The position numbers and the translations under genes are program-made. The notes under the pieces were generated by a model, which made no database searches, was not told the DNA's origin, and saw only the letters and a list, made by a program, of their open reading frames with translations. Positions 1 through 64,000 of a stretch of DNA of 64,000 bases are shown here, piece by piece (position 1 is the first letter of the stretch; every line of letters begins with the position of its first letter). Origin of the DNA: Thioalkalivibrio nitratireducens DSM 14787 (lineage in GTDB: Bacteria > Pseudomonadota > Gammaproteobacteria > Ectothiorhodospirales > Ectothiorhodospiraceae); the NCBI RefSeq assembly GCF_000321415.2, contig NC_019902.2:558001-622000 (forward strand), read 5' to 3'.

Positions 1-63
1 GAAAGCTTCATCGCCATCCGCCAGGCAGAAGCGGAACAGGTCCATGTCGTCCCTGAACCGTAA
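1..63 (+). CDS. feoA: FeoA-like protein, C-terminal end (partial)
   Basis: The first 63 bases read in frame from base 1 to a TAA stop as a 20-residue tail containing IAIRQAEAEQVHV. This fits the last beta strands of FeoA, the small SH3-like cytosolic partner of FeoB, whose C-terminus commonly reads like LALRRSEAxxIxV. The position just upstream of feoB on the same strand supports it. Only the tail is visible, so the call rests on context and a short motif. Confidence 0.5.
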   Translation, partial: ESFIAIRQAEAEQVHVVPEP

Positions 64-530
64 GCGTTCTCCGTCCCCCGGAGGCGCCACCGTCGCCGCG
101 ATGGCCAACAGACCGACGAACGCACCGGGGCCGACCCGGCCCCGAGGCTGGCCGGGCGGACCGCGCGCCGGGGGCGGTCCGCTGCGGAATTTTCCGAGAA
201 ACGCAGGGCCTGGGTTTCGTCATTGCGAGCCCAGCGAAGCCATCCAGCATGCTCAAGGAAACGCTGAACAAAGGACCCTGTCATTGCGAGTGAAGCGCGG
301 CAATCCAAACGGTGCCAACGAAATCATTGGCTTATGGATCGCCACGTCCCGCCACGCTGCGCTCGCGGCGGAAGGCCGTTCCCCGCGATGACGGATCGAA
401 TCATCGTTTTCCTGCCGTGCCGATCGCTCCGCCACGTCGTGTGGCGTCCGCGTCGGAAGGTTGCGTGTGCGCTGCGCAATGACATCCGTTGCAGTGTTGC
501 TCTGCAAGTCGAACCAGCCCGAGTCGATCC
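64..530. other. feoA-feoB intergenic region with a repeat element
   Basis: No convincing gene. Apart from the MITE-like element at 253-394, the stretch holds two short copies of the dispersed motif CATTGCGAG (from about 220 and 283). Overlapping ORFs here are low-complexity and have no recognisable family. The gap is unusual because feoA and feoB are normally adjacent. Confidence 0.6.
253..394. repeat. MITE-like element, copy 1
   Basis: A segment of about 140 bases begins GGAAACGCTGAACAAAGG and contains CATTGCGAGTGAAGCGCGG and TTATGGATCGCCACG. It matches, in reverse complement, the element inserted in a hicA gene at 63405-63542. It encodes no protein and lies between feoA and feoB. Its outer end is less well preserved than in the other copy. 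Confidence 0.6.
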
Positions 531-3047
531 ATGCTCAGCCAGACCGCGTCGTCCCACTCCGTAACCGTCGGCCTCGTCGGCCAGCCCAACAGCGGCAAGT
601 CCACGCTGTTCAACGCGCTGACCGGCCTGCGCCAGCATATCGCCAACTACCCCGGGGTCACCGTCGAGAAGAAGACCGGCCGGCTCGATCGTAACGGACG
701 GCGGATCGAGCTGGTCGACCTTCCCGGAACCTATGGCCTGAGTGCGTTCTCTCCGGAAGAGCGGGTGGTCAGCCAGTTTCTGCTGCAGGACGGAGCGCAG
801 GCGCTGGTCAATGTCCTGGACGCGACCCAGCTGCGGCGCGGCCTGATGCTGACGCTGCAGCTCCTGGAGATGGGGCTGCCACTGATTGCTGTGCTGAACA
901 TGAGCGACGTTGCCGAGCGCAACCGGCAGCCCGTGAACCCCGAGCGCCTTTCCGCCGCTCTGGGCGTGCCGGTGGTCAGCACCGTCGGGCGGCGGGGACG
1001 CGGGGTCGAGCCCCTGACCCAGGCCCTCGACGACATGCTCGACGGCCGGGTCCGCATCGCCACTCGCCTGCCCGATTACGGCCCGCTCGAGGCGTCGCTC
1101 ACGAAGATCCTCGAAGCCCTGCCGGACGGACTGCGCACCCGCTGGCTCGGGCTACATCTGCTGGAGGGCGAAAGCGACGCCCGATCTTTGATCGGAAAGT
1201 ACCTGTCCGGCGAAGAACTCGAGCGCGTGCTGGAGGTGGCCACGGGTCAGCGCGCCGATTTCGCCCAGCGCCAGGGCATCAGCGTCGCCGATCACATCGT
1301 CGGTACCCGGGATCGTCATGCGCTGGAGATCGAGGCGGGCTGCATGCCTGGCGGGCAGCCGGGGCGCATCCCGCTGTCCGAGCGCGTCGACCGCGTGGTC
1401 CTGAACCGCTGGCTGGCGCCCGTGTTTCTGCTCGCGACCGTCTACGCGATCTACCACACGGCCATTGTGCAGGGCTACGAACTGACCCACTACACCTGGC
1501 CGCTGCTCGCCGGCATGCGCAACCTTGCCGCCGAATGGCTGCCCGCGGCGGGATTCCTCTACGATCCTTTGACCCGTTCGCTGGCGCTTTGGCTCATCGA
1601 CAGCGTGAACACGCTGCTCAACTACGTGCCGATCTTCCTGATCCTGTTCGCGCTGATCGCGATCCTCGAGGACTCGGGCTACATGGCCCGGATCGCGTTC
1701 ATCCTCGACCGGGTGCTGCACCGCTTCGGCTTGCACGGGCAGTCCACGCTGCCGTTCGTGCTCGGCGGTGTCTTCGCCGGCGGCTGTGCCGTTCCCGGAG
1801 TGATGGCCACTCGAGCGATCCCCGATCCGCGGGCCCGGCTCGCGACCATCCTGACCGTGCCCTACATGAACTGTCTGGCCAAGGTGCCGTTGTACACGCT
1901 GCTGATCGGTATCTTCTTCGTCGACCACAAGGGCCTGATGCTCTTCTTCATCGCGACCATCACGGTCATGGTCGCGTTGCTGGTCGCACGGCTGCTCACT
2001 GTGAGCGTGCTGCGGCCCATGGAAACCGTCCCGTTCGTGATGGAGATGCCGCGCTACCACCTCCCGACCGTGCGCGGCGTGTTGCGGCCCGCGTTCGACC
2101 GCACCTGGCTCTACATCAAGAAGGTCGGCACCATCGTACTGGCCGTCGCGGTGGTGATCTTCGTGCTGTTGAACCTGCCCGGACTGTCGAAGGACGAACG
2201 CGCGCAGTTCGACCAACGGGCGCAGGTGTCCCTGCAGACCTTTCACGCGTCGATCGCCGGCAACCCGCACGCCGAACGGTTCCAGGACCCTGGGATTCTG
2301 CTCGACGCCCTCAATCTGTCCTCGGCGTATCGCGCGCGGCGCATGAACCTGTCGACGCCCGAGGCCATTGCCGCACTCGACGCGCGGACCGAGGCGGCAC
2401 ACCCGGAGCTGTTCGCATACATCCGGCCTGGCGGCGGCGATCGCGACGTACGGGGCATCCAGCGGGCACTGCGCCAGCTCGACCAGGAACGGCGCACATT
2501 GCGGCTCGAGATGCAGGAGACGCGCATCGTCAACAGCCTGCTCGGTCGCGTCGGCCGGGCGCTGGAACCGGTCACCCAGGCTGCGGGCTTCGATTGGAAG
2601 ATCAACGTCGCCCTGCTCAGCTCCTTCGCCGCCCGTGAGAGCTCGGTCGCAACGCTCGGCGTGCTGTTCCAGCAGGAGGAGGGCGGCGCGCAGACCCTGG
2701 AGCAACGCATGGGCGCGGCGATGAGCCACGAGCATGCGGCGCTGGTCGCCCTGTCGCTGATCGTGTTCTTCGCGATCTATCCGCCCTGCCTCGCCACCGC
2801 GATCATGGTCCGCATCCAGACCGCCTCGACCGGATGGATGCTGTTCTCGATCATCTTCCCGACTGTGCTCGGCCTGCTGCTGGCCAGCGCCGTATACACG
2901 ACCGGGGTGCGCTACCAGCTCGATGCGCTGACGATGATGGCGAGCTTCTGGACCACCGCGCTCGCGCTGCTGCTGATCATCGGGCTATGGCCGCGCCGCC
3001 GGTCCACCCCACCGCCACGGTTGGCGGAAGACACCGGAGGTGCCTGA
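531..3047 (+). CDS. feoB: Ferrous iron transporter FeoB
   Basis: FeoB is the inner-membrane Fe(II) importer with an N-terminal GTPase domain. Visible are the P-loop GQPNSGKST (about residues 15-23), the switch II motif DLPGTYGL and the base-specificity motif NMSD. Membrane segments with Gate motifs follow (GGCAVPGVMATRAI region, then a second gate near SSFAARESSVATLG). The ATG at 531 is chosen over an upstream TTG at 489 because the GTPase fold starts right after it. At 838 residues it is longer than the roughly 770 of E. coli FeoB; a charged insert of about 130 residues precedes the final gate. It is followed after 3 bases by a Cys-rich partner. Confidence 0.95.
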   Translation: MLSQTASSHSVTVGLVGQPNSGKSTLFNALTGLRQHIANYPGVTVEKKTGRLDRNGRRIELVDLPGTYGLSAFSPEERVVSQFLLQDGAQALVNVLDATQLRRGLMLTLQLLEMGLPLIAVLNMSDVAERNRQPVNPERLSAALGVPVVSTVGRRGRGVEPLTQALDDMLDGRVRIATRLPDYGPLEASLTKILEALPDGLRTRWLGLHLLEGESDARSLIGKYLSGEELERVLEVATGQRADFAQRQGISVADHIVGTRDRHALEIEAGCMPGGQPGRIPLSERVDRVVLNRWLAPVFLLATVYAIYHTAIVQGYELTHYTWPLLAGMRNLAAEWLPAAGFLYDPLTRSLALWLIDSVNTLLNYVPIFLILFALIAILEDSGYMARIAFILDRVLHRFGLHGQSTLPFVLGGVFAGGCAVPGVMATRAIPDPRARLATILTVPYMNCLAKVPLYTLLIGIFFVDHKGLMLFFIATITVMVALLVARLLTVSVLRPMETVPFVMEMPRYHLPTVRGVLRPAFDRTWLYIKKVGTIVLAVAVVIFVLLNLPGLSKDERAQFDQRAQVSLQTFHASIAGNPHAERFQDPGILLDALNLSSAYRARRMNLSTPEAIAALDARTEAAHPELFAYIRPGGGDRDVRGIQRALRQLDQERRTLRLEMQETRIVNSLLGRVGRALEPVTQAAGFDWKINVALLSSFAARESSVATLGVLFQQEEGGAQTLEQRMGAAMSHEHAALVALSLIVFFAIYPPCLATAIMVRIQTASTGWMLFSIIFPTVLGLLLASAVYTTGVRYQLDALTMMASFWTTALALLLIIGLWPRRRSTPPPRLAEDTGGA

Positions 3048-3050
3048 AGC

Positions 3051-3257
3051 ATGAGCGATCCGCTGGTTCCACAGGCCTCGGGCCTATCCCTCACCGACCT
3101 GCTGCTGGTCGGTGCCGTGGTCCTCGTCGCGGTGATCTATCTCTACCGCAAACTCCGGCCGCGCCCCGGGAAACCCGCCTGCGCGAGCTGCCCCAGCGAA
3201 CGCCGCTGCCCTCTTTCCGAGGGGCGTTGCGAGGACCCGGAAAGAGGGCGTCGCTAG
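3051..3257 (+). CDS. FeoB-associated Cys-rich membrane protein
   Basis: A 68-residue protein with one hydrophobic helix (about residues 14-32) followed by a basic stretch and a Cys cluster CASCPSERRCPLSEGRC. This matches small FeoB-associated Cys-rich proteins, which sit beside FeoB in the inner membrane and may help handle Fe(II). It starts 3 bases after the feoB stop, so co-translation is likely. The exact role is not established. Confidence 0.8.
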   Translation: MSDPLVPQASGLSLTDLLLVGAVVLVAVIYLYRKLRPRPGKPACASCPSERRCPLSEGRCEDPERGRR

Positions 3258-3703
3258 TGGGCCATGCGCAGGCCCCGCCGAGCGCAGCCACCGTGGACGC
3301 CGAGACAGCACACGAGGATCTCTTCAGGCTGCCCGCGCTACGCATCGCTGCAGCCCGTCAGTGCCGTAGGTGGTGCCGATGCTGGAGGCACAACAACCCG
3401 GCCCGCCACGGATCCGGACCCTGCGGCGTCGCCAACGCCCGCGATGTTGTGCCTGGGGCACAACCTACGGCTCCTGCGGGGGGCGCGCTTTCGCCCGGCA
3501 CGCGCAAGCGGAGCGTTCGTGATAATCAGCTTCCCAACCCCGGTCCAAGCCGGGGCAGGCGTTCTCGGAGAAACGGGACTGCGGTGCGACACATTGGCGA
3601 TCTCGTAACCCCCTGATTTCACGAAAAGTCGGCCGTTTGTTTCTCAAGAGGAAATGGTTTGGTCCGTTATATCTTCCGTGATTTCCGTGGCCGCATTTTC
3701 ACG
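3258..3703. other. Non-coding gap with hairpins
   Basis: No credible gene. Hairpins are visible at 3447-3463 (TTGTGCC, 3-base loop, GGCACAA) and 3538-3555 (CCCCGG, 6-base loop, CCGGGG), which could end feoB transcription. Near 3675 a TTCCGTGATTTCCGTGG motif resembles the short repeat at 49.75-49.85 kb. Small ORFs here look like shadows. Confidence 0.5.
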
Positions 3704-4126
3704 TCACCGGAACAGGCTGCCCTGGTATCTGAACAGGTGCACCCCGGCAAAGGCGAGGAAGGCGGCGCCGAAACCGATATGCGCCTTCTTGCGGCCCAGG
3801 TAACCGTAGGCGAGCGAGGTCGTCAGCGTTGCCAGCATGCCGTACTTGGTGGCCCGGTTGAGCGTCCGGGACAGGCCGCGGCCATTGCTGTTGCGGGGCA
3901 CACGCTCCGCGGCCTGGCACAGCGCCTCGATCCGTTCTTCCAGCACCTGGACATCGAGAGTGTCGGTATCGAAGGTCACGGTGAGGCACCCTGCGCCCGC
4001 ATTCGGACGCGCATCGACGACACCGGGCAGGGCCCCAACCTCCGCGGCGATCCGGGCGGCGGCCTTGCTCGCACGCAGCACCCGCGCGCGGACCCGCACC
4101 CGTCCGTTGACCGTGCTGACAATCAT
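3704..4126 (-). CDS. HMA_2-like domain protein with C-terminal membrane segment
   Basis: A 140-residue protein. Residues 1-65 form a ferredoxin-like HMA_2-type domain (VNGRVRVRARV at the first strand, then a helix, LPGVVDARPNAGAGCLTVTFD) with no CxxC metal motif. The C-terminal third holds one or two hydrophobic helices. Similar domains occur in the neighbouring 126-residue protein, in the 129-residue protein at 23.57 kb and at the N-terminus of the P1B-6 ATPase. A good ribosome site, AGGAGG, precedes the ATG. It is divergent from the next gene across a Fur-like palindrome, so iron control is likely. It may be a FezC-like ferrosome accessory protein, but this is inference. Confidence 0.7.
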   Translation of the reverse strand: MIVSTVNGRVRVRARVLRASKAAARIAAEVGALPGVVDARPNAGAGCLTVTFDTDTLDVQVLEERIEALCQAAERVPRNSNGRGLSRTLNRATKYGMLATLTTSLAYGYLGRKKAHIGFGAAFLAFAGVHLFRYQGSLFR

Positions 4127-4162
4127 TCACTCCTCCTGAGGGTCACCCCTGTGTTCGCTGTT

Positions 4163-4181
4163 GCGAATCGTAATGATTCGC
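4163..4181. promoter_or_regulatory. Fur-box-like palindrome in a divergent promoter
   Basis: GCGAATCGTAATGATTCGC is a perfect 7+5+7 palindrome whose centre resembles the Fur hexamers (AATGATT) and continues into CATTAG. It lies between the minus-strand start at 4126 and the plus-strand start at 4264, so it could control both HMA_2-like genes and hemP. A related sequence precedes hmuR at 21281. Confidence 0.7.
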
Positions 4182-4263
4182 ATTAGGATGTCAACGATCG
4201 ACTGCGGCGACACCGGAAATACCGGTCGTCCGTCGGGGATCCCCACGTCATCGGAGGCTCTGC

Positions 4264-4644
4264 ATGAACGAATACCTGCATCATGTGCCCGGGCGCATGC
4301 GCATTCGGGCCCGGCTGTTTCTCAGTGAGTCCCGCGAACGTTCCCAGGCGCTCCGGAGACTGCGGGCGATCCCGGGGATCCGCAGTCTGCGCCTGAACGA
4401 GAAGGCCGGGAGCGTCACCCTCTACTACGACACCGGGATCGTTTCGGGCGAGGCGCTGCTTGACACATTGCGCCGGGAATGTCCGCAGGCGACGCTGCCA
4501 ACGGCTGCTCCGGGTGGCCAACGTCCGCTCCGTGCGGCGTCCCCGCGGCCGATCGCCGCCGAGATCGGGAAGATGGCCCTGGGCGTGCTGGTCAACAAGG
4601 GCGTCAGCTTCTCCCTCGCTTCGCTGCTGAAAGCCCGGATCTGA
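4264..4644 (+). CDS. HMA_2-like domain protein
   Basis: A 126-residue protein with an N-terminal HMA_2-type fold: HHVPGRMRIRARL, a helix, then IPGIRSLRLNEKAGSVTLYY (residues about 5-60). CxxC is absent. A short hydrophobic helix lies near the C-terminus (MALGVLVNKGVSFSLASLL). It has a strong ribosome site (GGAGG) and probably forms an operon with hemP 12 bases downstream. HMA_2 proteins often accompany P1B ATPases and ferrosome clusters. A role in iron or heme trafficking is inferred from context. Confidence 0.7.
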   Translation: MNEYLHHVPGRMRIRARLFLSESRERSQALRRLRAIPGIRSLRLNEKAGSVTLYYDTGIVSGEALLDTLRRECPQATLPTAAPGGQRPLRAASPRPIAAEIGKMALGVLVNKGVSFSLASLLKARI

Positions 4645-4656
4645 AGGAGACCGCCG

Positions 4657-4851
4657 ATGCACCCGACGAGGGCACGAAATGAAGGCAGGCAGCAAACCGC
4701 GCTGGATGAATCCCGCACGGGTCGCTCGAGCTCCCGATCGATCGACAGCGAAACACTGTTCGGTGACGACGAAACCCTGCACATCCGTCACCTCGGATTG
4801 ACCTACACCTTGCGCAAGACGCGCAACGGAAAGCTGATACTGAATAAGTAG
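4657..4851 (+). CDS. hemP: Hemin uptake protein HemP
   Basis: A 64-residue protein whose C-terminal half has the HemP signature: ETLFGDDETLHIRHLG, then YTLRKTRNGKLILNK. HemP is a small cytosolic protein encoded in heme uptake loci; in some bacteria it activates the heme receptor gene, in others its role is unclear. The ribosome site AAGGAGA precedes the ATG. Its place just after a Fur-like operator fits iron-starvation expression together with the hmu genes. Confidence 0.9.
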   Translation: MHPTRARNEGRQQTALDESRTGRSSSRSIDSETLFGDDETLHIRHLGLTYTLRKTRNGKLILNK

Positions 4852-4866
4852 GGGGCCCGGAAACAC

Positions 4867-6240
4867 ATGTGCGGCGGCAACGATCACGAACATTGCTCGG
4901 TTCCAGGGTTGCTGCTGCGCAACCCCTGGGACGAGGAGCCAGCGCCCGGCCAGGAATTGCCACAGGCAGCGGCTGAGGCTCCCCGGCCCAAGGCAGTACG
5001 GAGTGCTGTCTGGAAAAGGCGCAAGCTCTGGGAGCTGAAGCGACATCTGCATTGCCCGGTGATCGGCACCTGTCTCGACATCGACACCTGGCGCCGCCTT
5101 GCCCGGGCACGAAGCCTGGCTGTCGAACAGATGAGCGACTACGAAGTCCATGTCCACTTCGTCGGGGCATGTGCGCAGCGCAATGCTTCGTCGCTCGCCG
5201 CCCAGAAAGCCCTGGATCGGGCCCACGAGGGCCTGCTGCGGCGTTTCGCGCGGGCTCGATCGCGAGAACAGCTCGAGGCGCTCTGGGCACAGGCGCTCAG
5301 CGCTGGCGAGGTGCCCGGAGGGTTCTGGGCGCTGGTCAGTCACCCCCGCTGCGATGCGACTTTGGTGGACCGTGCCTACGAAGACGTGCACATGCTTTCC
5401 CACCAGGTCGGTGCGGGGCAGCGCGCGGACCTGAAAAAGCACCAGGAGGCACGGATCGAGATCCAGCGGCTTCGGGACGACGTCGACGACCTGCAACGCC
5501 GGAACCGCCAGGCGATCGACCATCGCGACCGGCGGATCACCGCGCTGGAGGCCGAACTCGCTGCGGTCATCAAACAGCATCGGGCGGCACAGGCCCGGGA
5601 AAGCGACGCGCGGGAGCGTCTCGAACGACTCGGAGGTCAGGGGCACCAGGAACGGATGACCGCCATTGCCGAGCGAGCCCGAACGGCCGAGCGACGCGCG
5701 AGCAGGCTTCGGCACGAGGTCGGGAGGTGGCAGGAGGCCTGCGAACGTGCCGACGCGCGGGCGCGGGCCTGGGAACAGGAATGCGAAGACCAGCGCGCAC
5801 AGCGGGAGGCGCTGGAGCGACAGTTGGCTCCGGGGGCTGCCCAATGCTCCGGCTGTACGGCTTCGAGCGAATCGGGCTGCCCGAACCTGTGCGGCCGCCG
5901 GATTCTCTGTGTAGGCGGGCGCAGTCACGTGATCGAGTATTACCGCGAGCTGGTTGCACGCTGCAATGGTGAGTTCGAGCACCATGACGGCGGAATCGAA
6001 GACAACCCCCAGCGCCTGAACGCGCTGCTGTCCTCAGCCGACGCGGTCATCTGCACCACCGACTGCGTCAGCCATGATGCCTACAACCGTTCCAAGAAGT
6101 TCTGCAAGCGCTCTGCGAAACCCTGTGTGCTGCTGCGCTCCTCCGGCGTGTCCACGTTCGCGCGGGCCCTCGAGCAGGTCGCGCTGCAGCACGCAGGTCA
6201 GGTGGCTTCCGCGCAAGTGAGCCTGCTGCCGAGCCGGTAA
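4867..6240 (+). CDS. DUF2325 coiled-coil protein
   Basis: A 457-residue protein. The N-terminal third begins with a Cys/His pair (MCGGNDHEHC). Residues about 170-320 are a long Arg/Glu/Gln-rich coiled coil. The last 100 residues are a DUF2325 domain, with ILCVGGRSHVIEYYRELV, DGGIEDNP, DAVICTTDCVSHDAYNRSKK and LLRSSGVSTFARAL as landmarks. DUF2325 proteins are often encoded in iron, hydrogenase or anaerobic-metabolism neighbourhoods, but no biochemical role is settled. It follows hemP by 15 bases, so the two are probably co-transcribed. Confidence 0.8.
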   Translation: MCGGNDHEHCSVPGLLLRNPWDEEPAPGQELPQAAAEAPRPKAVRSAVWKRRKLWELKRHLHCPVIGTCLDIDTWRRLARARSLAVEQMSDYEVHVHFVGACAQRNASSLAAQKALDRAHEGLLRRFARARSREQLEALWAQALSAGEVPGGFWALVSHPRCDATLVDRAYEDVHMLSHQVGAGQRADLKKHQEARIEIQRLRDDVDDLQRRNRQAIDHRDRRITALEAELAAVIKQHRAAQARESDARERLERLGGQGHQERMTAIAERARTAERRASRLRHEVGRWQEACERADARARAWEQECEDQRAQREALERQLAPGAAQCSGCTASSESGCPNLCGRRILCVGGRSHVIEYYRELVARCNGEFEHHDGGIEDNPQRLNALLSSADAVICTTDCVSHDAYNRSKKFCKRSAKPCVLLRSSGVSTFARALEQVALQHAGQVASAQVSLLPSR

Positions 6241-6489
6241 GGGTGTCCGAACCCGGTTTGCTGACGGTGCCAACGACGAAGCCAGGTGGTGCGAACACGG
6301 CCGATTACTCGAACGCAGAACCAGTGCTGAAGTGGACGTACCCAGGTTGAGCGTTTTTGTGGCAATCAGGTTTTCGTTTTTCATCTCACCGTGATCCGGT
6401 TCGAAATGGTGGGGCGCGACCGGAGATCGCACACGCTAGCAGCGTCTGATCACCCCCCATAAACAATTTCCACAGGAGAAACACCCAGG

Positions 6490-7158
6490 ATGCGCTCGTT
6501 CATCAACCCGAAATGCACCCGTGCCGCTGCCGGCGGTACCCTGTTGATCGCCGCGCTCGGATTCGCCGGCACCGCGCAGGCCGAGCTCGAATTCAACGTC
6601 GGCGTGTTCAGCGACTACCTCGACGACGGCGAGTCCGGTTCCGACAACAACGCGGTGGTGCAGGGTGGCGTGGACTACTTCCACGACTCCGGATTCTATC
6701 TTGGCACCTGGATGTCGACGCTGGGTAGCGGTGACGGCCAGGAAGTCAATCTCTACACCGGTTATGAACTCAACGCCGGGGCGCTCGATTTCGACCTCGC
6801 CTACGTGTATTACTACTTCCCCTCGCTCGATGACGAGGATTCCGGCGAGATCCAGGCCTACGCGAGCTTCGGCCCCGTCTATGCCGGACTCGACTACACC
6901 ATCCATGCCGACGACAGCGACGCTAGGGGCGACATCATCTGGCGCGTCGGAGCCGGACACGAGATCGTGCCGAGCATCGGACTCGACGGCGAGATCGGTT
7001 ATTTCGATCCCGACTCGAGCGATGTGGACAGCCACACCTTCTGGAATCTGGGCGTCACTAAGTCGACCGACCTCGGCGACATTTCCCTGACCTACGGATC
7101 CACCGATCAAAGCGGCAGCCAGGACCTGTTCGTAGTCGGCTACAGCGTTCGTTTCTGA
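6490..7158 (+). CDS. TorF-family putative outer-membrane porin
   Basis: A 222-residue protein with a signal peptide (cleavage near GTAQA-ELEF) and alternating aromatic/polar beta strands ending in a C-terminal Phe (VVGYSVRF), typical of outer-membrane barrels. The opening ELEFNVGVFSDYLDDG fits the TorF/TIGR02001 family of uncharacterised gammaproteobacterial porins. It is acidic (many Asp/Glu/Ser), as seen in salt-tolerant organisms. An AGGAG ribosome site precedes the ATG. The transported solute is unknown. Confidence 0.75.
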   Translation: MRSFINPKCTRAAAGGTLLIAALGFAGTAQAELEFNVGVFSDYLDDGESGSDNNAVVQGGVDYFHDSGFYLGTWMSTLGSGDGQEVNLYTGYELNAGALDFDLAYVYYYFPSLDDEDSGEIQAYASFGPVYAGLDYTIHADDSDARGDIIWRVGAGHEIVPSIGLDGEIGYFDPDSSDVDSHTFWNLGVTKSTDLGDISLTYGSTDQSGSQDLFVVGYSVRF

Positions 7159-7198
7159 TCCGAACGCAGTGGCGGCAACGGCCAGGTCTTCGTCGCGA

Positions 7199-7231
7199 AC
7201 CCGCCCGGGCCGCTCCTGGCCCGAGGCGGGT
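7199..7231 (+). terminator. Strong hairpin after the porin gene
   Basis: ACCCGCC and GGCGGGT form the outer stem and GGGCC/GGCCC an inner stem, starting about 40 bases after the porin stop. No clear U-run follows, so it may be an mRNA-stabilising or weak intrinsic terminator structure. Confidence 0.5.
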
Positions 7232-7335
7232 CGCCGGCCGTCACGGAGGCGCGTTGCTTCACGGCCCGGTTGTTTTCGTGAGCGTCAAAGATCTCGACGC
7301 GTGATTTCTACAGCGACACCCAGGAGGTGCCCGAT

Positions 7336-7710
7336 ATGAAGTACCCGATCCTTCCCGCAGCGCTTCTTTGCGCCTTTCTGGGCCTTGGTGGTGCCACCGC
7401 CGAAGAGCGCATCGACCACTTCAACGGGCTTCCGGCGGAAACCCTCGAAGACGCGGTGCAGAACTTCTCCGAGTACAACAACCGGCTTGCGGCCATCGTT
7501 GCCAAGGACGAACTGACTGCGAGCGACCTTGCCACGGTTCACGAACTCACCTACACGCTGGAAAATGCGCTGGAGAAGATCAACGACGAACTGGCCGCAC
7601 TGGCCGACCTGCTCGAGGAGGTGCACGTGGCCTCCGAGACGGCCGATGCGGCGTCGACGGTCGAAAAAGGCAGGGCCTACCTGGACACCGCGCGGACCGT
7701 CATTCCCTAG
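7336..7710 (+). CDS. Small periplasmic protein, DUF6746-like
   Basis: A 124-residue product. The ATG at 7336 is preferred over an in-frame GTG at 7327 because AGGAGG ends 8 bases before it. A signal peptide (MKYPILPAALLCAFLGLGG) is followed by a soluble alpha-helical domain beginning ERIDHFNGLPAETLEDAVQN, which resembles the DUF6746 family. It contains an acidic heptad-rich segment (TLENALEKINDELAALADLL). Function unknown. Its 3' end overlaps the convergent nnrS gene by 11 bases. Confidence 0.65.
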   Translation: MKYPILPAALLCAFLGLGGATAEERIDHFNGLPAETLEDAVQNFSEYNNRLAAIVAKDELTASDLATVHELTYTLENALEKINDELAALADLLEEVHVASETADAASTVEKGRAYLDTARTVIP

Positions 7711-8968
7711 CAGCCTGCGCGGGGAGTTCGCCCGCGGGTTGGGCGGGCTCCCCGATCTGCGCAGGAGTCCCGGCCGCCACGCCCGCGCAGCCTTCCTGGC
7801 CGTCTTCCCGCGGGCGCAGGAACAGGGGTCCGAAGCGCAGCAGGTACCATCCGAAAACCAGGCTCCAGCACAGCAGGGAAGCGATCAGGGTCATCTGGAA
7901 GTGCCAGCCCAGCGCCATCGCAGCGCGCATCCCCGCCGCCGTCAGCAGCATCAGCACCGCGAGCGGCAGCACGATACCCCGCTCGAGCGGCAGACCCGAA
8001 TGGATACGCCCGGCGATGTTCATCACCAGATAGACCGCCACACCGAGCGCGCCGACCAGCAACAGGTGCCGGCCGGCACCCAGCCAGCCGGGCATCCCGC
8101 CCAGGATCGCGATGCCCATCGCGGCGAAGCCCAGCGCGATCAGCCAGTACACGGAATACAGCATCCACACCCAGGGCTGGCGGAGCGCGCGCCCGATGTG
8201 CCAGTCGTTGGTCAGGTTGAGCAGCGCCGCGGCGGCCGCGAGCGCCAGCCAGCCCGAGACCGGGTGCAGCGGGGCGGCGAACTCGGCCGCGGTATAGAGC
8301 CCGATGCACAGGATCGCGAGGTTGCGGCGCGGCGGGCGAGCCAGGTACTCGGTACCGGAAATTCCGGCCCGCTCGATCTCGTCGTTGACGATGCGCATCG
8401 AGACCCGGCTCATCGCCAGCACGATCAGCGTCATCAGGACCCCCGAGGCCACCAGCAACCAGCGCATCGGGTATCGGCCGTGCAGTGCCTCCCAGTGAAA
8501 AGCGATCACGACGAGCAGCAACGCCAGAACCGCCCACGCGAAGGCGGTGTGGCGGCGCTCCGGATCAGCGAGCACCCGCGGCGCGACGATCGCCAGCAGC
8601 GCGGCGAGGAGCGCGACCTCGAACACGGCCGTGGCCCATGCACCGACCGCACCGCCGTAAAGCCAGCCCAGGCGCGCCCCCAACCACAGAAGAACCAGCG
8701 TCGCCACCACCCCGGGCCGCACCGGCTCCGTGCCGCTGAATTCGGGTGTGGCGGTCAGCAGAAAACCGACGAGCGCGGCCAGCGCGAAACCCAGAATCAT
8801 CTCGTGTGCATGCCAGACGATCGGTCCGCCGGGCACAGCCGGAAGCGGCATGCCCCCGAGCAGGAAGCCGCCCCAGGCCGCCGTTGCAATGACGGCCGTC
8901 AGCGCGGTCAGCAGAAAGAACGGGCGGAACCCGCACAGGAAAAGCGGGGAGCGCGGCACCAGGTCCAT
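7700..8968 (-). CDS. nnrS: NnrS family heme-copper membrane protein
   Basis: A 422-residue polytopic membrane protein with about 12 hydrophobic helices. The N-terminus CGFRPFFLLTAL and the conserved WHAHEMILGFALAALVGF are NnrS hallmarks; the His residues are probable metal or heme ligands. NnrS proteins help cells resist nitrosative stress and are often under NO- or oxygen-responsive control. Here it is the last gene of the long heme-uptake run, 4 bases after the ABC ATPase, which suggests a link between heme supply and this protein. Confidence 0.88.
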   Translation of the reverse strand: MDLVPRSPLFLCGFRPFFLLTALTAVIATAAWGGFLLGGMPLPAVPGGPIVWHAHEMILGFALAALVGFLLTATPEFSGTEPVRPGVVATLVLLWLGARLGWLYGGAVGAWATAVFEVALLAALLAIVAPRVLADPERRHTAFAWAVLALLLVVIAFHWEALHGRYPMRWLLVASGVLMTLIVLAMSRVSMRIVNDEIERAGISGTEYLARPPRRNLAILCIGLYTAAEFAAPLHPVSGWLALAAAAALLNLTNDWHIGRALRQPWVWMLYSVYWLIALGFAAMGIAILGGMPGWLGAGRHLLLVGALGVAVYLVMNIAGRIHSGLPLERGIVLPLAVLMLLTAAGMRAAMALGWHFQMTLIASLLCWSLVFGWYLLRFGPLFLRPREDGQEGCAGVAAGTPAQIGEPAQPAGELPAQAARE

Positions 8969-8972
8969 GGTG

Positions 8973-9791
8973 TTAGCACCCCCCCGCGGGAGCGAGCCGG
9001 CGGGCGGGAGCCGCGAGATGATCCGCGCTGGAGCGGGGGCCGTCCAGGCCGAAACCGTACCGAACCGCCGGATCCTGAAGAAACCGGGCCGTGGTCCGGT
9101 AGACGAACTCGTCGTCGCGTTCCCGCAACGGCCGCTCCACCTCGAAACGGCGCAGGATCCGGCCGGGGTTCGGGGCCAGCATCAGGATCTCGTCGCAGAG
9201 GCGCACCGCCTCCATCAGGTCGTGCGTGATCATCAGGACACCGGCACGCTGCGACTCCAGGTGGTCCAGCAGCAGGCCGTAGAGCTCCTGCTTCAGGCCA
9301 ATATCGAGAGCGGAGAACGGCTCGTCGAGCAGCAGCGGGTCCGGCTCCAGCACCAGTGCACGCGCGAGGGCCACCCGGCTCTGCATGCCGCCGGACATCT
9401 GGTGCGGAAACTTCGCGAGATCCGCGCTTTCCAGGCCCATGCGTGCCGCCAGCGAAGAAGCCTGCTCGCGACGCTGCGCACCGGGCACGCCCGTCGCCTT
9501 CAGCCCCAGCGCGACGTTGTCCAGCGCGGTTTTCCACGGCAGCAGGCGCGGTTGCTGAAACACGCAGGCAGGCACCCGGAATCCGTTGTCGATGCGACCC
9601 GCCTGCACGACGGCGAGGCCCGCGCACAGATGCAGCAGCGTCGTCTTGCCGCAACCGGAGGGGCCGACCAGCGCGAGAACCCGCCCGGCGTCGAGGCGCA
9701 GATCAATGTCCTGCAACACCGTGGTCAGCGCGAAGGCATGGCTGAGGCCTCTCACTTCGAGGCGGGCCAGGGCGGGAGGATTGCGGCTCAT
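8973..9791 (-). CDS. NitT/TauT-type ABC transporter ATP-binding protein
   Basis: A 272-residue ATPase with Walker A GPSGCGKTT, Q-loop FQQPRLLPW, signature MSGGMQSRVALARAL, Walker B LLLDEPFSALD and switch His in MITHDLMEA. The SsuB/TauB-like layout matches its partner permease. Its ATG overlaps the permease stop (ATGA). The substrate is not evident from sequence; the setting among heme genes and nnrS hints at a metal- or porphyrin-related or nitrogen-oxide-related ligand, but this is inference. Confidence 0.85.
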   Translation of the reverse strand: MSRNPPALARLEVRGLSHAFALTTVLQDIDLRLDAGRVLALVGPSGCGKTTLLHLCAGLAVVQAGRIDNGFRVPACVFQQPRLLPWKTALDNVALGLKATGVPGAQRREQASSLAARMGLESADLAKFPHQMSGGMQSRVALARALVLEPDPLLLDEPFSALDIGLKQELYGLLLDHLESQRAGVLMITHDLMEAVRLCDEILMLAPNPGRILRRFEVERPLRERDDEFVYRTTARFLQDPAVRYGFGLDGPRSSADHLAAPARRLAPAGGC

Positions 9792-10576
9792 GCGGTCGTT
9801 CTCCAGCGTTCCACTTCACGCTTCAGGGGTTCCAGCAGCAGGTATTCGACGGCCAGCAGCAGGCCGACGATGGCGGCGATCCAGGCCAGCGTCGCGGTGG
9901 TGTCGAGGTGCGACCGGCTCACCGCGAGCGCCGCACCGACCCCGTCGCTGGTCGCGAGCAGCTCGGCCATCACCACCACTTTCCACGAGATGCCCAGCGC
10001 GGTGATCCAGGCCGGGAACAGATACGACACCAGGTGCGGAAGATGCACGTCGGTGAAACGCATCCAGCGCGGCACCCGGAACACCGTGGCCATGTCCCCG
10101 AGCTGGCCATCCAGCGTCCGCGCACCTTGCATCGCGCCGATGAACGTGATCGGAAAGGCGGCCACGAAGACCGTGAAGATCGGAGTGCCGTCGCCGGCGC
10201 CGAACCACAACAGCGCGAGCACCAACCAGGCGATCGGCGGGGTGCCGATCAGCACCGTGATGATGGGCCGGGACATCATCGACGCAGTCATCGACATGCC
10301 GGCCGCCATGCCGAGTACGCTTCCTGCCAACACGGCCAGCAGATACCCGGCCAACGCGCGCCGGGCGGTCGTGGCGAGCTCCGGCCAAACGGTGCCGGCG
10401 GCGATCCACTCGGCCAGGCGCGCAAACGCGGCGCGCGGGTCGGGCAGGATCAGTTCCCCGTAGAACACGCTGGCCCATTCCCAGGCAGCCAGGAACAGCA
10501 GGAGGCTGGCGATCGCCCCCCAGCCGCTCCACAGGTAGGCCGGGATGCCGGTCAGCCAGCGCTGCAGGGCCATCAT
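9788..10576 (-). CDS. NitT/TauT-type ABC transporter permease
   Basis: A 262-residue inner-membrane protein with six predicted helices and the binding-protein-dependent permease fold. The EAA-like loop is visible around LGISWKVVVMAELLATSDGVG, the conserved sequence of SsuC/TauC/NrtB permeases. It overlaps both neighbours by 4 bases, so the three ABC genes form one translational unit. Confidence 0.85.
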   Translation of the reverse strand: MMALQRWLTGIPAYLWSGWGAIASLLLFLAAWEWASVFYGELILPDPRAAFARLAEWIAAGTVWPELATTARRALAGYLLAVLAGSVLGMAAGMSMTASMMSRPIITVLIGTPPIAWLVLALLWFGAGDGTPIFTVFVAAFPITFIGAMQGARTLDGQLGDMATVFRVPRWMRFTDVHLPHLVSYLFPAWITALGISWKVVVMAELLATSDGVGAALAVSRSHLDTTATLAWIAAIVGLLLAVEYLLLEPLKREVERWRTTA

Positions 10577-11583
10577 GGCTGGCCCGGACCCGGCATCCCG
10601 TAGAAGCCGTCATCGGGCAGACGCCCGCCGACCAGCGCCGGTGTATGGTCGAGCAGCAGCTGGAAAAAGAACTCGACCTCCTCGCGGGCCTGCGCGGCGG
10701 GAACCGCGTCCATGCGGCTTGCGGCAACCGCGTCGGCGACGGCCTCCGCGGTCAGCAGATCCATCGTCGCGGCGACCTCTTCGCCACAGGCGATCGGATG
10801 GTCGCGGCACCAGGTCAGCGACTGCTCGTATGCGCTGCGGATCCGCTCGGCCAGCGCGGGGTTCTCGAGCGCGGCGCCCATCACCGCGATGCCCGCCTGA
10901 GGGATGCGATCCGCGCGGTCGAAGACCTGTCCCCACTCCTGCTGGAGGTCGATGCTCCGGTGCAGGTCCGGCGCGATCAGCCGCACCGGGAAGGACTGCG
11001 TTCTGCGCAGCGCCATCGACACGGCGGGTTCGGCCAGCAGCGCGTGGTCGACGCGGCGCATGACCAGGAGCTGCATCGCGTCCATCGGGCTCGCCACGTA
11101 GCGGAGACGGAAATCCCGCTTTGGGTCCAGGCCCTGGTTTTCGGCCAGCACGCTGAACACGATATCCGGCATGTCGGCGCGAAACGGAATGGCGATCTCG
11201 CGGCCGCGCAGGTCGGCCAGAGTGCGTAGCTCGGCATCGCGCGACACCAGCCAGAGCACGCCCCACGTCGAAACATTCAGCATTTGCAACCGAGAACCTC
11301 GGTTGTACAGGTTGGCCGCGACGTTGGTCGGCATCGCCAGCACCTGCGCACGATCCCCCAGCACCATCACGCGCAACTGGTCCGGATCGCGCCAACCGAC
11401 GAACTCCACCTCGTCCGCGACATCGGCAAGCGCCCCCGACCGGACCATGTGGATCAGCGGAAACGAGACCGCCGCCGGCGGCCCGGCGAGAACCAGGCGA
11501 GGCAAGCGCTCGGCCTGTGCAGGGACAACCGCAAAACCAAATGCCAGGAACAGGATGGTCAACAGAGTCACGAGGTGCCGCAT
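10573..11583 (-). CDS. NMT1/SsuA-like periplasmic substrate-binding protein
   Basis: The start is set at the Met that begins a clear signal peptide (MRHLVTLLTILFLAFGFAVV, cleavage after AQA); an upstream in-frame start would overlap the TonB receptor. About 336 residues with the NMT1/SsuA-like layout (LVLAGPPAAVSFPLIHM at the first strand, LADLRGREIAIPF in the hinge region). It binds the importer's ligand in the periplasm. It begins 1 base after the stop of the TonB receptor, so an outer-membrane-to-cytoplasm route for one ligand is plausible. Confidence 0.8.
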   Translation of the reverse strand: MRHLVTLLTILFLAFGFAVVPAQAERLPRLVLAGPPAAVSFPLIHMVRSGALADVADEVEFVGWRDPDQLRVMVLGDRAQVLAMPTNVAANLYNRGSRLQMLNVSTWGVLWLVSRDAELRTLADLRGREIAIPFRADMPDIVFSVLAENQGLDPKRDFRLRYVASPMDAMQLLVMRRVDHALLAEPAVSMALRRTQSFPVRLIAPDLHRSIDLQQEWGQVFDRADRIPQAGIAVMGAALENPALAERIRSAYEQSLTWCRDHPIACGEEVAATMDLLTAEAVADAVAASRMDAVPAAQAREEVEFFFQLLLDHTPALVGGRLPDDGFYGMPGPGQP

Positions 11584-11584
11584 G

Positions 11585-13786
11585 TCAGAATCTCCCGGTG
11601 AATTGAGCCGCAATGCTCCGCCCCGGCGCGAGGATCTCCTGGCCGGAGACGCCCTGCGTGAGGTGTTCGTGGTAGCGGCGATCGAAGAGGTTAGTCAGGT
11701 TGAGGTCCAGGCTCGCCTGCTTCAGGGCGCCGGCGGAACCGAAGTTCCAGCCGAGGTTCAGATCGGCCGTCGCGAAGCCGGAGGTCTCGTCCTCGCCGCC
11801 GTTGGTGAATTTCGTCGCCACCCGGTCCTGGCGGGCCACCAGCCGTGTCTGGGCGCGCCAGTAAAACCCCCGCTCCGCCGGCTGGCCGAACCCGAAGCGC
11901 AGTTCCGGCGGCGGCGTCTCCGCGAGCGGCTCGTCGTCCTGCCGGTTGTCGGCGCGCAGCCAGGTGAACGTGGCATCGGCGACGAATGCACCGACCGGCA
12001 TGGCCAGTGCCCCCTCCAGGCCCCGGATCACCACGCGGTCCAGGTTTTCGGTGCGCTTGATCGGCAAGCCGCTGCCCGGATGATTCTCCCCCGTGATCCG
12101 GCCCGCGATGTAATCGTCGATCCGGGTGTAGAAGGCCGCCAGCCGATAGTCGAAAACCCCGGACGTTCCCTTCAGGCCGATCTCCAGGCTGGTAGATCGC
12201 TCGGGATCGAGCTGGGGGTTGCCGACATGGAAGAAGCCGTCGCCGCGCGCGGAATCCTCGAAGCGCTCGCGCATGTCGGCGGCGCGATAGGCGCTGCCCA
12301 GATTGACGTAGGGGTTGAGCGTGTCGGAAAACGCGTGGATCGCCCCGAGAGACCAGGACAGCGTGTTGTCGGTCTTGCCGAGCCCGGTGGTCTGCGGCGC
12401 CGGGCCGAAGCCCTTCTGGTCGGCGTCCCCGCGCGTGCGGTCAAAACGCAGCCCCGCGACCAGTGTGGTGGCACCGAGCAGGATTTCGTCCTGAACGAAG
12501 AAACCGGCCGTCTCGATCTCGCCGTTGCGAAACGGGCTGCGCCGAACCGTGTTGTCCTGCTCGAAGGCGGGCGGCTGGTCGATGTAGCGCTCGGGGTCTC
12601 CGGTCATGCGCCAGAACTCGGCGCCGACGTTCAAAAGGTGGATCTCGCCGACCGGTCTCAGATAGCCCAACCGGGCGCCGTCGGTCGCGAAGGTCACGTC
12701 GTTGCGCACGTAGTCTCGGTTCAGGACATCCGACCAGGCCCTGATCTGGCGATAGACCTCCTGGCGGTAGATCGTGCCGGACAGGGTTCCTCCGAGCACC
12801 TCGTGGTCCAATCCGATCTCCGCGAGTTCGCGCGTCTGCCGCGGCGAGCGCAGCGTCACGGTGCCCAGCATCGGTGGAATGCCCGCGCCTCCGGGCTGGC
12901 CCCCGGTACGCGCCGATCCCGGGTACCAGACGTCGCGGTCCTCGTGGCGCTGCAGGTTCAGCTTGAGCGTCGTCTCGGTTGACCAGGCGAAGGCATAGCG
13001 GGCGAGCAGGGAATCGGAGCTGTAGCCGGTGCGTGGCACCCGCCCGTCCGGGCTCCGGTAGTCGTCTGCGTCACGTGCCGCCCCGCCGATGACGAGGCCA
13101 TGGTGCGGACTCGAGTAACGGTACAGGGCGGCGCCCGACAGGGCCTGATCGGCACTCGATCCGCCCACCGAGAACCGGGTCGACTGCGCCGGCGCGTCGG
13201 AGAATACGGGCTCCGGGGTGATCAGGTTGACGGCCCCGCCCAGCGCCCCGCTGCCGTAGAGCACGGATGTCGGTCCCTTGACCACTTCGACCCGATCCAG
13301 CAGACCGAGGTCCAGGAACGAAGCGATCGCTCCCTGCGGCTGTGCCGAGTTCACCCGCACGCCGTCGACGAGGATCACGATGCTCTCTTTTTTCAGGCCA
13401 CGCAGAACCGGGTTCTGCCCCCAGGCACCGTCCGACTGCACCGCAAGGCCGGGTTCACCCCGAAACAGACCGCCGACGGGCGCGGCGGCCGAAGGAGCGT
13501 TGGCCGGCGCGAGGATCTCGACCGACTGGGGGGTCGCGATCGTGTCCGCCTCGTACCCGCGAGCGGTCACGGTGATCTCGGGCAACAGCGTCGCGTCTGA
13601 AGCTGCACTCGGACCACTCTGCCCGAGCATCGCAGCGGCCAGCACCGCAAACACCGGTCCTGGACGGTGACCCGGCCGACGCGCCCAGCCTGCGAACGTG
13701 AAGGACGAGTTCCGCGTGCCGCTCCTGGGCGGCCCCGGGTTTCTCCGGAGCGGGGTGGTCGATGTCTTATCCGTCTTCCTTGCCAT
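11585..13786 (-). CDS. TonB-dependent outer-membrane receptor
   Basis: About 733 residues. The ATG at 13786 has a purine-rich site and is preferred over a TTG six codons upstream. A long basic N-terminus and a hydrophobic signal segment precede the TonB-box-like start LLPEITVTARGYEADTIATP. The plug domain (VLRGLKKESIVILVDGVRVN, VEVVKGPTSVLYGSGALGG) and a 22-strand barrel ending in AQFTGRF follow. This is a siderophore/heme/cobalamin-class receptor. It overlaps the 3' end of hmuV and adjoins a NitT-type importer, so its ligand may differ from that of HmuR. Confidence 0.88.
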   Translation of the reverse strand: MARKTDKTSTTPLRRNPGPPRSGTRNSSFTFAGWARRPGHRPGPVFAVLAAAMLGQSGPSAASDATLLPEITVTARGYEADTIATPQSVEILAPANAPSAAAPVGGLFRGEPGLAVQSDGAWGQNPVLRGLKKESIVILVDGVRVNSAQPQGAIASFLDLGLLDRVEVVKGPTSVLYGSGALGGAVNLITPEPVFSDAPAQSTRFSVGGSSADQALSGAALYRYSSPHHGLVIGGAARDADDYRSPDGRVPRTGYSSDSLLARYAFAWSTETTLKLNLQRHEDRDVWYPGSARTGGQPGGAGIPPMLGTVTLRSPRQTRELAEIGLDHEVLGGTLSGTIYRQEVYRQIRAWSDVLNRDYVRNDVTFATDGARLGYLRPVGEIHLLNVGAEFWRMTGDPERYIDQPPAFEQDNTVRRSPFRNGEIETAGFFVQDEILLGATTLVAGLRFDRTRGDADQKGFGPAPQTTGLGKTDNTLSWSLGAIHAFSDTLNPYVNLGSAYRAADMRERFEDSARGDGFFHVGNPQLDPERSTSLEIGLKGTSGVFDYRLAAFYTRIDDYIAGRITGENHPGSGLPIKRTENLDRVVIRGLEGALAMPVGAFVADATFTWLRADNRQDDEPLAETPPPELRFGFGQPAERGFYWRAQTRLVARQDRVATKFTNGGEDETSGFATADLNLGWNFGSAGALKQASLDLNLTNLFDRRYHEHLTQGVSGQEILAPGRSIAAQFTGRF

Positions 13787-14678
13787 AGCCTGCCCTCGGG
13801 TCAAGAGAGCTGGCTGGCGTGGAGCTTGCTTGCTCGAATGGAATGTGAGTCATCATCGTAGAAAGAACGCGACCCATTCGTATTTGATCTTGGTCAAGGC
13901 TGACTGCGGGAAGGGGAATCACGTGGGGCACCGCGAGGCGGGGATGCCGAGCAACGACACAGTCGACCGCGTATACCTGCCGGATGAGTTCGGGAACCAG
14001 CACGGTCCCGGGATTCCCTTCGGCAACCACACGCCCCGCCGCCATCACCACGATCCGGTCGGCAAACTGCGCGGCGAGATTGAGATCGTGCAGGATCGCC
14101 AGCCCGCCAAACCCGGTAGCCACGAGCTGCCGCACCGTGCGCAGCAGCGCGTACTGGTGCGCGAGATCGAGAGCGGCGGTCGGTTCGTCGAGCAGCAGAT
14201 AGCACGGATCCTGAGCAGAATCGTGCTGGAGCTGGCAGAGCACGCGCGCGAGCTGCACGCGCTGCCGCTCACCACCGGAAAGCGTGGGGTAGATCCGGTG
14301 GGCCAGGTGGGCGGCATCCGCCTGGTGCAGAGCGGCCAATGCCAACTGGCGGTCGCGCGAGCTCCGCGCATGCGGCATCCGGCCCATCAGCGCGACTTCC
14401 AGCGCCGACAGCGGAAAATCGAGCGAGGTCTCCTGCGGTAGAACCGCCCGTCGACGCGCGAGGAGCCGTGGGGCCCAGCGGTCGAGCGCTACCCCGTCGA
14501 GTTGCGCCGTGCCGATGTCGGGAGAGCATTCCGAACTCAGGACGCGCAGCAGGGTGGTCTTGCCCGCCCCATTGGGTCCGACGATCGCGACCAATTCGCC
14601 TGGAGCCAGCCGGAAGTCCACACCGGCGAGCAGGTCCTTGCCGCCCCGACGGATATGTGCGTTCAGTATCTCGATCAC
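13767..14678 (-). CDS. hmuV: Heme ABC transporter ATP-binding protein HmuV
   Basis: A 303-residue ATPase with Walker A GPNGAGKTT, signature LSGGERQRVQLARVL, Walker B LLLDEPTAALD and AILHDLNLAAQFAD. This is the HmuV/FecE layout that energises heme import through HmuU. Family members usually stop soon after the HPxxxxPHVIP motif seen here; this one runs on for about 48 residues into the leader of the next gene and overlaps it by 20 bases. Confidence 0.92.
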   Translation of the reverse strand: MIEILNAHIRRGGKDLLAGVDFRLAPGELVAIVGPNGAGKTTLLRVLSSECSPDIGTAQLDGVALDRWAPRLLARRRAVLPQETSLDFPLSALEVALMGRMPHARSSRDRQLALAALHQADAAHLAHRIYPTLSGGERQRVQLARVLCQLQHDSAQDPCYLLLDEPTAALDLAHQYALLRTVRQLVATGFGGLAILHDLNLAAQFADRIVVMAAGRVVAEGNPGTVLVPELIRQVYAVDCVVARHPRLAVPHVIPLPAVSLDQDQIRMGRVLSTMMTHIPFEQASSTPASSLDPRAGYGKEDG

Positions 14679-15772
14679 GAGTACATCCCTCGTCTGCGCA
14701 GCAGGAGCGCCAGGAAGAATGGCCCGCCCACCAGTGCGGTGATCAGGCCGATCGGCAATTCCGCGGGCGCCACTACGTTGCGTGCCAGGAGATCGGCGAG
14801 CAGCAGCAGGAACGCACCCATCAGCGCGCTGCCCGGAAGCAGGTAGCGGTGATCCGGGCCAATCAGCAGGCGCAGGAGATGCGGAACCACCAACCCGACG
14901 AAGCCGATGATGCCGGAGACCGCAACGGCGGCACCCACCGCCATGGCGGTCAGCGTCACGACCAGGATCTTGATATGTTCGACCCGGATGCCGAGGTGCC
15001 GGGCGACCGACTCGCCGAGCAGGAACGCGTTCAGGGCCATCGCGAGTACTGGCAGAGCCAGCATCGGCAGAAGAATCAGTGGAGCCGCCGCGGCCAAGTT
15101 CGACCAGGTCGCACCGCCCAGGCTGCCCATGGTCCAGAAGGTCAGCGAACGGAGCTGCTGATCGTCCGCGACATAGGTCAACACCCCGGTCCCGGCACCC
15201 GCAACCGCATTGATCGCGATGCCCGCCAGCAACAGCGTCGCGACCGGTGTGTAGCCCCCCTGTTGCGCCAGCCGGTACACCAGCAGGGTGGCCGCGAGTC
15301 CGCCGAGGAAGGCCGCGACGGGCAGCGTATAGATACCTAGCAGAGCAGTTACGCCGTGGAGCCAGGTCGCGCCCAGCACGATCACCGTGACGGCACCCAG
15401 CGCCGCTCCTGCCGACACGCCCACCAAGCCGGGATCCGCCAGCGGGTTGCGGAACAGCCCCTGGAGCGCCGCTCCGCTGACCGCCAGCGCGCTGCCCACG
15501 AGTATTGCCAGCAGCACCCGGGGCAGGCGCAGATGCAGGATCACGTGGACCTCGACGGGATTGAAGCGGGTTGCGTCGGCAAACCCGATGCGGCTCGCGA
15601 GAATGCCGACGATGCGGTCCGGCGGGACAGCAACCGCGCCCTGACCCAGCGACACGGTTGCCACCGCGAGCAAACCCACGGCAAGGCCGAGCAGGGTCCA
15701 GCGTGCCCGCCGGGACCGGTCTCCTCGCAGTGCCGATGCCATCACGGGCTCGGTGGAGACTTGCGCGCTCAC
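14675..15772 (-). CDS. hmuU: Heme ABC transporter permease HmuU
   Basis: A 365-residue FecCD-type permease with about ten membrane helices. Landmarks are LRLPRVLLAILVGSALAVSG, NPLADPGLVGVSAGAALG and the cytoplasmic coupling region GIIGFVGLVVPHLLRLLIGP. It forms the inner-membrane heme channel with HmuV and receives heme from HmuT. It overlaps both neighbours by 4 bases. Confidence 0.93.
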   Translation of the reverse strand: MSAQVSTEPVMASALRGDRSRRARWTLLGLAVGLLAVATVSLGQGAVAVPPDRIVGILASRIGFADATRFNPVEVHVILHLRLPRVLLAILVGSALAVSGAALQGLFRNPLADPGLVGVSAGAALGAVTVIVLGATWLHGVTALLGIYTLPVAAFLGGLAATLLVYRLAQQGGYTPVATLLLAGIAINAVAGAGTGVLTYVADDQQLRSLTFWTMGSLGGATWSNLAAAAPLILLPMLALPVLAMALNAFLLGESVARHLGIRVEHIKILVVTLTAMAVGAAVAVSGIIGFVGLVVPHLLRLLIGPDHRYLLPGSALMGAFLLLLADLLARNVVAPAELPIGLITALVGGPFFLALLLRRRGMYS

Positions 15773-16650
15773 GCAGTCAGCTCCGCACGCAGAATCGGGT
15801 GGAACGCCAGGGCCAGTTCGGTCACCGCGTCCCCGGTACGCGGCCCCATGCCGAGCAGATAGAGCATGTCGAGGACCACGATGCGGCCCTGGCGAACCGC
15901 CGGCGTTGCCGCGAGGCCCGAAGTCGCCAGGGCCGTATCGATTCCACCCAGCGCCTGTACCGACTGCTCGGGCAACACGACCACCTCGGGTGCGGCGGCC
16001 ACAATGGCCTCAGGCGACACCGGCTTGTAGCCGCGAAAGCCGTTCAAAGCGTTGTGCCCGCCGGCCATTCGAATCATCGCCTCGCCCTGCGTGTCTTGCC
16101 CCGCGGCCAGCGGCGAGCCGCGGCCGTGCGCGAGCAGAAGCAGAACCCTGGGCCGATCCTCAAGGTGGATCAGCAACCGCTCGACCCCGTGCAACCGGTG
16201 AGCGACGCGTTCAGCAAGATGCTGTGCCGCATCGGCACGGTCCACGGACCGACCGATGGCCAGGATTCGCCGGGCGATCTCCTTGGGCGAGCCGGCTGAA
16301 GGCACGATGTCGACTGGCAGTCCCGCCGCCCGGATCTGTGCGATGACCTGAGCCGGACCCGCCTGCTCGTCGGCCAGCAGCAGCGTCGGTGCCAGTGACA
16401 GAATGCCCTCGGCCGACAGCACCCGCTGGTAGCCGACCTGTGGCAACGCGCGCGTGGCGTCCGGAAAGATGCTGCTGGTATCGACCCCGACGAGTTGCTC
16501 GGCCGCACCGACTGCAAAAACGGTCTCGGTGACCGATCCGCCAACGCTGATTAAACGTGCAGATCGATCCGTGGCCAGGGCGCCAGGTGCGGCGACGCCG
16601 CAGAGACTGAGCAGACCGCCCAGCAGAACTCGGCGCCGGGTCGCGTTCAT
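15769..16650 (-). CDS. hmuT: Periplasmic heme-binding protein HmuT
   Basis: A 293-residue class III binding protein. A Tat- or Sec-like signal (ATRRRVLLGGLLSLCGVAAP) is followed by RLISVGGSVTETVFAVGA, LVGVDTSSIFP and QVGYQRVLSAEGILSLAPTL. These match HmuT/PhuT, in which Tyr in the GYxRxL motif is a heme ligand. It passes heme from the receptor to HmuUV. Its start overlaps the hemS stop by 4 bases. Confidence 0.92.
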   Translation of the reverse strand: MNATRRRVLLGGLLSLCGVAAPGALATDRSARLISVGGSVTETVFAVGAAEQLVGVDTSSIFPDATRALPQVGYQRVLSAEGILSLAPTLLLADEQAGPAQVIAQIRAAGLPVDIVPSAGSPKEIARRILAIGRSVDRADAAQHLAERVAHRLHGVERLLIHLEDRPRVLLLLAHGRGSPLAAGQDTQGEAMIRMAGGHNALNGFRGYKPVSPEAIVAAAPEVVVLPEQSVQALGGIDTALATSGLAATPAVRQGRIVVLDMLYLLGMGPRTGDAVTELALAFHPILRAELTA

Positions 16651-17714
16651 GTCCGCTCCCGAAACGGTTGCAGGCAGCGGATCAGGGAACGCCAGACGAG
16701 GTCCTCGGGTTTACCCGGCTTTCGCGCACCGAACACCTGGAGAATGAGCTGACCGTCCTGCGCGTAGAGCTCCAGCGAGTGCACCGGCCCATCCACCGTG
16801 GGCTTCTTCACCATCCAGGCACTGGCGATCGCAGGCTCGCGCACGTGCAGGTTGAACGTGGGGTCCAGCACGTTGTACCACTCCCCGACTTCGTGCAGGC
16901 GCGAGACCGTACCGGTATGGATCTGGACCACTCCGGGGCTGCCGACGAAGACCATGATGGGCAACGCCGCATCGCGTGCGCTTTCGAACACCTGCCGGAG
17001 CGCGTCCGGCGCGACCTCGCGCGCGCGTTCCTCGCCGGCCAAACGCATGGCCTGGATGCGGGTCACGCCGAATTGCTGGAGCAAATCGTGAAAGTCGTGC
17101 GTGTCCTGCAATGCATCCCAGTGCCTGCGCAGACCCGCCACGTCGATCGCCTCTTCTGGCCGCGTCGTTGGTGCGACTGGCCGCGGAACGACCGCCAACA
17201 GCGGAGTCTGAACCGGACTGCGGAACTCCTCCACGACGTTTCGATAGGCCGCCTCGTCGCTCTGGGCGGTGAGGTAGACCTTGTGCACCGCTGTGCCGTC
17301 GCTGTCGAAGATCTGAAGGCTCTTGCGATGGCCGTCCACGGTCGCTTCGGTCACCGCGAAGGCATGGTGCCAATGCGCAAGAAACAGACGCAGGTCAACG
17401 TTGTCGTCCAGCACCAGCCCCATGTTGCCGAACAACCGGATGTTCCGGTAGCGTCCGTGGCGCTCGTGGACCGCATGCTCGTTTCGGGTCAGCGCCATCA
17501 CGGGCCCGACTCGGCCGAGTGCGTGCAGCAACGGCTGCCACCTTGGCTGCAAGCGTACCGCCGTCGTGCCGCAGCCGCTGGCTACAAGTTCTCCCTCGCT
17601 GACACCAAGCTGCCGCGCACCGTCGCGCGCCCGCAGACGGGGATTGCCCTGACGCAACTGGTGCCATGCCTGATGCAGGCGCCGGCCCTGCGATTCCATG
17701 CGTAACATGTCCAT
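16647..17714 (-). CDS. hmuS: Cytosolic heme-binding/degrading protein HemS/HmuS
   Basis: About 355 residues from the ATG at 17714, which has GGAGAGGA upstream; a start ten codons earlier is less likely. Two tandem HemS domains are visible: the first has ALTRNEHAVHERHGRY, the second QIHTGTVSRLHEVGEWYNVL and NLHVREPAIASAWMVKKP. HemS/ChuS family proteins accept imported heme and degrade or pass it on. It lies between hmuY and hmuT in the same run. Confidence 0.92.
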   Translation of the reverse strand: MDMLRMESQGRRLHQAWHQLRQGNPRLRARDGARQLGVSEGELVASGCGTTAVRLQPRWQPLLHALGRVGPVMALTRNEHAVHERHGRYRNIRLFGNMGLVLDDNVDLRLFLAHWHHAFAVTEATVDGHRKSLQIFDSDGTAVHKVYLTAQSDEAAYRNVVEEFRSPVQTPLLAVVPRPVAPTTRPEEAIDVAGLRRHWDALQDTHDFHDLLQQFGVTRIQAMRLAGEERAREVAPDALRQVFESARDAALPIMVFVGSPGVVQIHTGTVSRLHEVGEWYNVLDPTFNLHVREPAIASAWMVKKPTVDGPVHSLELYAQDGQLILQVFGARKPGKPEDLVWRSLIRCLQPFRERT

Positions 17715-17800
17715 GGTCTTCCTCTCCTTTTCGTGTTGGGTCACCCGCGCCGGGATCGGGGCGGGTCAGTCGGCATTGGCCGTGTCCGTGCGGGTAGGGA

Positions 17801-18985
17801 TCATTGCGTTGCCGGTACCGGCCGATAGCGAATCCGGGGGTGCCCGGAGACACCGGCGTCGCTGTAGTAGCCGGTGATTTGCAGCGCGTAGCGCGGCGCA
17901 GCGTCATCGCCACGGTCGGTATCGACCAGGTAGACTCGGTAGTTCGGCCAGAGCCGGTGTTGTCCCGCCAGGTTGTAGGCGTACCAGGGGTGTTCGCTGA
18001 AGACGCCGCTGGAGCTGTCCGGCACATACAGGCCGGCCAGCGGCGTGCCGCCCGGGTCCATCGTTGCGCTGGTATAGGTGGCCAGTTGCGCCCAGTCGAA
18101 CGGGCCGAACGCGGCGCCGCTGCCTTCGCCGCTTACACCCCCATTGCTGCGCAGGTAAAAGGATCTTCCGAGGAAGCCGAGCTTGAGGTCCCAGTCGGTA
18201 CCCGAGCAAGCGACGATCAGGTCGGCATCGAAGTCGAAGCACACCTCGCCGCCGCCTGGCGGTATCAACCCCTCGAACGCCGCCTGGCCCGTGAACTGGC
18301 CAACCCCCGCCGGCTGCAGGTCGAACTCGAAGCGGAAATGCTCGACACCCCGGCCCGAGCGCGTGTCGAACGTGAGTTCCGTCATGCGCATGCGGGCGTA
18401 GCTGTTGCCCTCGCCCGAGCGCAGCAGCCAGCCACGGTCCGGATTCGGGAGCATGGTCCCATCGGCCGGGTTGTAGAGGTACCAGCCGCCGTCGGTTGCG
18501 CTGGTGCCGCTCAGCACGGTGGTCACGCTGTCCCGGATCCAGTCGTCTGCCCCGGGTTCAGCGATCTCGGCCATCAGGACCGGCCGCTCACTGTCGGCGG
18601 TCGCATTGGTGAAGCGGCTGGTAATCGGAGTGTTGTTATCGTCGTAGAAGTCGTCCTGTGCTGCCACCAGTGCACCGGCCACGTCGCCCGGCCCCGAGGT
18701 ACCGCCATTCAGCATCACGTTGAAGCGGCGGAACGCGATGTGCCACTCGGTTGCAACCTCGGACTGCGCCGCGACCTCCACCGCCTGTCCCGTGTGCAGG
18801 TTCAGGTGCACGTATTCGGCCGAGCTGGTCGCGTCGATCTGCAAGGATCTGACGTCCGTCGGCGGTGGTGCGTCGCCTCCGTCGGATGAACCGGACGGTT
18901 CGCCGCTGGAGCCGCCACTACCGCAGGCGGTCGCGAACACGGCGGAAACGGTTGCAGCGAACAGGCGAAGGGATGCGCTAGACAT
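17801..18985 (-). CDS. hmuY: HmuY-family heme-binding lipoprotein
   Basis: 394 residues from the ATG at 18985 (AGGAG upstream). A lipoprotein signal ends in FATAC, followed by a Gly/Ser-rich linker. The body begins with SLQIDATSSAEYVHLNLHTG and WHIAFRRFNVMLNGGTSGPG, typical of HmuY (heme-binding lipoproteins that hand heme to HmuR). The beta-rich fold continues with a second half around FDWAQLATYTSATMDPGGTP. It is anchored in the outer membrane and lies 23 bases downstream of hmuR. Confidence 0.88.
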   Translation of the reverse strand: MSSASLRLFAATVSAVFATACGSGGSSGEPSGSSDGGDAPPPTDVRSLQIDATSSAEYVHLNLHTGQAVEVAAQSEVATEWHIAFRRFNVMLNGGTSGPGDVAGALVAAQDDFYDDNNTPITSRFTNATADSERPVLMAEIAEPGADDWIRDSVTTVLSGTSATDGGWYLYNPADGTMLPNPDRGWLLRSGEGNSYARMRMTELTFDTRSGRGVEHFRFEFDLQPAGVGQFTGQAAFEGLIPPGGGEVCFDFDADLIVACSGTDWDLKLGFLGRSFYLRSNGGVSGEGSGAAFGPFDWAQLATYTSATMDPGGTPLAGLYVPDSSSGVFSEHPWYAYNLAGQHRLWPNYRVYLVDTDRGDDAAPRYALQITGYYSDAGVSGHPRIRYRPVPATQ

Positions 18986-19008
18986 GGAATCACTCCTGTG
19001 GATCGGGG

Positions 19009-21045
19009 TCATTGGGAGCCGAAGGGGCCGTCGAGACGCAGGCCGAGGTAAACGTAACGGCCCGGTTTCGGGCTGAAGTCCGCGGCGTCGCCGGCCGCCG
19101 GAACCTGGTCGAACACGTTGTCCACGCCCGCGAGCCAGGTGACCGGCCCGTGGCGCCATGCACCGCGCAGATTCACGCGGGTCCAAGCCGGCGATTTGTC
19201 CGTGTTGGCACTGTCGATGAACTCGCTGGATTGGTACTCGGCGCCGGCGGATAGCTGCAGGCGTCCGCGTTGGTGAATCAGTTCGGTTTTGACCTGGTGC
19301 GCAGGGCGCAGGGGAAGCGTTCGGCCGGTATCCTGGTCTTCCGCCTGCAGCCAGGTGTATCCGAGGTCCCAGCGCAGGTCGCGGCTGATCTGCCAGGCAA
19401 GGCCGGTTTCAACGCCCCAGGTCCGGGCCCGAGCCAGGTTGCGGTAGTCGAAGACCTGCAGACCCTCCTGCTCGGTCAGATCGGTATTGAACTCGGTGGT
19501 GATCAGGTCGCGTATGTCGTTATGGAACAGGTTCACATCCCAGCGCGGGGCCCGGCTGTTCAGCGGCAGCCACTCGGCACCGATCTGAACACTCACCGAG
19601 CTTTCGGGCTGCAGGTCCGGGTTGCCGGCCACCCTGTAACCCAGACTGCTCTGGTCGAACTCGAAGTAGCGTTCCTTCAGGTTGGGTACGCGATAGCCAC
19701 GCCCCACCCCGGCACGCAGATTCAGGCGCCCGCCCCCTGAATCGACCTGCCGCTTGAGGTTCAGACTCGGTGCGAGGAAGCCCCCGAAATCACTGTCATG
19801 CTGATAGCGCAGTCCGGCCAGGATCTCGCTCTTCTCGCCGAAGAAGATGTTGTCCTGAGCAAACACCTCCTGGTTGCGGTGGCGCGCCCCGGGCTCGATT
19901 TCATCGCTGCCGACCACAACCCCGCCCACCCAGTTGTCCTTGGTCTGATCCAGGCGCTCGTCCCGGGCGAGAGCACCCAGGGTGAGCCAGTGGCGCCGGT
20001 TCCATTCGTGATTCCACTGGCCTTCGATACGCCGGGAAACGATCTCAGCGTCTCGGCGCGTGAGCGGGTCGCCGGCGACGGAACGTTCGGACGTCTGGTT
20101 CTCGAAGCGCGACCACGACGCCGTCATTCGCCAGTCACTCCGGTCATCGGTCGCCCGATTGAGGTCGAGCACCAGCCCGGGCTGGCGCACGGTCTCCTCC
20201 TTCACCCGGCGGCCTTCGGCTCCGCCGGGCAGGGACACGGACACGCGCTGTGTTTTGTCCTCCTGCATCCAGGTGGGACGCAGGCTGAACCGGCTGCGCG
20301 GCGCGAGGTTCCAGTCGAGCCGCGACGACAGGTTGAGGTGCTCGATGCCGTGCACGTCCTGGGCGAAGCGCTCCGGCTGCAGGGAAAAGCCGTCGTTGCG
20401 ACGCCAGTCGCCCGTGAACTCCGCGGAGACGTATTCGCCGCCGCGGCTCCAGCGGCCGAGCAGGTGGGCGCCGTGTGGTACGTCGCCGTCGCCGCGCCGA
20501 TCGTATGCACCGACCTCGGCCTGCAGCCGATAAGCCGTGGCTTCGGGGCGGCGGGTGATCACGTTGATCACACCACCCATCGCGGAAGACCCGTAGAGCG
20601 CTGAGGTGGCCCCACGCACGACCTCGATCCGCTCGACGTCGGCGACCATGATCTGGGTCAGGTCCACGGTGCTCCCTGTGGAAGCGATCGCGGGAATGCC
20701 GTCGATCAGGATCAGCACCCGGTCGCCGTCCAGCCCCTGCATCCAGATTTCCTGTCCCTGCTTGCCGTGGATGGTGCGCAGGTAGACCCCGGGCAACAGG
20801 CGCAGCGCATCGGCCAGATCGCGGGCCTGGCGCCTTTCCAGCGTGGCGCGGTCGATCACCTGAGTGCGGACCGGGACATCTTCGAGCAGGCGCTCGGTTC
20901 GCGTGCCCGTGATCACGATCTGAGGAAGAAGGGCGGGTTCGCCCGCGGACAGCGGGTGCTCGGCAGGATCGGCCTGTACGTTCGGCACAGCCGCACCGAC
21001 GCCGGCTAGCAGAATAGCGAGGGTCGAAAACTTGAACCGAGGCAT
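19009..21045 (-). CDS. hmuR: TonB-dependent heme receptor HmuR
   Basis: A 678-residue outer-membrane receptor. The signal peptide ends near NVQA; the TonB box region is LPQIVITGTRTERLLEDVPV. The plug has EIWMQGLDGDRVLILIDGIP and RIEVVRGATSALYGSSAMGG. The barrel includes GYRVPNLKERYFEF and GNPDLQPESS, the segment around the NPDL motif of HmuR-like receptors. It is the first gene of the long minus-strand run and lies downstream of a Fur-box-like palindrome. Confidence 0.92.
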   Translation of the reverse strand: MPRFKFSTLAILLAGVGAAVPNVQADPAEHPLSAGEPALLPQIVITGTRTERLLEDVPVRTQVIDRATLERRQARDLADALRLLPGVYLRTIHGKQGQEIWMQGLDGDRVLILIDGIPAIASTGSTVDLTQIMVADVERIEVVRGATSALYGSSAMGGVINVITRRPEATAYRLQAEVGAYDRRGDGDVPHGAHLLGRWSRGGEYVSAEFTGDWRRNDGFSLQPERFAQDVHGIEHLNLSSRLDWNLAPRSRFSLRPTWMQEDKTQRVSVSLPGGAEGRRVKEETVRQPGLVLDLNRATDDRSDWRMTASWSRFENQTSERSVAGDPLTRRDAEIVSRRIEGQWNHEWNRRHWLTLGALARDERLDQTKDNWVGGVVVGSDEIEPGARHRNQEVFAQDNIFFGEKSEILAGLRYQHDSDFGGFLAPSLNLKRQVDSGGGRLNLRAGVGRGYRVPNLKERYFEFDQSSLGYRVAGNPDLQPESSVSVQIGAEWLPLNSRAPRWDVNLFHNDIRDLITTEFNTDLTEQEGLQVFDYRNLARARTWGVETGLAWQISRDLRWDLGYTWLQAEDQDTGRTLPLRPAHQVKTELIHQRGRLQLSAGAEYQSSEFIDSANTDKSPAWTRVNLRGAWRHGPVTWLAGVDNVFDQVPAAGDAADFSPKPGRYVYLGLRLDGPFGSQ

Positions 21046-21401
21046 GGCATCTCCCCAACACCCGTTGCGGTCTCACGCAAGGCGGGGGATCTGCGGCTCC
21101 GCAGCCCAACCCGCCTTGACCGTAAACATCACGGACACGTGCTACCTGGCGGATCCGGCAACTGCCGGGGAAGGCTGGGTGGCAATCCAAGAAAGTCTCG
21201 CAACCGATCCGCATTCCGCGGCGATCACGATTGCCCTTTGCGGGCATTAGCCACCCGCAGATTCTGGATGGCCATGAAATGCGGATGATAACCATTCGCA
21301 GATCTAATTCAAACCCCCTTGGCAGGGGTTCGGCGCGACGCTGTCGGCCGTGGAATGGGAGCGGAAAGGAAGCGGTGCCCGCGCCCGAGACTCGCGGAGG
21401 G
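21046..21401. other. hmuR leader region
   Basis: No gene. It contains the hmuR ribosome site (GGGGAG about 6 bases from the ATG), a run of GC-rich sequence and the Fur-box-like palindrome at 21281-21299. The long leader of more than 200 bases could carry post-transcriptional control, but no known riboswitch was recognised. Confidence 0.5.
21281..21299 (-). promoter_or_regulatory. Fur-box-like palindrome upstream of hmuR
   Basis: GCGGATGATAACCATTCGC is an imperfect palindrome (GCGGATG against CATTCGC) with Fur-like hexamers. It resembles the operator at 4163-4181. It would place the eleven-gene heme/ABC/nnrS run under iron control. Confidence 0.65.
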
Positions 21402-22151
21402 CTATCCTCCGGTCGCCTGCGCGTGCAGCGTGCGTGGTGGCACCAGGGTTTCCAGTTGCGGAGCATCAGGCGAATCGAGCGCTTGGAGGACCGGCAGGCC
21501 CTGGCGGATCAGCGCATGGATTCCCTCCTGCGTGAAGCAAGACACCTGCCAGGGCTTCAGCGGCCGGGCTGCGAACAGGGCATTTCCGGAGACCTGGATC
21601 CAGAGCCCCGACTTGGCCAGCCGACGCAGGTCCGGCAGCGGCTGCTCCGACCCCGCGTCCTCCGGTCCGTCGATGTGCATGACCCAGCCCGGTGGCACGC
21701 GATAGCGCTGTGGAACATCGCGATGGGCAATGTTCAGGAATGCCTCGAACAGTCCCTTGGGCCGCAACCGGAAGGAAGGGATTCCGGCGGGAACGCGCAC
21801 GGCGAGCACCAGAAAGGGCGGTCCGAACCGACGCAACCGCATGGGATCGCGGTAGGTCACGTACTCGAATACGGCTGGCAATCCCTGTGCACGCGTGCTC
21901 ACCAGGCTGCGTTCGATCACGCTGTTCTCGGCGGCCGCACCGGGCTTTTCGTGCACTACGAACGGCTCGGGGTGTGCCAGGTAGTCGCGTCCGAGAACCC
22001 GGTAGCGCAATCCAAGGGGCTCACCCAGCCGGGACAGGGCCCAGGCATCTTCCAGCCGCTGCGTCTCGAACCAAAGCGCGGTCAACAGCGCGAGCGCGAC
22101 GAGAACCGTCGACACCAGGACCAGCGCCACCCATTCGAATCCAGACATCAT
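21402..22151 (-). CDS. Membrane-anchored protein of unknown function
   Basis: About 249 residues from the ATG at 22151 (AAGGAGG upstream; another Met follows directly). A single N-terminal helix (WVALVLVSTVLVALALLTAL) is followed by a soluble domain of about 220 residues with RYRVLGRDYLAHPEPFVV, RVPAGIPSFRLRPKG and PPGWVMHIDGPEDAGS. No family recognised. The topology suggests a periplasm-facing or cytoplasm-facing tethered domain. It is on the same strand as the heme genes but is separated from hmuR by the Fur-like site. Confidence 0.55.
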   Translation of the reverse strand: MMSGFEWVALVLVSTVLVALALLTALWFETQRLEDAWALSRLGEPLGLRYRVLGRDYLAHPEPFVVHEKPGAAAENSVIERSLVSTRAQGLPAVFEYVTYRDPMRLRRFGPPFLVLAVRVPAGIPSFRLRPKGLFEAFLNIAHRDVPQRYRVPPGWVMHIDGPEDAGSEQPLPDLRRLAKSGLWIQVSGNALFAARPLKPWQVSCFTQEGIHALIRQGLPVLQALDSPDAPQLETLVPPRTLHAQATGG

Positions 22152-22416
22152 TTTCTTCCTCCTTACCCGTGCCGCGAGAACGGGGCAGATCCGGGTCGCG
22201 GTGCCCGCGTCGTCCTTCGGGTCCGCGCCGGTGGCCGACGGGCCGCGGCGCAAGCGTTGGTCGTCGGCCCTGCCTTTGAGACGAGTCGCATAAGCCGGGC
22301 TAGCGTGAAAGTCACGGCCTGTCTCGTGTCCCTGGCGACCCGCAGGGCGGATGACGCTGCGCTCTTCCGCCCTACGCCACTTTCATCCTCAGGGGTGGCC
22401 GCGTGTGCCATGAGAG

Positions 22417-22983
22417 TCAGCCCCGGAAGTCGGCTGCAACGTGCTCCGGTGCGAGTCCCTGGTGCCCGGTGGGCAGCGTTCGGGCATCGCGTCGGGTCGG
22501 GTAGGGCGGCTGTCTCGTCGGCACGCTCTCGGCGGGAGTCGGGGTCGGGCCGACGGACGCCTGCGGCGGACGCGTCCCGACGTTGGCCGGGAGCAGGGAT
22601 TCCATCACCAGTTGCCAGACTTGCCCCGCGTGACCCTCTCCTGGCGTGGGACCCGTGATCGTCAGCAATGCCGTTCCCGACTCAGCCACGAGTTGCAGGC
22701 TGATCCGCCGCCGAGCGCCCGCCGCGCGGCTGACCGCGCGTGCCTCCGCCAGCCGATCGAGATCGATCTGGACCGAGGTGCCCGGGCCCTCGAGCTTCAG
22801 GCTCTGCGCGCACCGCCGGCAGTAGACTGGTTCGGTGCGCAGCGACACCGTGCCGGTGCCCTGGGTCAGGCAGATGTCCACTGGAATCTGCTGCTCGTCG
22901 ATCAGCTCGAGCAATGCCGGAACCTGGCCGATGGCCACCGCCCAGGTTGCGCCCTGGGTGAGTGCTCGCTGAATCTCCATCAT
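22417..22983 (-). CDS. Half-size HemS/ChuX-like protein
   Basis: About 188 residues from the ATG at 22983 (GGGAGGAG upstream). The core ATWAVAIGQVPALLELIDEQ, then VSLRTEPVYCRRCAQSL and LQLVAESGTALLTITG follows the order of strands in the C-terminal domain of HemS (compare QIHTGTV and LELYAQDGQLILQVFG in the local HmuS). This would be a single HemS-like domain plus a Pro/Thr-rich tail. A CRRC pair is unusual for the family. The similarity is by eye only. Confidence 0.4.
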   Translation of the reverse strand: MMEIQRALTQGATWAVAIGQVPALLELIDEQQIPVDICLTQGTGTVSLRTEPVYCRRCAQSLKLEGPGTSVQIDLDRLAEARAVSRAAGARRRISLQLVAESGTALLTITGPTPGEGHAGQVWQLVMESLLPANVGTRPPQASVGPTPTPAESVPTRQPPYPTRRDARTLPTGHQGLAPEHVAADFRG

Positions 22984-23573
22984 CGGCTCCTCCCGTCTGC
23001 AAAGCGCTGCGGGCATTGCGGATTCCCTCGGTGCGGGGCCGCAATCGGTCGCCTCGCGCATACGGGTATGGGACCGCGGGGCATCGTGCCCCGGAGGACG
23101 GGCGTGGCCAGAACGTCGTTGCAGCACATGGGCTCTCCTCGGGTTCTCTGAAAGGATCGGCTGGCGACGCGTCTACCATTCGGTATCAGGTTTCCGCTGG
23201 CTGGCTTGCGACCTGCGAGGTTGATTCGCAGAACCTACAGGTGAGAATGATTCCTATTACGGATCTGGTTGTCAAGTCGTGAACCGCCGTCGGGATTCTT
23301 CCATGCGGCGCGGCCCGTGCTGGGGGCCGAACGCGGCTTGCGGAGTCCGGCTGCCCTCTCCTATGCTTGCAGTGAAGCGCGCCGCCTGCGGGGCGCCCAG
23401 CCAGCCAGCCGAACAGAACTTCCGCGCTCCATTACTTCGGCAAGCCAGCCAGTCACCGCGATACCACAAGTTTGCGCGAGGTAGCTGGCCATGCGGCAAG
23501 ACCCCCGTCTCTTTTCTCGAGCCCCGGCACGCGCGCCGGTGGTTGACTACGTCCGGCGACGACGCACATCCGG
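22984..23573. other. Divergent intergenic region
   Basis: About 590 bases between the minus-strand HemS-like gene and the plus-strand ferrosome-like cluster. It contains a Fur-like site at 23241-23262 and no convincing gene; short ORFs are low-complexity. Promoters for both directions probably lie here. Confidence 0.5.
23241..23262. promoter_or_regulatory. Fur-box-like sequence in the divergent region
   Basis: GAGAATGATTCCTATTACGG resembles the Fur consensus half GATAATGAT followed by a degenerate second half. It sits about 260 bases from the minus-strand start and about 310 from the plus-strand cluster, so it could serve either. Confidence 0.5.
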
Positions 23574-23963
23574 ATGGGTGCGGTGAGTTCCGGTGATCTC
23601 GACATCCTGCTCGCGCTGCGTGGACATGTACGCATCGCGCATCATTTCCGTGGCCGCATCCGGCTGCGGATTGCGCCCACGCTGGCGCGCCGGCTGGGGC
23701 AGGTGGACCGCAGCCGGATCGAGCCGGCGCTGCGGGCGATCGAAGGGATCGGCGCGGTGCGGGTCAACCCCGCCGCAGGCTCCGTCGTCGTTGAATATTC
23801 CCCCGATCGGATCGCCCCCGACACCTGGGATCTGCTCCTGAACGGGGATCCGGAAGCAGCGCGGGCGCGGCTGCAGTCGCTGCTCGGTCCGGATCCCGCA
23901 TCGCTCGCCAGCAGCCTCCGGAACGCGAGGCCCCAACATTCATCTGACGAGGAGCACACATGA
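23574..23963 (+). CDS. HMA_2-like protein, first gene of the ferrosome-like cluster
   Basis: A 129-residue protein. Residues about 17-75 fit an HMA_2-type ferredoxin-like domain (VRIAHHFRGRIRLRIAPTL, then IEGIGAVRVNPAAGSVVVEY) lacking CxxC. The rest is an acidic helix and a short tail. It overlaps the next gene by 4 bases (ATGA). Proteins with this domain (FezC-like) accompany P1B-6 ATPases in known fez clusters; equivalence is inferred. No strong ribosome site is visible before the ATG. Confidence 0.65.
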   Translation: MGAVSSGDLDILLALRGHVRIAHHFRGRIRLRIAPTLARRLGQVDRSRIEPALRAIEGIGAVRVNPAAGSVVVEYSPDRIAPDTWDLLLNGDPEAARARLQSLLGPDPASLASSLRNARPQHSSDEEHT

Positions 23964-24574
23964 ATCACCCCGAACACGGTTGGCAGAACCCAGGTGCGGC
24001 CCAGGCGGGCAACACCGGGGGCAACGCGGCGGCGGCGCCGGAGGGAACGGGTACAGCCCCGGGCGGCGGCCCGGAGCCTGGCGTTGCCCACGGTTTTCAC
24101 GGTGCCTGGCCGTACCCCTACGGGTCGGGCTGGCCGGGGGCATCGCCCTGGCCAGGGTATCCGCCGCCGGGTTTCGCGATGGCCCCGCCTCCGTACGGAT
24201 ACGGCCCGTACGGCGCTGCTGCATACCCCTGGGCTGCGGCGGGAGGCGGTCAGGCGTGGCCCGGGCAGGCCAGCGCGGCACCGGGCCCCGACACGCAGGG
24301 GTTCGGGGCGGCGATGGGAAACATCGCCGACCAGGCCGGGCTCGGGATGCTCAAGGATCTTTTCAACTTCGGTGACGGAGATTTCTGGAAGGGCGCGATG
24401 GTCGGTGCCGCCGTCGTGCTGCTGCTGACCAACGAGAACCTGCGCGAGACCCTGGCCGGCGGCGCGGCAAAGGCCACCGCCGCGGTCAAGTCCGGTCTCG
24501 GTGGCGAAGGCTCCGCTGATCGTGATGACGCCGCCGAAGACACCGAAACAGACCCGGAGGAGAATGCCCGATGA
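23960..24574 (+). CDS. Gly/Pro/Tyr/Trp-rich protein with GxxVG-type membrane segment
   Basis: A 204-residue protein of unrecognised family. Residues 1-115 are low-complexity, rich in Gly, Pro, Ala, Tyr and Trp (for example GAWPYPYGSGWPG). Residues 144-159 form a short hydrophobic segment KGAMVGAAVVLLLTNE shared with the protein at 24926. The tail is very acidic. The architecture suggests a membrane-tethered scaffold, perhaps coating or shaping an iron compartment. It overlaps both neighbours (ATGA). Confidence 0.6.
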   Translation: MNHPEHGWQNPGAAQAGNTGGNAAAAPEGTGTAPGGGPEPGVAHGFHGAWPYPYGSGWPGASPWPGYPPPGFAMAPPPYGYGPYGAAAYPWAAAGGGQAWPGQASAAPGPDTQGFGAAMGNIADQAGLGMLKDLFNFGDGDFWKGAMVGAAVVLLLTNENLRETLAGGAAKATAAVKSGLGGEGSADRDDAAEDTETDPEENAR

Positions 24575-24933
24575 CCACCCACCACTACCCGATGCAGGTG
24601 CTGTCGCCCTACCCCCAGCATCCCGCGGCATTGCAGCCGCAGCAGGAACTGAACCGGCTGCTCGATGCGGCACGGACCGGCATGATGGTCGGCGGCGCTG
24701 GCGCCGCTGCTCTCCACCTGCACCGCATGCGTGACCAGGGCATCGGCTGGCAGGAAGCGCTTGGCAGCAGCGTGAAGACGAGCCTGCAGGCGGGCGTTGC
24801 GACGGCGGCCGCATCGGCCGTCGGGCGCATGTTCGCCGGGAATCCCGTGCTCGCGGCGGCCGCCACCCTGGCCACCGGCACCGCGGTGATGTATGCGCTC
24901 ACCGCCCGGCAACAGGAGTCGAGCCATGAATGA
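24571..24933 (+). CDS. Small Ala/Gly-rich membrane protein
   Basis: A 120-residue protein with an N-terminal Pro/Gln stretch and two or three short Ala/Gly-rich hydrophobic segments (MMVGGAGAAALHL, AGVATAAASAVG, VLAAAATLATGTAVMYAL). His-containing sites (HLHRMRDQ) lie between them. No family recognised. Glycine-zipper-like packing suggests membrane insertion or oligomerisation. It overlaps the previous gene by 4 bases and the next by 8. Confidence 0.55.
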   Translation: MTTHHYPMQVLSPYPQHPAALQPQQELNRLLDAARTGMMVGGAGAAALHLHRMRDQGIGWQEALGSSVKTSLQAGVATAAASAVGRMFAGNPVLAAAATLATGTAVMYALTARQQESSHE

Positions 24934-25315
24934 GCACTTCCGCCAGCCGGGCGCGTACTGGCAGGTACCGATGGGCGTGCAGCCGGGCTGGCCGCCGACG
25001 GGGGCGGGGCAACCGTTCCCGGGGGCGGCCCAGTTCCAGCAGCCGCCGATGTTCTATGCCCCGGTACCGCCAACGCCTGCGCATAATTCACCACCACCCA
25101 CTTCGGCGCTGCCCGGCAACCCACGCTTCATCAAGGGCGCGCTGGTCGGTGCCGTGGCCGCCTACCTGCTGACCAACGAGACGGTGCAGCAGAATGCGAT
25201 CCGGACGGCCGTCAGGGCCTGGTCCATGCTGCAGGGCGGAATCGAGGAGATGAAGGAGCGCTTCCGCGACGCCGAGGCCGAGCTGCACGCCTCCGAGGCA
25301 GAGCGAGAGGACTGA
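24926..25315 (+). CDS. Pro/Gln-rich protein sharing the KGAxVGA...LLTNE motif
   Basis: A 129-residue protein starting at the ATG that overlaps the previous stop by 8 bases. Residues 1-65 are Pro, Gly and Gln rich; residues 70-85 read KGALVGAVAAYLLTNE, nearly matching the 204-residue protein. The C-terminus is an amphipathic, charged helix (EEMKERFRDAEAELHASEAE). It is probably a paralogous membrane anchor with a coiled-coil end. Family unknown. Confidence 0.6.
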   Translation: MNEHFRQPGAYWQVPMGVQPGWPPTGAGQPFPGAAQFQQPPMFYAPVPPTPAHNSPPPTSALPGNPRFIKGALVGAVAAYLLTNETVQQNAIRTAVRAWSMLQGGIEEMKERFRDAEAELHASEAERED

Positions 25316-25318
25316 GGC

Positions 25319-25840
25319 GTGCAGCCCGGGGCACCGACGACGTTCACGCCCGACCAAGCCCTGTCGTTTGCCCTCGATGACGAGTACCGCGCCCGGGCGA
25401 GCTACCGGGCGGTGCTCGATGCCTTCGGACCGGTCACGCCGTTCGTCGAAATCGCCGCGGCCGAGCAGCGGCATATCGACGCGCTGCTGCCGCTGTTCCC
25501 GCGCTACGGCGTGGCGCCGCCGGCTGACCGTTGGGCCGGCCGTGTCGCAGCACCGCCCACGCTGGCGGCGGCCTGCGCCGCCGGCGTGGCCGGTGAGATC
25601 GGCAACTACAGCCTGTACGACCACCTGCTGGCACAGGTCGGCGAGCCGGACGTGCGCGCGGTGTTCGCCAGTCTGCGCAACGCTTCGGCCTACCGTCACC
25701 TGCCGGCTTTCCAGCGCTGTGCGGGTCGGGCCGGGCTTCCTGTTCCGGGGCCGGCGGCGACAGGCGCGGCCTCAGCGCTGCTGCTCGGCCTGGCGGCCGG
25801 CTTCGGAGCGGTCTGGCTGCTGCGCCGGGGTTCGGCATGA
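25319..25840 (+). CDS. Ferritin-like diiron-type protein with C-terminal anchor
   Basis: A 173-residue protein with a GTG start 3 bases after the previous stop. Repeated Glu/His positions of a four-helix ferritin-like bundle are visible: DDEYRARASY, EIAAAEQRHIDALLPLF, GEIGNYSLYDHLL and SAYRHLPAF, as in DUF2202-type proteins. A hydrophobic helix (ASALLLGLAAGFGAVWLL) ends the protein, so the domain would sit on a membrane. Iron oxidation or storage inside a compartment is a natural inference. It overlaps the ATPase gene by 4 bases. Confidence 0.65.
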   Translation: MQPGAPTTFTPDQALSFALDDEYRARASYRAVLDAFGPVTPFVEIAAAEQRHIDALLPLFPRYGVAPPADRWAGRVAAPPTLAAACAAGVAGEIGNYSLYDHLLAQVGEPDVRAVFASLRNASAYRHLPAFQRCAGRAGLPVPGPAATGAASALLLGLAAGFGAVWLLRRGSA

Positions 25841-27993
25841 TCGCCCGGCCTACGCGCGGGGATCCGCGGCTGGTCCACCGGACACCGACGCGTCTGCGCT
25901 TCCAGCTCGCCCGCCTCGGTGATCCGCGCATCGACTTCGCCTGGCTCGAGGCCTGGCTCGAGTCGGTACCGGGGGTGGAGGCGGTACGGATCAACCGGCA
26001 TGCGCGCTGCGTGGTGTTCGATTACGACGGCGCGGCGGGCACCCGCCGCGCCGTCCGGGATCGGCTGCGAGCGCTGCCAAGCCTGCGCATTCCGGCCGGC
26101 GAGGCCGAGCCGACCGAGCCGGCGGAACTGGCGCCGATGATCGCGAGCCTCGTCGTGCTCGTGCTGCTGCCGTTCCTGTCGCCACCGCTGCGCCGGCTGG
26201 TCACCCTCGTCAACATCAGCAAGACCCTGCTGCGCGGGGTCGACACATTCATCCATCGCGGGCTGAAGATCGAGGTTCTGGACGCGGTTGCGATCGGCCT
26301 CTCGGCTGGGCGCGGCGAGCATTTCACCGCCAACGCCACCGACTTTCTGATGGAACTCGGCGGTTACCTCGAAAAACGCACCGAGCGCCAGTCCGACCGG
26401 ATGCTGCGCCGTCTGCTGCGCCCCGAGCCGGGGCTGGCCTGGGTCGAGCGCGGCGGGGTGCTGGTGCAGATCCCCGACGACCAGATCCGTACCGGGGAAC
26501 GCGTCGAGGTTGGCCCCGGCGAGAAGATCGGGGTCGACGGGCTGGTGCTGGACGGGACCGCGCTGGTCAACCAGTCCAGCATCACCGGCGAGCCCGTACC
26601 CGTGCGCAAGGAGTTGATGGACCGTGTGATTGCGGGCACCGTGATCGAGGATGGGCGGCTGCGGATCGAGGCGCGGCACGTCGGCGACGAGACGACCACC
26701 GCGCGCATCGCGCGCTTCATCGACGCCTCGCTGGACAAGCCCTCCGACACCCAGCGCATGGCCGAGCGCCTGGCCGACCGACGGGTCTACATCACCCTCG
26801 GCACGGGCGCGCTGGTCTATGGGCTGACCGGCGACGGGCGGCGCCTGTCGTCGGTGTTCCTGGTCGATTACTCCTGCGCCCTCAAGCTCGGCACGCCGCT
26901 GGCCTTCCGTTCGGGTATTTACCATGCGGCTCGCTCCGGCATCCTGCTCAAGGGGGGCGAGGCGATCGAACACCTCGCCGAGATCGACACCGTCGTGTTC
27001 GACAAGACGGGGACCCTGACCCGCAGCGACCTCGAGGTCAGCGACGTGGTCGTGCTGAACACCGAGCGGTGGTCGCGGACCCGGCTGCTCGCGGTCACCG
27101 CGTCGATCGAGGAACACGCCAGCCATCCGATCGCCGAGGCGATCGTGCGCAAGGCCCGCGAGGAGAAGCTCAACCACATCGACCACGGCGAGGTCGACTA
27201 CCTCGTCGCCCACGGGATGACCTGCCCGGTGAACGGCGACCGGCTCCTGATCGGCAGCCGGCACTTTCTCGAGGAACACCATGGTGTACGCTTCGACGGT
27301 TTCGAAGCGGCGATCGCCGCGCTCCAGGAGGAAGGCAAGACCTTGCTGTACGTCGGTACGGAGCAGGAGGCCATCGGCCTGATCGCCCTGCGCGACACGC
27401 TGCGCGAGGACGCCGCGGCCGTGCTCGCCGGGCTGCGCCGGTTGGGCGTGAAGCACCTGGTGATGCTCACCGGCGATCACCGCCGCCGGGCGGATGCGCT
27501 GGCCCGGGAGCTCGGGATCGACGAAGTCTTCGCGGAACAGGTCCCCGAGGACAAGGCCCGGGTGCTGGAACAGCTGCGCGCCGAGGGCCGCCGGGTCGCG
27601 TTCGTCGGCGACGGGGTGAACGATGGTCCGGCGCTGGCCGCTGCCGACGTGGGCATCGCGATGTCCCGCGGCACCGAGCTCGCACGCGCGACCGCGGACG
27701 TGGTGCTGCTCGAGGACCGGCTGGACATGTTGCTCGACGCCGTCGATATCGCCCAGCGCACCATGGGCATGGTCGCGACGAACTACCGCGCCGCGATCGG
27801 CATCAACACCGGGGTGATGATCGGCGCGGCTTTGGGCTGGCTGTCCCCGGTGGCAACGGCCGTGCTGCACAATGGAACGACCGTGGGATTGCTGGTCAGG
27901 GCCTTGCGCGGGCTGGATGCACGGGAGCATCCGGTGCCGGCACTGTCCAAACCAGCGAGCGGTGCACGCGCAGTGCCCTCACAACGCAGTTGA
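25837..27993 (+). CDS. fezB: P1B-6-type metal ATPase, FezB-like
   Basis: A 718-residue P-type ATPase. The N-terminal 85 residues form an HMA_2-like domain without CxxC (VHRTPTRLRFQLARL, VPGVEAVRINRHARCVVFDY). Then follow ITGEPVP (actuator), the membrane motif DYSCALKLGTP (Ser346-Cys347-Ala348), DKTGTLT with the phosphorylated Asp389, the nucleotide-domain HP at 430-431 and GDGVND at 591-596. The SCA motif marks the P1B-6 subgroup, which builds ferrosomes in Desulfovibrio magneticus, Rhodopseudomonas, Shewanella and Clostridioides. It would pump iron into a membrane compartment. The family link is strong; ferrosome function here is inferred. Confidence 0.85.
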   Translation: MIARPTRGDPRLVHRTPTRLRFQLARLGDPRIDFAWLEAWLESVPGVEAVRINRHARCVVFDYDGAAGTRRAVRDRLRALPSLRIPAGEAEPTEPAELAPMIASLVVLVLLPFLSPPLRRLVTLVNISKTLLRGVDTFIHRGLKIEVLDAVAIGLSAGRGEHFTANATDFLMELGGYLEKRTERQSDRMLRRLLRPEPGLAWVERGGVLVQIPDDQIRTGERVEVGPGEKIGVDGLVLDGTALVNQSSITGEPVPVRKELMDRVIAGTVIEDGRLRIEARHVGDETTTARIARFIDASLDKPSDTQRMAERLADRRVYITLGTGALVYGLTGDGRRLSSVFLVDYSCALKLGTPLAFRSGIYHAARSGILLKGGEAIEHLAEIDTVVFDKTGTLTRSDLEVSDVVVLNTERWSRTRLLAVTASIEEHASHPIAEAIVRKAREEKLNHIDHGEVDYLVAHGMTCPVNGDRLLIGSRHFLEEHHGVRFDGFEAAIAALQEEGKTLLYVGTEQEAIGLIALRDTLREDAAAVLAGLRRLGVKHLVMLTGDHRRRADALARELGIDEVFAEQVPEDKARVLEQLRAEGRRVAFVGDGVNDGPALAAADVGIAMSRGTELARATADVVLLEDRLDMLLDAVDIAQRTMGMVATNYRAAIGINTGVMIGAALGWLSPVATAVLHNGTTVGLLVRALRGLDAREHPVPALSKPASGARAVPSQRS

Positions 27994-28008
27994 ACGGAGG
28001 ACAACCTC

Positions 28009-28362
28009 ATGGCATATCATCTGATTCCTTTCGTGGCCGGCGCAGTCGTCGGCGGTCTGGCGGTCTACCTGTTTCGTGACGAAAAGGCTCGCGACGACCT
28101 GCGCCAGTCGGCAACCGGCATCTCGCGCAAAGTGCAAAAGACTGCAGGTGAGGTGTCCGGCAAGGTTTCCAAAAGCCTCTCGCAGGTTCGCGAGGCGATG
28201 CCGGGTGGCGGCCAGGCTGCGGGCCCCGCTGCTGCCGAAGCGCCGGCTGCAGCCACATCGCCGGAACCCCGGAAACCCGCGCGACGCACCGCCAGCCGCA
28301 AACCGGCGACCCGCAAGGCGCGCGAGGCACCTGCGGAACCTCCGAAGCCCGACGAAACCTGA
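28009..28362 (+). CDS. YtxH-like membrane-anchored, Lys/Ala/Pro-rich protein
   Basis: A 117-residue protein with an N-terminal helix PFVAGAVVGGLAVYLFRDE, a motif parallel to the GxVG...LLTNE anchors upstream. An amphipathic segment follows and then a histone H1-like tail (KPARRTASRKPATRKA). It starts 15 bases after the ATPase with a GGAGG site and closes the cluster. It may tether the compartment to DNA or anionic polymers; this is speculation. Confidence 0.6.
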   Translation: MAYHLIPFVAGAVVGGLAVYLFRDEKARDDLRQSATGISRKVQKTAGEVSGKVSKSLSQVREAMPGGGQAAGPAAAEAPAAATSPEPRKPARRTASRKPATRKAREAPAEPPKPDET

Positions 28363-28602
28363 AACGCGGCGCCCATCACCCGTAGGCCGGACGAGCGCAG
28401 CGTCCTCCGCCCCACCGCACAGGGCGGAGCCCCCCTGCGTCGGGGTGTCCCGGGCGCCAGCCGGCGGATGACGGCCTTCGGCCTTTTCCGCCCACACATC
28501 TGAAACGCGGCGCACATTCGCAATTGATTCGCGGCTGGTCCGGGCGCACAGTGAAGGCAGGGTCCCTTGCGGTTCCCGGGCGGATCCGTTCGGAGTGTGC
28601 AG
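28363..28602. repeat. Palindromic intergenic repeat before gltB
   Basis: GAAACGCGGCGC occurs twice (about 28362 and 28502) around a GC-rich palindromic region containing GAGCGCAGCGTCCTCCGCCC and GGCCTTCGGCC. A relative (GAGCGCAGCGTCATCCGCCC on the minus strand) lies near 22330-22370. These look like REP-type elements; the first may also end transcription of the ferrosome-like cluster. Confidence 0.5.
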
Positions 28603-31600
28603 ATGACAGTGTTCCAGGGGTTGCGTCGCCCGGCGCTGACCGGGGCGCTGGGCCATGCGCGGTGCCCGCGCTCGATCGGTGTCTCGAGCTGCGGCGTGGG
28701 TGTGGTCGCCGATCTCGATGGCCACCGCAGCCATCGGCTGGTGCGGGACGGTATCGAATGCCTCGAAAACCTCGACCATCGGGGTGCGCGCGGGGCCGAG
28801 GAGAACACCGGCGACGGGGCCGGCATGCTGTTGCAGAAGCCGCATATGTTCTTCCGGGAAGAGTTTCCCGGCCTCGGGGATCCCGACAGCTACGGCGTCG
28901 GGCAGGTGTTCATGCCCCGGGACGTGGACCAGCGGGCCGCGCTCCGTTCGCTGATCGCCGCCCGCTGCCGGGAGCGCGGCTTCGACCTGGTCGCATGGCG
29001 TGCGGTGCCGACGGACAACCGCGGGCTGGGGAAGACAGCGCTCGAAAGCGAACCCGTCTCGCAGCAGTTCTTCGTCCGGCCCGGGGAGACGCTGCAACCC
29101 CCGGACCTGGACGTTGCGCTGTACGTGCTGCGGCGCGAGATCGAGAACGAGGCCCTGTACCGGGGTCTGGTCGGGTACGGTGAGGAGGTCTTCTATATCT
29201 GCTCGCTGTCCCGGACCACGATCGTATACAAGGGTCTGCTGACCTGTGCACAGCTGAGCGCCTATTACCCCGACCTGTCCGATTCGCGCGTCACCTCCGC
29301 AATGGTCCTGGTGCACGCGCGTTTTTCCACCAACACCCTCGGGGCCTGGGATCTCGCGCACCCCTATCGTTACCTCGTGCACAACGGAGAGATCAACACG
29401 CTGCGCGGCAACCAGAACTGGATGCGGGCGCGCGAGGCGACGCTCGCATCGCCGCGCTTCGGCGCCGACATTGGGAAAATCAGGCCGCTTACGGGGGAGG
29501 GACTCAGCGACAGCGCACAACTGGATAACGTGCTGGAACTGCTCGCGGTTTCCGGACGCAGCCTGCCGCACGCGCTGCGCATGCTGATCCCGGAGGCCTG
29601 GGAACAACAGGATCAGTACATGGACCCGAGCCGGCGCGCCTTCTATGCGTATCACAGCGCGCTGATGGAGCCCTGGGACGGGCCGGCGCTGGTGGTCGCC
29701 ACCGACGGGCAGCGGCTCGCCGCCGTGCTGGACCGGAACGGGCTGCGGCCCTGCCGGTACAGCATCACCCGTGATCGACGGCTGGTCATGGCCAGCGAGA
29801 CCGGAGTGCTGGATGTTCCCGCGCGCGATGTTCTTGCGAGGGGACGGCTGAAACCCGGTGCGCTGTTCGTGCTCGATCCCGCCCGCGGTGGAATCGTTCC
29901 CGAGGAGGAGGTGTTTGCCGAACTTGCAGGTCGCCCCTACGAGGCCTGGCTCGAGACCGGGCGTGTGATGCTGGCCGACCGGGTCGACCCCTCCGATGAG
30001 CCCCTGCCGTCTGGTTCGCTGGAACGCCCGCTGCACGAATACCAGCGCGCGTTCGGGCACACGATGGAATCACTGCGCGTCCTCGTACAGTCCATGGCGT
30101 CCACCGGCACGGATCCGATCGGCGCCATGGGCAGCGATACCCCACCGGCCGTGCTGTCGGCGCGGCCACGCCCGCTGAGCCACTATTTCCTGCAGCAGTT
30201 CGCGCAGGTCTCCAATCCGCCGCTGGACTACATCCGCGAGGCGCTGGTGACCTCGCTCGGCGACGCGATCGGTCCGCGCGGGAACCTGCTGGCGGAGACT
30301 GCCGGCCACTGCCGGCAGCTCTACCTCGAGTCGCCCGTGCTCAGCAGCCCGCAGCTTCGCGCGATCGAGCGGCTCGACCGCGATGGCCTGCACAGCCGCC
30401 GGATCGACATCGCCTACGCGAAGGGCTACGGCATGGTCGCGGCGATCCGGGCGATGCGCCACAAGGCGGTGCGGGCGCTCGGTGACGGCTACGGGATCCT
30501 GGTGCTGACCGATCGTTCGGTCGGACCTGGCCGCGTCGCAATCCCGAGCCTGCTGGCGGTGTCGGCACTGCATCACCATCTGATCCGCAAGGGCCTGAGA
30601 ATCCGTACGGCGATCGTGGTGGACGCGGGCGAGCCGCACACGGTGCACGACTTCTGCACGCTGATCGGTTACGGGGCGGATGCGGTGCATCCGTGGCTGG
30701 CCTACCGGGGCATCGCCGACCTGGGGGGGGGCACGCGGCTACCTCGAGACCGAGATCGGCCAGGCGGTCGAGCGCTATCGCAGGGCTGTCGAGGGTGGCC
30801 TCCGCAAGGTGATGTCGAAGATGGGGATCTCGACGCTGCAGGGCTACAAGGGCGCGCAGATCTTCGAGTCGATGGGGCTGGATCACGAGTTCGTCGACGA
30901 GTTCTTCACCGGCACGACGGCCCATGTTCCCGGGGTCGGCATCGAGGAACTGGAACGGGAGACACTCGCGGCTCACGGGATCGCGTTCGGCACCCCGGTG
31001 ATCGGCAACCTGCCGCTGGATCCCGGCGGGCATCTCTACTGGCGCCGCGACGGCGAACGCCACCACTGGAACCCGTATACCATCGGCAAGCTGCAGCAGG
31101 CGGCACGTGGCAACGATCCCGAGGCCTACCGCGACTTTGCCCGCCATGCCAACCAGCAGGGGGGAGGGCTGCTCAACCTCCGGGGTCTGCTGGAACTCGT
31201 GGCCGACGACGCCTGCGCGCTCCCGCTCGACGAGGTCGAGCCGGTCGAGTCGATCATGAAACGCTTCTCCACCGGCTCGATGTCTTTCGGTGCGCTGAGT
31301 CAGGAAGTTCACGAGACGCTTGCGATCGCGATGAACCGGATCGGCGGAAAATCGGGCACTGGGGAGGGGGGCGAGCAGGTGGAGCGCTTTGGTACCGAAC
31401 GCGAATGCTCGATGAAGCAGGTCGCGAGCGGCCGCTTCGGGGTCACGGCCCACTACCTGGCCCGGGCCCGCCAGATCGAGATCAAGATGGCCCAGGGCTC
31501 CAAGCCCGGCGAGGGGGGCGAGCTGCCCGGCGGCAAAGTCGACGAGGGCATCGCACGGGTCCGTTTTACGGTGCCCGGCGTCGGCCTGATTTCGCCGCCC

Positions 31601-33148
31601 CCGCATCACGACATCTATTCGATCGAGGATTTGCAGCAGCTGATCCACGACCTGAAGTGCGCGAATCCGGCTGCGGAAATCCACGTGAAGCTGGTCTCGA
31701 AGGCCGACGTCGGCACCATCGCCGCCGGGGTGGCCAAGGCGCGCGCCGACGCCGTGCTGATCAGCGGTGATTCCGGGGGTACCGGCGCCTCGATGAAGAC
31801 CTCGATCAAGCACGCCGGGGCACCCTGGGAGTTCGGGGTGGCGGAAACCCAGCGGGTGCTGCGTGCCAACCGGCTGCGTTCGCGCATCACCGTGCGCGCG
31901 GATGGCGGGCTGCTGACCGGTCGCGACGTGGTGATCGCGGCGCTGCTGGGCGCAGAGGAATACGGCTTTGGCACCGCGCCGCTGGTGGCGCTCGGCTGCA
32001 TCATGCTGCGCAAGTGCCACTGCAACACCTGCTCGGTCGGGATCGCAACGCAGGATCCGCGCCTGCGCGCGCGGTTCCGGGGGCGCGCGGAGCACGTCGT
32101 CAACTACCTGCGCTTCGTCGCCGACGAGGTGCGCGAGAACCTGGCGGCCCTCGGTTTCCGCGGCATCGACGAGATGATCGGCCGGGTCGACCGGCTGCGG
32201 GCGCAGCGGGTCGTGCACCCCAAGGGCATCCAGCCCGATGTCTCGGAACTGCTGCGGCACGTTTCGTCCGACGATGCACCGCGCAGAACCCGCGCCCAGA
32301 ACCACGGCCTGGACCAGAAGATCGATCACCAGGTGATCGAACAGGCGCGGCCGGCATTGGAAAACGGCAGTCCGGTGAAGGTTCATATCCAGCTGAGCAA
32401 CCGTGACCGGACTTTCGGCACGCTGCTGAGCTACGAGGTCACCCGCCGCCACGGCGCCCAGGGCCTGCCGGCCGGGACGATCGACGTTCGCTGTACCGGA
32501 ACGGCGGGACAGAGTTTCGGGGCATTCCTGTGCCGTGGGATTGCCTTGCATCTCGTGGGCGACCTGAACGACTACGCCGGCAAGGGGCTCTCGGGTGGCG
32601 TGATCAGCGTGCGTACGCCGGCGGATGCCGGGTATCCCGCCGCCGAGAACACGATCGTGGGCAATGTCGCGCTGTTCGGCGCGACCGGGGGCGAGGCTTA
32701 TTTCAACGGGCGCGGCGCCGAGCGCTTCTGCGTGCGCAACTCCGGTGCACTGAGCGTCGTCGAGGGGGTGGGCGACCATGGCTGCGAATACATGACCGGC
32801 GGGGTGGCCGTGATCCTCGGGCCGATCGGGCGGAACTTCGGGGCCGGCATGAGCGGCGGCGAGGCCTATGTCTTCGACGGGGAACGGCTTGCCGAACGGC
32901 ATCTGAACCCGGACGGCCGGCGGATCGAACCGGTGCGTGACGCACGCGACCGCGAACTCCTGCGGCGGCTGCTGGAGAATCATTTCAGCTACACTCGCAG
33001 CCGCCTGGCGGCCCGGATCCTCGAAGACTGGGAACGGTCGGTCGAGATCTTCGCCAAGGTGGTACCCGAAGCCTATGCGGACGCTGTGGCCCGGCACCTC
33101 GCGACTGGGCGGGATATCCGCGCGAGTCTCCCACCACGCGTTGCCTGA
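28603..33148 (+). CDS. gltB: Glutamate synthase large subunit, apparent frameshift
   Basis: About 1,515 residues if one G is removed from the G8 tract at 30723-30730. The N-terminal glutamine amidotransferase begins after a propeptide at the catalytic Cys (SSCGVGVVADLDG). The central domain and FMN/Fe-S synthase domain follow (SFGALSQEVHETLAIAMNRI, KPGEGGELPGGKVD, CIMLRKCHCNTCSVGIATQ with Fe-S Cys). The C-terminal beta-helix reads GATGGEAYFNGRGAERF. The first frame ends its homology at YRGIADLGG and the next frame resumes at RGYLETEIGQ. It converts glutamine and 2-oxoglutarate to glutamate. The start at 28603 is preferred over a TTG at 28567. Confidence 0.9.
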
Positions 33149-33159
33149 GGGTTCGAGTG

Positions 33160-34647
33160 ATGTCAGAAAATCACCCCGATGGTTTCTTGCGGCACCCGCG
33201 GCGGACGATCGGCTACCGCGATGCGCGTTCGCGCGCGCGCGACTACCGGCAGATCTACGCCCTCGAATGGGATCAGAACGAGCTGAGCACCCAGGGACAG
33301 CGCTGCATGGACTGCGGCGTGCCGACCTGCATGGGCGGCTGCCCGATCGGGAACCTGATCCCGGAGTGGAACGATCTCGTCTACCGGGGTCTGTGGGAGG
33401 AGGCGCTGGCGCGGCTGCATGCGACCAACAATTTCCCCGAGTTCACCGGCTACACCTGCCCGGCGCCCTGCGAACCGGCCTGCACGCTGGCCAGCAACGA
33501 CGACGCGGTGACCATCAAGGACATCGAGCGGGCCATCGTCGACAGGGGCTGGGAGGAGGGCTGGATCGTGCCGCGGCCGCCGAACGAGCGCACCGGAAAG
33601 CGGGTGGCGGTGGTCGGCAGCGGGCCGGCGGGGCTCGCTGCCGCCCAGCAGCTCAACCGTGCCGGACACAGGGTCACGGTATTCGAGCGCAACGACGTGA
33701 TCGGCGGCCTGATGGTCTACGGCATCCCCGACTTCAAATTCGCCAAGCACATGGTCGAACGCCGCGTGCAGCAGTTGCGCGACGAGGGGATCGATTTCCG
33801 GACCGGCGTCAACATCGGCGTCGATGTCCCGCTCGCGCAGCTGCAGGCGGGATTCGACGCGGTGTGTCTCGCGATTGGCGCGCTGCGCTCGCGCGACGTG
33901 GCGGTGCCGGGGCGCGACCTGGACGGGATACTGTTCGGGATGGAGTACCTCACCGCCGAGAACCGGCGACAGGCGGGGCGACCGGTAGACGGCGTCGACG
34001 ATGCCCGCGGCAGGCGGGTGGTGGTGCTCGGAGGCGGCGACACCGGTGCCGATTGTGTCGCCACCGCGCATCGGCAGGGGGCGCGGAAGGTACTGCAGGT
34101 GAGCATCAATCCCCGCCCGCCGGAGGAACGGCCGGCGCACAACCCGTGGCCGCAGCAGCCGCAGACGTATCGCAGGACGTATGCCCTCGAGGAAGGCGGG
34201 GAGGAAGCATTCAGCCTCAATGTCGCCGCCTTCGTCGATACGGACGGGGACGGACGCGTCGATCGGATCGAATGCGAGCGGGTCGACTGGAACCGCGACC
34301 GCCACGGCCGGCGGACCGAGAAGATTCTGCGCGAGAGCGGGATCGGGATTCCGGCCGACCTGGTGCTGATCGCGATCGGCTTCGAGGGACCGGAGCTCGC
34401 GCCGTTGCACGACGCCCGCCTGACGATCACGCAGCGCAACGTGCTGGAAACCGACGAGCGGAAGATGTCGTCGATACCGGGCGTGTTCGTGGCCGGCGAC
34501 GCCAGCCGCGGTCAGTCGATCGTGGTCTGGGCCATCGGCGAGGGGCGCGATGTCGCACGGCAGATCGACGCCTGGCTGATGGGAACATCGCGGCTCCCGG
34601 CCAGCCTGCAAACGCCGAACCCGCCCAGCCCACAGCGGGGCCTGTGA
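33160..34647 (+). CDS. gltD: Glutamate synthase small subunit
   Basis: A 495-residue flavoprotein that feeds electrons from NAD(P)H to GltB. Visible are the N-terminal Fe-S Cys cluster CMDCGVPTCMGGCPIGNLIP, the FAD dinucleotide fold GSGPAGLAAAQQL, the NAD(P)H fold VLGGGDTGADCVATAH and the C-terminal VFVAGDASRGQSIVVWAI. The ATG at 33160 follows gltB by 11 bases; a GTG directly before it is an alternative. Downstream, conserved chromosomal genes give way to the repeat region. Confidence 0.95.
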   Translation: MSENHPDGFLRHPRRTIGYRDARSRARDYRQIYALEWDQNELSTQGQRCMDCGVPTCMGGCPIGNLIPEWNDLVYRGLWEEALARLHATNNFPEFTGYTCPAPCEPACTLASNDDAVTIKDIERAIVDRGWEEGWIVPRPPNERTGKRVAVVGSGPAGLAAAQQLNRAGHRVTVFERNDVIGGLMVYGIPDFKFAKHMVERRVQQLRDEGIDFRTGVNIGVDVPLAQLQAGFDAVCLAIGALRSRDVAVPGRDLDGILFGMEYLTAENRRQAGRPVDGVDDARGRRVVVLGGGDTGADCVATAHRQGARKVLQVSINPRPPEERPAHNPWPQQPQTYRRTYALEEGGEEAFSLNVAAFVDTDGDGRVDRIECERVDWNRDRHGRRTEKILRESGIGIPADLVLIAIGFEGPELAPLHDARLTITQRNVLETDERKMSSIPGVFVAGDASRGQSIVVWAIGEGRDVARQIDAWLMGTSRLPASLQTPNPPSPQRGL

Positions 34648-34681
34648 CTGCGACATCGGATTCGAGGTTCACCCGCGAAGT

Positions 34682-34780
34682 CTACTTTCGTAGAGCGCGC
34701 CCACGTGCTTCACGCCACACCGTGCGGTAAAGCGCCTCCAACTGTCTCACAAACCCTTCGCGATCCAATAGCGGCGACTG
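34682..34780 (-). pseudogene. Relic of a SPINDLY/GT41-like glycosyltransferase C-terminus
   Basis: On the minus strand about 32 codons read SPLLDREGFVRQLEALYRTV then WREARGRALRK to a stop. This matches the usual C-terminal end of bacterial O-GlcNAc-transferase-like (TPR) glycosyltransferases. The upstream part is missing; at its edge the sequence switches to an fcl fragment on the other strand. Confidence 0.5.
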
Positions 34781-34982
34781 CAGCATCCGTGAACTCGCCG
34801 AGACCGTCGCCCGCGTGACCGGCTTCCGGGGCCGTCTGACCTTTGACAGCAGCAAGCCCGACGGCATGCCGCGGAAGCTGCTCGACATCAGCCTGATCCG
34901 CTCGCTGGGCTGGGAGCCGCGCATCCCGCTGGAGGCGGGGCTCAAGGGTGCCTACGAATGGTTCACCCAAAACGCCCTGTAG
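34777..34982 (+). pseudogene. fcl: 3' fragment of GDP-L-fucose synthase
   Basis: The stretch encodes the last 68 residues or so of Fcl ([45 protein letters not shown]) and matches the intact gene at 44864-45817 closely. It has no start and lacks the NAD-binding and catalytic regions. The stop codon lies inside a REP-like TGTAGGAACG motif. Confidence 0.85.
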
Positions 34983-35178
34983 GAACGTGCCTGCCCGCCA
35001 ACGCGTCGCCGGCGCGCCCAAGCCCCGTAGCACCACCCAACGCCGATTCGCATGCGAGGCACGCTGCTACAGGGGCATCGTCAGTGCGCCTCGCCAGCCG
35101 CGATGAGGATGCGTTGGCTTGCGGCGATGCCCGAGACTGAGCTAGGTTCACCGGTGGGAGTCATTTGCGGAGACGACC

Positions 35179-35337
35179 ATGAGCGCTGCCGCTCTTCATC
35201 CTGAATTCATTACCGACGCCGAAGGGCAGCGGAAATCGGTCGTTTTGCCCATTGCAGAACCTGATGATCACGGAAGCTCCGCAAGCTGGACTGGGCCATC
35301 TTCGAAACCAGCGTCATCGCGAGGAGCGAAGCCTTAA
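35179..35337 (+). pseudogene. Truncated antitoxin gene (5' part)
   Basis: An ATG with a purine-rich leader opens SAAALHPEFITDAEGQRKSV then VLPIAEP, resembling the N-terminus of antitoxins that precede RelE/PIN toxins. After about 29 codons the frame runs into the inverted-repeat element at 35260 and stops. The toxin partner is gone. Confidence 0.55.
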
Positions 35338-35401
35338 GCCGCGAGCGCAGCGTGGCGGGACGTGGCGATCCAGAGGGCGATGGTCCCCCCCGCGCCGCCT
35401 G
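35260..35401. repeat. Left arm of a 142-base inverted repeat
   Basis: This arm (starting CCTGATGATCACGGAAGC) is nearly identical, in reverse complement, to 37328-37471. The two arms flank about 2 kb with the MBL-fold relic and brnT. Both cut into toxin-antitoxin genes: an antitoxin on the left and a higB-like toxin on the right. Confidence 0.8.
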
Positions 35402-35421
35402 CATCACCACGGGCCTCCGGC

Positions 35422-35791
35422 CCTCGCAATGACCATGCAGATGCAACCGTCACTGCGAGGAGCCCACAGGGCGACGCGGCAGTCCAACCGCCGTCTGGAT
35501 TGCCACGGGCCTTTGCCACGGCCTCCGGCCTCGCAATGACAGGCCCTCGCAATGACCATGCAGATGCAACCGTCACTGCGAGGAGCCCACAGGGCGACGC
35601 GGCAGTCCAACCGCCGTCTGGATTGCCACGGGCCTTTGCCACGGCCTCCGGCCTCGCAATGACAGGCCCTCGCAATGACCATGCAGATGCAACCGTCACT
35701 GCCGAGGAGCCCACAGGGCGACGCGGCAGTCCAACCGCCGCCTGGATCGCCACGGGCCTTTGCCACGGCCTCCGGCCTGGCAATGACAGGC
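35422..35791. repeat. Tandem repeat, three units of 123-124 bases
   Basis: Units start at 35422, 35545 and 35668 with CCTCGCAATGACCATGCAG and are almost identical; the third has one extra base. Each unit contains the dispersed motifs CACTGCGAGGAGCCC and TGGATTGCCACGG, so it is an amplified copy of the CATTGCGAG-type repeat rather than a gene. It leaves several frames open because 123 is a multiple of three. Confidence 0.85.
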
Positions 35792-35936
35792 TCTCGCGAT
35801 GACGGTGTCACCCATCCCGTCACTGCGAGCCCCGAAGGGGCGCGGCAGTCCATACAGCGCCTGGATCGCCACGCGCCTTCGCCGCTCGCGATGACGGCTG
35901 GGGATGGCCCCCACGACGCCGCCACCCCACCCACCA

Positions 35937-36817
35937 CCACCCGCATCGTCTTCTCCGGCGACCTCGGGGCCCCGAACAGCCCGCTGCTCCCGGCCCCCAA
36001 CCCGCCCGAGCGTGCCGACATCCTCATCCTCGAAAGCACCTTCGGCGACCGCGTGCACGAAGACCGCGGCACCCGCCAGGCGCGCCTGAAGGCCGCGATC
36101 GACCACGCGCTGGAAAACAACGGCACCGTCGTCATCCCGGCCTTCAGCATCGGCCGCACCCAGGAACTGCTCTACGAACTCGAAGACCTCATCCACCAGG
36201 CCACCGACCCGCACTGGCAGGACCTCGAAATCATCGTCGATTCCCCGCTCGCCGCCCGCTTCACCGAGGCCTACCGCGACCTGAAACCCTATTGGGACCT
36301 CGAGGCCCGCGAACGCCTGGACCACGGCCGCCACCCGCTGGCCTTCGAGAACCTCTACACCGTCGACAGCCACGAAGAACACCTGCAGACCGTCGACTAC
36401 CTCGCCCGCACCGGCCGCCCCGCGGTCGTCATCGCGGCGAGCGGCATGGCCGCTGGGGGCAGGGTTGTGAACTACCTCAAGCGCATGCTCGGCGACGAAC
36501 GCCACGATGTGCTGTTCGTCGGCTACCAGGCCGAAGGCACCCCCGGCCGCGCGATCCAGCGCCACGGCCCGCGCGGCGGCTGGGTGCAGCTCGACGGCGA
36601 ACGCATCGACATCCGCGCCCGCATACACACCATCGGCGGCTACTCCGCCCACGCGGACCAGAGCGACCTGCTCGCCTTCATCCAGGGCATCCCGCAAGCG
36701 CCAAAGGAAATCCGCCTGATCCACGGCGAACGCGACGCCCGGGAAGCCCTGAAAGCCGAAATCGAAACCTGGGCCCAATCCACCGGCCACACAGTCGAGG
36801 TCACGTTCGCCACGTAA
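35937..36817 (+). pseudogene. 5'-truncated MBL-fold/beta-CASP RNA nuclease gene
   Basis: About 290 codons encode the C-terminal two thirds of a YSH1-type metallo-beta-lactamase/beta-CASP nuclease: RIVFSGDLGAPNSPLL, ILESTFGDRVHE, VVIPAFSIGRTQELLYEL, VIAASGMAAGGRV and TIGGYSAHADQSDLL. The N-terminal third with the HxHxDH metal site is absent; the frame opens into the upstream tandem repeats instead. Fragments of the same family occur at 44764 and 55117. Confidence 0.8.
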
Positions 36818-36934
36818 TGCACCCCCGCACAGGACTCAGACCCCGGTTCGAAACCCCGAACGCCACTTCGCGTGCAAGGCCCGCTCCTGCGGCGGTCGGC
36901 GATGTCGAACTGAAGCGGTTTTCAACGGTTTTCC

Positions 36935-37267
36935 ATGGAACTGGAATACGACCACGACAAGGACGCGCGCAATCTCGCCAAGCACGGCGTGTCGCTCGCA
37001 GAGGCCTCGAGACTCGCGTGGGATACGCTTCTCGCTTGGGAAGACCGGCGGAAGCACTACGGTGAACCGCGTATGGCGGGACTTGCTCTGATGAACGACC
37101 GGCTCTACTCGGTAGTCTATGTAGAACGAGGGGCAAGACGCCGTATCATCAGCCTGCGCAAGGCCAATCGGCGTGAGGTAAGACGTTACCTGATTATCAC
37201 GAAACCTCCTCAGCCAGTGCGATACCTCTCCGCGTCGGTCGTCATTGCGAGCGAAGCGCGGCACTAA
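36935..37267 (+). CDS. brnT: BrnT toxin, copy 1 (antitoxin lost)
   Basis: MELEYDHDKDARNLAKHGVS opens a BrnT ribonuclease-type toxin (RelE-like fold), nearly identical to copies at 50724, 57576 and 61981. Residues to about 84 are native; the last codons come from adjoining repeat DNA. The overlapping brnA antitoxin is missing after its first bases. A free BrnT without BrnA should be harmful unless it is rescued in trans by the other BrnA copies or is inactive. Confidence 0.8.
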   Translation: MELEYDHDKDARNLAKHGVSLAEASRLAWDTLLAWEDRRKHYGEPRMAGLALMNDRLYSVVYVERGARRRIISLRKANRREVRRYLIITKPPQPVRYLSASVVIASEARH

Positions 37268-37327
37268 CGCGCGTAGCGCATTGAACAGCCGTAGGCTGGC
37301 CCGCAGGGTGAGCGCAGCGAGTAATCC

Positions 37328-37471
37328 AGGCGGCGCGGCGGGGGGCGGCCATCGCCCTCTGGATCGCCACGTCCCGCCACGCTGCGCTCGCGGCTAAAGG
37401 CTTCGCTCCTCGCGATGACGCTGGTTTCGAAGATGGCCCAGTCCAGCTTGCGGAGCTTCCGTGATAATCAG
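37328..37471. repeat. Right arm of the 142-base inverted repeat
   Basis: Reverse complement of 35260-35401 with only a few differences; it contains TGGATCGCCACGTCCCGCC and ends GTGATAATCAG. It meets a higB relic directly, which suggests insertion into or recombination within that gene. Confidence 0.8.
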
Positions 37472-37534
37472 GAATTCATTGGCACCCATGCGCAATACGA
37501 TTCGGTGGATGCCGCCACTGTAGACATCAACTGA
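37470..37534 (+). pseudogene. 3' fragment of a HigB-type toxin
   Basis: In frame to TGA, the codons read EFIGTHAQYDSVDAATVDIN, the conserved end of HigB/mRNA-interferase toxins (usually FVGTHAEYDxIDA). The 5' part is replaced by the inverted repeat. The higA gene starts 11 bases later. Confidence 0.75.
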
Positions 37535-37545
37535 AGGCCAGGAGC

Positions 37546-37917
37546 ATGGAAATCAAACCGATTCGCGACGAGCAAGCCTACCGCGAAGCCTTGCGGGAGA
37601 TTGCCGTGCTGATGGAAACCGATCCTGCGCTGGGCACGCCGGAAGGCGACCGGCTGGATGTGCTTTCCACCCTCGTGGAAGCCTATGAAGCACGCACGTT
37701 CCCGATGGACCTGCCGGACCCTGTTGAAGCCATCCTGTTTCGGATGGAGCAGCAGGGCCTCAGCCCCAAGGATCTTGAGCCAATGATTGGGAAACGCAAC
37801 CGCGTGTACGAAGTGCTGAGTCGCAAGCGGCCGCTGACCCTGGCCATGATCTGGCGCCTGCATACCACCCTGGGCATTCCTGCCGAGAGCCTGATTCGCC
37901 GGCCGGCGGAGCACTAA
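37546..37917 (+). CDS. higA: HigA-type antitoxin
   Basis: A 123-residue HTH antitoxin: an N-terminal acidic helix region (EIKPIRDEQAYREALREI) and a C-terminal XRE-like DNA-binding domain (KDLEPMIGKRNRVYEVLSRK). It follows the toxin relic, so only the antitoxin/regulator survives. A shorter broken copy lies at 46337. Confidence 0.85.
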   Translation: MEIKPIRDEQAYREALREIAVLMETDPALGTPEGDRLDVLSTLVEAYEARTFPMDLPDPVEAILFRMEQQGLSPKDLEPMIGKRNRVYEVLSRKRPLTLAMIWRLHTTLGIPAESLIRRPAEH

Positions 37918-38078
37918 CGGCCTGTCTTGCGTGGTTTGCCACGTCGCCCGCGAACGCGCCGCAGGCGCGCCTGAGTTCGATCCGACACCCAACGCCGATT
38001 CGCGTGCAGGCACGCTCCCACAAGGGCATGCCCCCCGATGCCCCCCGCGAGGGGCAACCCCAACGCCGGTGCCCACCC

Positions 38079-38118
38079 TGTAGGAGCGAGCCCTGCTCGC
38101 GAACGCGCCGAAGGCGCG
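38079..38118. repeat. REP-like spacer element
   Basis: TGTAGGAGCGAGCCCTGCTC followed by GCGAACGCGCCGAAGGCGCG: a 40-base unit with internal palindromes that recurs across the toxin-antitoxin region. A mate in inverted sense (CGATTCGCGTGC plus GGCACGCTCCTA) follows about 30-60 bases later. Confidence 0.85.
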
Positions 38119-38203
38119 GGTGAGGTGGGTGCACCGTCCAGCGCCGCTTCGCGTGCACGGCACGCTCCTAGGGCATTGCCACGTGCACAGTGCCTGGGCT
38201 TTC

Positions 38204-38219
38204 GCTATACTTGTATAGC
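38204..38219. promoter_or_regulatory. Palindromic operator of the RHH-RelE module, copy 1
   Basis: GCTATACTTGTATAGC has perfect 7-base arms around a TT centre and lies 20 bases before the antitoxin ATG. It is conserved at 50025 and 56877. It is probably bound by the RHH antitoxin and also carries a TATACT-like -10 element. Confidence 0.75.
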
Positions 38220-38239
38220 CATTGATTGGAGATCATCCC

Positions 38240-38464
38240 ATGCTCGCATTACGGCTTCCTGATGATGTGGAAGAACGCCTGGCTGCCCTCGCCAAGGCCA
38301 CCGGTAGAAGCAAAAGCTACTACGCCCGCGAGGCGATCCTGCAGCATCTGGACGATCTGGAAGACATTTACCTGGCTGAACAGCGCCTGATCGATCACCG
38401 CAAAGGAAGCGGCGAGACAGTGTCCATGGATGAAATGAGGCGCCGGCTTGAGTTGGACGATTGA
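38240..38464 (+). CDS. RHH antitoxin, copy 1
   Basis: A 74-residue ribbon-helix-helix protein: MLALRLPDDVEERLAALAKA (DNA-binding strand and helix) then RSKSYYAREAILQHLDDLED and an acidic toxin-binding tail. It matches RelB/DUF6290-type antitoxins. The ATG at 38240 follows TTGGAGAT. It overlaps the relE gene, as in coupled modules. Confidence 0.85.
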   Translation: MLALRLPDDVEERLAALAKATGRSKSYYAREAILQHLDDLEDIYLAEQRLIDHRKGSGETVSMDEMRRRLELDD

Positions 38465-38750
38465 ATTTGATCGCCGCGTCGAGAAAGACCTGCGTGCATT
38501 GGACAAGCCATCAGCACGCCGGATTCTGGAATACCTGAACGAGCGTATCGCGCCATTGGACGACCCGCGGCGTCTGGGCAAGTCGCTGACCGGGGAATTG
38601 GGCGAATACTGGCGCTACCGCCTGGGTCCGTACCGAATCATTGCATCGATAGAAGATGAACGGCTTCGGGTGCTGGTGGTGCGTGTGGCTCACCGCAATG
38701 AGGTCTATCGCCAGGGCCTCGGGGCTCGCGATGACAGGTCGTCGCGATAA
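38448..38750 (+). CDS. relE: RelE-family toxin, copy 1
   Basis: A 100-residue ribosome-dependent RNase-type toxin with a TTG start inside the antitoxin gene: SWTIEFDRRVEKDLRALDKP, LTGELGEYWRYRLGPYRIIA and LRVLVVRVAHRNEVYR. The last dozen residues are encoded by adjoining repeat DNA (CTCGCGATGACAGG). Copies are at 50269 and 57121. Confidence 0.85.
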   Translation: MSWTIEFDRRVEKDLRALDKPSARRILEYLNERIAPLDDPRRLGKSLTGELGEYWRYRLGPYRIIASIEDERLRVLVVRVAHRNEVYRQGLGARDDRSSR

Positions 38751-38763
38751 CGGTGGGTGACCC

Positions 38764-38803
38764 TGTAGGAGCGAGCCCCGCTCGCGAACGCGCCGCAGGC
38801 GCG
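38764..38803. repeat. REP-like spacer element
   Basis: A further copy of the TGTAGGAGCG...GCCGCAGGCGCG unit directly downstream of the relE gene. Confidence 0.85.
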
Positions 38804-38886
38804 CCCAAGCCCGGTAGCACCACCCAGCGCCGATTCGCGTGCAAGGCACGCTCCCACAAGGGCATACCCGCGCCAGGGCCAACCCG

Positions 38887-38926
38887 GTAGGAGCGGGCCC
38901 TGCCCGCGAACGCGCCGCAGGCGCGG
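38887..38926. repeat. REP-like spacer element
   Basis: Second REP-like unit in the same gap (GTAGGAGCGGGCCCTGCC onward); an inverted mate with GGCACGCTCCCACA lies between the two. Confidence 0.85.
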
Positions 38927-39052
38927 CTGCGTCCGGTGCGGCATTGCGCGCCGGAAATTGAGCAAACCGTCCCCGGAGCAAGAGCGCCGTCCCAGGATCG
39001 CGATGCAAGTCCGTCCACATCCACCAAAGAATCAACGCGTTCGCGGCTTTTA

Positions 39053-39083
39053 ATGTGCTACGATCCAAAATAATGCAGCACAT
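39053..39083. promoter_or_regulatory. Inverted-repeat operator of the Phd-PIN module, copy 1
   Basis: ATGTGCT and AGCACAT form perfect 7-base arms 17 bases apart, just before the antitoxin gene. The same arrangement is found at 47197-47227, so it is under selection or was copied with the module. It is the probable autorepression site. Confidence 0.7.
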
Positions 39084-39098
39084 ACCAAGAGGTGTCCG

Positions 39099-39326
39099 AT
39101 GAAAGAGCTCAATGTTCGGGAAATGCGCGCTGCCATCGGTCAGCTCGACAAGCTGGTGAACGAGGCGGGCGAGATCATCGTGAATCGCCGCGGCCGCGCG
39201 ATCGCACGCATCCTGCCCGTTGCCGGGACGCGTCGGCGTCCCAATCACGCCGACCTGCGCGCACGTACCCCGCGGCTGCCGACGCCGTCGGCCGAGTTGA
39301 TCCGTGCCGAGCGCGATGAGCGCTGA
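39099..39326 (+). CDS. Phd/YefM-type antitoxin, copy 1
   Basis: A 75-residue protein beginning MKELNVREMRAAIGQLDKLV with the IIVNRRGRAIARILPV strand pair typical of Phd/YefM antitoxins. The C-terminal Arg/Pro-rich tail should bind the PIN toxin. It overlaps the toxin gene by 11 bases. A copy lies at 47242. Confidence 0.88.
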   Translation: MKELNVREMRAAIGQLDKLVNEAGEIIVNRRGRAIARILPVAGTRRRPNHADLRARTPRLPTPSAELIRAERDER

Positions 39327-39756
39327 CGACCGTGTCTACCTCGATACCAGCGCGCTCGCGAAGTGGTACCTCAACGAACCGGGGTCCGACGCCTTTGTCG
39401 ATTACCTGCAGGGAATCGATGTGGCCATCATCAGCAGGCTCACCCGCACCGAGATGCGTTCGCTGCTGAGTCGGCACCGGCGCATGGGTGAACTCAACGC
39501 TGAGCTCGAATCCGTGCTGTATGCCGCGTTCCTGGAGGATGTCGCCCGTGGCTGGCTGCAGGAGCACCCGGTGACCGACGCCTGCTTCGACGAGGCCGTG
39601 AATCTGATCAACCGCTATCCGGAACATCCGCTGCGGACACTCGATGCCTTGCGCCTCGCTCTGGTCAACCAGATGGGGATCGCGACGCTCGCGACTGCCG
39701 ATACGGTGATGGCTGAAGCCGCTTCCTCCATGGGCCTTGTGGTGAGACGGTTCTGA
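39316..39756 (+). CDS. vapC: PIN-domain (VapC-like) toxin, copy 1
   Basis: A 146-residue PIN RNase: YLDTSALAKWYLNEPGSDAF carries the first catalytic Asp; the conserved Glu is in TRTEMRSLL and the later Asp residues in RTLDALRLAL and ATADTVMAEAA. The whole active-site set is present. A near-identical copy lies at 47459. Confidence 0.9.
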   Translation: MSADDRVYLDTSALAKWYLNEPGSDAFVDYLQGIDVAIISRLTRTEMRSLLSRHRRMGELNAELESVLYAAFLEDVARGWLQEHPVTDACFDEAVNLINRYPEHPLRTLDALRLALVNQMGIATLATADTVMAEAASSMGLVVRRF

Positions 39757-39899
39757 GCGGTGGTCACCGCGAACGCGCCGCAGGCGCGGGTGCGATAGGG
39801 CAGGGCCTTCGTGATGGCGAGGCGGATGCCGGGGTGGTTGTTTGGTCGAATTGGGCTACGCTGTTGTAGCCCAGCGCAAATTCTGAGAGGGCCCTGACC

Positions 39900-40154
39900 A
39901 TGAACACCGTCGTACGTGCGCGTATCAGCGAAGAGGTCAAGAACGAGGCGGCGGCCGTCCTCGAAGCCATGGGGCTGACGGTTTCCGATGCCTTCCGCAT
40001 CATGATGACCCGGATCGCCAGAGAGCACGCCTTGCCCTTTGAGCCGCTGATCCCGAACGAGGAAACCATCGCCGCCATGCGCGCCGCGCGCGAGGGGAAG
40101 GCCGAGATCGTGACGATCGAGCAGCTGCAAGCGGTCCTGGATGCGGACGATTAA
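39900..40154 (+). CDS. dinJ: RelB/DinJ-family antitoxin
   Basis: An 84-residue antitoxin: MNTVVRARISEEVKNEAAAV and LGLTVSDAFR-like helix (MGLTVSDAFRIMMTRIA), then an acidic tail. It overlaps the yafQ relic by 14 bases. It is the only copy of this subtype in the window and appears intact. Confidence 0.88.
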   Translation: MNTVVRARISEEVKNEAAAVLEAMGLTVSDAFRIMMTRIAREHALPFEPLIPNEETIAAMRAAREGKAEIVTIEQLQAVLDADD

Positions 40155-40425
40155 ACAAACCTCGAGCTTCAAGCGCGACCTCAAGCGCTAAGCCAAAGGA
40201 AGACACCGGCAATCCCTGCAAACCGACTTCACGAAGATCATTGAAATCCTGGCCCGGGATCTTCCATTACCCGAGCACCATCGCGACCATGCTCTCGCAG
40301 GTGATTGGAATGACCATCGGGACTGCCACATCAAGCCCGACCTTGTTCTGATCTACCGTAAACCTGACCCGGATACCCTTCAGCTCGTGCGACTTGGCTC
40401 GCACGCGAAGCTGGGCATCGGCTAG
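40141..40425 (+). pseudogene. yafQ: YafQ toxin with an in-frame stop
   Basis: The frame starts MRTIKQTSSFKRDLKR and then hits TAA at 40189-40191 (codon 17). It continues in the same frame as a full YafQ: HHRDHALAGDWNDHRDCHIK then PDLVLIYRK, with the catalytic His-Asp region intact. A single substitution (probably TAC to TAA) explains the break. The cognate antitoxin is intact. Confidence 0.85.
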
Positions 40426-40499
40426 CGCCGATTCGCGTGCGAGGCACGCCCCTAACACGGACCTCCCCCAGCCAGGGCCAGCCCTGTAGGACCGGGCCC

Positions 40500-41213
40500 C
40501 GCGCGCGCGACAACCTGCAGCGCGAAGGGGTAGGGGAGGAACGGATCCACGTCACCGGCAACACCGTCATCGACACCCTGCTCACCTTGGTCGACAAAGT
40601 CCGCGCCAACCCGGAGTTGCAAGCGCGGTTCGGCTTTCTCGACCCCGCCCGGCGCACCGTCGTCGTGACCGGCCACCGGCGCGAGAACTTCGGCGACGGC
40701 TTCCGGCGCATCTGCCGCGCCCTCGGCCGCCTCGCCGAGCGCAGCGACGTGCAGATCGTCTACCCGGTGCACCTGAACCCCAACGTCCTCGGCCCGGTGC
40801 GTGAAGCACTCGGCCAGCGCGACAACGTCCACCTGATCGAACCGCTGGACTACCTCCCGTTCGTCGCACTGATGGACCGCGCCGACCTCATCATCACCGA
40901 CTCCGGCGGCGTGCAGGAGGAAGCCCCCTCGCTCGGCAAGCCGGTGCTGGTGATGCGCGAGACCACCGAGCGCCCGGAGGCCGTCGAAGCCGGCACCGTG
41001 CGCCTGGTCGGCACCGACGAGGAACGGATCGTGCGCGAAGCCACGCGCCTGCTCGACGACCCGCAGGCCTACGCCGCGATGTCCCGCGCCCACAACCCCT
41101 ACGGCGACGGCCGCGCCGCCGGCCGCATCGTGAGCGTGATCCAGCAGCAACACCAACCCAGCCTTGGTCCCCGCAGGAGCGAGCCTGCACGCGAACGTGC
41201 GCTGCGACCGTAA
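40500..41213 (+). pseudogene. wecB: 5'-truncated UDP-GlcNAc 2-epimerase
   Basis: About 230 codons of the C-terminal part of Wec[72 protein letters not shown] and [19 protein letters not shown]. The first 150 residues or so are missing and the cut lies in a damaged REP-like unit (TGTAGGACCGGGCCCCGC). It once made UDP-ManNAc for surface polysaccharide. Confidence 0.85.
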
Positions 41214-41261
41214 TTCAAATGACTTACAATCGGGTTCCGACGGCGTTCGTGGAGATCAGTG

Positions 41262-41564
41262 ATGGCGGCCAACAATGCTCTGGTGCAAACCCGGGTCGAC
41301 CCGGATTTGAAGGATCGCGCGTCGGCGGTTCTCGAGGGGCTCGGGCTGACGGTTTCGGATGCGGTCCGAATGCTGCTGACGCGTATTGCCAACGAAGGGG
41401 CATTGCCGCTCGAACTGGCGGTGAAACCCGAGGCGTACGATGCATGGTTTCGTGCCAAGGTGCTGGAGGCGCTCAATGATCTGGCACCGCAAATTGAACA
41501 CGATGAGGTGGAGGCGCGGTTTGCTGCGAAACGGACTGCCCTGGTGGAGAAAGCGCACCGGTGA
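41262..41564 (+). CDS. RelB/DinJ-type antitoxin, copy 1
   Basis: A 100-residue antitoxin (NNALVQTRVDPDLKDRASAV, LGLTVSDAVRMLLTRIANEG) with an acidic, charged C-terminus. The ATG at 41262 is preferred over a GTG one codon earlier. It overlaps a truncated toxin (GTGA). Copies lie at 46654 and 55905. The upstream motif ATTCAAATG plus TTACAAT is conserved in all three. Confidence 0.85.
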   Translation: MAANNALVQTRVDPDLKDRASAVLEGLGLTVSDAVRMLLTRIANEGALPLELAVKPEAYDAWFRAKVLEALNDLAPQIEHDEVEARFAAKRTALVEKAHR

Positions 41565-41686
41565 GGTTGGTGTGGACGAGCCTTGCGGTGCAAGACCGCG
41601 AGGAGATCTTCGACTACATCGCACTGGACAGTCCATCCGCTGCACTGGCTGTAGACGGTGGGCATGCGGCTCTCCGTCGAACCTGA
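41561..41686 (+). pseudogene. ParE-type toxin truncated and joined to a higA tail
   Basis: Opens like the intact toxin at 56204 (RLVWTSLAVQDREEIFDYIA, LDSPSAALAVDG) but after 33 codons jumps to GTGGGCATGCGGCTCTCCGT, the end of the HigA-type gene seen at 56470-56809. The native higA stop is at 41706. The junction shares AGACGG with both parents, so a microhomology deletion is likely. Confidence 0.85.
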
Positions 41687-41772
41687 ACGTCGCGAGTCGG
41701 CCTAAAGCGCCGCTTCTCGCGAGCAGGCTCGCCTACAGGGGGCCACCCGGACAACGCGGGCCCCCCGGACCT

Positions 41773-41812
41773 TGTAGGAGCGGGCCCCGCCCGCGAACGC
41801 GCCGCAGGCGCG
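41773..41812. repeat. REP-like spacer element
   Basis: Copy of the TGTAGGAGCG...GCCGCAGGCGCG unit between the broken ParE module and hicA. Confidence 0.85.
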
Positions 41813-41829
41813 CCCCCAGTTTGAACTAC

Positions 41830-41843
41830 GGACAAAAATGTCC
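41830..41843. promoter_or_regulatory. Palindromic operator of hicAB, copy 1
   Basis: GGACAAAAATGTCC has 5-base arms and is conserved before the second hicA at 52761-52774. It lies 11 bases before the hicA ATG. Confidence 0.65.
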
Positions 41844-41854
41844 GATACTCGGCG

Positions 41855-42067
41855 ATGAAAGGTAGCGAATTCCTAAAACGAATCCGTAAGCTCGCCAAGC
41901 ACCGAGGACTCGCATTCGAGTGGCATCCGAATCTGGGCAAAGGCTCTCATGGTGTGCTGAAGTTCGGCGACCGACGAACCGTCCTGCGCAACCCCAGCGA
42001 CGAACTCAAGACCGGAACCCTGCACGCGATGCTCAAGCAACTCGGGCTGAAGGAAGAGGACATCTGA
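41855..42067 (+). CDS. hicA: HicA toxin, copy 1
   Basis: A 70-residue mRNA interferase with the dsRBD-like HicA fold: KGSEFLKRIRKLAKHRG, WHPNLGKGSHGVLKFGDRRT (the catalytic His is in GKGSHGVL) and ELKTGTLHAMLKQLGL. It precedes hicB by 9 bases. A near-identical copy is at 52785. Confidence 0.9.
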   Translation: MKGSEFLKRIRKLAKHRGLAFEWHPNLGKGSHGVLKFGDRRTVLRNPSDELKTGTLHAMLKQLGLKEEDI

Positions 42068-42076
42068 GACAGCGTC

Positions 42077-42508
42077 ATGCATAGCTTCGTTTATCCAATC
42101 GCCTTGATCGACGATCCGGACGGCGGCTTCGTGGTGGCCTGCCGGGACCTGCCCGAAGCCATCACCCAGGCCGAGAACCGCGCGCAGGCACTGGAAGAGG
42201 CGGAAGGTGCCTTGCAGGCCGCGATCGAAATGCGTATCCAGGACGGCACGGCCATCCCGACGGCGAGCCGCCCGAGGCGTGGAGAACTCCTGGTGGCCGT
42301 ACCCATCGGCACCGCGATGAAGGCGGCCTTGTATCTCGCCATGCGCGAGCAGGGCGTCAGCAAGAGCGAACTGGCCCGTCGGCTCGGCGTGAACGAAAAG
42401 GAAGCCCGACGCATGCTGGATCCGAGGCACAGCACCAAGGTCCCAGCGCTTGAACACGCGCTACACATACTGGGCAAGCGGGCGGAACTGCGCGTAAACG
42501 GCCTGTGA
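42077..42508 (+). CDS. hicB: HicB antitoxin, copy 1
   Basis: A 143-residue antitoxin with a degenerate RNase-H-like fold (YPIALIDDPDGGFVVACRDL) and a C-terminal HTH (SKSELARRLGVNEKEARRML). The HTH should bind the palindrome upstream of hicA. Copies are at 53007 and 62656. Confidence 0.9.
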   Translation: MHSFVYPIALIDDPDGGFVVACRDLPEAITQAENRAQALEEAEGALQAAIEMRIQDGTAIPTASRPRRGELLVAVPIGTAMKAALYLAMREQGVSKSELARRLGVNEKEARRMLDPRHSTKVPALEHALHILGKRAELRVNGL

Positions 42509-42514
42509 TCTCGG

Positions 42515-42630
42515 CGCAAGGGGTCCAGCGCAAGGGGCCAGACCCCGGTTTTCCCTTATAAAGGGCGTCTGACCCTGGTTCGAAGCCCCCCGGTTCGAAG
42601 CCCCCGACCCCGGTTCGAACCCCCGAAAGC
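42515..42630. repeat. GGTTCGAA/GGGGTCAGACC-type repeat cluster
   Basis: Three copies of the GGTTCGAA motif lie within 60 bases, preceded by CAAGGGGCCAGACCCC. The same arrangement recurs at 49911-49975 and 63091-63160, and in part at 36830-36850. No tRNA fold surrounds it. It resembles sequence often linked to REP-associated elements. Confidence 0.6.
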
Positions 42631-42665
42631 CGATTCGCGTGCGAGGCACGCTCCTACAGCGCGGT

Positions 42666-42770
42666 ACCGAGCGGCATTGAACTACGCCGCGATAGAGGCC
42701 CGGATGGGGAACGCACCCGGCCGTCCCGCCAAGGATCCGCAGGTCAGGCGTCGGTCGGGCGAATCTCCGT
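42666..42770 (+). pseudogene. 3' fragment of a DUF433 antitoxin gene
   Basis: CCGAGCGGCATTGAACTACG and what follows matches 49236-49335 of the intact DUF433 gene (ALNYAAIEARMGN, PGRPAK). The 5' part and the DUF5615 toxin are missing. Confidence 0.8.
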
Positions 42771-42783
42771 ATGCTAGAATGGA

Positions 42784-42799
42784 ATGACTAATTGGTCAT
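42784..42799. promoter_or_regulatory. Palindromic operator of the Phd-PIN module 2
   Basis: ATGACTAATTGGTCAT has 5-base perfect arms (ATGAC/GTCAT) and lies 15 bases before the antitoxin ATG. It is the probable autoregulation site. Confidence 0.6.
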
Positions 42800-42814
42800 C
42801 AAAGGAAGCCTGTC

Positions 42815-43066
42815 ATGCGTACCCTGTCGCTCGCTGAGGCAAAGACTCACCTCTCGTCCGTGCTCGATCAGGTCCAGGCTGGGGAGGAAATCATCATTAC
42901 GCGGCGGGGCAAGCGCGTTGCCCGTGTCGTTCCCGAGCGGGATTTTTCGGCGCAGGATCAAACGGCCATCCTGAGCGAGCTCCGAACCTTTCTGGCGAGG
43001 CAAAAACCAGCGCAGGAGACGGCGGTGGCCCGGGTGCGCGAATTGCGGGATGACGCCCGCTACTGA
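42815..43066 (+). CDS. Phd/YefM-type antitoxin
   Basis: An 83-residue antitoxin: RTLSLAEAKTHLSSVLDQVQ and GEEIIITRRGKRVARVVPER are textbook Phd/YefM features. The tail (FLARQKPAQETAVARVREL) is the probable toxin-binding part. It is followed after 3 bases by its PIN toxin. Single copy in the window. Confidence 0.9.
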   Translation: MRTLSLAEAKTHLSSVLDQVQAGEEIIITRRGKRVARVVPERDFSAQDQTAILSELRTFLARQKPAQETAVARVRELRDDARY

Positions 43067-43069
43067 CCG

Positions 43070-43504
43070 ATGCGCTATGCCGATACGTGTCTGCTGCTTT
43101 CCCTGATCTATCGCGATTCAGGTAGCGAGGCGGCGCTGGCCTGGCTGGAGCACGCAGGGACCGGAGAGATCCTGATCAGTCACTGGTCGCTCACCGAATT
43201 CGTGAGTGCTGTCGGCATCATGGCGCGCCGCGGGGACATGGATGCGCGCCTACACCGAGAAGGCATCGCCCACTGCCGTCATTTTGTGGCGGCCCGACTG
43301 CAGGTCGAGCCCCCTAGCGCGGCCGACTTCGAACGCGCGGCGGTCTGGATGGAGGATTACGCGTCCGGTTTGCGCGCCGGGGATGTCCTGCATCTGTCCA
43401 TCGCGGCCCGAGTTGGCGCCATCGTATGCAGTGCCGACAACACCTTGCTGGCTGCGGCAGCGGACCTTGGGTTGGCCATCGAGGCCGTGCCTCCGCAACC
43501 GTGA
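43070..43504 (+). CDS. vapC: PIN-domain toxin
   Basis: A 144-residue PIN RNase with MRYADTCLLLSLIYRDSGSE (first Asp), SHWSLTEFVSAVG (Glu), SGLRAGDVLHLSIAARVGA (Asp) and VCSADNTLLAAA (Asp). All four acidic positions of the metal site are present. The module is intact. Confidence 0.9.
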   Translation: MRYADTCLLLSLIYRDSGSEAALAWLEHAGTGEILISHWSLTEFVSAVGIMARRGDMDARLHREGIAHCRHFVAARLQVEPPSAADFERAAVWMEDYASGLRAGDVLHLSIAARVGAIVCSADNTLLAAAADLGLAIEAVPPQP

Positions 43505-43575
43505 TGGAAGCCTCCAGCCCTCGCGATGACGGTAGGGAGCCTTCGGTTCTCGCGTATGGGTGTGTAGACGCATCC

Positions 43576-43605
43576 TTGACAACTATTGACAAAGATTGCC
43601 ATAAT
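43576..43605 (+). promoter_or_regulatory. Sigma-70-like promoter of parDE
   Basis: TTGACA at 43576-43581 and CATAAT at 43600-43605 are 18 bases apart. A second TTGACA starts 11 bases after the first, which may mark an operator repeat. The antitoxin ATG lies 20 bases downstream. Confidence 0.65.
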
Positions 43606-43624
43606 TAGGCACGGAGGTGGTGTT

Positions 43625-43870
43625 ATGGCAACGATGAATGTTTCCCTACCCGATGCGATGAAAGCCTGGGTTGATCAGCGTTCTCGCTCAGGTCGATACA
43701 GTAACGCGAGTGATTATGTCCGTGACCTGATACGGCGCGATCAGGAACGTTCCGCCAAAATCGCCCAGATCCAGGCTATGGTGGACGAGGCGCTCGCCAC
43801 TGGTGAGGGCCAGCGGACCATGGATGAAATCGAAGCCGAGGCGCTGTCCAGAATCGCCGCACCGAAGTGA
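43625..43870 (+). CDS. parD: ParD-type antitoxin
   Basis: An 81-residue RHH antitoxin: MNVSLPDAMKAWVDQRSRSG, SDYVRDLIRRDQERSAKI and an acidic tail (RTMDEIEAEALSRI). The ATG at 43625 has GGAGGT upstream; ATG 43634 is an alternative. It overlaps parE by 4 bases. Confidence 0.9.
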   Translation: MATMNVSLPDAMKAWVDQRSRSGRYSNASDYVRDLIRRDQERSAKIAQIQAMVDEALATGEGQRTMDEIEAEALSRIAAPK

Positions 43871-44154
43871 GTTTTTTTACCCTCAGTCGTTCAGCGGAAG
43901 AGGACCTGATTCAGATCTACCTGGAAGGCGCCACATCGTTCGGGCTTGACCAGGCCCAACGCTATCACCAAAGGCTTTCTCAGGCGTTCGAGTTTCTTGC
44001 AGAGAATCCCCAAGCGGCCCCGGTGCGGCAAGAACTGAGCGCCTTGATTCGTGTTCACCCGGTGGGCTCGCACATTGTGCTTTACACCATACGAGATCAC
44101 GATATTTACATCCTTCGGATTCGGCACGGTCATGAGGACTGGCTGGATCATTGA
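43867..44154 (+). CDS. parE: ParE-type toxin
   Basis: A 95-residue toxin of the RelE/ParE fold with a GTG start overlapping the parD stop: LSRSAEEDLIQIYLEGATSF, PVRQELSALIRVHPVGSHIV and YILRIRHGHEDWLDH. ParE toxins poison DNA gyrase. Intact single-copy module. Confidence 0.9.
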   Translation: MSFFTLSRSAEEDLIQIYLEGATSFGLDQAQRYHQRLSQAFEFLAENPQAAPVRQELSALIRVHPVGSHIVLYTIRDHDIYILRIRHGHEDWLDH

Positions 44155-44167
44155 AGCAAAGCGTAGA

Positions 44168-44320
44168 TGGATCATCGCGCCCCGCTACTGGAAAGGCACG
44201 CTGTGGTCGCCGTCCTACTTGGCCGGGAGCAGTGGCGGTGCGCCCACTGCGATCATTCGCCAGTACATCGAACAGCAGCGGACACCACCCTGAAGACGCA
44301 GGACGGCTACGCCGTCGGCG
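44168..44320 (+). mobile_element. IS200/IS605-type TnpA 3' remnant with right-end hairpin
   Basis: In frame to a stop at 44293, the codons read YWKGTLWSPSYLAGSSGGAP then IIRQYIEQQRTP, the typical end of IS200/IS605 Y1 transposases. Downstream, CCCCGCC and GGCGGGG around 44331-44347 form the hairpin seen at IS605-type ends. The catalytic N-terminal part is gone. Confidence 0.75.
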
Positions 44321-44363
44321 CGATCCTTCCCCGCCCTGAACGGCGGGGCTTGCCGCGCACCGG

Positions 44364-44423
44364 GTTAGACAGGTCCGGGGCATACTGGTGAAATATCGGC
44401 TTGGAGAGAACGATGTCGATTAA
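44364..44423 (+). pseudogene. hicA: 3' fragment of a HicA-type gene
   Basis: Codons VRQVRGILVKYRLGENDVD to TAA match the ends of the HicA-type genes at 51454 and 63256. All upstream coding sequence has been replaced by the IS fragment. Confidence 0.75.
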
Positions 44424-44637
44424 GTACGAGCTCATCGTGTACTGGATCGTGTACTGGAGTGAAGAAGACCAGGCGTTCGTGGTCGAAGTCCCGGAACTTC
44501 CCGGTTGCATGGCCGACGGATCGAGCTACGAGGAGGCCATTGCCAACGCTCAGCGGGTGATCGAAGACTGGATCGACACCGCGCAGCGTCTGGGGCGCCC
44601 CATTCCAGAACCCAAAGGACGCCTGATGTACGCCTGA
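44413..44637 (+). CDS. hicB: HicB-like antitoxin (short type), copy 1
   Basis: A 74-residue HicB-like domain: IKYELIVYWIVYWSEEDQAF, VEVPELPGCMADGSSYEEAI and a helix VIEDWIDTAQRLG. Compared with copies at 51617 and 63640 it has a four-residue duplication (IVYW twice) from a 12-base tandem repeat in the first strand. Its toxin is only a relic. Confidence 0.85.
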   Translation: MSIKYELIVYWIVYWSEEDQAFVVEVPELPGCMADGSSYEEAIANAQRVIEDWIDTAQRLGRPIPEPKGRLMYA

Positions 44638-44763
44638 CCAAGCGGTGCGCTGATGGCACCACTCGCGTAGAGGGCGCGCTCCCAGAAAAACATCCCCCGG
44701 CCAGGGCCTGTTGCCCTCGCGATGACGCTAATACTCCGCGACTGCGAGGAACGCGGCCTTCAG

Positions 44764-44863
44764 CCGAGGCCTACCGCCACCTGAAGCGTTACTGGGACCC
44801 CGAGGTCCGCGAACGCCTGCACCACGGCCGGCACCCGCCCGCCTTCGAGAACCTCTGCAAAAC
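44764..44863 (+). pseudogene. MBL-fold nuclease gene fragment
   Basis: [20 protein letters not shown] then [10 protein letters not shown] matches the EAYRDLKPYWDLEARERLDH segment of the relic at 35937-36817. It ends exactly at the start codon of fcl. Confidence 0.8.
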
Positions 44864-45817
44864 ATGACCAAAATCTTCGTCGCCGGCCACAACGGCATGG
44901 TCGGTTCCGCCATCGTCCGCGCGCTGATCGCACGCGGGCATGACCCGGCGCGAATCCTGACCCGCACGCGCTCCGAGGTCGATCTCCTGAGCGCCGCGGA
45001 AGTGCGCGACTTCTTTGCCGAAGAACAGCCGCAGCAGGTCTACCTCGCCGCGGCGAAGGTCGGCGGCATCCACGCGAACCACACCTATCCGGCCGAGTTC
45101 ATCCACGACAACCTGGTCATCGCGACGAACGTCATTCACGCGGCGCACCGGCACGACGTGCCGAAGCTCCTGTTCCTCGGCTCCTCCTGCATCTACCCGC
45201 GTCATGCCGAACAGCCGATGCGCGAGGACGCGCTGCTCACCGGGCCCCTGGAGCCGACCAACGAGCCCTACGCCATCGCCAAGATCGCCGGCATCAAGCT
45301 CTGCGAGAGCTACCGCCGCCAGTACGGCCGCGATTACCGCAGCGTGATGCCCACGAACCTCTACGGGCCAAACGACAACTACCACCCCGAGAACAGCCAC
45401 GTGGTGCCCGCACTGCTGCGCCGCTTTCACGAGGCCAAGGAGCAGAACGCGTCCGAGGTGGTCATCTGGGGCACCGGCGCGCCGAAGCGCGAGTTTCTGC
45501 ACGTCGATGACATGGCCGCGGCCTGCCTGCACGTGATGGACCTGCCCGAAGAGACCTACTGGGGTGCGGTGCAACCGATGCAGAGCCACATCAACATCGG
45601 CACCGGGCAGGACTGCAGCATCCGCGAACTCGCCGAGACCATCGCCCGCGTGACCGGCTACGAAGGCCGCCTGACCTTCGACAGCAGCAAGCCCGACGGC
45701 ATGCCGCGCAAGCTGCTCGACATCAGCCTGATCCGCTCGCTGGGCTGGGAGCCGCGCATCGCGCTCGAAGACGGCCTGAACGACGCCTACCGGTGGTTCA
45801 CCGAGAAAGCCCTATAG
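44864..45817 (+). CDS. fcl: GDP-L-fucose synthase
   Basis: A complete 317-residue short-chain dehydrogenase (3,5-epimerase/4-reductase). Visible are the NADP fold [46 protein letters not shown], the catalytic YAIAKIAG (YxxxK), [20 protein letters not shown] and the C-terminal [13 protein letters not shown]. It converts GDP-4-keto-6-deoxymannose to GDP-L-fucose for surface glycans. No gmd partner is present. Two broken copies flank it at 34777 and 48361. Confidence 0.95.
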
Positions 45818-45895
45818 GTGCTGGCCCCGCCCGCGAACGGTCCTTGAACGCTCGCCAGTGTGCACGCTCCCCCACGGCGCCAGGAACGGCTTCGT

Positions 45896-45975
45896 ACAAA
45901 CGCCAAAGCAGGACATGGACCTGATTCGAGAGCGATTGAAAGCAGCGCAAGAGCACGCAGCAGGGTGCACGAAAT
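45896..45975 (+). pseudogene. 3' fragment of a Gp49/HigB-like toxin
   Basis: FVQTPKQDMDLIRERLKAAQ then EHAAGCTK to TGA matches the usual end of phage Gp49-like HigB toxins. The stop overlaps the antitoxin start (ATGA), the layout of an intact pair; the rest of the toxin is missing. Confidence 0.7.
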
Positions 45976-46294
45976 GACACAGATCGAAAAGGGCGCAACC
46001 AACATCTACCACGACCTTGGCTTTCCGAATGCCGAGGAAATGCAGGTGAAAGCCATGCTGGCTGCGAAAATTGGCGAAATCATCAAGCATCGCCATCTCA
46101 CGCAAATGCAGGCCGCTGAGCTGTTGGGCATCACCCAGCCGAAACTCTCGGGCATGCTGCGGGGCCAATTTCGAGGCATCAGCGAAAGCAAGATGATCGA
46201 CTGCCTGAATCGTCTGGGGCGAGACGTGGAAATTGTCGTGCGCAAGCCGTCCCACGCTCGCAAGGCCGGCCATACTCGCGTCGTAGTCGTCTGA
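45974..46294 (+). CDS. XRE-family antitoxin (Gp49-type module)
   Basis: A 106-residue protein with an HTH: TQIEKGATNIYHDLGFPNAE, then HLTQMQAAELLGITQPKLSG (helix-turn-helix) and MIDCLNRLGRDVEIVV. This is the XRE antitoxin of Gp49/HigB-type modules. Only it survives. Confidence 0.85.
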   Translation: MTQIEKGATNIYHDLGFPNAEEMQVKAMLAAKIGEIIKHRHLTQMQAAELLGITQPKLSGMLRGQFRGISESKMIDCLNRLGRDVEIVVRKPSHARKAGHTRVVVV

Positions 46295-46336
46295 TTGGAC
46301 GGCAAACGGGGAGGGTAGGATGGGATGCCGGTGAGC

Positions 46337-46552
46337 ATGGAAATCAAACCGATTCGCGACGAGCCAGCCTACCGCGAAGCCTTGCAGGAGATTACCGTGC
46401 TGATGGAAACCGATCCTGCGCTGGGCACGCCGGAAGGCGACCGGCTGGATGTGCTTGCCACCCTCGTGGAAGCCTATGAAGCACGCACGTTCCCGATGGA
46501 CCTGCCGGATCCTGCGATGTCGAAACCACGATCGACATCCTCCCCGTCCTGA
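46337..46552 (+). pseudogene. higA: HigA-type antitoxin, 3'-truncated
   Basis: Matches the gene at 37546 for about 60 codons (through FPMDLPDP), then runs into IS605-end-like sequence. The HTH region is lost, so DNA binding is unlikely. Confidence 0.85.
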
Positions 46553-46570
46553 ACGGCGGGGAAGGAAAAC
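46527..46570. mobile_element. IS200/IS605 end remnant
   Basis: CCTCCCCGTCCTGAACGGCG followed by GGGAAGG forms the hairpin typical of IS605-type ends, comparable to the one near 44335. No transposase accompanies it; it marks the truncation point of higA. Confidence 0.6.
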
Positions 46571-46653
46571 CCAGACCTTGGTGCCAATGCGCCCTGCGAG
46601 CGTCATTCAAATGCATTACAATTGGGTCCCGACTGCATTCGTGGAGATCAGTG

Positions 46654-46956
46654 ATGGCAGGCAACAATGCTCTGGTGCAAACGCGGGTCGACCCGGATGT
46701 GAAGGACCGCGCTTCGGCGGTACTCGAGGGGCTCGGGCTGACGGTTTCGGATGCGGTCCGTATGCTGCTGACGCGGATTGCCAACGAAGGTGCGCTGCCG
46801 CTCGAACTGGCCGTGAAGCCCGGGGCGTACGATGCATGGTTTCGTGCCAAGGTGCTGGAAGCGCTCGATGATGGGGGTCCGCATCTCGAACACGAAGAGG
46901 TTGAGGCACGGTTTGCGGCGAAACGGGATGCCGTGATGGAGAAGGCCGACCGGTGA
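46654..46956 (+). CDS. RelB/DinJ-type antitoxin, copy 2
   Basis: A 100-residue near-identical copy of the antitoxin at 41262 and 55905 (NNALVQTRVDPDVKDRASAV). The overlap with the toxin start is retained (GTGA). Confidence 0.85.
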   Translation: MAGNNALVQTRVDPDVKDRASAVLEGLGLTVSDAVRMLLTRIANEGALPLELAVKPGAYDAWFRAKVLEALDDGGPHLEHEEVEARFAAKRDAVMEKADR

Positions 46957-47170
46957 GGTTGGTGTGGACGACGCACGCGGTGCAAGACCGCGAGCAGATC
47001 TTCGAATACATCGCACTGGATAGTCCGTCAGCTGCGTTGGCTGTAGACGGAGCCCTGAGTAAGCAGCTGAACCTCCTGAAAGAGTTTCCGGAAATCGGGC
47101 GCTCCGGACGGGTGGAGGGCACGCGGGAACTTGTCGTTCGGGGAACACCGTTTATCGTCGCATATCAGGT
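46953..47170 (+). pseudogene. ParE-type toxin, C-terminally truncated
   Basis: Agrees with the intact toxin at 56204 until VAYQVR, then switches to the leader of the next Phd-PIN module; the open frame runs on to 47462 as shadow sequence. The lost last strand carries residues usually needed for the fold (LRILHGAQQWP in the intact copy), so activity is doubtful. Confidence 0.75.
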
Positions 47171-47196
47171 ACGTTTGGATTCGGTCGCGGCTTCCA

Positions 47197-47227
47197 ATGT
47201 GCTACGATCCAGAATAATGCAGCACAT
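47197..47227. promoter_or_regulatory. Inverted-repeat operator of the Phd-PIN module, copy 2
   Basis: ATGTGCT and AGCACAT arms with 17 bases between, as at 39053-39083. Confidence 0.7.
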
Positions 47228-47241
47228 CCAGCAGGTGTCCG

Positions 47242-47469
47242 ATGAAAGAGCTCAATATTCGGGAAATGCGCGCCGCCATCGGTCAGCTCGACAAACTGGT
47301 GGACGAGGCGGGCGAGATCATCGTGCGTCGCCGCGGCCGCGCGATCGCACGCATCCTGCCCATTGCCGGGACGCGTCGGCGTCCCAACCACGCCGACCTG
47401 CGCGCCCGTACCCCGCGGCTGACGACGCCGTCGGCCGAGCTGATCCGCGCCGAGCGCGATGAGCGCTGA
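47242..47469 (+). CDS. Phd/YefM-type antitoxin, copy 2
   Basis: A 75-residue near-identical copy of the antitoxin at 39099 (KELNIREMRAAIGQLDKLVD). It overlaps the toxin gene by 11 bases. Confidence 0.88.
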   Translation: MKELNIREMRAAIGQLDKLVDEAGEIIVRRRGRAIARILPIAGTRRRPNHADLRARTPRLTTPSAELIRAERDER

Positions 47470-47899
47470 CGACCGCGTCTACCTCGATACCAGCGCACTC
47501 GCGAAGTGGTATCTCAACGAACCGGGCTCCGACGCCTTTGTCGGTTACCTGCAGGGAATCGATGTGGCCATCATCAGCAGGCTCACCCGTACCGAAATGC
47601 GTTCGCTGCTGAGTCGGCGCCGGCGCATGGACGAACTCAACGCTGAACTCCAATCCGTGCTGTATGCCGCGTTCCTGGAGGACATCGCCCGCGGCTGGCT
47701 GCAGGAGCACCCGGTGACCGACGCCTGCTTTGATGAGGCCGTGAATTTGATCAACCGCTATCCGGAACATCCGCTGCGGACACTCGATGCCTTGCACCTC
47801 GCTCTGGTCAACCAGATGGGGATCGCGACGCTCGCGACCGCCGATACCGTGATGGCCGAAGCCGCTTCCTCCATGGGACTCGCGGTGAGACGGTTCTGA
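47459..47899 (+). CDS. vapC: PIN-domain (VapC-like) toxin, copy 2
   Basis: A 146-residue copy of the toxin at 39316 with the same catalytic acids (YLDTSALAKWYL, TRTEMRSLL, TLDALHLAL, ATADTVMAEA). Differences are scattered substitutions, so both copies seem to have been kept functional. Confidence 0.9.
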   Translation: MSADDRVYLDTSALAKWYLNEPGSDAFVGYLQGIDVAIISRLTRTEMRSLLSRRRRMDELNAELQSVLYAAFLEDIARGWLQEHPVTDACFDEAVNLINRYPEHPLRTLDALHLALVNQMGIATLATADTVMAEAASSMGLAVRRF

Positions 47900-48020
47900 G
47901 CGGTGGTCACCGCGAACGCGCCGCAGGCGCGGGTGAGGTGGGTGCGGAGACCAGCGCCGATTCGCGTGCTAGGCACGCTCCTACAGGGGGCCACCCAGAC
48001 ACGGCGGGCCACCCGGACCC

Positions 48021-48060
48021 TGTAGGAGCGGGCCCTGCCCGCGAACGCGCCGCAGGCGCG
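48021..48060. repeat. REP-like spacer element
   Basis: A full 40-base unit (TGTAGGAGCGGGCCCTGCCC onward); a partial one (CGCGAACGCGCCGCAGGCGC) lies at 47911 and an inverted mate between them. Confidence 0.85.
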
Positions 48061-48139
48061 GGTGAGGTGGGTCCCACATCCAGCACCGCTTCCTCCGCAG
48101 GCACCCGCACACCGGGCGACGCACGGGCAGGGCGGTAGC

Positions 48140-48360
48140 GTGCCCGATCACGCCCCAGCCCCTGCGCACGCCGCAACCCCCCTCCACCGCATCCGGGCGA
48201 AAGTCGGGGAGGGGGCCGAGCGCAGCGCTGACACCACCACCGACCTCGAACCCCTGAAAACCCTCATCGAAGAAACCCGCCTGCACGTCCTGCGCCTGCT
48301 GGCGGAGAACCCCGAGCTCACCCAGCGCGAGCTGGCGGCGGCGCTCGGCATCAGCGTGGC
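48140..48360 (+). pseudogene. 5' fragment of an EPS-type MarR regulator
   Basis: GTG start in the same GGCGGTAGCGTGCCCGA context as the intact regulators at 55346 and 59969. It encodes the first HTH helices ([31 protein letters not shown]) and then joins an fcl fragment. The recognition helix and wing are lost. Confidence 0.8.
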
Positions 48361-48606
48361 CGCGACCCGGCGCGGATCCTGACCCGCACCCGCTCCGAGC
48401 TCGATCTCCTGAGCGCGGCGGAAGTGCGCGACTTCTTTGCCGAAGAACAGCCACAGCAGGTCTACCTCGCCGCCACCAAGCCCGACGGCATGCCACGCAA
48501 GCTGCTCGACATCAGCCTGATCCGCTCGCTGGGCTGGGAGGCGCGCATCGCGCTCGAAGACGGCCTGAAAGACGCCTACCAATGGTTCACCCAACACGCC
48601 CTGTAG
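48361..48606 (+). pseudogene. fcl: Internally deleted fcl fragment
   Basis: Encodes [20 protein letters not shown] then [16 protein letters not shown] joined directly to [20 protein letters not shown]. Compared with the intact gene, about 620 bases are deleted between two AAG-containing sites. It is fused to the MarR fragment upstream and stops inside a REP-like unit. Confidence 0.85.
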
Positions 48607-48727
48607 GAGCGTGCCTGCTCGCCAACGCGTCGCCGGCGTGTCGTGCGCTGGCAAATCAACCACCGCGTGAACGATACCCGCATCTGCTAAAATTAAGCCT
48701 CACGCTGAAGCCAGGATAGTGGAGGCC

Positions 48728-49345
48728 ATGTCCATCGAGATCGATACCCGCGTCGCGGCCGCGGTGCTGCGACAGAATCCGAAGCTCATGCGCCAGGAGT
48801 TCACCCGGGTGCTCGGGCGAAAGCGACCCGCGCAATCAGGGCGCCGGCTCGCGTTCCACTTCCGCGATCTCCTCTATTTCCGCTTGAAGGCCTCCCTGGA
48901 GGAAAGCGGTGTGTCCTTGAAGCCGGAAGATCGTCAGGAACTCTATGCCGTGATCATGGGCCGCGATGGGCAACGGGGGCGTTGGCGCCGTTTCGGGCAG
49001 CAGCTACGGCACAACGGGGATACACCGATCGTGATCGACCTCTCCCGGATCGCAACCCATCTCCACACCGAGTGGCGCGACTACGTGCTTGGCCGCGCGC
49101 AGATCGAAACTCGCCCCGACGTCTGTTCCGGACAGCCCGTGTTCAAGGGGACCCGCGTGCCCGTGGCCCAGGTGGTGGCGATGATACGGCGTGGGGTTCC
49201 GCTGCCAGAGATTGCCGAGGACTACCCCGGTATCGACCGAGCGGCATTGAACTACGCCGCGATCGAGGCCCGGATGGGGAACACACCCGGCCGGCCCGCA
49301 AAGGAGCTGCAGGTCGGGCGTCGGCCGGGTGAAGCTGCTCATTGA
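48728..49345 (+). CDS. DUF433 antitoxin, long form
   Basis: About 205 residues. The C-terminal DUF433 domain is clear (RPDVCSGQPVFKGTRVPVAQ, MIRRGVPLPEIAEDYPGIDR, AALNYAAIEA). The N-terminal 110 residues (MRQEFTRVLGRKRPAQSGRR region) may be an extra DNA-binding part. The start could instead be the GTG at 48719. It overlaps the DUF5615 toxin gene by 17 bases. Confidence 0.8.
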   Translation: MSIEIDTRVAAAVLRQNPKLMRQEFTRVLGRKRPAQSGRRLAFHFRDLLYFRLKASLEESGVSLKPEDRQELYAVIMGRDGQRGRWRRFGQQLRHNGDTPIVIDLSRIATHLHTEWRDYVLGRAQIETRPDVCSGQPVFKGTRVPVAQVVAMIRRGVPLPEIAEDYPGIDRAALNYAAIEARMGNTPGRPAKELQVGRRPGEAAH

Positions 49346-49706
49346 CGGAAACCTCTCGCCGCGTTTGGCCATATGGGCGAACGACCTGGGCATTCCGGCG
49401 CAGGCGGTGGGCCACGTGGGGCTGCAGGGAAAGTCGGATCAGATGGTCTGGGAATATGCCTACCGCAATGATCTGATCGTGGTCACCATCAACGTCGGCG
49501 ACTTCATCCATTTGGCTGCATCGGCGGAACTGCACCCCGGCGTCATCGTGCTGCGCGAAGCGGGCCTGAACCGACTGGAACAGTGGGAACGTCTGCGCGA
49601 CGCGATCGCGTTCGTTCAGGCGGAATGCGCAGGCGACCTGGTCAACCGGGTTCTGGAGATCCGCGGCAAGGAGGCCTTCCGGCTGCACGTCCTACCGGCA
49701 GAATGA
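49329..49706 (+). CDS. DUF5615 PIN-like toxin
   Basis: A 125-residue PIN-like protein with a GTG start: KLLIDGNLSPRLAIWANDLG (Asp and Asn of the active site), GKSDQMVWEYAYRNDLIVVT and NVGDFIHLAA. DUF5615 proteins pair with DUF433 antitoxins as VapBC-like modules. Intact and single-copy. Confidence 0.85.
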   Translation: MKLLIDGNLSPRLAIWANDLGIPAQAVGHVGLQGKSDQMVWEYAYRNDLIVVTINVGDFIHLAASAELHPGVIVLREAGLNRLEQWERLRDAIAFVQAECAGDLVNRVLEIRGKEAFRLHVLPAE

Positions 49707-49739
49707 TTGCCTCACGAATCACTGAATATGGAAACCTCA

Positions 49740-49860
49740 AAATTTCCGTGCCTTCCGTGCCTTCCGTGGCCCAAACCCTTCCGTGTCTTCCGTGTCTTCC
49801 GTGGCCCAAACCCTTCAGTGTCGTCCGTGTCTTCCGTGGCCAAAAACGCCCTTGACCTCC
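49740..49860. repeat. Short tandem TTCCGTGxC repeats
   Basis: TTCCGTGCC, TTCCGTGTC and TTCCGTGGCCCAAACCC recur about nine times in slightly varied order. No coding signal. A single related motif lies near 3675. Probably a simple repeat used by no gene; it may form short hairpins. Confidence 0.7.
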
Positions 49861-50024
49861 GGTTTTCAAGCTCTACTCACATCCGTGCCCATCCGTGGCT
49901 AGAAAAGCCCTACAAAGGGGTCTGACCCCGATTCGAAGCCCCCCGATTCGAAGCCCCGAACGCCGATTCGCGTGCAGGCACACCCCTACAGGGGCATTGC
50001 GACGCGCACGGCGTCCGGGCTTTC

Positions 50025-50040
50025 GCTATACTTGTATAGC
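50025..50040. promoter_or_regulatory. Palindromic operator of the RHH-RelE module, copy 2
   Basis: GCTATACTTGTATAGC, identical to 38204-38219 and 56877-56892, 20 bases before the antitoxin ATG. Confidence 0.75.
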
Positions 50041-50060
50041 AATTGATTGGAGGTCATCCC

Positions 50061-50285
50061 ATGCTCGCATTAAGGCTTCCCGAGGATGTGGAAGAACGCC
50101 TGGCGGCCCTCGCCAAGGCCACAGGTCGAAGCAAGAGCTACTACGCCCGCGAGGCGATCCTGCAGCATCTGGACGATCTGGAAGACATTTACCTGGCTGA
50201 GCAGCGCCTGATCGATCACCGCAAAGGAAGCGCCGAGACAGTCTCCATGGATGAAATGAGGCGCCGGCTTGAGTTGGACGATTGA
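50061..50285 (+). CDS. RHH antitoxin, copy 2
   Basis: A 74-residue copy of the antitoxin at 38240 (LALRLPEDVEERLAALAKAT). GGAGGT lies upstream. It overlaps relE and is part of a 1.4 kb segment duplicated at 56.8-58.2 kb. Confidence 0.85.
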   Translation: MLALRLPEDVEERLAALAKATGRSKSYYAREAILQHLDDLEDIYLAEQRLIDHRKGSAETVSMDEMRRRLELDD

Positions 50286-50571
50286 ATTTGATCGCCGCGT
50301 CGAGAAAGACCTGCGTGCATTGGACAAGCCATCGGCACGCCGGATTCTGAAATACCTGAACGAGCGTATCGCGCCATTGGACGACCCACGGCGTCTGGGC
50401 AAGTCGCTCACCGGGGAATTGGGCGAATACTGGCGCTACCGCGTGGGCCCGTACCGAATCATCGCATCGATAGAGGATCAACGGTTTCGGGTGCTGGTGG
50501 TGCGTGTGGCTCACCGCAATGAGGTCTATCGCCAGGGCCTCGGGGCTCGCAATGACAGGCCGTCGCGATGA
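50269..50571 (+). CDS. relE: RelE-family toxin, copy 2
   Basis: A 100-residue copy of the toxin at 38448 (LTGELGEYWRYRVGPYRIIA), TTG start. The C-terminal residues again come from CATTGCGAG-type repeat DNA. Confidence 0.85.
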   Translation: MSWTIEFDRRVEKDLRALDKPSARRILKYLNERIAPLDDPRRLGKSLTGELGEYWRYRVGPYRIIASIEDQRFRVLVVRVAHRNEVYRQGLGARNDRPSR

Positions 50572-50584
50572 CGGTGGGTGAACC

Positions 50585-50624
50585 TGTAGGAGCGGGCCCC
50601 GCCCGCGAACGCGCCGCAGGCGCG
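50585..50624. repeat. REP-like spacer element
   Basis: TGTAGGAGCGGGCCCCGCCC unit between relE and brnT; the inverted mate (GATTCGCGTGCGAGGCACGC) starts near 50651. Confidence 0.85.
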
Positions 50625-50723
50625 GCTGAGGTGGGTGCGGCATCCAGCACCGATTCGCGTGCGAGGCACGCTCCCACCGAGGCATCGGTGATGCCGACCT
50701 GAGCCCGTTTGCTCTGGATTTCC

Positions 50724-50993
50724 ATGGAACTGGAATACGACCACGACAAGGACGTGCGCAATCTCGCCAAGCACGGCGTGTCCCTCGCAGAGGCCTCGAG
50801 ACTCGAGTCGGATACGCTTCTTGCTTGGGAAGACCGGCGCAAGCACTACGGTGAACCGCGGATGGCGGGACTTGCTCTGATGAACGACCGGCTCTACTCG
50901 GTAGTCCATGTAGAACGAGGAGCGAGACGCCGTATCATCAGTCTGCGCAAGGCCAATCGCCGAGAGGTGAACCGCTATGCATCTGAAAACTAG
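50724..50993 (+). CDS. brnT: BrnT toxin, copy 2
   Basis: An 89-residue BrnT toxin (ELEYDHDKDVRNLAKHGVSL, RMAGLALMNDRLYSVVHVER, RRRIISLRKANRREVNRY). The conserved Arg/His/Lys face of the RelE-like fold is kept. It overlaps brnA by 17 bases. Confidence 0.9.
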   Translation: MELEYDHDKDVRNLAKHGVSLAEASRLESDTLLAWEDRRKHYGEPRMAGLALMNDRLYSVVHVERGARRRIISLRKANRREVNRYASEN

Positions 50994-51276
50994 ATCGGGC
51001 CGAAGGGTGATCCTGCCCACACCTGAGGAGGATGCAGTCCTTACGGCAGCCGCTGCGGACGATCCCGATAACCAGGTCCTGAGCGATGACGAATGGGACG
51101 AAGCCCGGCTCCGTGCCGTCCGCCCCGAGCCCGATACGGGCAAGGAACGCGTAGCGGTGCGTTTCTCCGAACCGGTGGTTCAACGTTTTCGTGCCACGGG
51201 TTCCGGGTGGCAACGACGCATGGATGCAGCCTTGCAAGATTGGCTGAAGCATCACAACCCGGAGCAATTGCCGTAG
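50977..51276 (+). CDS. brnA: BrnA antitoxin, copy 2
   Basis: A 99-residue BrnA: N-terminal toxin-binding part (LPTPEEDAVLTAAAADDPDN, SDDEWDEARLRAVRPE) and C-terminal RHH DNA-binding part (RVAVRFSEPVVQRFRATGSG, WQRRMDAALQDWL). The reversed order (toxin first) is usual for brnTA. Confidence 0.9.
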   Translation: MHLKTRSGRRVILPTPEEDAVLTAAAADDPDNQVLSDDEWDEARLRAVRPEPDTGKERVAVRFSEPVVQRFRATGSGWQRRMDAALQDWLKHHNPEQLP

Positions 51277-51453
51277 CGCCGATGTCCTCGTGCAGGAGCG
51301 AGCCCCGCCCGCCGTCGCGCCGCAGGCGCGCCTCACGCTGGGAGTTCGTTGAACGCCGATTCGCGCGCAGGCACGCTCCCGCGGGTGCATTTCGCGCGGG
51401 AAGGCAAACCCCGAAGCGTGCCCTCTGCTCGACACCGGAACCAAGGATGGAGA

Positions 51454-51627
51454 ATGGGAAGATACTCGAAGCTCAAGGCGGTCATCCTCGCGGGGACCGC
51501 CGACGCCAATGTGGATTTCGCTCCCTTGTGCCAGCTTCTGGAGGCGAACAAGGCCAAGCCGTATCAGGTCAGACAGGTCCGGGGCATGCTGGTGAAATAT
51601 CGGCTTGGAGAGAGCGATGCCGATTAA
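51454..51627 (+). pseudogene. hicA: HicA-type toxin with internal deletion
   Basis: Reads MGRYSKLKAVILAGTADANV, DFAPLCQLL and then jumps to EANKAKPYQVRQVRG. Compared with the copy at 63256 it lacks VRLGFEQRVRGSHHIFTRAD, which contains the catalytic His. The frame is kept, so a short product could be made but it should be inactive. It overlaps hicB. Confidence 0.75.
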
Positions 51628-51829
51628 GTACGAGCTCATCGTGTACTGGGTTGAAGAGGACCAGGCGTTCGTGGTCGAAGTACCTGAACTTCCCGGGTGC
51701 ATGGCCGATGGGTCGAGCTACGAGGAGGCCGTTGCCAACGCTCAGCGGGTGATCGAAGACTGGATCGACACCGCGCAGCGTCTGGGGCGCCGCATTCCAG
51801 AACCCAAAGGGCGCCTGATGTATGCCTGA
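51617..51829 (+). CDS. hicB: HicB-like antitoxin (short type), copy 2
   Basis: A 70-residue HicB-like domain (IKYELIVYWVEEDQAFVVEV, ELPGCMADGSSYEEAVANAQ). No DNA-binding domain is attached. Copies at 44413 and 63640. Confidence 0.85.
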   Translation: MPIKYELIVYWVEEDQAFVVEVPELPGCMADGSSYEEAVANAQRVIEDWIDTAQRLGRRIPEPKGRLMYA

Positions 51830-51894
51830 CCAACCGGCGGGCTGCTGGCCAATTCGCGTGCAGGCACGCTCCTACAGGGCGGGCACCCGGACCT

Positions 51895-51934
51895 TGTAGG
51901 AGCGGGCCCTGCCCGCGAACGCGCCGCAGGCGCG
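51895..51934. repeat. REP-like spacer element
   Basis: TGTAGGAGCGGGCCCTGCCC unit before the higBA module. Confidence 0.85.
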
Positions 51935-51992
51935 GGTATGGCGTTTGGGGTCCACGACGAATCTGTAGCCTGAAAGCTACAAACGGAGTACC

Positions 51993-52313
51993 ATGCAGCT
52001 ATTCCGTTACCAACGGTCGGATGGATCCGAGCCGTTCACCGAATGGCTCAATGGGGTTACGGACAAGGTCACCCAGGCCAGAATCCGTGTTCGTCTTCAG
52101 CGACTCGCGGCTGGAAACCCCGGCGATGTAAAGCCCATCGGTGGCGGCGTCAGCGAGCTCCGGTTGCAGTTTGGTGCCGGATACCGCATCTACCTGTCCC
52201 AACAGGGCGCAACATGGATCCTCCTGCTATGCGGGGGAGACAAATCCAGCCAACAACGGGATATCGCCAAGGCGCAGAGCTATCTCGAGGACTGGAAAGC
52301 GAGGCAGAAATGA
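51993..52313 (+). CDS. higB: HigB/RelE-type toxin
   Basis: A 106-residue toxin of the addiction-module killer family: RYQRSDGSEPFTEWLNGVTD, GGGVSELRLQFGAGYRIYLS and LLCGGDKSSQQRDIAKAQSY. The Arg and Lys/Gln positions of the RelE-like active face are present. Its stop overlaps the antitoxin start (ATGA). Confidence 0.88.
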   Translation: MQLFRYQRSDGSEPFTEWLNGVTDKVTQARIRVRLQRLAAGNPGDVKPIGGGVSELRLQFGAGYRIYLSQQGATWILLLCGGDKSSQQRDIAKAQSYLEDWKARQK

Positions 52314-52633
52314 AGAAAGCCGCCGTATCCCATCACGAAGCCGAAGTTCGGGAATTGCGTGCGGATCCCGAGCTCGCCGTGGCCTACCTGAAGGCCGCGA
52401 TGGCTTCTCTCGATGATCCCGAAGATCGCGCTGCAGGCCTTCTTGCATTGCGCACCGTTGCCGAAGCCTACGGTGGGCTGGGTGCTGTGGCCGCCGAGGC
52501 AGGCATCAGCCGCGAATCGCTCTACCGGGCGTTGTCACCCAGGGGCAACCCGACCCTGAAAACGCTCGTGGCTGTGTTGAAAACGGTGGGCATGCGGCTT
52601 TCCGTCGAACCCGAGCATCGCGAGTCGGCATAA
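52310..52633 (+). CDS. higA: HigA-type HTH antitoxin
   Basis: A 107-residue XRE-type antitoxin of the killer/antidote family: YLKAAMASLDDPEDRAAGLL, GLGAVAAEAGISRESLYRAL (HTH) and LKTLVAVLKTVGMRLSVEPE. Broken copies lie at 56470 (frameshift) and 41658 (tail only). Confidence 0.9.
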   Translation: MKKAAVSHHEAEVRELRADPELAVAYLKAAMASLDDPEDRAAGLLALRTVAEAYGGLGAVAAEAGISRESLYRALSPRGNPTLKTLVAVLKTVGMRLSVEPEHRESA

Positions 52634-52703
52634 AGCGCCGATTCGCGTGCATGGCACGCTCCCACAGGGGGGGGCACCCAGACAAGGCGGGCCACACGGA
52701 CGT

Positions 52704-52743
52704 TGTAGGAGCGAGCCCTGCTCGCGAACGCGCCGCGGGCGCG
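52704..52743. repeat. REP-like spacer element
   Basis: TGTAGGAGCGAGCCCTGCTC unit directly upstream of the hicA operator. Confidence 0.85.
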
Positions 52744-52760
52744 ACCCCAGGTTGAACAAC

Positions 52761-52774
52761 GGACAAAAATGTCC
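52761..52774. promoter_or_regulatory. Palindromic operator of hicAB, copy 2
   Basis: GGACAAAAATGTCC as at 41830; 10 bases before the hicA ATG. Confidence 0.65.
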
Positions 52775-52784
52775 GATACTCGCA

Positions 52785-52997
52785 ATGAAAGGTAGCGAAT
52801 TCCTGAAGCGAATCCGTAAGCTCGCCAAACACCGAGGACTCGCATTCGAGTGGCATCCGAATCTCGGCAAAGGCTCTCATGGTGTGCTGAAGCTCGGCGA
52901 CCGACGAACCGTTCTCCGCAACCCCAGGGATGAACTCAAGACCGGAACGCTGCACGCGATGCTCAAGCAACTCGGGCTGAAGGAAGAGGACATCTGA
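52785..52997 (+). CDS. hicA: HicA toxin, copy 2
   Basis: A 70-residue near-identical copy of the toxin at 41855 (GKGSHGVLKLGDRRTVLRNP). An ATG at 52785 in the same context; the longer upstream frame is spacer DNA. Confidence 0.9.
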   Translation: MKGSEFLKRIRKLAKHRGLAFEWHPNLGKGSHGVLKLGDRRTVLRNPRDELKTGTLHAMLKQLGLKEEDI

Positions 52998-53006
52998 GAC
53001 AGCGTC

Positions 53007-53438
53007 ATGCATAGCTTCGTTTATCCCATCGGCTTGATCGACGATCCGGACGGCGGCTTCGTGGTGGCCTGTCGGGACCTGCCTGAGGTCATCACCCAGG
53101 GCGAGAACCGCGCGCAGGCACTGGAAGAGGCGGAAGGTGCCTTGCAGGCCGCGATCGAAATGCGTATCCAGGACGGTACCGACATCCCGACGGCGAGCCG
53201 CGCGAGGCGTGGAGAACACCTGGTGGCCGTACCCATCGGCACCGCAATGAAGGCGGCCTTGTATCTCGCCATGCGCGAGCAGGGCGTCAGCAAGAGCGAG
53301 CTGGCCCGTCGACTTGGCGTAAATGAAAAGGAAGCCCGACGCATGCTGGATCCGAGGCACAGCACCAAGGTCCCAGCGCTTGAACACGCGCTACACCTAT
53401 TGGGCAAGCGGGTGGAACTGCGCGTAAGCGGGGCGTGA
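53007..53438 (+). CDS. hicB: HicB antitoxin, copy 2
   Basis: A 143-residue copy of the antitoxin at 42077 with scattered changes (IGLIDDPDGGFVVACRDLPE; SKSELARRLGVNEKEARRML). Confidence 0.9.
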   Translation: MHSFVYPIGLIDDPDGGFVVACRDLPEVITQGENRAQALEEAEGALQAAIEMRIQDGTDIPTASRARRGEHLVAVPIGTAMKAALYLAMREQGVSKSELARRLGVNEKEARRMLDPRHSTKVPALEHALHLLGKRVELRVSGA

Positions 53439-53536
53439 TTTCCGCTTCGCGGGAGTGCCCGCGGATCGCCACGGGCCCCGGTCTCCCAACAACGCCCACA
53501 CGGATTCGGCTTGCCCTGTAACGGCCGCCCGATGTC

Positions 53537-53559
53537 ATGTCTGGACATCGTTTAGACAT
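53537..53559. promoter_or_regulatory. Inverted repeat before mazE
   Basis: ATGTCT and AGACAT arms 11 bases apart end 18 bases before the mazE ATG; a second ATGTC lies just upstream. Probable AbrB-type antitoxin operator. Confidence 0.55.
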
Positions 53560-53576
53560 TCCCCGGAGAAGCACCC

Positions 53577-53828
53577 ATGGTCAGTGCCGTTCTCGACATC
53601 AAACGCTGGGGCAACAGCCTCGGTGTGAGGCTTCCCGTTGGCGTGGCACGTGCGGCGCATCTGCATGCCGACCAGCCAGTACGGATCGAAGTGGAAAACG
53701 GCCGCGTCATCATTACGCCGCTGGAAGACCAGACACTCACGCTGGAGCAGCGCCTGGAGCGCTTTGATCCGGCGCGGCACGGCGGCGAGGTGATGGACAC
53801 CACGGCAGTCGGCGCTGAACCGTGGTAG
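53577..53828 (+). CDS. mazE: MazE/AbrB-type antitoxin
   Basis: An 83-residue swapped-hairpin AbrB protein: LDIKRWGNSLGVRLPVGVAR, QPVRIEVENGRVIITPLED and a toxin-binding tail LEQRLERFDPARHGGEVMDT. It overlaps the next frame by 7 bases. Confidence 0.9.
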   Translation: MVSAVLDIKRWGNSLGVRLPVGVARAAHLHADQPVRIEVENGRVIITPLEDQTLTLEQRLERFDPARHGGEVMDTTAVGAEPW

Positions 53829-54158
53829 CCAAAAAGAAGGACGGGGTTCCCGCGCGTCCGGATGTGATCTGGATCGACTGCAACCCGCAGGCAGGGCGCG
53901 AAATGCGCGGCCTGCGCCCAACGTCTCGACGAGCTCGTGCAACTCGACCTGCCCAACCGTATCGCGGTTTTCGACGTGCGCGCGGCAGAGCGGGCCGCAA
54001 GCCTGGCGGCCGACCGCAAGGCCCGCGGTCGTCCCGCGGAACTGCGCGACACCTTCATTGCCGGCATTGCCATCGCCCGTGGCGCTACGCTCGCCACGCG
54101 GAACGCGAAGCATTTTGAAGATTTGCCGACTCCGGTCGTGAACCCCTGGGCTGCGTGA
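53822..54158 (+). pseudogene. Chimeric toxin relic: mazF 5' joined to PIN 3'
   Basis: The first 30 codons (GTG start; VAKKKDGVPARPDVIWIDCN, PQAGREMRG) are the N-terminus of a MazF-type toxin. After about 53910 a different frame reads QRLDELVQLDLPNRIAVFDV and FIAGIAIARGATLATRNAKH, the C-terminal half of a VapC/FitB-like PIN toxin to a stop at 54158. Neither toxin is complete and the two parts are out of frame. Confidence 0.8.
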
Positions 54159-54201
54159 CACCGCCGGATGGCATCTGCAGGCGTGGCGACGGGCCGGACC
54201 T

Positions 54202-54233
54202 TGTAGAAGCGAGCCCTGCTCGCGAACGCGCCG
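54202..54233. repeat. Partial REP-like spacer element
   Basis: TGTAGAAGCGAGCCCTGCTC then GCGAACGCGCCG; the 3' part of the unit is missing. Confidence 0.75.
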
Positions 54234-54270
54234 CCCGTGAAGCCGCGAAGCTCCTGCTACAATCCACCTC

Positions 54271-54570
54271 ATGCGTCTCAGTCCGGAACACAGGCAAACG
54301 ATCCGTGAAGTGGTCCGCCGCGAATGCGGGTCCGACACACGCGTTCGCGTGTTTGGTTCACGCCTGGACGATACGGGGCGCGGCGGCGATGTGGATGTGC
54401 TCGTCGAGTTCGATTGGCCGGTAGAACGCCCCGCGCTGGTTTCGGCGCGGCTCTCGGCCATGCTCAGCCGCCGATTGGATGGGCGTTCCGTCGATGTCGT
54501 CCTCTCCGCTCCGAACCTCCGCCGACACACGGTCCATCGGGTTGCCCAGGAGAAGGGACAACTTCTTTGA
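54271..54570 (+). CDS. mntA: MntA-type nucleotidyltransferase antitoxin
   Basis: A 99-residue minimal nucleotidyltransferase: RVRVFGSRLDDTGRGGDVDV holds the GS...DxD catalytic motif and SVDVVLSAPNLRR follows. MntA antitoxins neutralise HepT by AMP transfer to a Tyr near its active site. It overlaps the HEPN gene by 4 bases. Confidence 0.88.
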   Translation: MRLSPEHRQTIREVVRRECGSDTRVRVFGSRLDDTGRGGDVDVLVEFDWPVERPALVSARLSAMLSRRLDGRSVDVVLSAPNLRRHTVHRVAQEKGQLL

Positions 54571-55058
54571 ACATCGACCCCGAACAGCTAAATCGCCTTC
54601 AGTTTTTGAGTCGCGTCGTTCAGCGCGAGCGGCGGCATCTCCTGACGACCGACCAACGCGTTTTCAGCAAGCCTTTCACGCCAGCGCGTGCAAGCACATT
54701 GGCGGACAACATCGATGAAGCAGAGCGTGTCGAAGCGTTTGTGAGCCGGTTCGGGCGTCTTCAGGATACGCTGGGCGACAAGTTGCTTCCTCTATACCTC
54801 GAAGCGGTGGGCGAACGCCTTGGGGCGGCGATCGACAATCTCGATCGGGCGGAAAAGCTTCGCTTGATCCCTTCCACCGATGGCTGGCTGACCATGCGCA
54901 AGCTGCGCAATCAAATGGTGCATGAATACATCGAGGACGCGGTGATCCTGGCTGACGCGCTTCAGGCGGGCCATGAATTTGCACCGACCCTGAGCGCCGT
55001 GGTGGAAAACATCCTCGCGGACATGCGAGCACGCGGGTGGTCGGACGCCAACGGGTAG
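54567..55058 (+). CDS. hepT: HEPN-domain toxin HepT
   Basis: A 163-residue HEPN RNase with a TTG start overlapping mntA. The catalytic RX4HXY motif is seen as RNQMVHEY, preceded by an alpha-helical bundle (ADNIDEAERVEAFVSRFGRL, LDRAEKLRLIPSTDGWLTMR). The Tyr of the motif is the expected AMPylation site. Intact module. Confidence 0.88.
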   Translation: MNIDPEQLNRLQFLSRVVQRERRHLLTTDQRVFSKPFTPARASTLADNIDEAERVEAFVSRFGRLQDTLGDKLLPLYLEAVGERLGAAIDNLDRAEKLRLIPSTDGWLTMRKLRNQMVHEYIEDAVILADALQAGHEFAPTLSAVVENILADMRARGWSDANG

Positions 55059-55116
55059 ACCGTTAACCTCCGCTGCAAGCTCCGGGGACGGTATTCAATT
55101 CCGTCCCCATCCCACG

Positions 55117-55168
55117 CGGCCCCGCGATCCAGCGCCGCGGCCCGCGCGGCGGCTGGGTGCAACTCTGC
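55117..55168 (+). pseudogene. Tiny MBL-fold nuclease gene fragment
   Basis: CGCGATCCAGCGCCGCGGCC and CGGCTGGGTGCA match 36549-36590 of the MBL-type relic (AIQRHGPRGGWVQL). It lies directly upstream of the leader of an EPS-type regulator. Confidence 0.65.
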
Positions 55169-55345
55169 CACCTAGGGGTTGGATGTCAATGTCGTTCCCC
55201 ACCTGAACGACCATTCACAAGTCTTAACGAACGACCTATATCCCGCTGGGCCTATACCCACCCTTCGCCACTCCTCATATCTTCCGGAGGATGCCGCCAC
55301 AGGCTCGCCCCGGCGCTTCAAAGTGCGCACGGGCAGGGCGGTAGC

Positions 55346-55714
55346 GTGCCCGAAGCCAAAAGCCAATCCGAAGCCCTGAAAGCCCTCCCCGAAGAGACCC
55401 GCCTGCAGGTTCTGTGCCTGCTCGCGGAGAACCCGGAGCTCACCCAGCGCGAGCTGGCCGATGTCCTGGGCATCAGCCTGGGGGCGACGAACTGCGTTCT
55501 GCGCGCGCTGATCGACAAGGGATGGATCAAGGCCGAGAACCTCCGCAAGAGCCACCGCAAGCGCGCCTACGCCTACTTGCTCACCCCGGCGGGGCTTGCC
55601 GAGAAGCTGCGCGTGACCCGCGCCTTCCTCGCGTTGAAGCAGGCGGAGTACCGGGCGATCGAACAGGAGATCGAGGCGTTGCGGCGGGAGTTGCGGGAAG
55701 AGACCGGCACGTGA
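55346..55714 (+). CDS. EPS-associated MarR-type regulator, copy 1
   Basis: A 122-residue winged-helix protein with a GTG start: [40 protein letters not shown] (recognition helix), KSHRKRAYAYLLTPAGLAEK and a C-terminal coiled coil. It matches the MarR-family EPS-associated regulators. The leader from about 55195 is conserved at 59815, including CAAGTCTTAAC and CCTATATCCCG. It probably controls nearby polysaccharide genes. Confidence 0.85.
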   Translation: MPEAKSQSEALKALPEETRLQVLCLLAENPELTQRELADVLGISLGATNCVLRALIDKGWIKAENLRKSHRKRAYAYLLTPAGLAEKLRVTRAFLALKQAEYRAIEQEIEALRRELREETGT

Positions 55715-55904
55715 GCGGCGGGGCGGGCGTCTTGGCCGAACAGGACGCCGCATCGCGTGAAGGCACGCTCCACAGGAGCACTGCCACGCGGTGACGGGTG
55801 GGGAAGCCTAGGGCCCTCGTAGCGTGCCTGTAAGCCAATGCGCCGTGCGGTCGTCATTCAAATGAATTACAATTGGGTCCTGACTGCAATCTTGGAGATC
55901 AGTG

Positions 55905-56207
55905 ATGGCGGCCAATAATGCTCTGGTGCAAACGCGGGTCGATCCGGATGTGAAGGATCGCGCTTCGGCGGTACTCGAGGGGCTCGGGCTGACGGTTTCG
56001 GATGCGGTCCGCATGCTGCTGACGCGGATTGCCAACGAAGGTGCGCTCCCGCTCGAACTGGCGGTGAAGCCCGAGGCGTACGATGCATGGTTTCGTGCCA
56101 AGGTGCTGGCAGCGCTCGATGATAGGGCTCCGCATCTCCAACATGAAGAGGTTGAGGCACGGTTTGCGGCGAAACGGGATGCCGTGATGGAGAAGGCCAA
56201 CCGGTGA
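55905..56207 (+). CDS. RelB/DinJ-type antitoxin, copy 3
   Basis: A 100-residue copy (NNALVQTRVDPDVKDRASAV) whose toxin partner is intact, unlike copies 1 and 2. ATG at 55905; conserved upstream ATTCAAATG/TTACAATTGGGT. Confidence 0.88.
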   Translation: MAANNALVQTRVDPDVKDRASAVLEGLGLTVSDAVRMLLTRIANEGALPLELAVKPEAYDAWFRAKVLAALDDRAPHLQHEEVEARFAAKRDAVMEKANR

Positions 56208-56488
56208 GGTTGGTGTGGACGACGCACGCGGTGCAAGACCGCGAGCAGATCTTCGAATACATCGCACTGGATAGTCCGTCAGCTGCGTTGGCTGTAGACG
56301 GAGCCCTGAGTAAGCAGCTGAACCTCCTGAAAGAGTTTCCGGAAATCGGGCGCTCCGGACGGGTGGAGGGCACGCGGGAACTGGTCGTTCAGGGAACACC
56401 GTTTATCGTCGCCTATCAGGTGCGTACGGGTTCGGTGCTCATTCTCCGCATTCTTCATGGTGCACAGCAGTGGCCAGATTCACTCTGA
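56204..56488 (+). CDS. parE: ParE/RelE-type toxin, intact copy
   Basis: A 94-residue toxin with a GTG start: RLVWTTHAVQDREQIFEYIA, KEFPEIGRSGRVEGTRELVV and FIVAYQVRTGSVLILRILHG. It is the reference for the truncated versions at 41561 and 46953. It overlaps the antitoxin by 4 bases. Confidence 0.9.
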   Translation: MRLVWTTHAVQDREQIFEYIALDSPSAALAVDGALSKQLNLLKEFPEIGRSGRVEGTRELVVQGTPFIVAYQVRTGSVLILRILHGAQQWPDSL

Positions 56489-56809
56489 AAAAAGCCGCCG
56501 TATCCCACCACGAAGCCGAAGTTCGGGAATTGCGTGCGGATCCCGAGCTCGCCGTGGCCTACCGGAAGGCCGCGATGGCGTCTCTCGATGATCCCGAAGA
56601 TCGCGCGGCCGGCCTGCTGGCATTGCGCACCGTTGCCGAAGCCTACGGTGGGCTGGGTTGCTGTGGCCGCCGAGGCAGGCATCAGCCGTGAATCGCTCTA
56701 CCGGGCGTTGTCACCCAGGGGCAACCCGACCCTGAAGACGCTCGTGGCTGTGCTGAAGACGGTGGGCATGCGGCTCTCCGTCGAACCCGAGCATCGCGAG
56801 TCGGCATAA
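56470..56809 (+). pseudogene. higA: HigA-type antitoxin with frameshift
   Basis: Matches the intact gene at 52310, but one extra T near 56660 (GGCTGGGTTGCTGTGG against GGCTGGGTGCTGTGG) shifts the frame in the HTH. The toxin gene is absent and the 5' end is fused to the end of the ParE gene. The second frame completes the domain to a stop at 56809. Confidence 0.85.
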
Positions 56810-56876
56810 AGCGCCGATTCGCGTGCGAGGCACGTTCCTACAGGAGCACCGCCACGCGCACGGCGTCTGGGCTTTC

Positions 56877-56892
56877 GCTATACTTGTATAGC
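56877..56892. promoter_or_regulatory. Palindromic operator of the RHH-RelE module, copy 3
   Basis: GCTATACTTGTATAGC as in copies 1 and 2, 20 bases before the antitoxin ATG. Confidence 0.75.
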
Positions 56893-56912
56893 CATTGATT
56901 GGAGGACATCCG

Positions 56913-57137
56913 ATGCTCGCATTACGGCTTCCCGAGGATGTGGAAGAACGCCTGGCGGCCCTCGCCAAAGCCACAGGACGAAGCAAAAGCTACTACGCCC
57001 GCGAGGCGATCCTGCAGCATCTGGACGATCTGGAAGACATTTACCTGGCTGAACAGCGCCTGATCGATCACCGCAAAGGAAGCGGCGAGACAGTCTCCAT
57101 GGACGAAATGAGGCGCCGGCTTGAGCTGGACGATTGA
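56913..57137 (+). CDS. RHH antitoxin, copy 3
   Basis: A 74-residue antitoxin identical in layout to copies at 38240 and 50061 (LALRLPEDVEERLAALAKAT); GGAGGA upstream. Confidence 0.85.
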   Translation: MLALRLPEDVEERLAALAKATGRSKSYYAREAILQHLDDLEDIYLAEQRLIDHRKGSGETVSMDEMRRRLELDD

Positions 57138-57423
57138 ATTTGATCGCCGCGTGGAGAAAGACCTGCGTGCATTGGACAAGCCATCGGCACGCCGGATTCT
57201 GAAATACCTGAACGAGCGTATCGCGCCATTGGACGACCCGCGGCGTCTGGGCAAGTCGCTGACTGGGGAATTGGGCGAATACTGGCGCTACCGCGTGGGT
57301 CCGTACCGAATCATTGCATCGATAGAGGATGAACGGTTTCGGGTGCTGGTGGTGCGTGTGGCTCACCGCAATGCGGTCTATCGCCAGGGCCTCGGGGCTC
57401 GCAATGACAGGCCGTCGCGATGA
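57121..57423 (+). CDS. relE: RelE-family toxin, copy 3
   Basis: A 100-residue toxin (WTIEFDRRVEKDLRALDKPS). Here the start codon has become CTG (CTTGAGCTGGACGATTGA context gives TTG at 57121), read as in the other copies. The C-terminus again derives from repeat DNA. Confidence 0.85.
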   Translation: MSWTIEFDRRVEKDLRALDKPSARRILKYLNERIAPLDDPRRLGKSLTGELGEYWRYRVGPYRIIASIEDERFRVLVVRVAHRNAVYRQGLGARNDRPSR

Positions 57424-57436
57424 CGGTGGGTGAACC

Positions 57437-57476
57437 TGTAGGAGCGGGCCCCGCCCGCGAACGCGCCGCAGGCGCG
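57437..57476. repeat. REP-like spacer element
   Basis: Same unit and position as 50585-50624 in the duplicated segment. Confidence 0.85.
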
Positions 57477-57575
57477 GCTGAGGTGGGTGCGGCATCCAGC
57501 ACCGATTCGCGTGCGAGGCACGCTCCCACCGAGGCATCGGCGATGCCGACCTGAGCCCGTTTGCACTGGATTTCC

Positions 57576-57845
57576 ATGGAACTGGAATACGACCACGACA
57601 AGGATGTGCGCAATCTCGCCAAGCACGGCGTGTCCCTCGCAGAGGCTTCGAGACTCGAGTGGGATACGCTTCTCGCTTGGGAAGACCGGCGCAAGCACTA
57701 CGGTGAACCGCGGATGGCGGGACTTGCTCTGATGAACGACCGGCTCTACACGGTAGTCGATGTAGAACGAGGAGCAAGACGCCGTATCATCAGCCTGCGC
57801 AAGGCCAATCGGCGAGAGGTAAACCGCTATGCATCTGAAAACTAA
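57576..57845 (+). CDS. brnT: BrnT toxin, copy 3
   Basis: An 89-residue BrnT (ELEYDHDKDVRNLAKHGVSL) nearly identical to copy 2; overlaps brnA by 17 bases. Confidence 0.9.
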   Translation: MELEYDHDKDVRNLAKHGVSLAEASRLEWDTLLAWEDRRKHYGEPRMAGLALMNDRLYTVVDVERGARRRIISLRKANRREVNRYASEN

Positions 57846-58128
57846 GTCGGGCCGAAGGGTGATCCTGCCCACACCCGAGGAGGATGCAGCCATTACGGCA
57901 GCCGCTGCAGACGATCCCGATAACCCTGTCCTGAGCGACGCCGAATGGGATGAAGCCCGCCTCCGTGCCGTCCGCCCCGAGCCCGATACGGGCAAGGAAC
58001 GCGTAGCGGTTCGTCTCTCCGCATCGGTGGTTCAACGTTTTCGTGCCACGGGTTCCGGCTGGCAACGACGCATGGATGCAGCCTTGCAAGATTGGCTGAA
58101 GCATCACAACCCGGAGCAATTGCCGTAG
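57829..58128 (+). CDS. brnA: BrnA antitoxin, copy 3
   Basis: A 99-residue BrnA (DAAITAAAADDPDNPVLSDA; RHH part RVAVRLSASVVQRFRATGSG). Confidence 0.9.
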   Translation: MHLKTKSGRRVILPTPEEDAAITAAAADDPDNPVLSDAEWDEARLRAVRPEPDTGKERVAVRLSASVVQRFRATGSGWQRRMDAALQDWLKHHNPEQLP

Positions 58129-58289
58129 CGCCGAAGCCCTCGTGTGGGAGCGAGCCCCGCCCGCCGTCGCGCCGCAGGCGCGCCTCACGCTGGGAGTTCG
58201 TTGAACGCCGATTCGCGCGCAGACACGCTCCCACAGGGAGCCACCGCAGCGATGCCTACCGCTTGCGGCCCTGCGCGAGACTGGGATAG

Positions 58290-58425
58290 TTTGGCCAACT
58301 AGCCGGTGACGTGGTCTTGGTGCCGTTCCCTTTACCGACTTCAGCGCTGCGAAAAGACGCCCGGTGCTCGTCATCCACCCAACGGATTCGCTCGGGGATA
58401 TCGTCTGCATGGCCATCACGTGAAT
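58290..58425 (+). pseudogene. MazF/PemK-type toxin relic with frameshift
   Basis: FGQLAGDVVLVPFP in one frame and then TDFSAAKRRPVLVIHPTDSL, GDIVCMAIT in another: the N-terminal half of a PemK/MazF toxin. One T seems to be missing in CCCTTTACCG near 58332. The frame ends at TGA about 58425; the rest is lost. Confidence 0.7.
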
Positions 58426-58509
58426 ACTCCCCTCATTATGCTGCGCATGGATAAGGGGCTTCACTCTCTCGCTGCCAGAGCGTTGAGAGGGTGACCGGTA
58501 TTCTCGGTT

Positions 58510-59041
58510 TACCGGGGGAGCTTCTGTCCTCCGGCAACTGCCCGGCCTTGCGGTAGAGCCCGCGGCAAAACCCTTTCGACAGCTTGGCGGTCTTGCGTGC
58601 CTTGCCGCGAATCCGGGTGCCGCGTTGATTGCGACGGTCTATGTCCGCGGCCGGATGAAAGAACTTCCGGGCCACGACAGTGCCGTCCGAGGTCACGATG
58701 CTGGCCGTGGCCAGCGTGTTGATCCCGATATCGATCGCACACACGCGATCGGCATCGGGCAGGGATTCGGGCTCTATTGCCACCGGCACCGACAGGTGGC
58801 AATGCCGGTTCACGACCAGCATCGGGGACTGGATCGTACCCAGTCGGTGCCGGTTGCGGACGCTCCGGACCGGGATGTCGTGCCACAGCCACTCGCGGCC
58901 GTCCCAAAGCTTGATGCTGGCGACGGTGAAGTCTTCGTGGAACTTGACCATTTGCCCACGGTACAGGGCGGGCTCCCGGCCCAGGCTGTACAACCTGCTC
59001 GACAAGTACGGTCTGCGCTGACCCGATGCGCGAAGGTGCAT
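58510..59041 (-). mobile_element. tnpB: TnpB (IS200/IS605 OrfB) remnant
   Basis: On the minus strand about 175 codons of a TnpB-type RNA-guided nuclease: MVKFHEDFTVASIKLWDGRE, VCAIDIGINTLATASIV (RuvC I with its Asp), KFFHPAADIDRRNQRGTRIR and KGFCRGLYRKAGQL. The N-terminal part, RuvC II/III and the zinc finger are missing, so it is inactive. No transposon ends or reRNA could be defined. Confidence 0.75.
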
Positions 59042-59088
59042 CGCCCGAACCTTGACATCGTGGTACCAATAATGGAACCATTCTAACT

Positions 59089-59343
59089 ATGGCGTCGGTA
59101 GAAAAAATCCTGGCGCGGATGCGCGAGGAGCCGAAGAACATTCGCTTTGTCGACCTGAAGAAGGTTTGTGAAGCGTATTTCGGGGTACCGCGGCAAAGCG
59201 GCACGAGCCACCTGGTATTTAAGACGCCTTGGCCTGGCGATCCACGGGTCAACATCCAGAATGCGGGCGGGCAGGCGAAGCCGTATCAGGTCCGGCAGGT
59301 GCTGCAGGCAATCGAGAAGCTGGAGAACGGCGATGAGCGCTGA
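59089..59343 (+). CDS. hicA: HicA toxin, third type
   Basis: An 84-residue HicA-like protein (VEKILARMREEPKNIRFVDL, GTSHLVFKTPWPGDPRVNIQ, AKPYQVRQVLQAIEKL). The catalytic His is in SGTSHLVF. It overlaps the antitoxin gene by 11 bases. The leader has TGGTACCA and GGAACCAT repeats that may bind the antitoxin. Confidence 0.88.
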   Translation: MASVEKILARMREEPKNIRFVDLKKVCEAYFGVPRQSGTSHLVFKTPWPGDPRVNIQNAGGQAKPYQVRQVLQAIEKLENGDER

Positions 59344-59668
59344 TCACTACACCTACCGCGTGACCTGGTCCGTTGAAGATCAGGAGCATGTTGGACTCTG
59401 CATCGAGTTTCCATCCCTCACTTGGCTCGCAGACACGCCGGAAGCGGCGCTGAGCGGCATCCGCACGCTGGTGCATGACGTCATCGACGATCTGCGGGCG
59501 AGTAATGAGCCTGTTCCCGAGCCGCTTGCGGAGCGCAAGTACAGCGGCGAATTCCGGGTTCGCATTCCGCCCGAGCTGCACCGGCAGCTTGCCATGGCGG
59601 CGGCCGAGCAGGGCATCAGTCTGAATCGATTGGCTAGTGCCAAGCTGGCGGGTGAAAAGGTCAACTGA
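59333..59668 (+). CDS. hicB: HicB antitoxin, third type with RHH domain
   Basis: A 111-residue antitoxin: HicB strand region YTYRVTWSVEDQEHVGLCIE and FPSLTWLADTPEAALSGIRT, followed by an Arc-type RHH (SGEFRVRIPPELHRQLAMAA, QGISLNRLASAKLAG). Intact module. Confidence 0.9.
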   Translation: MSADHYTYRVTWSVEDQEHVGLCIEFPSLTWLADTPEAALSGIRTLVHDVIDDLRASNEPVPEPLAERKYSGEFRVRIPPELHRQLAMAAAEQGISLNRLASAKLAGEKVN

Positions 59669-59968
59669 CGTTGTTTCGCAACTCGAGCCTCGCGCCCCAA
59701 CAGTAGCGAGCCCGGCCCGCGAACGCGCTCGCTGGCGCGCATCGGGCAGGGTCCCACATCCAGCGCCGCTTCCCCCGCGGGCACCCTCCCACCGGGGCGA
59801 CCGGGCATTGACTTCGGTTCACCACTTGAACGAACATTCACAAGTCTTAACCAACGGCCTATATCCCGTTTGGCCAATGCCAACCGGTCACCACTCCTCA
59901 TCCCTTCCGGAGGGTGCCGCCACAGGCCCGCCCCGGCGCAGCAAAACGCGCACGGGAATGGCGGTAGC

Positions 59969-60337
59969 GTGCCCGAAGCCACAACCCAGCCCGAACCCCT
60001 GAAAACCCTCCCGGAAGAAACCCGCCTGCAGGCCCTGCGCCTGCTCGCGGAGAACCCCGAACTCACCCAGCGCGAGCTGGCGGATGAGCTCGGCATCAGC
60101 CTGGGGGCGACGAACTACGTTCTGCGCGCGCTGATCGACCAGGGCTGGGTGAAGGCCGAGAACTTCCGCAAGAGCCACCGCAAGCGCGCGTACCTCTACC
60201 TGCTCACCCCGGCGGGCCTCGCCGAGAAGCTGCGCGTGACTCGCGCCTTCCTGGCGCTGAAGCAGGCGAAGTACCGGGCGATCGAACAGGAGATCGAAAC
60301 GCTGCGGCGGGAGTTGCGGGAGGAGACCGGTGCTTGA
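59969..60337 (+). CDS. EPS-associated MarR-type regulator, copy 2
   Basis: A 122-residue winged-helix regulator with a GTG start ([60 protein letters not shown]). It lies about 150 bases upstream of the tviB-type gene and is its likely regulator. The conserved leader (CAAGTCTTAACC, CCTATATCCCG) is shared with copy 1. Confidence 0.88.
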   Translation: MPEATTQPEPLKTLPEETRLQALRLLAENPELTQRELADELGISLGATNYVLRALIDQGWVKAENFRKSHRKRAYLYLLTPAGLAEKLRVTRAFLALKQAKYRAIEQEIETLRRELREETGA

Positions 60338-60490
60338 GCGTTGGGGTAGGCGCGCCAGGGGCATGCGGGGCGCCATTCAATTGCGAGCCCGCGGCCCGCG
60401 AGCGGAGGGTGTCCCAGAGACCCGAATGGAATTCCGTCCCCATCCACGCGATTCCGCCCGTCCATTTCAGCCCGATAGGGAATGCTGCCC

Positions 60491-61801
60491 ATGCCCCTGA
60501 GCCCGGAATCCCCGCTCGCCATCATCGGCCTCGGCTACGTCGGCCTCCCCCTCGCGGTGGAATTCGCGAAGCGCCGCGACGTCATCGGCTTCGACATCAA
60601 CGCCGCGCGCATCGCGGCCCTGCAGGGCGGCCATGACGCGACGCTGGAAGTGGCGGACGACGAACTCCGGCAGACGATGGCATCGGGGCGGTTGCGCTTC
60701 ACCACGAATCCCCAAGACATCGCCGCCTGCACGATCTACATCGTCACCGTGCCGACGCCCATCACCGAGGAGAAGCGCCCCGACCTGCGCCCGCTGCTAA
60801 GCGCGTCGAAAACCGTGGGCCCACTCCTGAAACCCGGCGACATCGTGATTTACGAATCCACCGTCTACCCCGGCTGCACCGAGGAAGACTGCGTGCCGGT
60901 CCTGGAGCGCGAATCCGGCCTGCGCTGCAACGAAGGCTTCTACGTCGGCTACTCCCCGGAACGCATCAACCCCGGCGACAAGGAACACCGCGTTTCGACG
61001 ATCAAGAAGGTCACCGCCGGCTCCACCCCGGAAATCGCCGAGACCATCGATGCGCTCTACCGCGAGATCATCACCGCCGGCACCCACAAGGCCGAGAGCA
61101 TCCGCGTCGCCGAGGCTGCCAAAGTCATCGAGAACACCCAGCGCGACCTGAACATCGCGCTGATGAACGAACTCTCCGTGCTGTTCGCGCGTCTCGGCAT
61201 CGATACCGACGCCGTCCTGCGTGCCGCCGGCACCAAGTGGAACTTCCTGCCGTTCCGGCCCGGCCTGGTCGGCGGCCACTGCATCGGCGTCGATCCGTAC
61301 TACCTCACCGAGAAGGCGGAACGCGTGGGCTACATCCCGCAGGTCATCCTCTCGGGCCGGCGCATCAACGACAACATGGGCCGCTACGTCGCGCGCACGA
61401 CCCTGAAGAAGATGATCCAGAACGGCACGGACGTCACCCAGGCGACCGTTGGCGTGCTCGGCCTCACGTTCAAGGAGAACTGCCCCGACCTGCGCAACAG
61501 CCGCGTGATCGACATCATCCGCGAACTGCAGGACTACGGCGTCCGTGTGGTCGCCGAAGATCCCTACGCGCATCCGGAAGAAGTCGCCCACGAATACCCG
61601 GGCGTCGAACTCGGGCGCATCGACGCCGAACACCCGGTCGACGCCCTCGTCGTCGCCGTCGGCCACGACGTCTACGCCGAGCGCGACGCCCAGACCCTGC
61701 GCACCCTGCTGCGCGGCGAGAAACCCGTGCTCGCCGACGTCAAGAGCCTCTACGACCGGCATGCGCTGGCCGAGGCCGGGGTCACGGTCTGGCGGCTTTG
61801 A
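60491..61801 (+). CDS. tviB: UDP-N-acetylhexosamine dehydrogenase, TviB-like
   Basis: A complete 436-residue UDP-sugar dehydrogenase. The NAD fold is LAIIGLGYVGLPLAVEFAKR; YESTVYPGCTEEDCVPVLER, GYSPERINPGDKEH, the active-site region LVGGHCIGVDPYYLTEKAE (catalytic Cys) and GLTFKENCPDLRNS follow. The family makes UDP-GalNAcA or UDP-GlcNAcA for capsule/EPS. The ATG at 60491 is preferred over a start 9 bases upstream. It lies alone among toxin-antitoxin modules. Confidence 0.93.
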   Translation: MPLSPESPLAIIGLGYVGLPLAVEFAKRRDVIGFDINAARIAALQGGHDATLEVADDELRQTMASGRLRFTTNPQDIAACTIYIVTVPTPITEEKRPDLRPLLSASKTVGPLLKPGDIVIYESTVYPGCTEEDCVPVLERESGLRCNEGFYVGYSPERINPGDKEHRVSTIKKVTAGSTPEIAETIDALYREIITAGTHKAESIRVAEAAKVIENTQRDLNIALMNELSVLFARLGIDTDAVLRAAGTKWNFLPFRPGLVGGHCIGVDPYYLTEKAERVGYIPQVILSGRRINDNMGRYVARTTLKKMIQNGTDVTQATVGVLGLTFKENCPDLRNSRVIDIIRELQDYGVRVVAEDPYAHPEEVAHEYPGVELGRIDAEHPVDALVVAVGHDVYAERDAQTLRTLLRGEKPVLADVKSLYDRHALAEAGVTVWRL

Positions 61802-61980
61802 ACGGGAAACACGAGCCCGGCCGGCGCCAGACGCATCCAACCGTGCTGAAGAGAGACCCGCTCGCTAACGTGCCATAGGCACGGGTGGGGTGGGTGCCGG
61901 ATCCAAAGCCGATTCGCATGCGAGGCACGCGCCTATCGGGTTCGGTGATGCCGACCTGAGCCGGTTTGCGCTGGATTTCC

Positions 61981-62250
61981 ATGGAACTGGAATACGACCA
62001 CGACAAGGACGCGCGCAATCTCGCCAAGCACGGCGTGTCGCTCGCAGAGGCCTCGAGACTCGCGTGGGATACGCTTCTCGCTTGGGAAGACCGGCGGAAG
62101 CACTACGGTGAACCGCGTATGGCGGGACTTGCTCTGATGAACGACCGGCTCTACTCGGTAGTCTATGTAGAACGAGGGGCAAGACGCCGTATCATCAGCC
62201 TGCGCAAGGCCAATCGGCGTGAGGTAAAACGTTATGCATCTGAAAACTAA
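61981..62250 (+). CDS. brnT: BrnT toxin, copy 4
   Basis: An 89-residue BrnT (ELEYDHDKDARNLAKHGVSL), closest to the orphan copy at 36935 in its Ala and Trp substitutions. It overlaps brnA. Confidence 0.9.
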   Translation: MELEYDHDKDARNLAKHGVSLAEASRLAWDTLLAWEDRRKHYGEPRMAGLALMNDRLYSVVYVERGARRRIISLRKANRREVKRYASEN

Positions 62251-62533
62251 ATCGGGCCGAAGGGTGATCCTGCCCACACCCGAGGAGGATGCGGCCATTA
62301 CGGCAGCCGCTGCGGACGATCCCGACAACCCTGTCCTGAGCGATGACGAGTGGGACGAAGCCCGGCTTCGTGCCGTCCGCCCCGAGCCCGATACGGGCAA
62401 GGATCGCGTAGCGGTTCGTCTCTCCGAACAGGTTGTGCAACGTTTCCGTGCCACGGGTTCCGGCTGGCAAGGGCGCATGGACGCGGCCTTGCAGGATTGG
62501 CTGAAGCATCACAAGCCGGAGCAATTGCCATAG
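62234..62533 (+). CDS. brnA: BrnA antitoxin, copy 4
   Basis: A 99-residue BrnA (DAAITAAAADDPDNPVLSDD; RHH part RVAVRLSEQVVQRFRATGSG). Intact module. Confidence 0.9.
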   Translation: MHLKTKSGRRVILPTPEEDAAITAAAADDPDNPVLSDDEWDEARLRAVRPEPDTGKDRVAVRLSEQVVQRFRATGSGWQGRMDAALQDWLKHHKPEQLP

Positions 62534-62547
62534 CGCCGATGCCCTCG

Positions 62548-62587
62548 TGTAGGAGCGAGCCCCGCTCGCGAACGCGCCGCAGGCGCG
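62548..62587. repeat. REP-like spacer element
   Basis: TGTAGGAGCGAGCCCCGCTC unit; its inverted mate (GCAAGGCACGCTCCCACAAG) ends directly at the truncated hicAB module. Confidence 0.85.
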
Positions 62588-62655
62588 GCTGAGCCCGGTG
62601 CACCGCCCAACGCCGATTGGCGTGCAAGGCACGCTCCCACAAGTGAGACAGCGTC

Positions 62656-63087
62656 ATGCATGCCTTCGTTTATCCAATCGCCTTGATCGACGATCCGGAC
62701 GGCGGCTTCGTGATGGCCTGCCGGGACCTGCCCGAAGCCATCACCCAGGCCGAGAACCGCGCTCAGGCACTGGAAGAGGCGGAAGGTGCCTTGCAGGCCG
62801 CGATCGAAATGCGTATCCAGGACGGCACGGCCATCCCGACGGCGAGCCGCCCGAGGCGTGGAGAACTCCTGGTGGCCGTACCCATCGGCACCGCGATGAA
62901 GGCGGCCTTGTATCTCGCCATGCGCGAGCAGGGCGTCAGCAAGAGCGAACTGGCCCGTCGGCTCGGCGTGAACGAAAAGGAAGCCCGACGCATGCTGGAT
63001 CCGAGGCACAGCACCAAGGTCCCGGCGCTTGAACACGCGCTACACATACTGGGCAAGCGGGCGGAACTGCGCGTAAACGGCCTGTGA
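62656..63087 (+). CDS. hicB: Orphan HicB antitoxin, copy 3
   Basis: A 143-residue copy of the HicB at 42077 (YPIALIDDPDGGFVMACRDL). Sequence identity with the other loci starts at TGAGACAGCGTCATGCAT, that is, at the hicA stop; hicA and the operator are replaced by a REP-like spacer. Confidence 0.88.
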   Translation: MHAFVYPIALIDDPDGGFVMACRDLPEAITQAENRAQALEEAEGALQAAIEMRIQDGTAIPTASRPRRGELLVAVPIGTAMKAALYLAMREQGVSKSELARRLGVNEKEARRMLDPRHSTKVPALEHALHILGKRAELRVNGL

Positions 63088-63255
63088 TCTCGGCGCAAGG
63101 GGTCCAGCGCAAGGGGTCAGACCCCGGCTCGAAGCCCCCGGTTCGAAGCTCCGAACGCCGATGCGCGCGCAGGCACGCTCCCGCAGGGGTAATTCGCGCG
63201 GGAAGGGAAACCCCGAACCCTGTCCTCTACTCGACACCGGAACCAGGGATGGAGA

Positions 63256-63408
63256 ATGGGAAGATACTCTAAGCTCAAGGCGGTCATCCTCGCGGGGACC
63301 GCCGACGCCAATGTGGATTTCGCTGCCTTGTGCCAGCTTCTGGTTCGGCTCGGGTTTGAACAACGGGTGAGAGGTAGCCACCATATCTTCACGCGCGCGG
63401 ACATCTAG
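63256..63408 (+). pseudogene. hicA: HicA-type toxin interrupted by a MITE (5' part)
   Basis: MGRYSKLKAVILAGTADANV, DFAALCQLL, VRLGFEQRVRGSHHIFTRAD with the catalytic His, then TAG from the inserted element. This is the most complete 5' part of this HicA family in the window. The 3' part continues after the element. Confidence 0.8.
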
Positions 63409-63542
63409 GGAAACGCTGAAGAACTCGTCATCGCGAGGAGCGAAGCGACGTGGCGATCCATAAGGCACTGATTTCGTGGGTTCCGCTTGGATTGCCGCGC
63501 TTCGCTCGCAATGACAGGGCCCTTTGTTCAATGTTTCCCTAG
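63405..63542. mobile_element. MITE-like element, copy 2, inserted in hicA
   Basis: 138 bases with terminal inverted repeats CTAGGGAAACGCTGAA and TTCAATGTTTCCCTAG. The interior contains GTCATCGCGAGGAGCGAAGC and CGCTTCGCTCGCAATGACAG. No coding capacity. The reverse complement matches 253-394. CTAG at both ends may be a target duplication or part of the repeat. Confidence 0.8.
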
Positions 63543-63650
63543 GAAATCCTCAACCTGCAACCCAAGGCGAACAAGGCCAAGCCATATCAGGTCAGACAAG
63601 TCCGGGGCATACGGGTGAAATATCGGCTTGGAGAGAGCGATGTCGATTAA
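63543..63650 (+). pseudogene. hicA: HicA-type toxin interrupted by a MITE (3' part)
   Basis: Continues the interrupted gene: EILNLQPKANKAKPYQVRQV then RGIRVKYRLGESDVD to TAA, overlapping the hicB start. Confidence 0.8.
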
Positions 63651-63852
63651 GTACGAGCTCATCGTGTACTGGAGTGAAGAGGAGCAGGCGTTCGTGGTCG
63701 AAGTCCCGGAACTTCCCGGTTGCATGGCCGACGGGTCGAGCTACGAGGAGGCCATTGCCAACGCTCAGCGGGTGATCGAAGACTGGATCGACACCGCGCA
63801 GCGTCTGGGGCGCCCCATTCCAGAACCCAAAGGACGCCTGATGTATGCCTGA
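63640..63852 (+). CDS. hicB: HicB-like antitoxin (short type), copy 3
   Basis: A 70-residue HicB-like domain (IKYELIVYWSEEEQAFVVEV, ELPGCMADGSSYEEAIANAQ). Its ATG lies inside the 3' end of the broken hicA, so its own translation may now depend on a different transcript. Confidence 0.85.
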   Translation: MSIKYELIVYWSEEEQAFVVEVPELPGCMADGSSYEEAIANAQRVIEDWIDTAQRLGRPIPEPKGRLMYA

Positions 63853-63917
63853 CCAAGCGGCGCGCTGACGGCCGATTCGCGTGCAGGCACGCTCCTGCAA
63901 GGCGGGCTCCCGGACCC

Positions 63918-63957
63918 TGTAGGAGCGGGCCTCGCACGCGAACGCGCCGCAGGCGCG
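63918..63957. repeat. REP-like spacer element
   Basis: Last visible unit (TGTAGGAGCGGGCCTCGCAC onward), showing that the array continues past the window end. Confidence 0.8.
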
Positions 63958-64000
63958 GCTGAGATGGGTACAAGGTTCGACGCCAACTCGCCTGCGAGGC

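Follow-up and report, generated by a model that had tools for sequence, protein, structure and literature searches.

A probable fez-type (ferrosome) operon with a MamC relative and a ferritin-like protein in Thioalkalivibrio nitratireducens

In the genome of T. nitratireducens (4.0 Mb, a single contig), seven ORFs on the + strand surround a P1B-type ATPase, which raises the question of what kind of metal-handling system they encode and whether the accessory proteins form an unusual set. The original prediction, made from the sequence of the 64-kb stretch analysed here (positions 558001–622000 of the contig; the window), had described a ferrosome-like (fez-type) cluster with an unusual accessory set. 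According to the comparisons below, the cluster is probably a fez-type operon of a widespread proteobacterial layout, to which a ferritin-like gene has been added at the level of a clade.

Gene content, layout and the ATPase

All seven ORFs were found on the + strand between positions 23574 and 28362, with junctions, in order, of -4, -4, -8, +3, -4 and +15 bases, in agreement with the predicted coupling by overlaps of 4–8 bases or short gaps. The first ORF (23574–23963, +; 129 aa) encodes the expected HMA_2 protein, which is without CxxC, matches PF19991 (E 3e-7, 30.9 bits against a cut-off of 30) and has an orthologue in locus L021. It is followed by a GPY-rich small protein (23960–24574, +; 204 aa) with the C-terminal helix FWKGAMVGAA..LLLTNE, a MamC-related small protein (24571–24933, +; 120 aa; NCBIfam MamC, below the curated cut-off) and a tail protein (24926–25315, +; 129 aa), in which a KGALVGAVAAYLLTNE helix precedes EEMKERFRDAEAELH. 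The GPY-rich and tail proteins were recognised from alignments of fez-locus relatives, and neither had a Pfam family above cut-off; the best matches of the tail protein, both below cut-off, were SARAF (E 0.011) and YtxH (E 0.72). The fifth ORF (25319–25840, +; 173 aa) encodes a DUF2202 (PF09968) ferritin-like four-helix protein with a glycine-rich hydrophobic C-terminal tail, and the sixth (25837–27993, +; 718 aa) a FezB-type P1B ATPase, assigned by TIGR01525, tree and motif. The last ORF (28009–28362, +; 117 aa) encodes a protein with a Lys/Arg/Ala/Pro-rich tail, whose predicted likeness to YtxH was retained as a weak match (PF12732, E 2.7e-4, 21.7 bits against a cut-off of 37.5); relatives occur in L021, L024 and L027. 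Scans of the window for Rfam families (gathering scores) and tRNAs gave no match.

The predicted coordinates covered these seven genes and missed a pair of HMA_2 genes at 3704–4644. The second HMA_2 protein of the window (3704–4126, -; 140 aa) matched PF19991 just under the cut-off of 30 (E 1.4e-6, 28.8 bits), and the third (4264–4644, +; 126 aa) matched at E 2.9e-7 and 31 bits. The pair is 73% and 72% identical, respectively, to HMA_2 genes of L021, and since the latter adjoin the cluster there, the locus is split by about 19 kb in the window genome.

The ATPase matched TIGR01525 among the NCBI models (E 8.5e-151), and its membrane motif is DYSCALKLGTP, confirming the predicted SCA motif. The presence of SCA in the metal-binding membrane helix is characteristic of the P1B-6 subgroup. 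The HMA_2-like N-terminus, also predicted, was found at residues 12–89 by an HMA_2 model built from small proteins of fez loci (E 6.6e-9), while the Pfam HMA_2 model alone gave E 0.11 (12.9 bits against a cut-off of 30). Each of the 13 ATPases tested had such an N-terminus, that of Arcobacter matching weakly (E 0.016). CxxC was rare, being found in the first 110 residues of 2/90 ATPases and in 4/152 small HMA_2 ORFs.

The phylogeny of the ATPase against other P1B subgroups, proposed with the prediction as a check, was computed from 118 sequences, of which 28 were outgroup pumps with CPC, SPC, CPH or CPD motifs. The 90 fez-type rows came from the window, 12 other loci and 77 of 80 named loci, with L022 and L098 being one and the same locus; L073, L101 and L107 were left out for want of an ORF of 600 aa, and the pump loci L014 and L146 because they gave no usable ORF. 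All 90 rows formed one clade (support 0.865) on a long stem (0.95), without any of the 28 other pumps, and Shewanella-labelled loci with an identical layout were among them. SCA was present in 85 of the 90, a count that is partly circular as 77 rows came from a scan with [VA]DYSCALK; the remaining motifs were ACG (2), SCG (2) and ACP (1). The window ATPase grouped with those of L021, L095, L097, L105, L112 and L114 with a support of 1.0. At E 1e-150, the ATPase was detected in 2/30 genomes of the genus, several of which are incomplete, in 9/47 of the order and in 8/398 of a phylum sample that includes the window genome. The distribution of the fez-type ATPase is patchy.

Gene order was compared in the 80 named loci, which are the nearest among the matches listed to one Vibrio/Shewanella-type query and do not represent the family evenly. 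They include eight Shewanella-labelled records, many from Vibrio and Photobacterium, and also Chromatiales. ORFs were labelled with models, each seeded with 4–10 proteins from previously examined loci (DUF2202 with two); those for the accessory proteins were then iterated twice on ORFs of the seeding loci. Because the models for GPY, tail and YtxH proteins overlap, their labels interchange. Upstream counts are lower bounds, since in 9/80 loci fewer than 3 kb separate the ATPase start from the edge of the locus. Within 4 kb upstream of the ATPase, the loci listed contained a MamC-like gene in at least 77/80 cases, a tail protein in at least 71, a GPY protein in at least 67 and HMA_2 in at least 60. 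Divergent HMA_2 within 5 kb was found in at least 49/80 of the loci listed, and a YtxH-like match within 2.5 kb past the ATPase, on either strand, in 7/80. A six-gene layout, consisting of HMA_2 (divergent), HMA_2, GPY, MamC-like, tail and ATPase genes, is present in Shewanella, Vibrio, Photobacterium, Kluyvera and others.

Six loci from another genus of the window's family (L158–L163) all have the MamC-like gene and no DUF2202, and in a further locus of that genus (L164) the ATPase alone was seen. Four loci from a single class (L038–L041) yielded no MamC-like gene, and L042 is a broken copy near a contig end with ATPase pieces only. The class of L038–L042 is probably Magnetococcia, as 11/48 of its genomes searched carry true MamC.

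The recurrence of an identical gene set and order in many genomes argues that the set did not arise by chance. All or some of the HMA_2, GPY-rich, zipper and tail proteins are found again across the 80 loci, which answers the synteny search proposed with the prediction and supports, together with motif and ATPase clade, its assignment to the fez (ferrosome) type. The description of the small proteins as an unusual set is ruled out, as the HMA_2, GPY, zipper and tail proteins belong to the common layout and the YtxH-like protein recurs too; what survives of the unusual accessory set is essentially one real accessory, the ferritin-like DUF2202 gene.

By motif, the FezB-type assignment is presumably shared with the fez operons of D. 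magneticus and C. difficile (FezA, FezB, FezC). A six-gene fez operon of Shewanella putrefaciens was reportedly presented in the 2022 ferrosome paper. For R. palustris CGA009, the formation of ferrosomes from six fez genes (RPA2333-2338) is described in PMC12016538. The window cluster has in common with these two operons an SCA-type P1B ATPase accompanied by small accessory proteins. It differs from the six-gene layout, which is known here from the Shewanella, Vibrio and Photobacterium loci and not from the published operons, by a DUF2202 gene between the tail and ATPase genes, a YtxH-like gene past the ATPase, and an HMA_2 pair split off to 3.7–4.6 kb. FezC is described as a DUF4405-like cytochrome (PMC11334425). 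A Pfam search for DUF4405 gave no match among the seven proteins of the window. To our knowledge, FezC is not expected of the six-gene fez type. The tie to proven ferrosomes rests on motif, layout and genus, the ATPase having been compared with those of fez-type loci and with other P1B pumps.

The DUF2202 ferritin-like gene

The fifth gene matched PF09968 with 25.0 bits against a gathering cut-off of 22 and ends in a glycine-rich hydrophobic stretch, consistent with the predicted ferritin-like protein with a membrane tail. An AF2 model built from six sequences is a four-helix bundle (pLDDT 86.6), for which the best Foldseek matches were MJ0754 (3q4n, E 9.7e-5; 3q4r, 1.4e-4) and Rv2844 (2ib0, 7.9e-4), followed at E 5e-3 to 3e-2 by Dps-like proteins, ferritins, bacterioferritins, nigerythrin and manganese catalase. 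A comparison with PDB sequences gave nothing below E 0.3. The four-helix ferritin-like fold is shared with MJ0754 and with DUF2202 proteins; MJ0754 is itself probably a DUF2202 member, since the family also matches in the M. jannaschii control genome. The comparison with MJ0754 concerns the fold, and the window protein differs from it in the glycine-rich hydrophobic tail and in its place in an operon with FezB. Residues Glu22, Glu49, His52, Glu93 and His127 are invariant in seven fez-linked copies and in the DUF2202 protein of L147, with which gene 5 thus shares the Glu, ExxH, Glu, His set. The classical six-ligand ferritin site is incomplete, as Ala, Gln or Tyr stands three residues ahead of the last His and the sixth di-iron ligand is therefore absent.

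DUF2202 genes were found in seven fez loci, five within the operon and two (L092, L113) nearby but outside it. In the window, L095, L097 and L105 the gene lies between the tail and ATPase genes, and all four loci have a YtxH-like gene past the ATPase; the latter three are Chromatiales MAGs that fall into one ATPase clade with the window. The fifth in-operon copy, on the Arcobacter plasmid L027, follows HMA_2 and belongs to a separate ATPase lineage; a second Arcobacter plasmid with a 99.6%-identical DUF2202 gene was not counted as independent. Other members of the window's ATPase clade (L021, L112, L114) have no DUF2202 in the operon, and in L021, the closest relative (ATPase 81% identical), the tail and ATPase genes are just 3 bases apart. 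Among 40 relatives, Pfam DUF2202 was detected in the window genome and G045 only, and not in the genome of L021 (G014), in a scan from which divergent copies could escape, the window's own gene being found at just E 3.9e-4. Ferritin-family genes are present at three other places in the window genome. As far as the sequences go, the DUF2202 gene is a real, clade-level accessory of the fez operon, and its restriction to few loci and its absence from the operon of the nearest relative indicate that it is not needed for core function.

Each of the five copies within the operon terminates in a hydrophobic, glycine-rich stretch, whose maximal 19-residue hydropathy past residue 130 is 1.98 in the window, 1.07 in L095, 1.21 in L097, 1.24 in L105 and 1.75 in L027; values of about 1.1–1.2, as in three of the five, are borderline and also occur in L147 (1.2), outside the group. 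The two copies outside the operon have no hydrophobic stretch (-0.24 in L092 and 0.18 in L113). No signal peptide was seen by eye in the DUF2202 protein, which starts directly with the folded domain. The positive residues past its tail suggest a cytosolic C-terminus and a luminal ferritin domain. A luminal domain would fit oxidation of iron after import, while a cytosolic ferroxidase would oppose the pump, in which case a protective role would be more likely.

That the DUF2202 protein is a protective enzyme (a peroxide scavenger of the rubrerythrin or catalase kind) or an iron-release factor, and not a mineral-making ferroxidase, is a serious contender, judged here to fall somewhat short of an even chance. 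It would accord with the weaker Foldseek matches (E about 1e-2), in which nigerythrin and manganese catalase appear beside ferritins, bacterioferritins and Dps, with the conservation of five of the six classical di-iron ligands and not all, and with the presence of the gene in the operon in 3/80 of the named loci listed (L092 and L113 having it nearby), the nearest relative lacking it there. The protein does not resemble a free soluble enzyme, however: the five in-operon copies are tailed, the two outside copies are tail-less, and the hydrophobic tail fits work at the membrane.

Iron-related surroundings and the putative role of the operon

The prediction had placed the cluster beside heme and Fe(II) uptake genes, which holds for the heme genes, found upstream at 11.6–21.0 kb, and less so for FeoB (489–3047), which lies about 20 kb away. 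The heme-uptake set comprises HemS, HmuY, FecCD, two TonB receptors, an ABC protein and a periplasmic binding protein; the HemS-like ORF has one weak Pfam match (E 0.014). A possible FeoB-associated small protein accompanies FeoB (22 bits against a cut-off of 27).

A possible Fur box, GAGAATGATTCCTATTACG (23243–23261, +), matches 13/19 positions of the Fur consensus, a score that none of 300 mononucleotide shuffles of 23128–23573 reached. The operon begins 313 bases beyond the site, and the start of the divergent HemS-like ORF, which precedes it by 116 bases, is nearer; the site may serve either. In the L021 stretch tested, the best Fur-like site matched 9/19. Among the intergenic regions of divergent HMA_2 genes, 21/48 had a Fur-like site of at least 14/19 and 27/48 did not; in 14/48 the shuffle fraction was 0.01 or less (100 shuffles each), and four loci, of which three are Shewanella, had a 16/19 site. 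According to PMC12574912, the ferrosomes of C. difficile require FezA and FezB, and Fur represses both.

These surroundings bear on whether the cluster could be a plasma-membrane efflux or detoxification system for Fe(II) or another divalent metal, with no organelle. P1B ATPases are typically exporters and the NCBI models matched here are generic heavy-metal pumps, but the locus encodes four or five additional small proteins, whose layout is repeated in different classes, and the iron-acquisition neighbours (heme uptake, FeoB) together with the Fur-like site point to iron limitation rather than excess. Efflux is therefore considered unlikely. The most likely role of the cluster, a fez-type operon by the comparisons above, is that of building membrane-wrapped iron stores (ferrosomes).

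We infer the substrate, the compartment, the regulation and the role of each small protein as follows. Under iron limitation the operon would be derepressed (Fur), and the SCA-type P1B ATPase would pump cytosolic Fe(II) into membrane compartments. The HMA_2 domains, being without CxxC, may be docking or sorting modules and not soft-metal chaperones. Construction of the compartment, control of its size and contact with the mineral would fall to small glycine-zipper membrane proteins, namely the GPY-rich, MamC-related and tail proteins. Anchored through its tail at the compartment membrane, the DUF2202 protein would oxidise Fe(II) or remove peroxide, so that the imported iron is deposited. The oxidation of iron by DUF2202 and the shaping of mineral by the MamC relative are thus both putative.

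The MamC relative and its meaning

The prediction had listed three small low-complexity or glycine-zipper membrane proteins; these do recur, and the homology of the 120-aa zipper protein to MamC had gone unrecognised. MamC, a small membrane protein, is reported to influence the size and shape of crystals (PMC12746419). The third gene product matched the NCBIfam MamC model at E 6.6e-6 and 26.3 bits, far under the cut-off of 100 bits, and is accordingly regarded as a relative and not as MamC. Since a search of 369 class genomes with this protein as the single query matched the window only, alignments and models were used for the family. Of 91 MamC-like ORFs in all, 38 were submitted to NCBIfam, and 37 of these matched MamC at E 0.01 or less (best 9.3e-12); in a smaller trial, five of seven matched at E up to 1. 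In the opposite direction, a model made from seven fez-locus proteins matched nine true MamC proteins (E 5e-7 to 6e-13), drawn from 11 loci of which L124 and L133 gave no matching ORF. None of eight reversed MamC-like sequences matched NCBIfam MamC, reversed MamC candidates reached 0.51 at best with the iterated fez model, and none of the iterated models for tail, GPY and YtxH proteins matched true MamC. A comparison of the two profiles with hhalign gave 99.9% over 118 columns, which was not counted as evidence of significance because unrelated control profiles also scored 99.3–99.5% (over 12–21 columns).

The core domains of the fez proteins and MamC (Mms13) can be aligned without gaps over about 80 residues. 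The fez relative differs from MamC in that it occurs with an ATPase and outside any magnetosome cluster, and does not conserve the invariant acids. D61 and E65 (L125 numbering) are invariant in all nine MamC examined, while the D61 position is D/E in 12/38 and the E65 position in 15/38 fez proteins, and the window protein has neither. A mineral-binding site conserved from MamC is therefore ruled out. The structure model has three helices at middling confidence (pLDDT 74.5, pTM 0.42) and showed nothing below E 0.7 against viral structures, and the alignment gave nothing at E up to 1 against PDB sequences.

In a tree of MamC and MamC-like proteins, MamC formed one clade (0.992) on a long branch, which midpoint rooting sets next to a part of the fez proteins, a placement that is weakly supported (0.784); no direction of descent is drawn from this tree. 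A mere shared composition of small Gly/Ala-rich membrane proteins, suggested by the shortness and composition of the proteins, the high hhalign values of unrelated controls and the lack of conservation of the invariant acids in the fez set, is very improbable, given that 37/38 members and 0/8 reversed sequences match MamC and that the seven-protein model finds nine true MamC where the reversed, tail, GPY and YtxH controls fail. By these profile matches, the 120-aa zipper protein is homologous to MamC, yet a relative and not MamC itself.

PMC9160268 treats ferrosomes and magnetosomes as organelles distinct from each other. If MamC homologues regularly belong to ferrosome-type operons, this would tie both organelles together, and the origin of magnetosome mineral control would become testable in ordinary non-magnetic bacteria. 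No MamC–ferrosome link was found among the titles and abstracts listed, which do not extend to the founding ferrosome papers, where it may be reported; the tailed DUF2202 variant was likewise not found in this set of titles and abstracts. The kind of operon is already known; the variant with a tailed DUF2202 protein and the link to MamC may be new, and priority is not claimed for either.

The presence of a tailed ferritin-like protein within the operon prompts the question of the site and manner in which iron is oxidised once a P1B pump has delivered it, for which the operon with DUF2202 (window genome) and that without it (the relative whose ATPase was compared above) provide a natural comparison. 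It is proposed, tentatively and with more doubt than confidence, that ferrosomes and magnetosomes share an ancestral MamC-like mineral-contact protein, and that the clade of the window pairs it with a membrane-held ferritin-like ferroxidase in a line that pumps, oxidises and templates. The MamC relative and the tailed ferritin-like protein hint at how ferrosomes may turn pumped iron into stored mineral; if the proposal is true, this would be a complete mineral-making line inside a bacterial organelle.

Variation in the ATPase and MamC-like genes of fez loci

The FezB-type ATPase, the P1B ATPase of ferrosome-type (fez) operons, is intact in other loci, but in Vibrio sonorensis (L073, 7644–9700) its coding sequence is split between frames of 333 aa and 358 aa. 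In four loci of one class (L038–L041), the ATPases carry ACG or SCG where the metal-binding membrane-helix motif SCA is usual. Model labelling of the locus ORFs found no MamC-like gene in the fez clusters of these four loci. True MamC, the magnetosome protein itself, is present in 11 of the 48 genomes searched from their class, which was therefore taken to be Magnetococcia. Several Chromatiales (L096, L111, L115, L118 and L119) have two MamC-like genes per fez operon.

Genes and repeats flanking the operon

Upstream, an HmuY-like protein (17801–19186, minus strand; PF14064, 67.2 bits) is encoded next to the HemS and TonB receptor genes. Downstream, the glutamate synthase large-subunit gene (28567–33148, plus strand) is apparently split between two overlapping frames, 28567–31770 (the frame that was scanned) and 30680–33148, the break falling at about 30.7 kb. 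It may be a pseudogene, or the break may be a sequencing error.

A repeat search detected a tandem repeat of about 3.8 copies of a 123-base unit at 35419–35883. Numerous short stretches scattered over the 35–64 kb region resemble a single site (about 11190–11293) in L021, the closest relative.

DUF2325 genes near fez clusters

The product of the gene at 4867–6240 (plus strand) carries a DUF2325 domain at its C-terminal end. DUF2325 genes also lie near the fez clusters of L021, L027 (an Arcobacter plasmid), L041, L093, L106 and L115, giving 7 of the 99 sources scanned, the window counted, of which three are seeds of the search model itself. The DUF2325 protein may be a recurrent partner or regulator of fez clusters.
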